IMG/VR virus record: IMGVR_UViG_3300037342_000010
Location: 1 to 31,520 of that record
Source of the DNA: a virus
Length of the DNA: 31,520 nt
Strand: one strand, 5' to 3'
The notes under the pieces are model-generated. The model saw only the letters and a program-made list of their open reading frames with translations, was not told the DNA's origin and ran no database searches. Shown here one piece after another: positions 1-31,520 of the stretch (its first letter is position 1; each line of letters opens with the position of its first letter). A program made the translations under genes and the position numbers.

Positions 1-63
1 ACTGGATTCGATCCCGGCGGTCCGAGATACGGGAGCACGTAGGAGACGGCGCGATTCACTCCA

Positions 64-115
64 CTTCGTAGCGAAGGCTTGTATTTGTCAATACTCGGAC
101 AGTTGATTTTTCAAC
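64..115. promoter_or_regulatory. Three consecutive small perfect inverted repeats
   Basis: This spacer ahead of the first gene holds three perfect 5-bp inverted repeats in 52 bases: CTTCG/CGAAG (64-68, 72-76), GTATT/AATAC (81-85, 90-94) and GTTGA/TCAAC (102-106, 111-115), with loops of 3, 4 and 4 bases. They could be operator half-site pairs or small RNA hairpins in a leader. A TTGTCA hexamer at 85-90 could be a -35 box, but no -10 box is well placed. Function is unknown. Short repeats like these can arise by chance; having three in a row is the only unusual part. Confidence 0.3.
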
Positions 116-176
116 ATCGACCAACTTGAACGCCTTTCGTGGATACCATTGGGTGCGAGCTTACGTGCAGGATTTT

Positions 177-1175
177 ATGGCGGAAACCGTGAACGCCCCT
201 GGCTCGATGCCGGTTTGGCGGATTCCATCGCAAGCCGACTGGCACAACGTGAGCGATGCCGTCGAAGACGCCACGGAGTTCTTGCGGACCCACGAAGGCG
301 AAGTGGAATTCGACTTTCAGGGGAACCGCTACAAGGTTCCTTACGGCTGTGACTACTGCGTGATGGTGGGTTCGGTGATGCCGGAACAGCGAGCCCGGTA
401 TAGCACTTCAGGCTTGCGGACGCAGCCTTTCTGGATGGGTGGCGATGAGAACATGTTGGCGAGGGATGCCGGCGCGATCTCATTGCGCTCGGTGCAGGAT
501 GCTTACGCCTCAGCGATGTTTTCGACTTCTCCAGCAGTCCCGCAGCATGTTATAGACCAAGCCTTGGTAGCGAGTGCCGTAGCCGACAATGCCACGGCTG
601 CGGCTTCGCCCAATGCGGCAATTACACGGCAGCACGCAGAGCAGGCAATGCAGCGTATCAATGAGATCACAAACCAGCGGCTAGCCGACTATGTGTATGG
701 GCCGTCGCCAACCTTCGAGCGGCTGCGCTCCAGAGGTCGCCAGGCTTTCGATGGCGGCGATGTGCTGCGGAACCCAATTCAGTTCGCGTTGCCAGATCCG
801 ATTCGCGTGGACCCGCTGGACTTACCCGGCGTGGGGAACACGGGCGCGCCGCAGTGGAATTTCAGTGAAGTGGCACGCTGGCCAACGGCTGCACCGTCAG
901 CCCGTGAACTGGACTTGCAGCGGCGGCTGGATACCGTGCGGGAGTGCCTATCGAGGGGGCCGAATCCGATTGTATTTGGCACCCCAGAGGATGCACGGAG
1001 CGCAATGGAAGCGTTGAATTACCCTGCGGCTCCAGTCCAAGACTTGGACTCTTACGTTTACCGCTACGAGTTCGTAAACGGGCAGGCATTGAAAGTGAAC
1101 GACAAGCTCTCTTGCGGGACGATTCTGGATGCGGCTGCGAGGCCGGTGAGGAAGTTCCGGCTGGTGGAGGAGTAG
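177..1175 (+). CDS. Unrecognised phage protein with conserved basic C-terminal tail
   Basis: An unrecognised protein of 332 residues. I chose the ATG at 177 because AGGA lies just upstream; the frame stays open upstream to a TTG at 126, which has no ribosome binding site. There is no signal peptide or membrane segment. A CDYC motif is at about residues 58-61, the middle is alanine-rich and probably helical, and a proline-rich part follows. The last residues, RPVRKFRLVEE, recur in the next gene and, in altered form, in the one after it, so the three proteins probably share a partner or destination. The stop is followed at once by the next open frame. It may be a virion or packaged protein, but nothing identifies a function. 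Confidence 0.75.
   Translation: MAETVNAPGSMPVWRIPSQADWHNVSDAVEDATEFLRTHEGEVEFDFQGNRYKVPYGCDYCVMVGSVMPEQRARYSTSGLRTQPFWMGGDENMLARDAGAISLRSVQDAYASAMFSTSPAVPQHVIDQALVASAVADNATAAASPNAAITRQHAEQAMQRINEITNQRLADYVYGPSPTFERLRSRGRQAFDGGDVLRNPIQFALPDPIRVDPLDLPGVGNTGAPQWNFSEVARWPTAAPSARELDLQRRLDTVRECLSRGPNPIVFGTPEDARSAMEALNYPAAPVQDLDSYVYRYEFVNGQALKVNDKLSCGTILDAAARPVRKFRLVEE
1034..1050. repeat. 17-bp palindrome, copy 1 (perfect)
   Basis: AGTCCAAGACTTGGACT is a perfect palindrome of two 8-bp arms around one central base, inside the first coding gene. Five related copies occur at 3182, 7201, 11921, 19188 and 23558, in different reading frames, which argues that the DNA site rather than a peptide is conserved. 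A site for a dimeric DNA-binding protein is the simplest reading. Confidence 0.5.
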
Positions 1176-1236
1176 GTGGGAGTGGGAAGGCGCGGCAGAA
1201 AACGTCATCGAACTGGCAGAAGAGGCGGCTGGCTTA

Positions 1237-1380
1237 TTGAAGTCGGAGCCGACACTCTACCGCACTTGGTTCGCACACAGCCGATTCTTAGGATTCCGTG
1301 GTACAAGAGATTGTGGAGGTGGGTTATGGGTGGAAACGGAGTCGGAGGAGTATTCGGTGGACCGTTTGATTCGCAAATGA
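1237..1380 (+). CDS. Doubtful overlapping small ORF in another frame
   Basis: Between 1150 and 1380 a second + frame is open, and its translation looks more protein-like (balanced charges, AAENVIELAEEAAG) than the arginine-rich frame that continues into the annotated gene. It has no ATG or GTG; the first usable start is TTG 1237, giving 47 residues ending SVDRLIRK. It overlaps the start of the 1326 gene. It could be the remnant of a gene that lost its start, or chance. It is listed only because neither frame explains this segment well. Confidence 0.15.
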   Translation: MKSEPTLYRTWFAHSRFLGFRGTRDCGGGLWVETESEEYSVDRLIRK

Positions 1381-1697
1381 TGGCAGAGCCGCCGATGTGG
1401 CGCGGAGTCGGTATGACTACGACGGCAACCGATGCACAGTCGTATGCACAAGGCGGGCAGGCTGCGTGGCAGCACGGCCTGGCCGGGACGCTGGGCGGTA
1501 TCGCCGCAGCCGTTGGCCCTGGCGAAGCCAACTCCTACCAATTTGGTTTCACGGGATGGCAGGAAGGCAGAGGCTACGTTCCGAGAGGCTACGTTCCGAT
1601 AGAAACAAAACCCGCCCCTGCACCTTCCGAGCCCGGCAAGCCGATCTCCGAGGCTGCGGCTCGGCCAGCTCGTAAAATCAGGATCGTGGAGGAGTAG
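1326..1697 (+). CDS. Unrecognised protein sharing a capsid peptide and the C-terminal tail
   Basis: A protein of 123 residues starting at ATG 1326, which has a strong GGAGGT ribosome binding site 5 bases upstream. The same frame is open from GTG 1176, but that extension begins with an arginine-rich, unconvincing stretch. Two things stand out. It contains YQFGFTGWQE, and the major capsid protein contains YQFGFTGWKE, an 8-residue exact match in an otherwise unrelated protein. It also ends RPARKIRIVEE, nearly the same tail as the preceding protein. A 15-bp tandem duplication encodes the repeat GYVPRGYVP. It is rich in Gly, Ala and Gln. A minor virion component is possible; function is unknown. 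Confidence 0.6.
   Translation: MGGNGVGGVFGGPFDSQMMAEPPMWRGVGMTTTATDAQSYAQGGQAAWQHGLAGTLGGIAAAVGPGEANSYQFGFTGWQEGRGYVPRGYVPIETKPAPAPSEPGKPISEAAARPARKIRIVEE
1570..1599 (+). repeat. 15-bp perfect tandem duplication
   Basis: The unit GAGGCTACGTTCCGA occurs twice back to back (1570-1584 and 1585-1599). Its length is a multiple of three, so the frame is kept and the protein gains a repeated RGYVP unit. This looks like a recent slippage duplication in a low-complexity C-terminal part. Confidence 0.9.
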
Positions 1698-1703
1698 CGT
1701 GTT

Positions 1704-1868
1704 GTGCCCGGCAACTACATTGAATTCCCTTTCCGAATCATCGAGAAGCGCCGGCGCCGTGGCAGAAAGAAAAACTGCCAGTGTAAAGCGTGTCGGGACA
1801 AAACCGCACGCACGGTGATGACGGGAGCGGAGCGGCCGGTTCGTAAAATCCGCGTGGTGAAGCGCTGA
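1704..1868 (+). CDS. Small basic Cys-containing protein with the shared C-terminal tail
   Basis: A 54-residue gene starting with GTG at 1704 behind a good GGAGGAG ribosome binding site that overlaps the end of the previous gene. The protein is very basic: KRRRRGRKKN is at about residues 15-24, followed by CQCKAC (25-30), a compact cysteine cluster that could bind a metal. It ends ERPVRKIRVVKR, a third version of the tail seen on the two preceding proteins. Three genes in a row with diverged DNA but the same C-terminal motif strongly support this small frame being real. I recognise no family. Confidence 0.65.
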   Translation: MPGNYIEFPFRIIEKRRRRGRKKNCQCKACRDKTARTVMTGAERPVRKIRVVKR

Positions 1869-1913
1869 AAAGTCAGATCAAAAGTGAGCAAGTGAAGAAA
1901 AATAAAAAAGTGC

Positions 1914-1942
1914 TTGACTCGCTTGCAGTTTCGGGGTAAGGT
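1914..1942 (+). promoter_or_regulatory. Sigma-70-like promoter, possibly leaderless
   Basis: TTGACT (1914-1919, 5 of 6 to consensus), an exact 17-base spacer and TAAGGT (1937-1942, 3 of 6) lie just before the gene starting at 1951. An A-rich tract at about 1894-1909 sits where an UP element would be. The predicted start of transcription falls at about 1949-1951, on or next to the ATG, so the mRNA may have almost no leader. The 8-base string TGCTTGAC recurs at 14639, also at a putative -35. Confidence 0.45.
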
Positions 1943-1950
1943 TCGAGGCG

Positions 1951-2790
1951 ATGAACAACTGGATAGGGCTTGCGAATCTCGTCGTGAATGCAGCGGTTCT
2001 GCTAACGCTCATCTTCGTTGTCCTAAAAGAACTCAAGGAGATTAAGATTATGGCAACCGCATCTCAGGCTCTTACCGACCTACAGGCCATGCTAACCGCG
2101 CTTGTCGCAGACGTTGCGGCAGCGGTCACGGACATTGCTGACCTGATCGAACAAGTCTCGGCCTTGAATGGCCTTAACCCAACGGCAGTCGAAGCCGTTG
2201 TTGCGCAGGGCAACGCGGCTCTGGCCAGCCTTCAGGCTTCGGTCGCCAATGCCAACAACATCCTGAATCCGTCGACGGTGACGATCTCGATCTCACCAAC
2301 GACTGCTTCTCTGGCGCCGGGCGCAACACAGCAATTCACGGGCACCGTGAGCGGCAACGCGAACACGGCTGTGACGTACAGTTGCTTGACGGGAAGCATC
2401 TCGCAGACCGGGCTCTACACCGCTTCGACGACTCCGGGAACCGACACGGTTACGGCTGCAAGTCAGGCGAACCAGGCCAAGGTCGCGACCGCTCTGGTCA
2501 CGGTCTCGGCTACGGTTGCTCCGACGATCACGGTTTCGATTTCACCGACTAGCGCTGGTCCCGTGGCTCAGGGCTCGACGCAGCTATTCACGGCTTCGGT
2601 TACCGGCGATCCGGCGAACGCTGGCGTGACTTGGTCGCTGGCTCCGGTGGCCGTTGGTGTGTCGACCGGAACGATCAACCCGACGACCGGGATCTACGCA
2701 CCGCCAACCACGCCGGGTGGAACTGACACGGTCATCGCGACCAGCGTCAGCGCTCCGACTGTGACTGCCACCGCAACGGTGACGTTCTAA
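1951..2790 (+). CDS. Membrane-anchored protein with two Ig-like (Big_2-type) domains
   Basis: A protein of 279 residues. One hydrophobic segment (about 5-25) is followed by KELKEIK, predicting an N-in anchor or uncleaved signal. A helical alanine-rich part (about 36-100) follows, then two tandem beta domains at about 110-190 and 193-279, each opening with the (V)SISPT...G.TQ.F pattern of bacterial Ig-like group 2 domains. Such domains decorate phage heads and tails and bind surface sugars. A second in-frame start at 2050 (MATASQALTD) has an AAGGAG site and would give a form without the membrane segment, so the gene may make two products. Its own promoter lies directly upstream. The role is probably surface display or virion decoration. 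Confidence 0.75.
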   Translation: MNNWIGLANLVVNAAVLLTLIFVVLKELKEIKIMATASQALTDLQAMLTALVADVAAAVTDIADLIEQVSALNGLNPTAVEAVVAQGNAALASLQASVANANNILNPSTVTISISPTTASLAPGATQQFTGTVSGNANTAVTYSCLTGSISQTGLYTASTTPGTDTVTAASQANQAKVATALVTVSATVAPTITVSISPTSAGPVAQGSTQLFTASVTGDPANAGVTWSLAPVAVGVSTGTINPTTGIYAPPTTPGGTDTVIATSVSAPTVTATATVTF

Positions 2791-2811
2791 GCTGATGGTT
2801 CTGTTCTCCCA

Positions 2812-2838
2812 GGGAGACATCTGAAAATGGTGTCTCCC
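2812..2838 (+). terminator. 8-bp hairpin: attenuator or terminator with a weak T tract
   Basis: GGGAGACA (2812-2819) and TGTCTCCC (2831-2838) form a perfect 8-bp stem with an 11-base loop, followed by TACTTTT. It probably ends or attenuates transcription of the Ig-like gene. The stem also contains the only ribosome binding site of ATG 2827 and its loop contains that ATG, which is why I prefer the downstream start at 2860. Confidence 0.45.
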
Positions 2839-2859
2839 TACTTTTGGAGCAAATTCCGC

Positions 2860-3255
2860 ATGACTGAGCGTTGGGAAATAACGGTTGGAGAGATCGAAGA
2901 GGGCGTCAACTGCAAGTTCTTCCGCAACGATTTTCAGGTGTACCGCTTTACGGCTCCGGATATGATTCTCGCAATGCTGGCACTCCCAGAAAAAGTTCGC
3001 AAGCTGAGCCAGTTCCCGGTTCGTATCAACAATCGCAAGGACGTGAACGATAACGTATTGGGGCGAGAGATTTATTACCGGGAGATGACTGCTATCGTTG
3101 CGGACTTCGACGGCGAGAACGGTAGAGTTCTCATGCGAGCACCATATCCTCGTGGGTTCTTGTCGGAGCCGTGGGTCGATGGGTCCAAGTCTTGGAATCA
3201 GGACATCTGGGAAGACCTGCTATCGCCGCACATTCATTGGCACAGAGAGGAATAA
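2860..3255 (+). CDS. Unrecognised phage protein
   Basis: A soluble-looking protein of 131 residues (MTERWEITVG...) with mixed alpha/beta character and no membrane segment, signal peptide or cysteine motif that I recognise. I chose ATG 2860, with GGAG 10 bases upstream. An in-frame ATG at 2827 would add 11 residues but lies in the loop of a stable hairpin. It opens a tight run of accessory genes that includes an anti-defence candidate and a peptide deformylase, so an early or host-takeover role is possible. It contains copy 2 of the dispersed 17-bp palindrome. Confidence 0.7.
   Translation: MTERWEITVGEIEEGVNCKFFRNDFQVYRFTAPDMILAMLALPEKVRKLSQFPVRINNRKDVNDNVLGREIYYREMTAIVADFDGENGRVLMRAPYPRGFLSEPWVDGSKSWNQDIWEDLLSPHIHWHREE
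3182..3198. repeat. 17-bp palindrome, copy 2
   Basis: GGTCCAAGTCTTGGAAT matches copy 1 at 14 of 17 positions. The inner arms TCCAAG/CTTGGA are perfect around a one-base centre. It lies in a coding region, in a different codon phase from copy 1. Confidence 0.4.
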
Positions 3256-3260
3256 AAACC

Positions 3261-3479
3261 ATGAGCAACATCGTCAGTCCGCTGTTCCAGTTCCATAAGC
3301 TCAACGAGGCTGGGATCAAGAACGCCCAACTCATAGCCGAATCGTTTGACAGCGTGTTGTGCTACCTGTCGAAAATCTGTCCAGACGGTCGAGAGTTTTC
3401 GATCACAAAAACCAAACTGGAAGAGGCTAGCTTCTTCGCCAAGAAAGCCATGGCGATGCGGCCTGAAAATCAGGCATGA
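3261..3479 (+). CDS. Acb2/Tad1-hairpin-like small protein, possible anti-defence sponge
   Basis: A 72-residue protein starting at ATG 3261 with a GAGAGG ribosome binding site. The layout is an N-terminal helix (NEAGIKNAQLIAESFDSVL), a turn with CPDGRE, then a second helix carrying TKLEEASFFAKKAMA. This two-helix pattern, with GRE.S...TKLEEA...A.KA, resembles phage small proteins assigned to the Acb2/Tad1 hairpin domain. In the characterised members, Acb2 oligomers sequester the cyclic nucleotides of CBASS and Tad1 sequesters the Thoeris signal. I recall the family from its pattern only, and many relatives are untested. The gene overlaps the next by ATGA, so the two are translated together. 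Confidence 0.55.
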   Translation: MSNIVSPLFQFHKLNEAGIKNAQLIAESFDSVLCYLSKICPDGREFSITKTKLEEASFFAKKAMAMRPENQA

Positions 3480-3715
3480 AGCAGATCGTCACCGTCTCCC
3501 CCTTATCTCCGGCTGAGGTTGCACAGATGGCGGAAGCCGAGAAGAATCTCGGGATCTCCCGGGCGGTGTACGAGGGTCGCCAGCGCGAGTACATGGCCGC
3601 GTTGGAAGGGTTGAAGAAGCGCTACGATCCAAAGTTTGCGGAGAATTCAAAGAGTCCGATTTATAAGTATTCGGCTCAGGTGGTCAACAACTGTGTGGTT
3701 ATCTCCTTGGAGTAG
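3476..3715 (+). CDS. Small unrecognised protein coupled to the Acb2-like gene
   Basis: A 79-residue protein whose ATG overlaps the stop of the preceding gene (ATGA), which suggests translational coupling. The first half is charged and probably helical (EVAQMAEAEKNLGISRAVYEGRQREYMAALEG in parts); the end is beta-like and hydrophobic (QVVNNCVVISLE). No known motif or membrane segment is seen. It may work with the Acb2-like protein because of the coupling, but that is inference. Confidence 0.65.
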   Translation: MKQIVTVSPLSPAEVAQMAEAEKNLGISRAVYEGRQREYMAALEGLKKRYDPKFAENSKSPIYKYSAQVVNNCVVISLE

Positions 3716-3719
3716 ACCG

Positions 3720-4022
3720 ATGCCAGTCCCGCTATGTGAGCCGTGCCTTCGCCGTAGTCGACAGAGTCGGGCGTCACGCAAGGTTGGAGACGAATGGTTC
3801 TGCGATACCTGCTGGGTGGGTGGCGGCGCTGAAGAACGGAAGTGTCGGCTGTGTCCGCGGAACATTCGGGAATCGAACCAAACAGAGTACTGCGCACGCT
3901 GCCAGCAATCGGGCGCTGCGAAGAAAGACATCAAAAAGCGAGAGGAAAATGAATCAGTACGACCGAGTCCTAACGTGGAACACGAGCCTGGTGGGTTTGC
4001 CGTGCCAGCCGACTTCAAGTGA
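3720..4022 (+). CDS. Protein with four CxxC motifs (double zinc finger)
   Basis: A 100-residue protein starting at ATG 3720 with TTGGAG upstream. Four CxxC pairs are evenly placed: CEPC, CDTC, CRLC and CARC. Four pairs are enough for two structural zinc sites of the treble-clef or zinc-ribbon kind. The C-terminal third is charged and looks disordered. Its last 74 bases overlap the start of the peptide deformylase gene in another frame. Binding to nucleic acid or a host protein is plausible, but the family is not recognised. Confidence 0.65.
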   Translation: MPVPLCEPCLRRSRQSRASRKVGDEWFCDTCWVGGGAEERKCRLCPRNIRESNQTEYCARCQQSGAAKKDIKKREENESVRPSPNVEHEPGGFAVPADFK

Positions 4023-4500
4023 AGAGTGCTTCGCGCTAAACCTTCGCCAGCGGCTTTTGCGGACGTGTGTGGCCTACGGTGGCGTTGGAGTGGCGGCTTC
4101 GCAGATCGGCGTGAATCTCCGAGCCGCTCTGGTCAATTACGAAGACCGGACGATTATGTTTATCAATCCGGAGATTACGGAGACATCAGGCGGGTCGCTG
4201 TTCTGGGAGGGGTGCTTGAGCCTCCCGCTCTGCACCGGGGGCCGTGCCAAGAACAAGACGTACCAGGGTGGCAAGGTCCATCGGCCTGACAAGATCACCG
4301 TGAAGTACCAGAACGACGGCGGCGAAGAGAAGGTCGAAGAGTTTACGGACTACATGGCGCACATCGTTCAACACGAACTCGATCATCTCGACGGCCGATT
4401 TTACGTTGAGCATTTGAGCAGTGTGGAGCGGGACATTATCTTCCGTAAGTTCCGGCGATTTCAGCGGTACTTTCAAGTGGTTGAGGAGGTCAAGGTCTAA
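3949..4500 (+). CDS. def: Peptide deformylase
   Basis: A peptide deformylase of 183 residues, which removes the formyl group from the N-terminal methionine of new proteins. All three family motifs are intact: GVGVAASQIG (45-54), EGCLSLP (87-93) and QHELDHLDG (141-149). The metal ligands should be Cys89, His142 and His146, with Glu143 as catalytic base. The length is slightly above the usual bacterial 165-170, mainly because of a loop after the second motif (about 95-115). The start is ATG 3949 with GAGG upstream; the upstream frame has no better site. It overlaps the zinc-finger gene before it and the next gene by TAATG. Phage deformylases are known, notably in cyanophages, where they act on phage or host proteins during infection. 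Confidence 0.93.
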   Translation: MNQYDRVLTWNTSLVGLPCQPTSSEECFALNLRQRLLRTCVAYGGVGVAASQIGVNLRAALVNYEDRTIMFINPEITETSGGSLFWEGCLSLPLCTGGRAKNKTYQGGKVHRPDKITVKYQNDGGEEKVEEFTDYMAHIVQHELDHLDGRFYVEHLSSVERDIIFRKFRRFQRYFQVVEEVKV

Positions 4501-4871
4501 TGTGGACATATCATCAGGCAAGCGGATGTTTGGAAGACGCGGACGGGGTGATTGCCGGAACCGGCTACAGTGGACACGGTCCCGGAGTCAATAATCCGAC
4601 GCTGCAGAACGATCCAGATGTCGGTCCCATACCGCAAGGTTTTTGGACGATCAGCCCATCGTTTTCGAGTCCAACCAAAGGGCCGGTGGTGATGGACCTG
4701 ATGCCGAACGCGGCTACAGAAACGTTTGGGCGTAGCGGTTTTATGATGCACGGCGATTCGGTGGAGCACCCGGGCGCGGAAGGGGCAAGTTTGGGTTGCA
4801 TCATCATGGCGCGGTCGATTCGCCAGGCTGTGGCTGCGAGCGCGGACAAGGAATTGCAGGTGGTGGCATGA
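4500..4871 (+). CDS. Tlde1/DUF2778-like peptidoglycan L,D-transpeptidase-type enzyme
   Basis: A 123-residue protein resembling the Tlde1 (DUF2778) family, which is related to L,D-transpeptidases and cuts or exchanges D-amino acids in peptidoglycan stems. Visible hallmarks are GYSGHGPGVNNP (about 22-33), GPIPQGFWTI (42-51), HGDS (84-87) and SLGC (97-100). His84 and Cys100 should be the catalytic pair. It has no signal peptide, so it must reach the cell wall through lysis, the virion or a holin. It overlaps the deformylase gene by TAATG. Possible roles are an endolysin-like lysis enzyme or blocking of cross-linking during infection. The family call is from motifs; the role is inference. Confidence 0.75.
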   Translation: MWTYHQASGCLEDADGVIAGTGYSGHGPGVNNPTLQNDPDVGPIPQGFWTISPSFSSPTKGPVVMDLMPNAATETFGRSGFMMHGDSVEHPGAEGASLGCIIMARSIRQAVAASADKELQVVA

Positions 4872-5455
4872 GCAAGCCGATTCTAGTTCTCGACTTCGAT
4901 GGTGTCTGCCACAGCTACACAAGTGGCTGGAAGGGCGCGGACGTGATCTCCGATCCGCCAGTCGAAGGCTTATGGCATTTCCTTAACGATGCCGTCAAGG
5001 TCTTCGAGGTCAACATCTTCTCGTCTCGCTCGAATCAGGCCGGAGGGATCGAAGCGATGAAGGTGTGGTTCGCTCATGAAGGCGATGTGGTGCCGGGGAT
5101 TGTGGCCGAACTTCGCTTTCCAACTGAGAAGCCGCCAGCGATGATCACATTGGATGATCGCGGCATATTGTTTGAGGGGACGTGGCCATCCGTGGAGAAG
5201 TTGAAATCTTTTCAACCTTGGTATCTTCGAAAGAAAGGAGGGCCAAACATGCAACCACACCAAGAACGAGTTGTAGCGGAAATGAAGGAGTTGGATGAGA
5301 AGATCGTCAAACTTGACACCTTCCGGCATAGTCCGCTTTACGAAACGCTGCCAGATGCAGAGAGAGATCGGCTGACGCGGCAGTACGCCCACATGAAGGA
5401 TTACTCGAATGTGCTCGCTGAGCGCATCGTTGCGTTCGACGTGCCGCAGTCGTAA
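4868..5455 (+). CDS. HAD-family phosphatase fused to a crAss001_48-like small phage domain
   Basis: A protein of 195 residues with two parts. Residues 1-125 carry HAD phosphatase motifs: DFDGV (9-13), a motif II serine region SSRS (52-55), Lys88, and LDDR (95-98). HAD enzymes hydrolyse small phosphate esters; phage members can act on nucleotides or nucleic acid ends. Residues 128-195 (MQPHQERVVAEMKELDEK... to ...YSNVLAERIVAF) match the pattern of small stand-alone phage proteins annotated as crAss001_48-related. Met128, at 5249, follows a perfect AAAGGAGG site, so the second part is probably also made alone. It overlaps the previous gene by ATGA. The HAD call is fairly sure; the second family is recalled by pattern. 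Confidence 0.75.
   Translation: MSKPILVLDFDGVCHSYTSGWKGADVISDPPVEGLWHFLNDAVKVFEVNIFSSRSNQAGGIEAMKVWFAHEGDVVPGIVAELRFPTEKPPAMITLDDRGILFEGTWPSVEKLKSFQPWYLRKKGGPNMQPHQERVVAEMKELDEKIVKLDTFRHSPLYETLPDAERDRLTRQYAHMKDYSNVLAERIVAFDVPQS
5234..5251 (+). promoter_or_regulatory. Internal ribosome binding site and start inside the HAD fusion gene
   Basis: AAAGGAGG (5234-5241) stands 7 bases before an in-frame ATG (5249-5251). It is the strongest ribosome binding site in this gene cluster, better than that of the full-length gene. It would give a 68-residue protein, 5249-5455, identical to the C-terminal domain. Confidence 0.6.
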
Positions 5456-5466
5456 ATGGGTATCGC

Positions 5467-5495
5467 TTGTAATTTAGACGAACGGAGCGTATAAA
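5467..5495 (+). promoter_or_regulatory. Sigma-70-like promoter placed for leaderless transcription
   Basis: TTGTAA (5467-5472, 4 of 6), an exact 17-base spacer and TATAAA (5490-5495, 5 of 6) form the best promoter match I found. Only six bases separate the -10 box from ATG 5502, so transcription should start at or beside the start codon. The nearby GGAG at 5484-5487 lies within the spacer and is too far from the ATG to be a ribosome binding site. Confidence 0.55.
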
Positions 5496-5501
5496 AACCG
5501 C

Positions 5502-5840
5502 ATGTCAGTGATCGAGCAAGTCTGCTTAGTCAAGGGACACAACATCCAAAGTCTCATTGCGAAAGACCTCGTGGACCCCATGTTTAAGCTGGTGGTCCAT
5601 GAGTACGAACGCCGCTGTACTCAGTGCGGCAAGACTCTTACTGAAATCGAAAGATACAAAATCAGTTCTCGCGGGACGGCCCGCCAGAAGAATGGAAAAC
5701 CGAATGCCCATAGCACCCGAAGTAAAATCGAAGCCGGCGCCGCCGGTGAATCTCACCAAACTCCCGAGCCTAAGCCCGTACCTAGTCCCGAACCTGCTGT
5801 GCTCGAACCGAGCGTGCAACCGGCTCCTGACCAATCCTAA
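5502..5840 (+). CDS. Unrecognised protein with CxxC and proline-rich tail
   Basis: A 112-residue protein. The first half is folded-looking and includes RRCTQCGKTL (about 38-47), a single CxxC knuckle. The second half is low-complexity and rich in Pro, Glu and Ser (PEPKPVPSPEPAVLEPS). No usable ribosome binding site precedes ATG 5502, but a promoter -10 box lies six bases upstream, so it may be translated from a leaderless mRNA. Its C-terminal half overlaps the next gene in another frame. Part of that low-complexity composition may result from carrying two frames. Function is unknown. Confidence 0.6.
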   Translation: MSVIEQVCLVKGHNIQSLIAKDLVDPMFKLVVHEYERRCTQCGKTLTEIERYKISSRGTARQKNGKPNAHSTRSKIEAGAAGESHQTPEPKPVPSPEPAVLEPSVQPAPDQS

Positions 5841-6009
5841 GACCGGGATCGACAAGGATACCGGCGAGCAGATTGTCTACTTCCATTGCGACAACTGCCA
5901 CTACGACGCGATGCTGTCGTTGCAGCACAGCAACGCGAAGTGCGTGAAGGAAGGAACGATCGGACTCAAGAGCAGCCTGACGGAAGGGCTACTGGGCAGC
6001 GCGCGGTAA
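5692..6009 (+). CDS. Small zinc-ribbon-like protein
   Basis: A protein of 105 residues overlapping the previous gene by about 150 bases in another frame. I chose ATG 5692; ATG 5704 (MPIAPEVKSK) is nearly as good. A proline-rich start leads to a folded part with LLCSNRACNR and YFHCDNCHYDAM, two cysteine pairs that would form one zinc ribbon. It ends in a TAATG overlap with the next gene. The cysteine pattern suggests a structural zinc site and perhaps nucleic acid or protein binding. No family is recognised. Confidence 0.6.
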   Translation: MENRMPIAPEVKSKPAPPVNLTKLPSLSPYLVPNLLCSNRACNRLLTNPKTGIDKDTGEQIVYFHCDNCHYDAMLSLQHSNAKCVKEGTIGLKSSLTEGLLGSAR

Positions 6010-6278
6010 TGAACCTTCTCGACCAATTCGGCCGTGTCCTTGATGTTGGTGATTCGGTTGTCCCCAAGGATCCATCCGTGCAAAACTGGGTGATCGCCAA
6101 CATTGAGGATTCCGGCATTTCTCCCGCTCCCGGCCAACCCCCAGTCGTAAAAGTCATCCTGCGTTGCGAGTTGACTATGGTGTTGCCGAACATGGGTCAG
6201 CCGGTGCAGGCGCTCCCCCTTTACTTGATCAAGAAATCGGACACGGAAAAGAAACCGAACTTGGTGGTGATGAACTGA
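6009..6278 (+). CDS. Small unrecognised beta-rich protein
   Basis: An 89-residue protein coupled to the genes on both sides (TAATG before, TGATG after). The sequence has short hydrophobic strands (VLDVGDSVV, PPVVKVILRCELTMVL), resembling small SH3-like or OB-like beta barrels, but this is only an impression. There is no membrane segment or metal motif. The ending (KKSDTEKKPNLVVMN) is charged. Confidence 0.65.
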   Translation: MNLLDQFGRVLDVGDSVVPKDPSVQNWVIANIEDSGISPAPGQPPVVKVILRCELTMVLPNMGQPVQALPLYLIKKSDTEKKPNLVVMN

Positions 6279-6715
6279 TGGGTGGAATTTACGCTATCGT
6301 CGCATTCTTTGGTGGCATCTTCCTCTGCGGCGTAGCCGCCTTCTGCTGGTACATCCTCACGGTTCTGAGGGAACTTAAAGCTTCGATCGACCTGCAGGCT
6401 AAGACTACGCAAGAGCTTCTGGGCGAGGGTTCCTTCACTCGGATCAGCAAGGCGCTGACGACGTTGAATGGCTCGGTTCCGGATATTCTCAAGGGCATCA
6501 CGGAATTTGCCGGTGTGATGCGGATGGTTTTCGAGGCGAACCAAGAGGCGAAGCCGCCAGCGAAGGGCGCACCGATTGAGGATTCCGGTTCTGGATTCTA
6601 CGCGCACAACGATCAGCAGGCCGCGATTAACGAAGTGGCGGAAGAGGCGCGGCGGCAGCGAATCATCATCCCGCCGGAAGACTTTGCGAAGATGCACACG
6701 GACGAAGCCACCTAG
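6278..6715 (+). CDS. Single-pass membrane protein, helical
   Basis: A protein of 145 residues with one strong hydrophobic segment at about 4-28 (IYAIVAFFGGIFLCGVAAFC and onward), then helical, coiled-coil-prone sequence (LRELKASIDLQAKTTQELL) and a charged C-terminus. The arrangement suits a membrane-anchored protein with a long cytoplasmic or periplasmic arm. It could be a lysis-associated protein or an atypical holin-like protein, or an infection-time membrane protein such as a superinfection exclusion factor; nothing decides between these. It overlaps the preceding gene by TGATG. Confidence 0.65.
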   Translation: MGGIYAIVAFFGGIFLCGVAAFCWYILTVLRELKASIDLQAKTTQELLGEGSFTRISKALTTLNGSVPDILKGITEFAGVMRMVFEANQEAKPPAKGAPIEDSGSGFYAHNDQQAAINEVAEEARRQRIIIPPEDFAKMHTDEAT

Positions 6716-6725
6716 GAGGTGAGTT

Positions 6726-7235
6726 ATGGAGCAAGCAAGTTTGCGCGATCTAATGGAGTCGAATACACCAAAGACCGACTCCTTCCTTCCGGTCAAGCAG
6801 TTCGATGATCTCCTGAAATCGCTCAATCAGAAGAGCCTCGAAACGTGGTCGGTTGGCGGTGCCGTGTGTGCGATTATCTATCGCGTCGAAGGTGGACTCG
6901 TACGAATCTATCGCGGCGATCCGCATCGGTGGGGTATGGTGCAACAGCGTCTCGCGCTCGGAACTCTCGGTCTCGATACGATAGCTGATAGCCCTCTGGG
7001 CAGCGGCGTGCTGGGCGGGGAAATGGCGAGAGAGTTATTGTCCGAGAGGGCTGGTCTCGATGCTCGCGAGTACGGCCCGCCAAGCAGTCCTCCGGCAGCG
7101 GTCGCGATCAACTGTATCCCAGATCAGCAGCGAGAGTGGGCTGCGAAAGCCGAAGCACAAAAGAAAACAAGGCGACCTAACAAAGCCAAGAAGAAAGCGA
7201 AGTCCAAGACTCGGACTCGCCGCAAGTCCACCTAA
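6726..7235 (+). CDS. Unrecognised protein with lysine/arginine-rich tail
   Basis: A protein of 169 residues behind an excellent AGGAGGTGA ribosome binding site. The N-terminal two thirds look folded and mixed alpha/beta (WSVGGAVCAIIYRVEGGLVRIYRG). From about residue 140 the tail is almost entirely Lys, Arg, Ala, Ser and Thr (KKTRRPNKAKKKAKSKTR). Such tails bind DNA or RNA or neutralise packaged DNA. It is the last gene before the packaging operon. Copy 3 of the dispersed palindrome lies in the last codons. Function is unknown. Confidence 0.7.
   Translation: MEQASLRDLMESNTPKTDSFLPVKQFDDLLKSLNQKSLETWSVGGAVCAIIYRVEGGLVRIYRGDPHRWGMVQQRLALGTLGLDTIADSPLGSGVLGGEMARELLSERAGLDAREYGPPSSPPAAVAINCIPDQQREWAAKAEAQKKTRRPNKAKKKAKSKTRTRRKST
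7201..7217. repeat. 17-bp palindrome, copy 3
   Basis: AGTCCAAGACTCGGACT matches copy 1 at 16 of 17 positions, with one mismatch between the arms. It lies 62 bases before the ATG of the putative small terminase, in the last codons of the previous gene and just upstream of a possible promoter, a sensible place for an operator. Confidence 0.5.
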
Positions 7236-7242
7236 CTGCTAT

Positions 7243-7271
7243 TTCCAAAATCCGCAAGGTGTGCCTACAAT
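7243..7271 (+). promoter_or_regulatory. Possible leaderless promoter of the packaging operon
   Basis: TACAAT (7266-7271, 5 of 6 to a -10 box) sits seven bases before ATG 7279. A weak TTCCAA (7243-7248, 3 of 6) lies exactly 17 bases upstream of it. No ribosome binding site precedes ATG 7279, so a leaderless start would explain how the operon's first gene is translated. Confidence 0.4.
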
Positions 7272-7278
7272 CTGGTCT

Positions 7279-7863
7279 ATGGTTACCCGCGCAGAGACCA
7301 GCCTCGGCTCTCCCAAGCACATCTCCCGGTTCATTCGTTCCAAGGCTGGAAAGACCTACGACGAGATTGCCGCAGAAGACAATATCAGCGTCGAGCAGGT
7401 CAAGAAATCTATCCGTACGGTTGAGTTCAAGCAGGGCTTCCATACCAACGAGTATCTAAACGCCGAACTTATCGGCATGATCCTAAAGGCATCCCCTCCC
7501 GCGCTCTCTGCTTTGATCGAGGCTTTGAAAGCTGGCAAGAATCGTGAAGCTACAAACGAGCAAGGCGAGAAGTTCACGGTTTTCGAGCCGGATCACGACA
7601 CGCGGCTGAAGGCTCTTTCGGAGTTCCAGAAGATTGCCGTAGCCGCACAGCCAAAGGCCGGGCACCAGACGAACGTCAAGGTGGGTGTGGGTGTCGGAGT
7701 TGGCGTCACCCAGGCGAGCGGCAGCTATGTTGGTATGGAAGACCGCATGCGCGAGCTTCGCCAGAGGATGAAAGACCAGCCTGTGCTCCCCGGAGTTGTT
7801 ATCCAAACCGCTTCTCTGAAGACCATCGACGCCGAAGTTGAGGACGAGGCTGACGATGAGTAG
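7279..7863 (+). CDS. Putative terminase small subunit
   Basis: A protein of 194 residues directly upstream of, and overlapping, the large terminase gene, the usual place for the small subunit that recognises phage DNA and regulates the packaging motor. The first 55 residues contain a helix-turn-helix-like stretch (KTYDEIAAEDNISVEQVKKSI, written here in part: TYDEIAAEDN and SVEQVKKSI). Helical sequence follows, then a valine/glycine repeat (GVGVGVGVT) and an acidic C-terminus (EVEDEADDE). I chose ATG 7279; GTG 7261 is an alternative. The call rests on position and the helix-turn-helix, not on a recognised family signature. Confidence 0.6.
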   Translation: MVTRAETSLGSPKHISRFIRSKAGKTYDEIAAEDNISVEQVKKSIRTVEFKQGFHTNEYLNAELIGMILKASPPALSALIEALKAGKNREATNEQGEKFTVFEPDHDTRLKALSEFQKIAVAAQPKAGHQTNVKVGVGVGVGVTQASGSYVGMEDRMRELRQRMKDQPVLPGVVIQTASLKTIDAEVEDEADDE

Positions 7864-10849
7864 CCTAACCAGAAAGAATCCCTACCTCAACGAAGCGATT
7901 GAGATTTTGGACCAGCATCTTCGGCGCTGCAAGTACGACGTTGCCGTAGCCGCGAACACCCTGAGTCACGTTTACAGCGAGTTCGTCAACGAAGAGTTAA
8001 TGAAGTGCATGGTGGACCCGCGGTACTACCTTGAAAACTACCACGTCATCAAAACCAAAGACGAAGGGTTCAAGACTCTAAACCCATTCTTCGAAGCACA
8101 GGAAATCATCTACTCCGAAATCATGGAACTGCTGGCGGCTGGGAAGCCGGCCAAAGTTTTAATTGACAAGGCGAGACAGCAAGGTAGCTGCTTGGACCCT
8201 GAGACTCCGATTCTCACCGACGATCTACGTTGGATCGCGATCGACGAAGCAGAACCGGGACAAGGTCTGGTCTCAGTTGAAGAAGAATTCCGCGGCGGTA
8301 GGGGTAAGGGCCGAGAATTAAGACAAGCACACGTTGTGGCCCGAAGGGATGTATTTGAGCCAGCGTTCCGATTGGTAATGAGCAATGGAAGTAGTCTCAT
8401 AGCGACCGGCCCGCACAGGTTCTTGTCACGAGTTCGAGGTGGCGTGTCGACTATCTGGCGTACCGTAGAAAACATGAAAGCGGGAGATGTGATTCGTCAC
8501 ATCGTTAAGCCGTGGAGTGATCCAACTGTGGAAGACGGTTGGTTTGGTGGATTCACCGATGGTGAGGGTTGTTTACGAGTTAAGCATTGGGGTGGAGTTG
8601 AGGTAAGCGTATCGCAACGATTCAATGAAGCATATGAGCGGGCTCTCGCCTACATGCAATCCCGTGGCTACACGTTCCGCGTAGAAGTAGACAACAGGAA
8701 GGGCGGAGAAAATAGCAAGTTTGGGAATGAGCCTGTCGCGCGATTGGTCGTCAATCGACTGGGGGAAATATTTAGGCTGATGGGCCAGACTCGCCCCGCT
8801 CGCTTCACCGGGAAAACGTGGTGGGAAGGTAAGGACATTCCTGGGCGTACCGGGGAAGGGGAGGCATGGTCGGAAATCGTTGCCATTGAACCACTCGGTA
8901 AGAAGCGCATGGTAGACCTACAAACCACGACCAAAACTTATATCGCCAATGGATTCGTATCACACAACAGCACGCTCGCGGAAGGTCTTATCTTCCAACA
9001 CACCATCTTCAACGAGGCTGTGAATACGCTGATCGTCGCGCAAAACCCAGCGCAGTCGGACTACCTGTTTTCGATGTCGCTGCTGGCGATGGAAAACCTG
9101 CCGTGGTGGATGCAGCCGCGAGTCCGGTTCCGGTCGAAGGCGCGGTACTTGGTGCTTGATTCTGACAACCCAGAGATGCGCGGCTTGAACTCCACGATCT
9201 ACGTGGACGCAGCGAATAAATTAACCGGCGTATCGGTTGGTCGAACCATCCACTGTGCTCACTTGAGCGAACTTTCAGACTGGGATAACGCGGAGATTCT
9301 TACGGAACAAATCTTCCCGACGATGTCTGGTAAGAACGTCATCGCCATTCTGGAATCCACGGCTCGCGGTGCGGATGGATTTTGGTACGACTTCTGGACA
9401 GAGGCCGTGGAAAGCTGGGGCGAAGAAGACTGGGAGTGGAAGCCGATCTTCGTGGAGTGGTTCCGGTGTAGCGACTACTCGATGCCGAGCGAGAGTAAAT
9501 TCAACCGCACGGCCGAAGAAGAAAAGATTTGTGACAAAGTTCTGCGCGCTTCCGGATACAACCTTACGGATGAGCAACTGAACTGGCGGCGAATCAAGCG
9601 CAAGGAAACAATCAAGATCAAGGGCGACGACACTTCATTCCTGCAGGAGTATCCACTTACATGGCAGGAGTCGTTCCAGGCGAGCGGCTTGTGCGCTTTC
9701 CCGAAGTCTCTGCTGTACGAGATCATGAATACGACTTGCTGTGATCCGCTCTGGTATGGCGAGTTGGAATACAGCCATGGGGCAGCACAGGAGTGTAAGC
9801 CACATCTTACTTCGACGTTCGACGAGGCGGAGCGCGCAAGGACTGGCAATGTGGTTTACAAGCGCGATCGGTTCATCCCCCCGGCAAAGAAGTACGGTGC
9901 GCGCATGAGAGTCTGGGAAATGCCAGAAGCCGGGGAATCGTACTACGTTGCTGGCGATCCGGCTCACGGTTTGGAAGGTGGAGACTTTTCTTGTGCGCAG
10001 GTGATTCGTATCGGGCACGGCTCAGAACCGGACGTTCAGGTGTGTGAGTGGAACGGCTGGATCAACCCAACACCGTTCGGGCACGTCTTGGTCGGTTTGG
10101 CGAAGTGGTACAACAATGCCGAGCTTTCGGTGGAGATGAACGCGGTCGGGGAGCGGACGTACATCGAAATCTTCCGCATCTTGGAATACCCAAACCTGTT
10201 CCGGTGGAAGCACTACGACAAGGTCAAAAACTTCTGGTCGGATTACATGGCGTGGCTGACGACGTCGAAGACCCGTGATCTGATCATCACAAATTTGCGC
10301 GAGCGCATCATGGAAAAAACCGTGACGCTCTACAGTCAAGAACTATTGACCCAGATGCTTCACTTCACGGCCGACGAGGATGGATCGAAGTTCCAAGGGC
10401 AGGCCAGCAATGATGACCGCGTTATGGCGATGCAGATTTGTTTGTGGTGCGCGCATGACTCGGATTACGGGCGCCAGGCCGCGATGGCTCCGAACACAGG
10501 GAGTGAGGCGCACAAGAAGTACTACGTCATCGACGACGTAAACCGGGTGGTATTTACGAGCCAGCAAAAAGACGAAGCCTACGCCGCGGCTTACGTGAAA
10601 GGCGAAGCGAGAAATATTAAAGGGGAGATCATTCCAACCCATGCGGTGATGCGGCCGGGCTGGTCCGTGGCACACATGCCAAACAAGAAAGACTTCAACA
10701 ACAGCGATTTTTCTCCGGTGCACGATAAGGCTGGTCCGCGAGCGCAGATTCATGCGTTCGGAGTTCCGGCTGAGAGTATTCGGTTGGATAACATTCAAGA
10801 GTGGGAGATGATGCGAGAATCGCAGGACAGGGACTGGATGACGATCTGA
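7856..10849 (+). CDS. terL: Terminase large subunit, interrupted by an intein
   Basis: The ATPase and nuclease motor that packages DNA into the head. The precursor is 997 residues; removing a 260-residue intein leaves about 737. The extein Walker A region reads KARQQGS/STLAEG across the splice point, the ARQ.G.ST form common in phage terminases, in which the usual lysine is displaced. A Walker B-like CAHLSELSDW is at about 465-474 of the precursor. The nuclease (RNase H fold) shows YYVAGDPAHGLEGGDFS at about 695, a VEMNAVGERTYIE strand, and NDDRVMAMQICL near 860. ATG 7856 overlaps the small subunit stop by 8 bases. The downstream neighbour overlaps by TGATG. At 737 residues the spliced protein is longer than most TerL proteins. 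Confidence 0.93.
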   Translation: MSSLTRKNPYLNEAIEILDQHLRRCKYDVAVAANTLSHVYSEFVNEELMKCMVDPRYYLENYHVIKTKDEGFKTLNPFFEAQEIIYSEIMELLAAGKPAKVLIDKARQQGSCLDPETPILTDDLRWIAIDEAEPGQGLVSVEEEFRGGRGKGRELRQAHVVARRDVFEPAFRLVMSNGSSLIATGPHRFLSRVRGGVSTIWRTVENMKAGDVIRHIVKPWSDPTVEDGWFGGFTDGEGCLRVKHWGGVEVSVSQRFNEAYERALAYMQSRGYTFRVEVDNRKGGENSKFGNEPVARLVVNRLGEIFRLMGQTRPARFTGKTWWEGKDIPGRTGEGEAWSEIVAIEPLGKKRMVDLQTTTKTYIANGFVSHNSTLAEGLIFQHTIFNEAVNTLIVAQNPAQSDYLFSMSLLAMENLPWWMQPRVRFRSKARYLVLDSDNPEMRGLNSTIYVDAANKLTGVSVGRTIHCAHLSELSDWDNAEILTEQIFPTMSGKNVIAILESTARGADGFWYDFWTEAVESWGEEDWEWKPIFVEWFRCSDYSMPSESKFNRTAEEEKICDKVLRASGYNLTDEQLNWRRIKRKETIKIKGDDTSFLQEYPLTWQESFQASGLCAFPKSLLYEIMNTTCCDPLWYGELEYSHGAAQECKPHLTSTFDEAERARTGNVVYKRDRFIPPAKKYGARMRVWEMPEAGESYYVAGDPAHGLEGGDFSCAQVIRIGHGSEPDVQVCEWNGWINPTPFGHVLVGLAKWYNNAELSVEMNAVGERTYIEIFRILEYPNLFRWKHYDKVKNFWSDYMAWLTTSKTRDLIITNLRERIMEKTVTLYSQELLTQMLHFTADEDGSKFQGQASNDDRVMAMQICLWCAHDSDYGRQAAMAPNTGSEAHKKYYVIDDVNRVVFTSQQKDEAYAAAYVKGEARNIKGEIIPTHAVMRPGWSVAHMPNKKDFNNSDFSPVHDKAGPRAQIHAFGVPAESIRLDNIQEWEMMRESQDRDWMTI
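8189..8968 (+). mobile_element. Intein with a single-motif LAGLIDADG endonuclease, in the TerL Walker A
   Basis: An in-frame protein intron of 260 residues. Splicing residues are canonical: Cys1 in CLDPETPIL, block B TGPHRFL (73-79), block F MVDLQTTTKTYIANG, then penultimate His259, Asn260 and Ser as the first C-extein residue. The endonuclease part (about 115-225) has one LAGLIDADG-type motif, WFGGFTDGEG (118-127). I see no second motif, so it may act as a dimer or be degenerate. Insertion in the conserved ATP-binding loop is the usual site choice of inteins. Codon use looks more relaxed than in the flanks. Splicing should restore TerL; endonuclease activity is untested. Confidence 0.92.
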
Positions 10850-11061
10850 TGGAGAAGATCGAAAAAGTCGTCAAGCAAACAGTGACGGACGCCATTGTCG
10901 AGGCTATGGGTAATGCTGGCGACATGGAGCATGTGCTGATAATCTCCATTGGTAAGGACGATGTGCCGTCGAAGTTCTTTACCGATAGTGAGCAGACGAT
11001 AGCCGAAACCCTCTGGATGGTCGAGTGTTTTAAGATGCGCCTCATGGCGCCCGGGGAATAA
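10849..11061 (+). CDS. Small terminase-adjacent protein, tandem paralogue A
   Basis: A 70-residue protein overlapping the TerL stop (TGATG). It shares its plan with the next gene: VTDAI(V/I)..A...A..M.HVLI at about 13-35, then a helix ending in ...E.FKMRL. The pair looks like an old tandem duplication. Small proteins of this kind are common beside phage terminases, but I know no assigned function. No membrane or metal motif is visible. Confidence 0.7.
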   Translation: MEKIEKVVKQTVTDAIVEAMGNAGDMEHVLIISIGKDDVPSKFFTDSEQTIAETLWMVECFKMRLMAPGE

Positions 11062-11282
11062 TGGGCGAGGGAATCAAGCGGATCAAAGGCGGCAGCGTTA
11101 CGGATGCGCTGATCTCCGCCACAGAGCAGGCGGAAGAGATGAAGCACGTTCTGATATTGTACGAAGAGGCTGACGGCGAGCACGCCGGATTCATCGTTGA
11201 CGACACGTTCGACAAAAAGACCGCGAATTATCTGGTCGACAAGTTCAAAGCTTTCCTCTTCAATGGAATCGAGGGATTCTAG
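11061..11282 (+). CDS. Small terminase-adjacent protein, tandem paralogue B
   Basis: A 73-residue protein coupled to the previous gene by TAATG. It resembles its neighbour: GGSVTDALISATEQAEEMKHVLILYEE lines up, in parts, with TVTDAIVEAMGNAGDMEHVLIIS (VTDA, M.HVLI). Both end in a helix with FK(A/M).L. The middle carries EADGEHAGFIVDD, absent in the first copy. It has a predicted alpha/beta fold and unknown function, and may form a hetero-oligomer with its paralogue. Confidence 0.7.
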   Translation: MGEGIKRIKGGSVTDALISATEQAEEMKHVLILYEEADGEHAGFIVDDTFDKKTANYLVDKFKAFLFNGIEGF

Positions 11283-12074
11283 ATGCCATCAAACCCAGTT
11301 ACAGGAATGGAAGCCGCTCCCGTTCAAGATGTCTTCGGGGGCGAGCGCAAGACACCCCACGCGGTTTTCTCCCAGAGCCGCGCTGAAAGCGGTTGGACCC
11401 CAACGAATCCAAATGGCAACGTAGCCGTCACGCATCGTCCAAACGATCTGGCTCTTGAGTGCCCAGATTGCGCGATGGCCGGAGAAGCGGGTGTGCGGCT
11501 GTTCGCCCGTGAAGGTGTCGGCTACTACTGCATCAAGGGTTCACACGTTTGGAAGGACATCGACGCGCTGCTGGCGCGGAACCCGAAGAAGCTGGAGTAT
11601 CGCGGCATCGTGGCAAAGCAGGTTGGCTACAAGGAAATCAAAATCTCTGTGCCGGGGAACGTTGCGGATGCTTTCATGACGCGGTTTGGCGAGCGCGGAG
11701 CCGCAACGCTGGCCTCGATCATGAATACGCTCAGCGATTCACGGTCGATGATGCTGACCGAATCCGACCTCAAGAACATCGAAGAAAAACTTGGCAAGCC
11801 GGTAAACAACGGGACGATGATTGCCGGGGAGTTCTATTCGATGAAGACGCAGTTGGATGAGCAGAAAGCCACGGTCGAGCGGCTGCGAAACAATCTTCAA
11901 ACGGCGGCGCGTGGCAGCCGAGTCCAAGTATCGGACTCGACGGTAGTGGTGGAGTTGAATGACGACGTGGCCGAGAAGGTCAGACAGGTGGTAGCTGGTC
12001 TGGGTGAGCCGTGGACGGTGGAGAGTTACATCGCAGAAGCGGCGCGACTGGGAGCCGAAGGGGGATGGGTATGA
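11283..12074 (+). CDS. Unrecognised protein with zinc-ribbon-like motif and coiled coil
   Basis: A protein of 263 residues directly after the previous stop, with GAGGGA as ribosome binding site. After a disordered start, residues about 58-92 hold ECPDCAMAGE and GYYCIKGSHVW, a CxxC plus C...H arrangement that could bind zinc. A folded central part follows, and the segment around 190-215 (EFYSMKTQLDEQKATVERL) is coiled-coil-like. It lies between terminase and portal, suggesting a head or packaging accessory role. It contains copy 4 of the palindrome and overlaps the next gene by ATGA. Confidence 0.7.
   Translation: MPSNPVTGMEAAPVQDVFGGERKTPHAVFSQSRAESGWTPTNPNGNVAVTHRPNDLALECPDCAMAGEAGVRLFAREGVGYYCIKGSHVWKDIDALLARNPKKLEYRGIVAKQVGYKEIKISVPGNVADAFMTRFGERGAATLASIMNTLSDSRSMMLTESDLKNIEEKLGKPVNNGTMIAGEFYSMKTQLDEQKATVERLRNNLQTAARGSRVQVSDSTVVVELNDDVAEKVRQVVAGLGEPWTVESYIAEAARLGAEGGWV
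11921..11937. repeat. 17-bp palindrome, copy 4
   Basis: AGTCCAAGTATCGGACT matches copy 1 at 14 of 17 positions. The outer arms extend to CGAGTCC/GGACTCG (11919-11925 and 11933-11939), a perfect 7-bp dyad. It is inside a coding region. Confidence 0.4.
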
Positions 12075-12559
12075 GTCAAGCTGTTGCGACACCGAAAATC
12101 AACGCTCTAATTGAGGCGCAGCAAGCGCTGCACAAGGCCAATTCTGCTGTAGCTGATCCGTTAACCGTTCTTGCCAATCAGTCGATTGGCGAACTGCTCC
12201 CGCGTGAATATCGCGGTGGGATGACAAAATTTACAGGATGGAAGTATGGATTCGGACAGAGTTCAGGATTTGTGGCGCAGGTGATTTGGAGTCCAAGTGA
12301 ATATGATCGCAAGAGTAAGGGAATGCTCGGCGTCTACGTCAACCTTCCCGGCTTCGAGTGTGGGCATTTTGAGCGAGGAGCTGAGTTTGACATTGGGACT
12401 ATGCGTATTCAGGGATGGGAGAAAGAAGCCATTCCCGAGCTTTCCGTGGCAGGCGTTAAGTGTCTACTTACATTGGTCGATGCCTATTGCCGGTCCCATG
12501 AATTACACAACCTCAAGAAACTAAGTGGACGCGAAGCGATTAAGACGTGGCTGCGATAA
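12071..12559 (+). CDS. Unrecognised protein between terminase and portal
   Basis: A protein of 162 residues starting at ATG 12071 (ATGA overlap; AGGGGA as ribosome binding site). A helical N-terminus (NALIEAQQALHKANSAV) precedes a folded part with aromatic residues (FTGWKYGFGQSSGFVAQVIW) and a C-terminal helix pair. It shows no motif I recognise. Upstream of the portal, a head-assembly role is possible. It ends directly at the portal start. Confidence 0.65.
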   Translation: MSQAVATPKINALIEAQQALHKANSAVADPLTVLANQSIGELLPREYRGGMTKFTGWKYGFGQSSGFVAQVIWSPSEYDRKSKGMLGVYVNLPGFECGHFERGAEFDIGTMRIQGWEKEAIPELSVAGVKCLLTLVDAYCRSHELHNLKKLSGREAIKTWLR

Positions 12560-14431
12560 ATGTCATCCTCCGCACAAACGCCGTTCTTTCCTGAACTTCC
12601 GGCCTCCGCTTCGCAGCGGACGGCGGAAGCCGAGTCACAGGCCGATGCCGCGATTCGGTTGTGGTGTGAAGCTGCTTACGAAGAAGCCGAAGCCGATCAG
12701 AAATCTTCCGAAGAACTGAAAATGGTTGACAGGTATGTCGAGTACCTGCAAGGCGTCCAGTGGCCCACGGCAAGACCTTCCTACCGGGCGAAGCCGATCG
12801 ACAACAAGATGTTTGGGCTCTTCCTCGAATTGCTTGGCCTCCTGACCGACATCCGGCCTATTTCCGAAGTGACCTCGGTAAGCCGTGAGAAGCAGTTCAT
12901 GGATCAGGAAGAGGCGATCAACAAGCGCATGAAGGCGTGGTGGGTGGGGAACAACATCGAGTCAACCTTCGCCATGGGGGTTGTGTACGCGATCTTGACG
13001 TCTTCATTTCTCAAGTTGGAGTGGGATCCGCGCGCGCGCCCGATGGGCCGCGGCGAAGTGTGTTTGCGGCCATTGTCTCCGACTTCGGTTTTACCGTTGA
13101 AGGCTGGGAACACGCTCCAATCCGCAGAGGCTTTGATCTACGCCGACTGGAAGCCGGTGGGATGGGTGAAAGCGAAGTATCCCGGGAAGGCGCATCTCGT
13201 TCGTCCCGACATGGGCGTATCGCAATACTCTGTCGACTCTGGGCCTCCAGGGAATGTAACGCCGCAGTTGTTTAACCTTTTGACTCCGGCCTTCAAGCGG
13301 CTGATGACGAAGGACAAGGCGCGTGTGGGGATCAGCGCGTATCCGGAGTGCCGGTATCGGGAATTCTGGATCAAGGACTACACGGTCAACACGTCCAATC
13401 AAAAAGTGGTGATGGGCGATGTGGCGAACCCGTGGAGAACTTCCTACGAAGTAAAGCCGATGGAATTGTTCTATCCGCGTGGCCGGCTGATCGTGATGGC
13501 GGGCCGGGAGATTGTCGAGGATTGTCCGAACCCGTACTGGCATGGGCAGTTTCCGTTCTCGTTGCTGAGGCTGAATGCCGTTCCGTGGCAGTTGTACGGC
13601 ATGAGTGATCTTCGCTCATGGGCTGACCTACAGGACATCATCAACACGATCTTGGCGGGCGTGATTGACATGATCAAGAAAGCCGTGAACCCGCCATTCT
13701 TCGCGCCGAAGACGGCGTTCTCGGAACAAGTGTGGAACTCGATTGACTTCTCGATGCCGGGCGCGCGTGCGGCCTACAACGCGGTTTCTCCGCAGGGTCC
13801 ACAGATGTTCAAAACCGGAGAGCTTCCGGGTTACGTCCTTCCAGTGATGCAGCACATCACGCGAGAGATGGACCAGCGCTCGGGTATCGCATCGGTCGGT
13901 GAAGCTGTTCGCAAAAAGCAAGTACCTGGCGGCGACACGCTTGACCAGATTCGCCAGTCGCAGCAGGGGCCGATCCGTTACAAGGGCCGGAATATCGAGA
14001 CTTGCATTTCCGAGCTTGGCCAGCAGATGGTGCCAAATATATTTCAGTTCTATAATCGCGATGAGCGCGTGCGAGTTCCGATGCCGCCGGGTGCACCGAC
14101 GAACATGATGGACTGGAACGGCGCGTCTATGATTCCGGAGAAGATGCAGCCGGCGGAGTACATCAAGAATTTTGAGTTCACGGTGATCGAGGGATCGTTG
14201 CTCGGCATTGAGCGTTTCGAGCAAGCGACGAACCTGATGAAGCTGTACCTCGGCCATGTGATCAGCCGTAAGACGCTCTGCGAGAAACTCGATAAGCTGG
14301 GATACATTCACATCGACCCAGACGAGGAAGAGAAGCGACTGGTTCACGAGATGCAGACCGGAACCGCAGCGGCTCCGCCGAAGGGTAAAAAAGGACAGGG
14401 GCCAGCGGGCGGTGGAGGGAAGGCGGCGTAA
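12560..14431 (+). CDS. Portal protein
   Basis: A protein of 623 residues, the size and position of a portal: the dodecameric ring at one capsid vertex through which TerL pumps DNA. Supporting segments are an N-terminal helical part with VEYLQGVQWP (about 61-70), a beta-rich clip-like middle, the long helix QDIINTILAGVIDMIKKAVNPP near residues 357-378 (quoted in part: DIINTILAGVIDMIKKAV), and a charged glycine/alanine/lysine tail. The layout resembles P22-type portals of short-tailed phages more than the 400-500-residue HK97 type. I infer the call from length, helix pattern and the terminase-portal-scaffold-capsid order. It overlaps the next gene by TAATG. Confidence 0.85.
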   Translation: MSSSAQTPFFPELPASASQRTAEAESQADAAIRLWCEAAYEEAEADQKSSEELKMVDRYVEYLQGVQWPTARPSYRAKPIDNKMFGLFLELLGLLTDIRPISEVTSVSREKQFMDQEEAINKRMKAWWVGNNIESTFAMGVVYAILTSSFLKLEWDPRARPMGRGEVCLRPLSPTSVLPLKAGNTLQSAEALIYADWKPVGWVKAKYPGKAHLVRPDMGVSQYSVDSGPPGNVTPQLFNLLTPAFKRLMTKDKARVGISAYPECRYREFWIKDYTVNTSNQKVVMGDVANPWRTSYEVKPMELFYPRGRLIVMAGREIVEDCPNPYWHGQFPFSLLRLNAVPWQLYGMSDLRSWADLQDIINTILAGVIDMIKKAVNPPFFAPKTAFSEQVWNSIDFSMPGARAAYNAVSPQGPQMFKTGELPGYVLPVMQHITREMDQRSGIASVGEAVRKKQVPGGDTLDQIRQSQQGPIRYKGRNIETCISELGQQMVPNIFQFYNRDERVRVPMPPGAPTNMMDWNGASMIPEKMQPAEYIKNFEFTVIEGSLLGIERFEQATNLMKLYLGHVISRKTLCEKLDKLGYIHIDPDEEEKRLVHEMQTGTAAAPPKGKKGQGPAGGGGKAA

Positions 14432-14625
14432 TGGGAACGCAACCAATGTCGAACAACGGAGCGTATCTCGTAAACTCTGACGGGAGTGTGCGAATCGCCT
14501 TGAAAGGCGCGGCTCTGCGCGCTGTGCAACGCATCGTGGAAGGAAAAGAAAACGGCGAAGTCACGTTGCAATTCAAGGGTGGAGCGAACGCTGGAGTGAC
14601 GACGCGGACTGTTTACTCCGATTGA
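14431..14625 (+). CDS. Small unrecognised protein after the portal
   Basis: A 64-residue protein coupled to the portal gene (TAATG). It has short beta-like stretches (NSDGSVRIAL, GEVTLQFKGG, VTTRTVYSD) around one helix (ALRAVQRIVEGKE). It is the last gene before a strong terminator, so it probably ends the packaging operon. Function is unknown. Confidence 0.65.
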   Translation: MGTQPMSNNGAYLVNSDGSVRIALKGAALRAVQRIVEGKENGEVTLQFKGGANAGVTTRTVYSD

Positions 14626-14641
14626 ACCTGTACGAATGTGC

Positions 14642-14669
14642 TTGACAGTTAGTTGTTAATTTGTAACAG
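14642..14669 (+). promoter_or_regulatory. Possible promoter with perfect -35 and flanking direct repeat
   Basis: TTGACA (14642-14647) is a perfect -35 box; the best -10 at a fitting distance, TAACAG (14664-14669, 16-base spacer), is weak. ACAGTT occurs twice 21 bases apart (14645 and 14666), two helical turns, and could be a pair of protein contacts. The string TGCTTGAC is shared with the promoter at 1914. Confidence 0.35.
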
Positions 14670-14675
14670 TTGTCT

Positions 14676-14770
14676 CGACATCATAGACGGCCCTGATTCT
14701 GATTCCCGCGAAAGCGGAAGCGATCTGAAACGGCTTTGAAGAGAAAATCTTCGAGGCCGTTTTTCTTTTT
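14676..14770 (+). ncRNA. Candidate small RNA between promoter and terminator
   Basis: If the promoter at 14642 is used, its transcript would run about 95 bases to the strong terminator and contain no convincing gene. It would hold a small hairpin, CCGC-GAAA-GCGG (14706-14717, a GNRA tetraloop), and the terminator stem. The alternative is that this is simply the 3' end of the packaging operon mRNA. No family is recognised. Confidence 0.25.
14729..14770 (+). terminator. Strong intrinsic terminator after the packaging operon
   Basis: A 14-bp stem (AACGGCTTTGAAGA with TCTTCGAGGCCGTT, two G-U pairs), loop GAAAA, followed by TTTTTCTTTTT up to 14770. It is the best terminator in the window and separates the packaging genes from the capsid module. 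Confidence 0.88.
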
Positions 14771-14780
14771 GGAGTGAATG

Positions 14781-14975
14781 ATGCCGTGGCGACCGGAAGA
14801 TGCAAAACGCCACACGAAGAAAGCGCGGAGCCCGAAAGCAAAAAGGCAATTCGCGCACGTTGCAAATTCGATCTTGCAACGAACCGGTGATGAAGGCCGG
14901 GCGATTCGTGGAGCGAATGCAGCGGTAGCGAAGCGCGGCAAGAAAAAGCGGCACGGAAGAAGTTCGAGCCGCTAG
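14781..14975 (+). CDS. Small basic phage protein (KRHTKKA...TGDEGRAIR.AN type)
   Basis: A 64-residue protein. The second of two adjacent ATGs is chosen because GGAG stands six bases before it. It reads MPWRPEDAKRHTKKA, then FAHVANSILQRTGDEGRAIRGANAAVAKR, quoted here in parts (VANSILQRTGDEG, AIRGANAAVAK), and ends KKKRHGRSSSR. I recall similar short proteins from phages and proteobacterial genomes, usually listed as hypothetical. The TGDEGRAIR.AN pattern looks conserved; the function is not known to me. The very basic end suggests binding to nucleic acid. Confidence 0.7.
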   Translation: MPWRPEDAKRHTKKARSPKAKRQFAHVANSILQRTGDEGRAIRGANAAVAKRGKKKRHGRSSSR

Positions 14976-14998
14976 TCCCCCGGGATGTAGCACTTGGA

Positions 14999-15157
14999 AT
15001 GTCGTACTCGCATTGGGTGGAGGCCCAATCAAAAACCCGCAGCCGGAATTCAAACCGGTTCGCGCGAGAAAGGGGGCAAAAATTCATGCTGGCAATCAAC
15101 AAGTTCGACATGGCCAACAAGCGCAAGAAGAAAGGCCGCGGCAAGCACGGCCGCTAA
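14999..15157 (+). CDS. Very small basic protein
   Basis: A 52-residue frame from ATG 14999 (MSYSHWVEAQSKTRSRN) to the stop at 15155, ending NKRKKKGRGKHGR. A shorter form from ATG 15086 (MLAINKFDMANKRKKKG, 23 residues) has the better ribosome binding site (AAGGGGGC), so the true start is unsure. A hairpin (15012-15029) with GGAGG in its loop lies within the longer form. The basic ending resembles that of other mini-proteins in this module. It would neutralise or bind nucleic acid if expressed. Confidence 0.45.
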   Translation: MSYSHWVEAQSKTRSRNSNRFARERGQKFMLAINKFDMANKRKKKGRGKHGR

Positions 15158-15160
15158 CCA

Positions 15161-15195
15161 TTAACCGGGTGAGGGCTCTGGTCCTCACCCGTTAA
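15161..15195 (+). terminator. Long hairpin without a T tract
   Basis: GGGTGAGG (15167-15174) pairs with CCTCACCC (15183-15190), extended by TTAAC/GTTAA after one bulged base, for about 13 bp in all with an 8-base loop. No run of T follows, so it is either a weak terminator or an mRNA-stabilising or processing hairpin between two small genes. Confidence 0.5.
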
Positions 15196-15217
15196 CTCTG
15201 TTTCGAGGTGAGATTTC

Positions 15218-15436
15218 ATGGCAAAGCGAATGGCGAACACGCCAGCAACGGATGCCCGAGAGGGTCACGGCGATGAATCCTACGTTCCTTCGGTGAGCAA
15301 GGGAACGTTCGTCGACGGCGGCGGAACCTACGAGTCGCTGAATCACACGCCGATGAGCGTAAACAAGAAGTCGGGTGGACCCAGTGGATCGGAAGCTGGT
15401 GGAGTTTCGAGCGGCCCAGCGTTTGGCCGTAGCTAA
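15218..15436 (+). CDS. Small unrecognised hydrophilic protein
   Basis: A 72-residue protein starting at ATG 15218 behind GAGGTGA. It is hydrophilic, rich in Gly, Ser and Thr, and probably largely disordered (GDESYVPSVSKGTFVDGGG, KKSGGPSGSEAGG). No known motif is seen. Its place between small basic proteins and the scaffold gene suggests a head-related role. The start codon and ribosome binding site are clear, which supports expression. Confidence 0.65.
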   Translation: MAKRMANTPATDAREGHGDESYVPSVSKGTFVDGGGTYESLNHTPMSVNKKSGGPSGSEAGGVSSGPAFGRS

Positions 15437-15444
15437 GAGAGATC

Positions 15445-15819
15445 ATGCCGCCAACGTTGGACGCAGCACCTCCATTACCGGATAGCGTCAAGAGTCAAAT
15501 GGGACCACCCGACCCGGGCGCTGGGATGGCTGGCGCCGGAGACATGCTGAAGAAGACGACGGCCTTCGGCGGCGCACCGAACGCGCAAGGCGCATTGAAG
15601 GCGCAGGCCGACGCGGTGAAGGCGGTAGTCCAGAAGATGGCGGATGCCGCGAGTGCCGGCAAGACATTTTTCAGCCGCGCGATGCAGTTGATTGATCAGG
15701 GCATGGCGGCTGAAGCGCAAGGCGGGCCGGGTAGTGCACCGAACCCGAAGGATTCGATGATGGGTGGCGGCGATGCCACTTCATCCGGTAACAAACCCCC
15801 GGGAGCGTTCCCGGGCTAG
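15445..15819 (+). CDS. Unrecognised Gly/Ala/Pro-rich protein before the scaffold
   Basis: A 124-residue protein with disordered, Pro/Gly-rich ends and one helical core at about 48-95 (GALKAQADAVKAVVQKMAD, FFSRAMQLIDQGMAAEAQG). This layout, one amphipathic helical block between flexible ends, is common among small head-assembly or minor capsid proteins. A perfect hairpin covers its last codons. No family is recognised. Confidence 0.65.
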   Translation: MPPTLDAAPPLPDSVKSQMGPPDPGAGMAGAGDMLKKTTAFGGAPNAQGALKAQADAVKAVVQKMADAASAGKTFFSRAMQLIDQGMAAEAQGGPGSAPNPKDSMMGGGDATSSGNKPPGAFPG

Positions 15820-15859
15820 ACCCCGCAGCCGAGGCTCAGCCGGGTAACCGGAAGCTGAG
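15798..15859 (+). promoter_or_regulatory. Two hairpins ahead of the scaffold gene
   Basis: CCCGGGA/TCCCGGG (15798-15804, 15809-15815) form a 7-bp stem with a 4-base loop over the end of the previous gene. CTCAG+CCGG, loop GTAA, then CCGG and CTGAG after three bulged bases (15835-15859) form a second stem with a GNRA tetraloop. No T tract follows either. They may stabilise the scaffold mRNA, mark an RNase site or reduce read-through. Confidence 0.5.
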
Positions 15860-15886
15860 GAAGGGGAACTGAGGAGAAAGATTTTT

Positions 15887-16813
15887 ATGGCACTGTCTGC
15901 TGAGCTTGAAGCATTGTGCGCTGAGATCGACAAGGTTGACCCCGCAGCCGGAAAGGCGCAGCGGGAAGCGCTGGAGAAGTTTCCAGCCCTCGCGACAGTG
16001 ACACAGGAGCAGAGGCTCCGCCAGGCTGACTACGACAAGAAGATGAACGACAGTAAAAAAGAGATCGAGTACGGCAAGACGATGAAGGATTGGGCCGACA
16101 AGAACGTCCCCAAGTTCGACGAGATGAAGAACGAGCGCGATACGGCTGTAGCCGCGCAGAGGAAAGCCGACGAGGCGCTGGCCAAGGCGCAGAAAGACCT
16201 TGCTGCGAAAGTCGATACGGCCGCTGCCGCAGCCGGTGTTGACCCCGACAAACTGGCCGAAGCGGTTCGTCTGAAGATTGGCGGCGATTACGTCCCGAAA
16301 GCAGAGCTTGCGAAGTTGGTGAAAGATGAAGCCAACAAGCTTGTCGACGATGGGTTGAAGACGGCAACCAATAAGTTCTACAACGAAGACGTTCCGCGCC
16401 TTTCTGGCCTCAATGCCGCGCTGACCGAGGGTATGAACCGCTTCCATGATGAGTTCGGTGACCACATGGATCCTGAAGCTTACGTGGCTCACCTGGCAAC
16501 CGGTGGCGACAAGTTCATGACGGACGGCAAGTTCGACCGCAAAAAGGCGTATGACGCTTTCGTTACTCAGCAGCGTTCGGACAAGGGCCGCGCAGCCGAG
16601 ATCGAGAAAGAAGCGCAGAAGCGCGCGGACAAGATTATGGAAGAGCGCGGCATGGCCGGCGGCTTCCCGGGAACCAGTGGACCTGCTGGACCGATCCAAG
16701 TTCGATTGAATGCGAAGAGTGCGGACGACCCACTCTTCGGCGGCAAGATGGCGTTGGGTGATGGCGGCGCAGCAGCGCAGGCCGCAGCCGAACTCCACGC
16801 TGAAGGCAAATGA
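15887..16813 (+). CDS. Putative scaffolding protein
   Basis: A protein of 308 residues, highly charged and mostly helical, with a coiled-coil-like centre (about 45-115: SKKEIEYGKTMKDWADKN, ERDTAVAAQRKADEALAKAQ) and a glycine-rich loop before a short C-terminal helix. Its place directly before the major capsid gene and its composition are those of a phage scaffold, which shapes the prohead and then leaves or is cut. ATG 15887 follows GAGGAG. There is no protease motif, so a scaffold-protease fusion is unlikely. The call rests on context and composition. Confidence 0.7.
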   Translation: MALSAELEALCAEIDKVDPAAGKAQREALEKFPALATVTQEQRLRQADYDKKMNDSKKEIEYGKTMKDWADKNVPKFDEMKNERDTAVAAQRKADEALAKAQKDLAAKVDTAAAAAGVDPDKLAEAVRLKIGGDYVPKAELAKLVKDEANKLVDDGLKTATNKFYNEDVPRLSGLNAALTEGMNRFHDEFGDHMDPEAYVAHLATGGDKFMTDGKFDRKKAYDAFVTQQRSDKGRAAEIEKEAQKRADKIMEERGMAGGFPGTSGPAGPIQVRLNAKSADDPLFGGKMALGDGGAAAQAAAELHAEGK

Positions 16814-16826
16814 TCTTTGAGTAGTG

Positions 16827-16942
16827 AGCGCTCCGGGAAGGAATAACCTTCCGCAGCCCGTTGAAGCGCTGTCGTACAGGTGACGCGAAAGGGAAGTCGA
16901 ATAGACGCAGCCCTAGAGCCAGCCGGCAAACGAAAATTTTGC
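16827..16942 (+). promoter_or_regulatory. Structured spacer upstream of the capsid gene
   Basis: The 148-base gap before the capsid gene holds a perfect hairpin, GGAAGG-AATAA-CCTTCC (16836-16852), enclosed by two AGCGCT copies (16827 and 16865) that can pair, and a second inverted repeat, GCAAA/TTTGC (16926-16942). The capsid ribosome binding site (AAAGGA, about 16946) follows. CGCAGCCC occurs at 16852 and again near 16903. A leader controlling stability or translation of capsid mRNA is the likely role. Confidence 0.4.
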
Positions 16943-16961
16943 TGTAAAGGATGGCTCGTTT

Positions 16962-17924
16962 ATGGCGCTTACATATGACGATTTGACTTCTAAGACAAAC
17001 AAGTTCATCGTCCCGCGAATGGTGGACGAAGTCTACAAGTCCTCTCCGCTGTTTACTCGCCTCCGCACCCGCAACATGGAGCGCTTCGAAGGTGGGCAGA
17101 CCATCCGCCATCCAATCATGTATGCGAAGCTGAAGGGCGGCGCGTTCACGCGCGGCGGATCGTTTGACACGTCGTACGTGCAGACCGATACCGCGCTCGA
17201 AGTTCTCGTGAAGTACTACTACGTGAACGTCACCCTTTACGGCGTGGACAACGTTCTGAACCGCGGCGCCGAAGCCGCGATGTCTTTGGTTGAATCGAAG
17301 ATGGTCAACGCCTCCGCCCGCATGGCCGACCTGTTGGGCGTGGACCTGTTTCTCGACGGCCAGGGCACGAACTCGACCGCGCTGCAGCTCGACGGCTTGC
17401 AGGCATCGGTCGACGACGGCACGAACTTCGTGTCTTACGGCGGCATTCTGCGAACGGACATTGCGACCGGCGACAACGCTGGCATCAACTCCTACTACCA
17501 GAACTTGACGACGCTGACTCTGGGCGCCGTCCAAACCGCGTATGGATCATCGTGGTTCGGGCGCGAGCACGTCGATCTTATCGTCTCTCCGCAGGCTATT
17601 TGGGATACGCTCTGGAATAAGATTCAGCCCCAGCAGCGTTTCCGCGAAGAGTCTTCGGACGTGGCGAAGATCGGCTTCCAGGCGCTGCGCTTCAACAACT
17701 CCTCGGTCACGGTCGATCAGCTTTGCCCGACCGGCTTCATGTTCGGACTGAATACCAAGTTCATTCAGTTCTGGATCACGACCATGCCCAAATATCAGTT
17801 TGGATTTACGGGATGGAAAGAGGCACAAAACACCGACGATGTAGCTGGTCAGTATCTTTTCGCCGGCAATCTCCTCAATGTGGGTCCGAGATTCATGTTC
17901 AAAATTCAGGGCCTTACGGGATGA
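16962..17924 (+). CDS. Major capsid protein
   Basis: A protein of 320 residues that follows the scaffold gene and is in the size range of HK97-fold capsid subunits. It begins directly with folded sequence (LTSKTNKFIVPRMVDEVYKS), with an N-terminal helix, an E-loop-like glycine-rich beta stretch at about 45-80 (KGGAFTRGGSFDTSY) and a long spine-helix candidate at about 100-125 (EAAMSLVESKMVNASARMAD). There is no cleaved pro-domain. The C-terminal part contains KYQFGFTGWKEAQ, whose core recurs in the gene at 1326. It resembles capsid proteins of short-tailed phages annotated simply as phage major capsid protein. Expression should be high; structured spacers flank both sides. Confidence 0.85.
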   Translation: MALTYDDLTSKTNKFIVPRMVDEVYKSSPLFTRLRTRNMERFEGGQTIRHPIMYAKLKGGAFTRGGSFDTSYVQTDTALEVLVKYYYVNVTLYGVDNVLNRGAEAAMSLVESKMVNASARMADLLGVDLFLDGQGTNSTALQLDGLQASVDDGTNFVSYGGILRTDIATGDNAGINSYYQNLTTLTLGAVQTAYGSSWFGREHVDLIVSPQAIWDTLWNKIQPQQRFREESSDVAKIGFQALRFNNSSVTVDQLCPTGFMFGLNTKFIQFWITTMPKYQFGFTGWKEAQNTDDVAGQYLFAGNLLNVGPRFMFKIQGLTG

Positions 17925-17960
17925 TTTTGAACGACTGAAAGTTGTTTTATTGAGTAAGTT

Positions 17961-18029
17961 TCCCGAGGCAACTCGGGAGTGTAGCAGCCTCGGGGGAGGC
18001 ATAAGGCGGCGGGCTGAGAAGCTCGCCGC
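17961..18029 (+). ncRNA. Three tandem tetraloop hairpins after the capsid gene
   Basis: Three perfect or near-perfect hairpins follow one another: TCCCGAG-GCAA-CTCGGGA (17961-17978), GCCTC-GGGG-GAGGC (17987-18000) and GCGGCGGGCT-GAGA-AGCTCGCCGC (18006-18029, one G-U pair). All loops have four bases and two are GNRA. The segment CCCGAGG (17962-17968) can pair equally well with CCTCGGG (17988-17994), which would break the first two hairpins. There is no T tract. A structured RNA element in the capsid mRNA is more likely than a plain terminator. Confidence 0.55.
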
Positions 18030-18076
18030 TTGACTAAAAGTTTAGCCGTGCGGTTTTGGCGGCGGGAGAAAAGACA

Positions 18077-18781
18077 ATGCCATTCGGATTGCCAACAGCG
18101 ACGCCCACTATTAGGACCGGAAACGTCCGGACGAACTACGATCCCTTCACGCCGGCTGCGTCGGCTGCGACGTTTGTGGCAGTCGGCGGGTTAGCGTACC
18201 CTGGTGGCCTTTACCAGCCGCTGGGAACAACGTTCATGGACATTGGCGGTCCGGACAGCGTTTCGGGAACGACGACGCAGTTGCCGGCTGGCCAAGTGGC
18301 GATCTACAAGTACGTGCTGTACAAGTCGACCACGAACCCGGCTCTAACGACGGCGCCTGGGCTCGTCTACTACACTGACAACACGGGAACGATTGTCAGC
18401 GGCTCGCCGACCGATGGCTATATTGGATCCGTGACCGCTGGCGCGGCCTCCGACACTGCCGGATTCATGATGCTGAACACCACCGACAACGCCAGCGTCA
18501 CGGCTACGATATTGAACAACGGTGGCAACGGTTCTGGAGTGTGGATCTGCATCGGCGGGTTCCTGAAGGCCGGTGTGTGTTTGACGGCTGGCGTGGCTGG
18601 CGACTTCCTGCAGGGCAACACTAAAACGTCCGGTACGGCGTGGTCGGTGATTAGGATTGCCGCTGCGGGCGCGCTCACATGTCAGCGCTTGGTCGGCATT
18701 GCTTTGACGACAGCGGCGGCTCTGGGTGGAATCTTCACGCAGGACATGAACGTCACGCTGGGTTCAATCGCTCCGTACTAA
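18077..18781 (+). CDS. Putative head decoration or minor capsid protein
   Basis: A protein of 234 residues starting at ATG 18077 with GGGAG upstream. It is rich in Gly, Ala, Thr and Val with short beta strands (TFVAVGGLAYPGG, GQVAIYKYVLYKS) and no membrane segment. The place directly after the capsid gene and this composition fit capsid decoration or head-fibre proteins, which add on to the outer shell. The call is from context. It would be expressed with the capsid gene unless the intervening RNA structure stops transcription. Confidence 0.6.
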   Translation: MPFGLPTATPTIRTGNVRTNYDPFTPAASAATFVAVGGLAYPGGLYQPLGTTFMDIGGPDSVSGTTTQLPAGQVAIYKYVLYKSTTNPALTTAPGLVYYTDNTGTIVSGSPTDGYIGSVTAGAASDTAGFMMLNTTDNASVTATILNNGGNGSGVWICIGGFLKAGVCLTAGVAGDFLQGNTKTSGTAWSVIRIAAAGALTCQRLVGIALTTAAALGGIFTQDMNVTLGSIAPY

Positions 18782-18817
18782 ACGGCGGTGCACGAAAACG
18801 AGTAGGGAGAGAAGACG

Positions 18818-19183
18818 ATGAGTTTTAACCCGACATACGCCGCAGTTGGCGACAACAAGCTCGATGTGTATGGCGCTACCGAAGTTGGGATGTGGACAAT
18901 CACCTTCGGAGCCGGAGACACGTACGTCACGGGCGGATTGGCGCTGGTGGCGGCAACGTTTGGCTTGTCGAGGCCGATTGCGGGAATGAACGTTATCGCT
19001 ATCAACACAGCCGCTCTTACGGTGGGCGTTGGAGACAACGTGATCTGGAATTCACAGACGCAAAAACTTCAATTTGAAGGTGTTGGTGGCGGCGGGGTTG
19101 GAACCGTGCCAGCTACGGAGTTGAATTCCGGCATCTCGATTGCGAATATGGCACTCACGATTCAGATTATCTGTTTGCGGTAA
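18818..19183 (+). CDS. Small beta-rich structural protein
   Basis: A protein of 121 residues starting at ATG 18818 with a GGGAGAGAAG ribosome binding site. It is beta-rich and hydrophobic (MWTITFGAGDTYVTGGLALVAATF in parts, MNVIAINTAALTVGVGDNVIW), like small capsid cement or head-completion proteins. It is the last gene before a terminator and so closes the capsid operon. No specific family is recognised. Confidence 0.6.
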   Translation: MSFNPTYAAVGDNKLDVYGATEVGMWTITFGAGDTYVTGGLALVAATFGLSRPIAGMNVIAINTAALTVGVGDNVIWNSQTQKLQFEGVGGGGVGTVPATELNSGISIANMALTIQIICLR

Positions 19184-19187
19184 ACTC

Positions 19188-19204
19188 GGTCCAAGAGTTG
19201 GATT
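19188..19204. repeat. 17-bp palindrome, copy 5 (intergenic)
   Basis: GGTCCAAGAGTTGGATT matches copy 1 at 14 of 17 positions. It is the only copy outside coding sequence, lying 5 bases after a stop codon and just before a terminator stem. Confidence 0.4.
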
Positions 19205-19207
19205 CTG

Positions 19208-19243
19208 ACGGCCTGGCCCTTCGAGGTCGGGCCGTTCGGTTTT
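19208..19243 (+). terminator. Intrinsic terminator ending the capsid operon
   Basis: ACGGCCTGGCC (19208-19218) pairs with GGTCGGGCCGT (19225-19235) in an 11-bp stem with two G-U pairs around loop CTTCGA, followed by TCGGTTTT. The T run is short, so termination may be partial. Confidence 0.7.
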
Positions 19244-19254
19244 AGGGGGACAAA

Positions 19255-20241
19255 TTGCCAGTCGTTGCGCCTTCTTATGTGTCGATCGCTGGTCAGGTAA
19301 ATCAGACCACGCAAGGGCCATCGACGCAGAAGAACTTTAGGCAAATGCAAGGAGAAGTGCTCCAGTGGAATCCCGATGCCCCGCCCCCGCTCGTGCAGTC
19401 CTGGCTGAACAACGCTTATCGTCGAATCATCGACCATCGTTTATGGTACGGCTTGCTTACCCGGGGACAGATTTCAGTGCCTACGGTTTACAGCACGGGC
19501 ACGGCGACGTTCACCTTGGGATCGAATTTGATTCAGGGGATTGGGACGACGTGGACGACGTCGATGGTGGGGATGCAGATTCGGTGCGGGTTTAATACCG
19601 GCTACTACAACATCAGCGCGGTGAACCCGACGACGCAAGTCATTACGGTCGATCTGCCGTGGGGGAACCCAACTGCGACGGCTGGCTACCAGTTACTGCA
19701 GACCTGGGTAACGTTGGGGCCGAACATCAAGATGGTGCTCGACATGGTAAACCAGCGGCAGGGCTGGCGGCTGGGAGTGAATATTCCTCAGCAGGCGATC
19801 AACCAGTGGGATACGTGGAGAACGACGACTGGGTGGACGCAGATGCTTTGCAACAAAGAGCCGAACGCCGCGGGTTGGCCGATGTTCGAGTTATGGCCGG
19901 CGCCGACGTTTCAGCAGACGTTCCCGTTTTTGGCTTATGTGCAGCCGCCGGACATGGTGAGCGATGGAGATTTTCCGCTGACGTTCATTCGCTCGGACAT
20001 TGTCATTCTGGGTGCCATTAAAGATGCGTTGCTGTTTCGAGGGCCGAAGGCGCGGTACTATGATGCGAACGTTGCGCAGCAGAAAGAGAAAGAGTTTGGT
20101 GGCGAAGTTTTCAAGATGGCAAACAACGACGATGGCCAATATCAGAAAGACCTAAGCTGGGATTACTCCCGGTGGCCGATGTCGCAGTACGGGGCGAATT
20201 TCATGCAGAGTCACGCAGGAGGGCCGCAGGAATGGCCGTAA
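19255..20241 (+). CDS. Putative head-tail adaptor (connector) protein
   Basis: A protein of 328 residues starting with TTG 19255 behind AGGGGGA. It has a helical part (VQSWLNNAYRRIIDHRLWYG, about 47-66), an inserted beta domain with repeated Thr/Gly strands (TGTATFTLGSNLIQGIGTTW, then NTGYYNISAVNPTTQVITVD, about 80-140), then a helical C-terminal half. This pattern is familiar from phage connector proteins that bind below the portal ring and start the tail. It opens the connector/tail operon after the capsid terminator. I am fairly sure it is structural; the exact connector role is inference. Confidence 0.65.
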   Translation: MPVVAPSYVSIAGQVNQTTQGPSTQKNFRQMQGEVLQWNPDAPPPLVQSWLNNAYRRIIDHRLWYGLLTRGQISVPTVYSTGTATFTLGSNLIQGIGTTWTTSMVGMQIRCGFNTGYYNISAVNPTTQVITVDLPWGNPTATAGYQLLQTWVTLGPNIKMVLDMVNQRQGWRLGVNIPQQAINQWDTWRTTTGWTQMLCNKEPNAAGWPMFELWPAPTFQQTFPFLAYVQPPDMVSDGDFPLTFIRSDIVILGAIKDALLFRGPKARYYDANVAQQKEKEFGGEVFKMANNDDGQYQKDLSWDYSRWPMSQYGANFMQSHAGGPQEWP

Positions 20242-20534
20242 AGAAAAAGGCAACGAAGTGCGTTTTGTGTGGCGAGACTGGTGGGCGGTTTCGGTACTCG
20301 CCGCAGGGGTACTTTCACATCGGGCGATGCGGGTTCCGTGCGGCTGACAGAGTCGCGCCGGGTCAAACGTGGCCGATCGTTACTTCGCATTTGGACCACC
20401 CAAGTGTTGTGGCTGAACAGGGTCCGTTGATCATAAATAATCTACGCGAACTTCGACGGTATGAGCAGCAGGCCGGAGTCTCGTCGGAAGTTTTCAACAA
20501 CGACCACGACTATCAAACCGGGGGGAAGTATTAA
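20232..20534 (+). CDS. Small protein with CxxC motif
   Basis: A 100-residue protein overlapping the adaptor gene by 10 bases. It begins MAVKKKATKCVLCGETGGRF, with one CxxC, then IGRCGFRAADR with a further Cys and nearby His, so a small zinc knuckle is possible. The C-terminal half is hydrophilic and contains a helix (NNLRELRRYEQQAG). The overlap suggests coupled translation with the adaptor. Function is unknown. Confidence 0.6.
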   Translation: MAVKKKATKCVLCGETGGRFRYSPQGYFHIGRCGFRAADRVAPGQTWPIVTSHLDHPSVVAEQGPLIINNLRELRRYEQQAGVSSEVFNNDHDYQTGGKY

Positions 20535-20535
20535 C

Positions 20536-20736
20536 GTGGCCAACACTCCAGACATGGGACATGCGTATCGCACCGCGACGAAGTACAACGATTACGATAC
20601 GGTGCGAAACCTTGGCCGGATGGAGACAGGTGTTGGTCGAGAGGAATCTGGGTACGCTGCGCGCGCGCTGAAAAGCAGGTTCGAACAATCGCGACCGAAG
20701 AAGCGATACAAATCTCGCGGTAAAGGCCGCGACTGA
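20536..20736 (+). CDS. Small basic-tailed protein
   Basis: A 66-residue protein starting with GTG 20536 behind GGGGGAAG; an upstream in-frame ATG at 20461 lies inside the previous gene. It begins MANTPDMGHAYRTATKYN and ends KKRYKSRGKGRD. It is the first of three consecutive mini-genes with very basic ends. Similar tails occur on two small proteins near the scaffold gene (14781, 14999). Nucleic-acid or capsid-interior binding is possible. Confidence 0.6.
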   Translation: MANTPDMGHAYRTATKYNDYDTVRNLGRMETGVGREESGYAARALKSRFEQSRPKKRYKSRGKGRD

Positions 20737-20738
20737 TT

Positions 20739-20846
20739 ATGGCTCTTGGGAAACACAGGCCGAAGCAGCGTAAGCGGTATGCGCTGAAGGCTCAGATGCA
20801 CGGTCGGCAGGCACGGCCGCCGAAGCAACGCAAATCAGGGAGGTGA
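20739..20846 (+). CDS. 35-residue highly basic mini-protein
   Basis: ATG 20739 opens a 35-residue frame (MALGKHRPKQRKRYALKAQ to PPKQRKSGR). Almost every third residue is Lys or Arg, and acidic residues are absent. It lies two bases after the previous stop. There is no strong ribosome binding site, so translation would depend on coupling; this makes it the least sure of the three mini-genes. It may resemble the protamine-like small proteins of some phages, but no family is recognised. Confidence 0.4.
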   Translation: MALGKHRPKQRKRYALKAQMHGRQARPPKQRKSGR

Positions 20847-20851
20847 TTTCA

Positions 20852-20971
20852 ATGGCACGCAAATCAATCAGGGAAGAAGAAAAGAAAGAGTTGTCCAGGC
20901 TGAAGAAGCAGGACAAACGCCACAAGCGGATGAAGAAAGGCCGCAAGGGCCGCAGTTCTGGAAGGGAGTAG
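20852..20971 (+). CDS. 39-residue highly charged mini-protein
   Basis: ATG 20852 has a textbook ribosome binding site, GGAGGTGAT, spaced correctly, which is the main reason to call it. The protein is a single charged helix (REEEKKELSRLKKQDKRHK) followed by RMKKGRKGRSSGRE. The ending is close to those of the proteins at 14781 and 14999. It is probably a nucleic-acid-binding or scaffold-like peptide. Confidence 0.6.
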   Translation: MARKSIREEEKKELSRLKKQDKRHKRMKKGRKGRSSGRE

Positions 20972-20974
20972 GCC

Positions 20975-21238
20975 ATGGCAATTAAAGACAAGCCAGAGCG
21001 TGCGAAGTCTCACGGCTTCGAACACATTCCACCGCATCAGGAGAAGTTCGAGCACGGCACGGACGACTGGAATCTCAGGACTCCGGCTTTGCCCACGGGC
21101 AGCCCGCACATCAGCACGCAGCGAGGCAATGACGGCGTGCTTGCGCGGGAGAACGACAGAAACGGCAATCCGATGTATGACAGCGATAACAGCCGGTTCA
21201 TTCACCCGTCGATGACGGATGGGAAGAAAAAGGAATAA
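20975..21238 (+). CDS. Small unrecognised hydrophilic protein
   Basis: An 87-residue protein starting three bases after the previous stop, with GGGAG upstream. It is rich in His, Asp, Asn and Pro (FEHIPPHQEKFEHGTDDW, RENDRNGNPMYDSDNSR), probably mostly disordered, and ends in a lysine cluster. No motif is recognised. It belongs to the same tight run as the basic mini-proteins and the structural gene that follows. Confidence 0.65.
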   Translation: MAIKDKPERAKSHGFEHIPPHQEKFEHGTDDWNLRTPALPTGSPHISTQRGNDGVLARENDRNGNPMYDSDNSRFIHPSMTDGKKKE

Positions 21239-21241
21239 GCC

Positions 21242-21793
21242 ATGGCCAAGCGAGTTTTCAAGAAGTACACGATCGTGGCCGGGGGCACGCCGCAGCCGCT
21301 GATTGGAACGACGATCTCGGCTGCCACGGGGCCGGGCGGAACCGATCCAAATGGCGACCTGTCGGTAGTCAATGTCGCCGTGACCGACAGTTCGATGTTT
21401 CAGGGCGGCGACTGGGCAATCATCGGCTCAGTGGCGAATGGCGACGAAGAGCGGGTGTGGGTGAAGAAAGTCCCTGACGGAACTCACGTCACCGTACAGA
21501 AGATGGCGCTGGCGCATGTGAACGGTTCCTACATTCGACTCTCGATCTTCTGCGAGGCCATCTATGTGCAGACGACGGCTGGAAACGCGGCAATTTTTTA
21601 TCTCGGCACGCAAGGGCTGGTGAAGGCGACCTATGCGAACGTGATTGCGGAACTGATTCCGGTCGCGGCTTCTGCGGTGCAGCCGATTGAGTATACCGAT
21701 CCGTACTACATCGCAGACTCCGGGGATGTCGGACAGTACTTCGTTGATGGGACGACCGGCGATGGCTGGCTTCCTTCGTTGACGGTTATGTGA
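21242..21793 (+). CDS. Beta-rich structural protein
   Basis: A protein of 183 residues starting at ATG 21242 with an AAGGAAT site. After a basic start (MAKRVFKKYTIVAGG), strands and loops alternate (DLSVVNVAVTDSSMFQGGDW, HVTVQKMALAHVNGSYIRL), giving the look of a small virion or tail protein with a beta-barrel or beta-sandwich core. It lies just before the fibre genes and may be the platform to which they attach, but that is inferred from order only. Confidence 0.6.
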   Translation: MAKRVFKKYTIVAGGTPQPLIGTTISAATGPGGTDPNGDLSVVNVAVTDSSMFQGGDWAIIGSVANGDEERVWVKKVPDGTHVTVQKMALAHVNGSYIRLSIFCEAIYVQTTAGNAAIFYLGTQGLVKATYANVIAELIPVAASAVQPIEYTDPYYIADSGDVGQYFVDGTTGDGWLPSLTVM

Positions 21794-21799
21794 GGCTTC

Positions 21800-23239
21800 A
21801 TGAAAAGAATTCTGGCAATCGTGTTGTTGTTGGCGGCTCATGCCTTCGCGCAAGGCACGGGCGGGGGACAGAGCGGAACTGGCGGTAGCGGCAGCGGCGT
21901 GACCAGCGTCAGCGGAACAGTTAACCAGGTGGATGTAGCGACAGGAACGACTACGCCGGTAGTTTCGCTCGACCTAGCGATCACTCTGCCGGGAAGTCTG
22001 ACGGTGCCAACTGGTTCAAGCATTCTCGTGAGCGGATCGGGAACGATTGCGGCTACTACCGCAGGCAATATGAGCACGAGCGGGACGGCTTGGCAGGTAT
22101 GGGGAGAGAACAGCGGTGCCTCTTCCCAAGGTTGGCAGACTCCACCTATCAGTTCGTTTGCCAGCCCAACCGCTTCTGCCACGTTCACTCAGCCAAGCGG
22201 CAACACCACAACGTTCAACGGAACGGCTCCGGGGAGTTCGGCTGGTGCAGGCACGGCTGGCACAACCGACTTTGCGGTCACGCAGGCAGCCGGAGGCGCT
22301 ACCACTGGATCGGCAACGACGGCAGGGGCGGGTGCGGCGGGCACGATTAACTGCGGCGGGGCGGGAGGTAGCGGAGCGGGTGGCACGAATGCGATCGGAG
22401 GCGCTGGCGGTAACTGCACGATCTCAGGAGGGACTGGCGGTGCATCAGGGGGCAGCGCCGTAAACTCCAACGGCGGAAACATCGTTTTGTCACCGGGAGC
22501 GGCAGGGACGGGTGGTGGCGGAACAGCCGGCGTGGCTGGCACGGTAGTTTTCCCGTTGGGTTCAGTCAGTTCGCCTGCATTCCAGGCAACAGGGTCCGCA
22601 GCAAATACAGGGTTTTACTGGTCTAGCACTACCGCCCCTTGCACCCTAAGCGCAGGGAATGTGGTTGATTGCTTCCCAAGTGGCGGAATTATCATTGGGA
22701 ATGCCAAGAATTACGAATTTTCTCAGACGGCTTCCGGGAGTGGCGCTGCTGGACCAAGCATCGGAGTGGTCGGAAGCAGCACTACGGAGTGGCTCAATAC
22801 TTCCACGCCGATTATCCTGCCGCAGTGCAAGATCGCGGCGCCGGTGACCCTCTCGACTACCACGACGATCTGCACTTGGACGCTTCCGAACGCAGCGACA
22901 ACCTTTAGTTACCAATGCCAAGGGACGTACTCGACCACCACGACTGCGATCACGCTTCTGCTTGGAACGCAATTCTCGCAAGCCCCCAGTGCCGGGGCTA
23001 ATAACGCGATTATCTGGAGTGCGGCCAGTCTGCAAACGTTCGGTACGGCTACTAATACCGGAACAACGGCTGTCCCAACGATGACCGGAGCGGCGGTATC
23101 CAGCGGCACTAATATTCCGTGGTATGCGTCGGGAACGTTTACGAGTAGCGCGACGAGCGGAACCTTTGTGATTTATGGCACTGCGTCCACGGCCACTGAT
23201 GTGACGATCGCTACAGGTTCGAGTTGCAATCTATTCTAG
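21800..23239 (+). CDS. Gly/Thr-rich fibre-like protein with Sec signal peptide
   Basis: A protein of 479 residues. It begins MKRILAIVLLLAAHAFAQ, a typical Sec signal peptide with AFA-Q as cleavage site. A phage-fibre phrase follows (GVTSVSGTVNQVDVATGTTT), then a very glycine-rich middle (about 145-245; GGAGGSGAGGTNAIGGAGG) and a beta-rich C-terminal part with several Cys. The composition fits a tail fibre or surface adhesin. A signal peptide is unexpected on a protein assembled into virions in the cytoplasm, and the next three genes also have one. The ribosome binding site is only partial (GAGG near 21791). Confidence 0.7.
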   Translation: MKRILAIVLLLAAHAFAQGTGGGQSGTGGSGSGVTSVSGTVNQVDVATGTTTPVVSLDLAITLPGSLTVPTGSSILVSGSGTIAATTAGNMSTSGTAWQVWGENSGASSQGWQTPPISSFASPTASATFTQPSGNTTTFNGTAPGSSAGAGTAGTTDFAVTQAAGGATTGSATTAGAGAAGTINCGGAGGSGAGGTNAIGGAGGNCTISGGTGGASGGSAVNSNGGNIVLSPGAAGTGGGGTAGVAGTVVFPLGSVSSPAFQATGSAANTGFYWSSTTAPCTLSAGNVVDCFPSGGIIIGNAKNYEFSQTASGSGAAGPSIGVVGSSTTEWLNTSTPIILPQCKIAAPVTLSTTTTICTWTLPNAATTFSYQCQGTYSTTTTAITLLLGTQFSQAPSAGANNAIIWSAASLQTFGTATNTGTTAVPTMTGAAVSSGTNIPWYASGTFTSSATSGTFVIYGTASTATDVTIATGSSCNLF

Positions 23240-23241
23240 CC

Positions 23242-23511
23242 ATGAAGAAATTTCTTCTCGCTATCGGGATTCTGTTGACAGCCGCTCTCTGTCATGCACA
23301 GAGCACGCAGAGTTACAACGGCTGGTGCCAGCAGGGAAACCAGCCAGTCGTCCTTCAAGGACTGAACGGCACTACGGCCTGCGTGTTGGGATCAGCTATA
23401 GGTGTCATCGTGGATAACTCGGGAACGATTAACCAGATGTCTGGAGCAACAACTGCGGGCATTGCCATGAGCACAACGCTGGCGCTGGTGCAGTTACATA
23501 TCAGTCAATAA
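23242..23511 (+). CDS. Small secreted protein, fibre-related
   Basis: An 89-residue protein starting at ATG 23242, three bases after the previous stop. The signal peptide MKKFLLAIGILLTAALCHAQ has CHA-Q as likely cleavage site; a lipoprotein reading (LTAALC) is weaker. The mature part contains YNGWCQQGNQPVVLQGLNGT and a second Cys, then a Gly/Thr-rich end. I recall the CQ.G.QPV..QGL pattern from the N-termini of larger secreted phage fibres, so this may be a split-off or shortened version of that domain. Confidence 0.65.
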   Translation: MKKFLLAIGILLTAALCHAQSTQSYNGWCQQGNQPVVLQGLNGTTACVLGSAIGVIVDNSGTINQMSGATTAGIAMSTTLALVQLHISQ

Positions 23512-23515
23512 GGCC

Positions 23516-26500
23516 GTGAGGAATCTCGCCAAACTCGCGCTCGTAGCCGTGGTCTTGAGTCCAATAGTTGGACTGGCTCAGGGTGTCCGTTATCCCAACA
23601 CGGTTTTCTCCCAAGGCGGATTTCCGGATGCTCAAGTGACGGTTTGCACGGAACCGGCTACCGATCTTCCCGGCGGAGGGTGTACGCCGCCGGCTACGGT
23701 GTATCAGGATCCAGCGCTGACAATTCCGATCGAGCAGCCGTTTTCGACAGACGCGAATGGCAACTTTGCTTTCTTTGCCGCGTCGTCGACCGTGGGCGTT
23801 CCGGCAACTCAGTACCATGCTCAGATTCAGGGCATCGGGCTCACGCCATACGACATCCCGTACATCTTCATCCCCGGTGGCGGCGGCAGTGCTGGAACCC
23901 CGCCAGGCGGATTGAACGGCCAGCTCCAGTACAACATTTCAGGGACATCGTTTGGCGGTCTACCGTGCCTGTGGACGGGATCACCAACGAATTCTCTGGT
24001 CTGCAATCCTGTGACGCTGACAGTTTCTGGCGGGCTTGGCATTGGACCAACAACTCCAGCGGCTTGCGGAAGCGCGCAGGATTGCATTGCGTTCTTTCAG
24101 AATGCAGTAGCTGGAAATCCGACCGCTGGCGAGAACTATTTCTACGCGACCTCGACCGGGTGGAACTGTGACATCAATGCCGGCTCCGAGTTTCCTTGCG
24201 TGAGCAATGGAATGCCGGTGCTCAACGTCAAGGCTTTGGGAGCAACTGCCGCGGGCTATCCAACTGATGATCGAACTACAATCCAAGGCATTATCAACTC
24301 TTGTCCGCAGGTGGGAACCTATAAGGGCTGCATCGTCTTCTTCCCGGCTGGCAACTATTATGTATCGAGTCCCGGCCTGACGAATGGCGCAGGGAGTACC
24401 TACCACGGGGTTCGTCTGGTCGGAGACGGCACGGCCGGGAGAAGTGGCTCGACATCTACCATCGAAACCAACGGCACCGGGTATTACGCATTTAGCGCTG
24501 GGGTTCCCACGGCAGGAAACGCCTACGGTTTACAGATCGACCAACTCGGATTTACGGACGAATCGAGCACAGGCCAAGGCGCGATCTACGTGGCGGGGAT
24601 GACGGACGGCGCGTTTACCAACCTCGTCTGCAATAATTTCTATGTTGGCGTTTGCATCACAGCCGATGGTGGAGTCGGCGTCGATCAGTACCAGAACCTG
24701 ACCAACATCTACACATGGCACACAAGGACACGCCTTCAGACCGTCCACCGTACGGCCTCGATCACGGTTTTCGGCGGCGAGGGGAACTGCCAAAACTCGG
24801 CCTCGACGGACGTAATCCCGAACTCCTATGATCTGGACATCGGCTACACGCGACAAGTCTCTGGCGCGGGCACCGTAAACACCGTTGGGACAGCGATTAC
24901 AATCGCTTCGTTCACCAGCGGGTTTGGTTCTCTGACTCAGGATTACGTGAATGCGCCGATTGTAATCAACGGAGTTACTTACACTATCCTCGCGGTGACC
25001 GGCGCCAGCACGGCAACGCTGACTGCAACCGCTGGCACTCAGACCGGGGTTGCGTGGAGCATTACCGGACAGGGCGGAACTGGTGAGTACGCAATCACGA
25101 GCGCGAGCCAGAACTGCCAAGTGGGAAGGGCGATATTTAATGCTGGTGGGATGAAGTTTCAGGGCGACAAGGCCAGTGAGCAGACGATCCTTTATCGACC
25201 GACTGGATCATTCGGCGTGATTGTGGCTGGCGATAGCCCGACTCTTACAAACAACAACACCTTCATCGGTGAACAGGTCACGGCCTCTGGAACCGGTATA
25301 TGGATTGGAAAGAACGCGCAGAACACATCCATCATCAGTCAGACTGGCGATGGCACAAACGGCATGGACCTTGCAATCGACGCGACGGCCTTTACGACGA
25401 CGCACCTTGATCCAACCTTTCGCTATTCGGGGTGGACTACCAATCTAGCCACGATTTCGCGCAGCGGCAACCTAGTCACGGCGACCACGACGCCGAACTT
25501 GCTGACGAACAACCCCGGCAATCTAAGCATCATTCCAGGGGCGTTGGTTACTGTCTATGGAGTCACCGGGGGCACTACCAGCTTTAATGGTACGTTTGCG
25601 ACTACCGCGCTTACGGGAGTTTCTTGCAACGACACAACCGATGTGTGCACGCTGACATGGGCGCAGACCGGCGCCAATGAATCTGGCTCCATTAACACCA
25701 CGGCTTGCGTGGGCGGTTCTGGTGGTTCGTGCATCGCGGCGCTTTCGTCCATTCTGTCGACCAGCACGGGGCTCGGCGTGTTGGAGCAAACAGGAGCCAG
25801 TGTTGTGACCGATGTTGTCCTGCAGCAGATGCGCGTGCCGCCACAGCAGATTATGCCCCTTACCACGATCGCCGGCACAGCACGCTACTTCTACGATGGA
25901 TCGTTTTGGGACATCATCTACGGGAACCCCGGCTATGGGGTTCTTCACTTGTCGGATGGCCCTCTGGTCGGAAATGGAAATAATTCATCTCAGTACTACC
26001 AGCCGCAGCCAACCCAAACCAATAGCGAAGTGGCATGCACCACGGCAGTGAGTGTATCCACGCAGGCCAATGTCTGCCAAAGCAGCGACGACAAGGGCTA
26101 TCAGGGGTTTAGCGCTCCGAACGGCACTACTGTGTGTCTTCCCGCGCTGCCTGATCCCGGTTTCCCTCCTGGTTTCTCGGTTACCTTGGCCTATGTCCCC
26201 GGATCAGGAAATAACTTCCTTGCCTTGGTCCCCCCTGGGCAAGCGAGCCCATACGGGGCTATCACTTGTCCCGGGGCGACTGGCACTACTTACATGGGGT
26301 CGACAGCCGTGGTTAAGATTTGGCCGCAGCAGTCATTGAAGATCAGGACGAACCCCATCGGAACCGAATGGCTTGGGGAGTCGGGTAATCAAACTTACGT
26401 GCCGCCTCTGACGACGGTACTTCCCTTCGAGCACTGTACCCCCGACACTTCTGGGTTTGTGTCGCTCACGACGCCGATCACTTTTACCAACTGGTTCGCA

Positions 26501-26893
26501 ACCGCATGGGAGTTCCAGCCAAGCCACACCTACGGCATGTTCTGCGATGTGATGATCCCGACTACACTGACGCCGGGATCCACGGCGCAAGTCCTACTTT
26601 ACATCGCGGCCAACGATGCGACCGCTGGCCATACAGCCAATTTCCAGAGTTCAGATGTGGCGGTGGCGGCGACAAGCGGAAACTTGCAAGTGGGAACACT
26701 CACATCGTCCAGCGCGCTGCCGTACACGACAACCTCGACGGCCTACCAGCAAGTGTTACTCACATTTGCTGTAAACTCCTCTCTGTCGGCGGGGCAGAAG
26801 TTGATTGTCAAGATCGGTACTTCGGGCACCGGAACCCCGCCCGCTGCTAACATGATCGTGTACCCGTACCTGCAACTCAGCCAGAACTTCTAA
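23516..26893 (+). CDS. Tailspike-like protein with pectate-lyase-type beta-helix and signal peptide
   Basis: A protein of 1125 residues starting with GTG 23516. Residues 1-22 are a Sec signal peptide ending GLAQ. Residues about 23-125 form an attachment-like domain (CTPPATVYQDPALTIPIEQP, DANGNFAFFAA). From about 235 a pectate-lyase-3-type start is clear: NVKALGATAAGYPTDDRTTI, then CIVFFPAGNYYVSSP and VRLVGDG, the pattern of right-handed beta-helix depolymerase spikes. A beta-rich C-terminus (about 985-1125) probably folds as a jelly roll for trimer formation or sugar binding. Likely job: binding and cutting host surface polysaccharide. Catalytic residues cannot be assigned by eye. Confidence 0.8.
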   Translation: MRNLAKLALVAVVLSPIVGLAQGVRYPNTVFSQGGFPDAQVTVCTEPATDLPGGGCTPPATVYQDPALTIPIEQPFSTDANGNFAFFAASSTVGVPATQYHAQIQGIGLTPYDIPYIFIPGGGGSAGTPPGGLNGQLQYNISGTSFGGLPCLWTGSPTNSLVCNPVTLTVSGGLGIGPTTPAACGSAQDCIAFFQNAVAGNPTAGENYFYATSTGWNCDINAGSEFPCVSNGMPVLNVKALGATAAGYPTDDRTTIQGIINSCPQVGTYKGCIVFFPAGNYYVSSPGLTNGAGSTYHGVRLVGDGTAGRSGSTSTIETNGTGYYAFSAGVPTAGNAYGLQIDQLGFTDESSTGQGAIYVAGMTDGAFTNLVCNNFYVGVCITADGGVGVDQYQNLTNIYTWHTRTRLQTVHRTASITVFGGEGNCQNSASTDVIPNSYDLDIGYTRQVSGAGTVNTVGTAITIASFTSGFGSLTQDYVNAPIVINGVTYTILAVTGASTATLTATAGTQTGVAWSITGQGGTGEYAITSASQNCQVGRAIFNAGGMKFQGDKASEQTILYRPTGSFGVIVAGDSPTLTNNNTFIGEQVTASGTGIWIGKNAQNTSIISQTGDGTNGMDLAIDATAFTTTHLDPTFRYSGWTTNLATISRSGNLVTATTTPNLLTNNPGNLSIIPGALVTVYGVTGGTTSFNGTFATTALTGVSCNDTTDVCTLTWAQTGANESGSINTTACVGGSGGSCIAALSSILSTSTGLGVLEQTGASVVTDVVLQQMRVPPQQIMPLTTIAGTARYFYDGSFWDIIYGNPGYGVLHLSDGPLVGNGNNSSQYYQPQPTQTNSEVACTTAVSVSTQANVCQSSDDKGYQGFSAPNGTTVCLPALPDPGFPPGFSVTLAYVPGSGNNFLALVPPGQASPYGAITCPGATGTTYMGSTAVVKIWPQQSLKIRTNPIGTEWLGESGNQTYVPPLTTVLPFEHCTPDTSGFVSLTTPITFTNWFATAWEFQPSHTYGMFCDVMIPTTLTPGSTAQVLLYIAANDATAGHTANFQSSDVAVAATSGNLQVGTLTSSSALPYTTTSTAYQQVLLTFAVNSSLSAGQKLIVKIGTSGTGTPPAANMIVYPYLQLSQNF
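23558..23574. repeat. 17-bp palindrome, copy 6
   Basis: AGTCCAATAGTTGGACT has perfect 7-bp arms around a 3-base centre and matches copy 1 at 15 of 17 positions. It lies in the signal-peptide codons of the tailspike gene. Confidence 0.45.
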
Positions 26894-29800
26894 TGCGACT
26901 GCTCCTCAGACTCGCGCTGCTGCTGGCTCTCGCCATCCCCGCATCGGCGGCAACGTACTACGTGTCCGCAGCCGGAGCCGATACGAACGCTGGCACGGCT
27001 ACCACGACCTCATGGCTGCACGCGCCGGGAATGCCGAACTGCTCCAACACTTGCGCCTCGACCACGATCTATGCCGGAGATTCGGTAATCCTGCGTGGCG
27101 GCGACACGTGGCACGCGAACGTCAACACCGCCGTCTATATGGGCGGCAACTGGCACTTCACCACGGCTGGAAGTTCCGGGAGCCCGATCTATATCGGCGT
27201 GAGCAAGACGTGGTTCACAGGGACCGTGTGGACGCAGCCGGTCATCACGGGCGACAATCCGGTGTTCAACGGCACCAGCTTTCCGGCGTCCTGCACCTAC
27301 GATTACGGAACTCCGACGCAAAAGTTCCTGATCCAGATTAGCCAGTACAATACTTTCGACAACATCGCATACCTTGGAGACTGCTGGAGTGGCAGCGCGA
27401 GCGGCTTCCCCGGTCAGCTCTACGCCCCCGGCAATGACACCCTGACGAATCTCTACTGCCACGGCTGGACGCTGACCTCAACCTCCTCGGATGCCGTTCC
27501 CTGCATCGCCTCGCAAGGCTCGAATAACATCATCGAGTACAACGTGTTCGACGGCAGCGATGCGCCGAACGGAGCAGCAGGAAGCGCGATCTGCACGAAC
27601 TCTCCGGCCGGCGTGGGATGCACGACTGGCATAGGTATTTACGACGCGGGCTCGGTTGTCGCATTCAACGTCTTTCATCAAATCCGCGTAGGCGGCGTGC
27701 TGGTGGACAGCGAACTGGTCCACGACAACACCTTTGAGTACATGGCCCCGGCCCCGATCAGTTCGATGGGCGTCCAGCACGACGACGCGATCATGTACTA
27801 CCACGGGGGAACGTCGGCCTCGGGCGTGACTGAGTATCTTTACAACAACGTCGTGCGGCACAACTGGATCAACGAGCAGTTTTATATCCCGGTCAGCGGT
27901 GGCTCGACCGCCTACGTTTTCAACAACGTTTTCTATGACAACCACAATGCCGCTGTCGGCAACTGCATCCAGCTCAACGCGCAAAGTTCCGGCACTCAGA
28001 CGCTTTATCTCTATAACAACACTATCGACCAGGACACCGACAATTCCAGCGGCAACACAAACGGCTGTACGATCACCTTTTACGGCACGACAGGCGGTAA
28101 CTCCTTTGGCATCCCGTGGACCGGGCCAGTTTACACCGCGAACAACCACCTGATCGGGTTGAGCGCGATAGCGTCACTGTTCGGCAGCAACTCCGGCGCA
28201 ACCTACACAGTCAATCAGAACGGCGGCGATCTCTTGCAGCCTACCGCGACGGCCCGTTCCCAAGGCTATGTGCAAGCGACCAATGACGCCCCTGTAAACA
28301 GCACTGGTTCGACAGTTGGAGCCGGGATTAACGCTTCCTCGCTCGCGTCCACGTTCTCCTCCGACCTTGCGCTCGATATGAGCACTCCGCTAGGGCCGGT
28401 GCTCGCGGCTGGCTATGGCGGGTACTTCGCGCAGTACCCCCAGATTGCGATGGTCGCCCGTACCGGCGTGCACTCTGGCGCGTGGGACTCGGGCGCGTAC
28501 AAGTGGCTCGTCATCCCGGCGGTCCTGCCGTGCCAGACCGGGTATAGCTGTTTAACAACCTCGACCTCGAACCCCGGCCTAGCGCCTGCTCCCTTCGCTG
28601 GCACCACGGGTGTGAACCAGACGGCCTACGATCCCACCTACAACCAGCTTGGCCTTGGCTGCTACACACGAGCCACAGACTCGACCACGTTCGGCGGGAA
28701 GTCGGTTGGAAATAACACCTACTCCGGTGGCGACAACGATATCATGTGGAGTAAGAACTCCGACTTCGTAGGGACGACGGAGGGCGGATTCATCTTCATC
28801 CTGAATCTGAACGTCAGCGGGAATTGCGCGCAAGTCTTGAACACGGGCAACATCACCGGCGCGGGCGGAATCAGCGGCCCAGGCCCGTTCGGGTTCTCGA
28901 AGGTGCAAGACAATCTGTACTGGAACCTGGTCAACGATACCCAGATTCAGAGCAACGTCATCACCATTCCCTACAACAAGACGGTGACGCAGACGGTCAT
29001 CGCGGACGTGGCGAACGGAACAACGTGCCCCGGCCTTCCCTTTCCCTTTACCCCGACGTGGAGCGGCATTCTCGGCATCAAGAACGACGATACGCGCTTC
29101 GCGATCCTCCTGAGTAACACCGGCGGTCAAGGCACGGGAGTCTGGTCGGTGGTCTACGACCGGACACTCGGGTGCGCAGTAGAGAACACCAGCACCGGCT
29201 CCTATTGGGCATTCTGCACATCAAGTTGCACGCCCTCAACACCCGCGACCGGGACGCTATCGACCACGGGCAATTCCTGCTGGGGCGGCGCGATCCACGA
29301 CGGCCAATTCTCCGGGGACGGTAACTCGGTGGTCATCAGCGAGAACCAAGGCACGGCATGGACGCAAGGGGCGTGCGCTGGGGTGAGCACAGGCACGCAA
29401 TTCTCGATCTGGACACCGGGAACGGCGACAACAGCATGGTGCGGCACGAATACGTCTGGCGGCGGCGGCCTGTATTGCGGAGGGCACGATTCGGTTGGAA
29501 CCAGCAAGATCATCACCTCCGAATCGTCCTCGGTTGCCGCGACCCGCTTGCTGTCGAATGTGACTTCCTACACCCAGTACGCGACCGGCCCACTGTGGTC
29601 CGCGCACGGGTACTGGCCACAACCCGACCAAGCAGACGACTACCCCTATGTGCAGACGGCTTACGGCCTTCTGGCCACAGGGCAGGACTCAGGGTGCGGG
29701 AACCCGAATCTCTGCCCCATCGCGGGTGGCAACGCCATCTTCGTAGACTATCCCGGCAACCCCAGCGCTTATCCTCCCGGCCAGGCGCGCACTTATGCTG

Positions 29801-31520
29801 GGCACACATTTAGCTGCAACACTACGGCTGATCCGACTTACGCGACCTGTCCGCAGGGTTTAGGAGATTTCGGCTTCGGCGGTCAGTACAGCATCATGTC
29901 AGTGTCGCAGGATGGGCAGTGGGCGATGATGGCGAGCGGGATGCTGCTGGGGCTCGGCATCGACTCGACGGGAAACTCCCGCGTGGACGACTTCATCGTG
30001 CATCTTGGGTCACCGCTGTCCACCTTCCCTCACGTTCTGACCGCCGTGCAGCCGCCGACGAGCCCAACGCAGACTAACTATACGGCCTATCAAGCGGTGC
30101 TCGCGCAGAACTCACCGCTACTGCCGATGCAAACTGTCATCGCAGGAGCCGGGAATTCGCAAGCCGCGCCAATTCCTCTCTATATTGACTCGGATACGGG
30201 TACGGGTGCCTGCTCAGTCACGCCTGTGTTCACGACGCTCGACGCGGTAATTGCAGGCTTCTCGGGAATCACTAGCATTATCATCGCCCCGGTGCTAGAA
30301 GGTGGGCAGAACGGCTCTACTTCCAAGTGTGTATGGTCTCAGGCATGGGCGAACGCCTCAGCGCTGACGTGGGCTGCAAGCACGCACTATCTCCCCGGCG
30401 AATATATTTGCATTGGCGCGGCCTGCACGAATCCCACGCCGAGCGGCAAGTATTGGCAGATTCAGACCGGCTGCTACCCCGGCACAGGATACGACAATAC
30501 ATGCGTCTCCAGCGGCACGATCCCATCGTTCCCAGCCTGTATCACAGGTTGCACTCCTGGCACCACAACCGTCGCAGACGGTGCTGGCCCAACAGCGTTC
30601 AACTGGGTCTATGAGGGCTCCGCTGCGCCGTTGCAGGACTCCGCGTGCAACTTTAGCTATAAGTGCGGTAGTTCTACGACGAACTGCTGGCTGGCCAACG
30701 GTTCCGCTGACATCATCATCAACTCAGGCTCCCTTGGCCCATGCACGCTGAACGAGCTGTGGCAATCCCTCCCCATCCCCTCCGAGTTGCCGATCCGCAA
30801 CTGGTACAACCAGATCATCGCGGCGGTGATCGCGCACTACAACGGGAACCCGAAGGTCGGATACATCCGGTTCGGCGGCGTGGCTGGAGGAGAACTAGGC
30901 CCGTTGAAGAGTTCCGAATGGCCGTGGTACGGCTCGACCACCGGCCAGAACCGGGCGCAGTTCCTGTCATGGGTGAACAAGTTTGACGCCGGGATCATGG
31001 GAAACTCGCCCACGGTTCCCATCTACTCGAACTTCAACGTCGCAGGACCGGGCTTCACCGACCCCCTGTACGCGGATCAGGAAGCCTTGCTCGCGGTGCA
31101 ATACAACTTCAACGGTCTCGACACCAACGGCGCTCAACTCTACGACGTACTCAACCTGCTCGGAACCGGCGTACAGAACTGTGCCTTCCCGCTCGTTCTG
31201 GGAACGGAATGCACCACGAGCGACTGGGCTCCGATCTTCGCAACTTACAGCACCAATTCAGCCGGCAATCCCATGCACCACGTACTCCAGAGCGCCACGG
31301 GCTCAAACCCGCTTGATTGCACGTCTCCGTTAGTCGAGGGGCCGATGGGAGCGCTGCCGCCTGGGTCAACCTATTGTGCTGCTGGCTATCCTGGGATGCT
31401 GCCGTTCCTGAACACGTTCGCCACGGTCGGAGTCGGAAGTCCGTCACAGAAGGTATCCGTGGACACGTATGAGTTGTACACGAACGCCTCGGCCGGAACG
31501 ACTCCCACGCAAGAGGCCAG
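26893..31520 (+). CDS. Very large secreted beta-helix protein, 3' end beyond the window
   Basis: The frame is open from ATG 26893 (TAATG overlap with the tailspike) to the window edge, at least 1542 residues. It begins MRLLLRLALLLALAIPASAA, a clear Sec signal peptide. Residues about 20-420 look like a right-handed parallel beta-helix: YYVSAAGADTNAGT at the start, then recurring rungs such as NNIIEYNVFDGS, VHDNTFEYM, YNNVVRHNWI and VFNNVFYDN. A long Cys-, Gly- and Thr-rich middle follows. From about 1300, AVIAHYNGNPKVGYIRFGGV and the following Trp/Tyr-rich part resemble a glycoside-hydrolase-like barrel. A polysaccharide depolymerase or adhesin is likely; the hydrolase part is a weak call. Confidence 0.75.
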   Translation, partial: MRLLLRLALLLALAIPASAATYYVSAAGADTNAGTATTTSWLHAPGMPNCSNTCASTTIYAGDSVILRGGDTWHANVNTAVYMGGNWHFTTAGSSGSPIYIGVSKTWFTGTVWTQPVITGDNPVFNGTSFPASCTYDYGTPTQKFLIQISQYNTFDNIAYLGDCWSGSASGFPGQLYAPGNDTLTNLYCHGWTLTSTSSDAVPCIASQGSNNIIEYNVFDGSDAPNGAAGSAICTNSPAGVGCTTGIGIYDAGSVVAFNVFHQIRVGGVLVDSELVHDNTFEYMAPAPISSMGVQHDDAIMYYHGGTSASGVTEYLYNNVVRHNWINEQFYIPVSGGSTAYVFNNVFYDNHNAAVGNCIQLNAQSSGTQTLYLYNNTIDQDTDNSSGNTNGCTITFYGTTGGNSFGIPWTGPVYTANNHLIGLSAIASLFGSNSGATYTVNQNGGDLLQPTATARSQGYVQATNDAPVNSTGSTVGAGINASSLASTFSSDLALDMSTPLGPVLAAGYGGYFAQYPQIAMVARTGVHSGAWDSGAYKWLVIPAVLPCQTGYSCLTTSTSNPGLAPAPFAGTTGVNQTAYDPTYNQLGLGCYTRATDSTTFGGKSVGNNTYSGGDNDIMWSKNSDFVGTTEGGFIFILNLNVSGNCAQVLNTGNITGAGGISGPGPFGFSKVQDNLYWNLVNDTQIQSNVITIPYNKTVTQTVIADVANGTTCPGLPFPFTPTWSGILGIKNDDTRFAILLSNTGGQGTGVWSVVYDRTLGCAVENTSTGSYWAFCTSSCTPSTPATGTLSTTGNSCWGGAIHDGQFSGDGNSVVISENQGTAWTQGACAGVSTGTQFSIWTPGTATTAWCGTNTSGGGGLYCGGHDSVGTSKIITSESSSVAATRLLSNVTSYTQYATGPLWSAHGYWPQPDQADDYPYVQTAYGLLATGQDSGCGNPNLCPIAGGNAIFVDYPGNPSAYPPGQARTYAGHTFSCNTTADPTYATCPQGLGDFGFGGQYSIMSVSQDGQWAMMASGMLLGLGIDSTGNSRVDDFIVHLGSPLSTFPHVLTAVQPPTSPTQTNYTAYQAVLAQNSPLLPMQTVIAGAGNSQAAPIPLYIDSDTGTGACSVTPVFTTLDAVIAGFSGITSIIIAPVLEGGQNGSTSKCVWSQAWANASALTWAASTHYLPGEYICIGAACTNPTPSGKYWQIQTGCYPGTGYDNTCVSSGTIPSFPACITGCTPGTTTVADGAGPTAFNWVYEGSAAPLQDSACNFSYKCGSSTTNCWLANGSADIIINSGSLGPCTLNELWQSLPIPSELPIRNWYNQIIAAVIAHYNGNPKVGYIRFGGVAGGELGPLKSSEWPWYGSTTGQNRAQFLSWVNKFDAGIMGNSPTVPIYSNFNVAGPGFTDPLYADQEALLAVQYNFNGLDTNGAQLYDVLNLLGTGVQNCAFPLVLGTECTTSDWAPIFATYSTNSAGNPMHHVLQSATGSNPLDCTSPLVEGPMGALPPGSTYCAAGYPGMLPFLNTFATVGVGSPSQKVSVDTYELYTNASAGTTPTQEA

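Follow-up and report, generated by a model that had tools for sequence, protein, structure and literature searches.

Sec leaders and evenly numbered cysteines in a phage fibre cassette suggest tailspike maturation outside the cytoplasm

Introduction

In the textbook view, the assembly of tailed phages is purely cytoplasmic, and known podovirus tailspikes are synthesized in the cytoplasm and carry no leaders. Inovirus coat proteins, SAR endolysins and spanins are phage products that enter the Sec pathway, but they serve as coats extruded through the membrane or act in lysis, and none is a tailspike of a tailed phage. To our knowledge, no tailed phage has been shown to fit its particles with exported spikes, and literature searches, in which subscription journals were mostly outside coverage, found no precedent for exported tail fibres. 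The soil phage contig analysed here (31,520 nucleotides, hereafter the window) contains four consecutive late genes, initially described as fibre or spike genes, that begin with Sec signal peptides.

Results

Four contiguous genes carry Sec-type leaders

A rule-based Sec signal scan detected leaders on exactly four of the 35 window genes read (21800, 23242, 23516 and 26893), which form one contiguous block; the open reading frames and leaders of the preliminary description were all found where it had placed them. From their listed starts none of the 31 remaining genes passed the rule; gene 18818 passed weakly, from internal starts only. All four proteins have an n-h-c leader with small residues at -3 and -1. 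The relevant features are as follows.

12560..17924, + strand: leaderless virion core (portal, scaffold, major capsid)
12560-14431, + strand: portal, leaderless
15887-16813, + strand: probable scaffold, 308 aa, leaderless
16962-17924, + strand: major capsid, leaderless
21242..21793, + strand: leaderless 183-aa gene, a syntenic marker that in most relatives lies directly 5' of the first fibre with a leader
21800..23239, + strand: fibre 1, 479 aa, Sec leader followed by a glycine/threonine-rich fibre; 8 mature Cys
21800..21850, + strand: Sec leader of fibre 1, MKRILAIVLLLAAHAFA^Q, predicted cleavage AFA^Q
23242..23511, + strand: small protein, predicted to be exported, 89 aa; 2 mature Cys
23242..23298, + strand: Sec leader of the 23242 protein, MKKFLLAIGILLTAALCHA^Q, predicted cleavage CHA^Q
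23516..26893, + strand: tailspike, predicted to be exported, GTG start, 1125 aa; 24 mature Cys
23516..23578, + strand: Sec leader of the 23516 tailspike, MRNLAKLALVAVVLSPIVGLA^Q, predicted cleavage GLA^Q
26893..31518, + strand: mosaic spike or enzyme, predicted to be exported, at least 1542 aa, with 42 Cys up to the contig end, which cuts it
26893..26949, + strand: Sec leader of the 26893 protein, MRLLLRLALLLALAIPASA^A, predicted cleavage ASA^A

The rule was calibrated on E. coli K-12, where it recovered all five of the unambiguous Sec proteins (eco, ompC, yfaP, yfaQ and yfaT) and wrongly passed membrane proteins and Mqo, but no other soluble cytoplasmic protein. Its background was about 1.4% on random sequence of the same composition. 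Chance hydrophobic starts are ruled out by this background, by the contiguity of the block and by the recurrence of leaders in relatives.

Pfam and PHROG annotation gave no match for the four leader-bearing proteins, and specifically no lysis match (SAR endolysin or spanin). A role as lysis-cassette proteins was rejected, three of the four being fibre-like and 479 to more than 1500 aa long. The initial assignment of all four as fibres or spikes is now supported, for 23516 by profile and fold matches and for the rest by synteny and domains shared with other leader-bearing fibres, except that 23242 does not encode a fibre: at only 89 aa its product is a stand-alone domain, related to a leader-bearing fibre (c) of contig L012. 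The 26893 protein is a mosaic, 82% identical to L192 over residues 1-541 and 68% identical to a leader-bearing gene of L193 over residues 551-1532. No Pfam match pointed to a right-handed beta-helix body, and for this region of 26893 AlphaFold gave a model too poor to use (pLDDT 28.6).

A candidate docking domain follows the 23516 leader

23579..23899, + strand: putative virion-docking domain of a tailspike (head-binding type), immediately after the 23516 leader

In a PDB profile search, the best match of this domain was the Pan3 'Tail spike protein', with a modest E-value (0.0055), and the Pam1 head-binding domain was also matched. Fold comparison gave Z 8.6 with Pan3, 8.4 with Pam1 and 6.7 with the P22 head-binding domain, from a model built on 9 sequences (pLDDT 80), some unrelated folds also reaching Z 6-7.7. 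Matches in BFVD include phage pectate-lyase spikes. Individual scores are modest, but the profile and fold methods agree in giving 23516 an N-terminal virion-docking domain of the podovirus type seen in the P22, Sf6, Pan3 and Pam1 tailspikes. The window also resembles P22-type podoviruses in that its tail genes adjoin SU10/P22-like portal genes; it differs in that its spikes have a Sec leader, predicted to be cleavable, and a cysteine set that appears to be all paired. One Cys pair of the docking domain (23645-23647, 23681-23683) is present in every leader-bearing copy found, and is missing from the sole leaderless copy (in the G300 prophage) and from the aligned segment of Pan3. Proteobacterial matches to the domain were left out because the two examined are internal domains of large proteins.

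Cysteine numbers are even once the leader is removed

The mature cysteine count was even in 28/28 complete leader-bearing fibre genes with at least four Cys, in a curated set that includes the cultured Tunturi phages described below; when the leader was counted, it was even in 18 of the same 28. Parity was equally strict with one gene per homology cluster (19/19, p 1.9e-6) and in another set of leader-bearing proteins with at least four mature Cys (27/27, p 7.5e-9; 15/27 with the leader included). As a control, leaderless proteins of the same phages were even in 164 of 304 cases. Mature leader-bearing fibres had a median Cys content of 2.2%, compared with 0.36% for leaderless genes that lie in or close to that position in relatives (p 3e-6), and leader-bearing phage proteins contain up to 100 mature Cys.

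Since the counts are all even only with the leader taken off, they point, indirectly, to cutting of the leader from the mature protein and to full disulfide pairing, and this signature indicates that the leader-bearing fibres very probably fold outside the cytoplasm. A Sec leader together with an even cysteine number is the pattern used for predicting periplasmic disulfide proteins (PMC7678975), and in this respect the window proteins resemble bacterial periplasmic DsbA/VKOR substrates. They differ from these in being Cys-rich late proteins of a phage, whereas a sample of exported proteins from the Acidobacteriota genome G252 is poor in Cys (0.43%). Cysteines could also pair in air after lysis, which alone would not account for the jump in parity on leader removal.

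The leaders recur in relatives and in cultured phages

Leaders recur at fibre positions in L003, L007, L012, L014, L042/L062, L130, L132, L147, L148, L163 and G015, so that more than 10 related contigs share leader-bearing fibres. The fibre 1 position is itself leader-bearing in L003, L007, L014 and L062, and the 183-aa gene has relatives in these four and in L005 (33-44% identity). In L005, a near relative, the first fibre is leaderless and its visible 253 aa contain no Cys; the leader is thus not obligatory in the clade. The trait persists over deep branches (3 label changes vs 7.0 in shuffles) and spans two tail morphologies.

Tunturi_1 and Tunturi_4, cultured on Tunturiibacter (PMC11924767), were examined after the pattern had been defined and provide an independent test in isolates. 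The Acidobacteriota podovirus Tunturi_1, distant from the window phage (portal 21% identity), has four large leader-bearing fibre genes (20, 10, 20 and 32 mature Cys); the siphovirus Tunturi_4 has three leader-bearing genes (12, 8 and 20). The Tunturi_1 proteins concerned are gp12, gp13, gp14 and gp17, with predicted cleavage at A^Q in gp12, gp13 and gp17 and at NA^T in gp14. Tunturi_3 and the fibre genes seen in Tunturi_5 are leaderless, although the same host genus is infected. A text search of PMC11924767 found no mention of signal peptides, virion proteins or disulfides, and virion proteomics was found for none of the phages considered here. The survey of related phages proposed at the outset establishes the trait as real and widespread.

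Many relatives of the window phage probably infect Acidobacteriota. Phage cleavage sites consist of a small residue followed by Q in 28/32 leaders, and Q stands at +1 in 17 of the 38 leaders called in one Acidobacteriota chromosome. VKOR matches were found in three Acidobacteriota genomes, with clear DsbA-like ones in two. With leaders in the dialect of the host, even cysteines only after leader removal and the same arrangement in cultured isolates, the unexpected secretion of a whole fibre cassette is strongly supported.

Discussion

Sequence statistics argue well for export, leader cleavage and full cysteine pairing, and for the docking domain in 23516. We propose that the spikes are exported by Sec, cleaved, oxidised in the periplasm and docked on particles at or after lysis, and give this reading a probability of about 0.6. 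The virion core would be built leaderless in the cytoplasm, as usual, while the host Sec pathway would export the tailspikes and fibres of the cassette. Signal peptidase I would take off their leaders, and in the periplasm of the host, of Acidobacteriota type, the spikes would fold and pair every cysteine. Mature spikes, with their N-terminal podovirus docking domain, would then attach to spike-less particles once lysis joins the two. Two elements of this scheme are inferred: a place for the cassette proteins in the virion, and docking no earlier than lysis.

Of the functions suggested initially, joining of virions in the periplasm and release as exported depolymerases both remain. In the second case, the proteins would be depolymerases, adhesins or decoys, secreted so as to fill the periplasm and then freed at lysis to strip neighbouring exopolysaccharide or to block receptors, the true receptor-binding protein being an unrecognised leaderless one. 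This accounts equally well for export, cleavage and disulfides; the lengths of the proteins, the presence of more than one copy in a phage and the exchange of modules suit enzymes, and the cassette lies immediately 5' of lysis-like genes in L193 and L194. However, a tailspike virion-docking domain is kept right behind the leader in 23516 and its relatives, a fibre-like N-terminal motif occupies this place in Tunturi_1 gp13 and in L147, and leaderless fibres occupy or adjoin the same position in relatives. In two apparently complete genomes, G001 (called complete from its end repeats only) and Tunturi_1, we found, respectively, no leaderless lineage-specific fibre gene and no evident leaderless substitute among the late genes translated. 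Joining of virions after export is favoured because of the docking domain and of this lack of a substitute, and we regard free exported enzymes or decoys as the main, though rather unlikely, alternative.

It was also suggested that the genes were taken from host secreted proteins; the leaders and cysteines of recently captured genes could be passengers without a phage role. The docking domain of two relatives resembles CarboxypepD_reg, with a score below the cut-off of that domain, and in an Acidobacteriota chromosome a related leader-bearing gene has a resolvase and an integrase in its neighbourhood. The 23516 domain was found in 2/297 Acidobacteriota genomes, one copy in a prophage region and the other near a resolvase and an integrase, and 26893 had relatives in 0/297 in a search that had no positive control, whereas close relatives of its modules are present in other phage contigs. 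Together with the Cys-poor exported proteins of the host genome sampled and the persistence of the trait across deep branches and two tail morphologies, this makes host capture very improbable as a full explanation.

Uncleaved leaders acting as hydrophobic sequences for virion attachment, another early suggestion, or for membrane anchoring would be suitably N-terminal, where phage spikes dock, but the oxidised protein appears leaderless, the leaders are unconserved beyond the n-h-c pattern and cleavage site, and a complete docking domain follows them, so that we give this little credence. Equally improbable is a dual fate, in which one share of each spike assembles normally in the cytoplasm and the exported share acts outside: it would reconcile export with ordinary assembly, but close to the mature N-termini the four window genes have no in-frame start codon preceded by a clear ribosome-binding site from which a cytoplasmic form could be made, and strict parity in Cys-rich sequence implies that the oxidised form is under selection.

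More generally, we consider it somewhat better than an even bet that tailed phages can have an extracytoplasmic maturation, in which spikes are exported and disulfide-bonded and the virion is finished at or after lysis, and that this is common among Acidobacteriota phages, with spike modules passing between unrelated tail types. The proposal is directly testable in cultured phage-host pairs, namely Tunturi_1 and Tunturi_4 with their Tunturiibacter hosts. If true, tailed-phage assembly would gain a compartment and a step after lysis, and the exported, disulfide-bonded tailspikes would supply binding proteins and depolymerases that disulfides stabilise. A leader with even cysteines would then be a simple genomic marker for the receptor-binding proteins of uncultured soil phages, and might also indicate Acidobacteriota hosts.

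Predicted Sec leaders on four consecutive fibre-like genes

The window is a podovirus-like late region (IMG/VR virus record, 31,520 bases), which carries genes for the terminase large subunit, an SU10/P22-like portal, a probable scaffold, the major capsid protein and the tail, together with four leader genes. The claim that these four consecutive fibre-like genes have Sec-type leaders held in a rule-based scan, which all four passed:

21800, + strand: leader-bearing gene, 479 aa
23242–23511, + strand: leader-bearing gene, 89 aa
23516, + strand: leader-bearing gene, proposed exported tailspike, 1125 aa
26893, + strand: leader-bearing gene, at least 1542 aa

At the listed starts, exactly these genes passed (4 of the 35 read); the pass rate of random sequence of the same composition was 1.4%. 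Applied to E. coli K-12 as a control, the rule picked up all five clear Sec proteins; it wrongly passed membrane proteins and Mqo. The 89-aa exported protein may be a detached N-domain, given its similarity to the N-terminal part of larger fibres with leaders. A WCQxG..VV.QGL motif is present in this protein and in the L193 gene at 588–3806.

Elsewhere in the window, the ORF at 3736–4500 matches a phage peptide deformylase family (phrog_2890, E 1.1e-28). The terminase gene (7838–10849) contains an in-frame insert of about 250–300 aa with intein features (C-LDPETPI at its start, VSHN before S at its end; the Pfam Intein_splicing match is weak).

Leaders in related and cultured phages

Related viral contigs were collected by a major capsid protein search (46) and by a capsid alignment search (80). 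The survey of relatives called for in the preliminary description found fibre-gene leaders in a large subset of them: three such genes in L003, four in L012, two in L007, one in L014, four in the 101.8-kb contig G001, which has repeated ends, and one to three each in L130, L132, L147, L148, L163 and G015. Other relatives (L016, L018, L020, L037, L039) have long leaderless fibre genes, and the first fibre of the near relative L005 has no leader. On the capsid tree, the leader/leaderless label needs 3 changes, versus 7.0 in shuffles. The leader sequences are not conserved, the n-h-c pattern is retained, and the cleavage site is a small residue followed by Q in 28 of 32; Q occupies +1 in 17 of the 38 predicted leaders of the Acidobacteriota chromosome G252.

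In L007 (15720–20936; G003), fibre 1 and a second leader-bearing spike are fused into one long ORF across a stretch that appears to be out of frame; a frameshift, either in the phage itself or from assembly, is the probable cause. The portal gene of G001 (L073, record 53324–56212) carries a separate insert, in frame and about 330 aa long, whose ends look intein-like.

Among isolates, the closest portals are those of the podoviruses Tunturi_1 and Tunturi_2, which infect Tunturiibacter, a member of the Acidobacteriota (PMC11924767), and we infer that the host of the window phage belongs to the Acidobacteriota. The Tunturi genomes provide an independent test, because they were looked at after the pattern was defined. 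In Tunturi_1, four large fibre genes carry leaders (mature Cys 20, 10, 20 and 32), as does a small additional gene (149 aa); the siphovirus Tunturi_4 has three leader-bearing fibre genes (mature Cys 12, 8 and 20). Leaders were found neither on Tunturi_3 fibres nor on Tunturi_5 fibre genes within the first 50 kb. For Tunturi_4 gp111 (PP885687, 80076–83171; L206), the GenBank start at 80433 omits the leader, and an in-frame start upstream adds a Sec leader.

Sequence evidence for export, cleavage and cysteine pairing

Bacteria that fold proteins oxidatively in the periplasm favour even cysteine numbers in the proteins they export (PMC7678975). With cut sites picked blind to cysteines, 27 leader-bearing proteins keep four or more cysteines in the mature part, and every one of them has an even number; the number was even in 15 of the same 27 when the leader was counted, and in 164 of 304 leaderless proteins from the same contigs. 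Among complete genes in a curated collection, to which the Tunturi genes were added, parity was even in 28/28 after leader removal (19/19 at one per homology cluster) and in 18/28 with leaders counted. Counting the leader, the 3155-aa protein of G001 has 101 cysteines; the mature part has 100. Cysteine makes up a median 2.2% of leader-bearing fibres, versus 0.36% for leaderless genes that occupy the same position or a neighbouring one. VKOR family matches were present in three Acidobacteriota genomes, and clear DsbA-like thioredoxins in two. Parity, cysteine content and these host matches therefore argue for leader removal and full cysteine pairing; export, cleavage and folding of the mature proteins with every cysteine paired are thus well supported at the level of sequence. 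Taken by itself, this evidence does not give the later destination of these proteins, and the main rival to virion attachment is that they act free, as enzymes or decoys.

A docking domain behind the leader

The domain directly behind the 23516 leader (23579..23899) was modelled from nine sequences (pLDDT 80). Among PDB structures, the tail complex of the cyanopodophage Pan3 matches it best by fold. In the profile comparison the top PDB entry is 'Tail spike protein' of Pan3 (E 0.0055), and the head-binding domain of the Pam1 tailspike is listed as well. A second aligner gave Z 8.6 for Pan3, 8.4 for Pam1 and 6.7 for the P22 tailspike head-binding domain, and phage pectate-lyase spikes and fibres are among the matches in the viral library. 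Because of these profile, fold and viral-library matches, 23516 is likely a tailspike; it resembles the Pan3, Pam1 and P22 proteins in this domain but keeps its copy behind a cleavable leader. A different fibre-like N-terminal motif lies behind the leader in Tunturi_1 gp13 and in L147. No leaderless lineage-specific fibre gene was found in G001, whose conserved leaderless late genes are the shared core.

When 297 Acidobacteriota genomes were searched with the N-domain of 23516, two matches came up. The first is a gene with a leader on a 4.85-Mb chromosome, close to a resolvase and an integrase. The second lies on a 63-kb contig (G300), in a podovirus-like prophage region (L175–L177; G300:C158, about 1–32000). 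There, the docking-domain gene (23621) is leaderless and lacks the cysteine pair found in all leader-bearing copies, and the adjacent gene (24234) is leader-bearing and encodes 1130 aa.

Exchange of exported spikes and their proposed attachment to virions

In the 26893 protein, residues 1–541, which take in the leader, share 82% identity with a gene in L192, and the capsid of this lineage was not found in the contig of L192. Residues 551–1532 are 68% identical to an L193 gene with its own leader, and residues 539–1038 show 36% identity in L194. A fibre of Tunturi_1 and one of Tunturi_4 are related, despite the different tail types. From these identities and this kinship it follows that exported spike modules pass between unrelated phages with their leaders retained. 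Downstream of the exported-fibre cassette, the unrelated phage contigs L193 (9142–13591) and L194 (7556–10657) carry lysis-like genes (holin-like and endolysin-like genes, and o-spanin-like lipoproteins).

In P22 the tailspike joins last, and its addition to particles works in vitro; docking at lysis is therefore chemically plausible. We infer, as the most economical reading, that the exported mature spikes would attach to virions after export.
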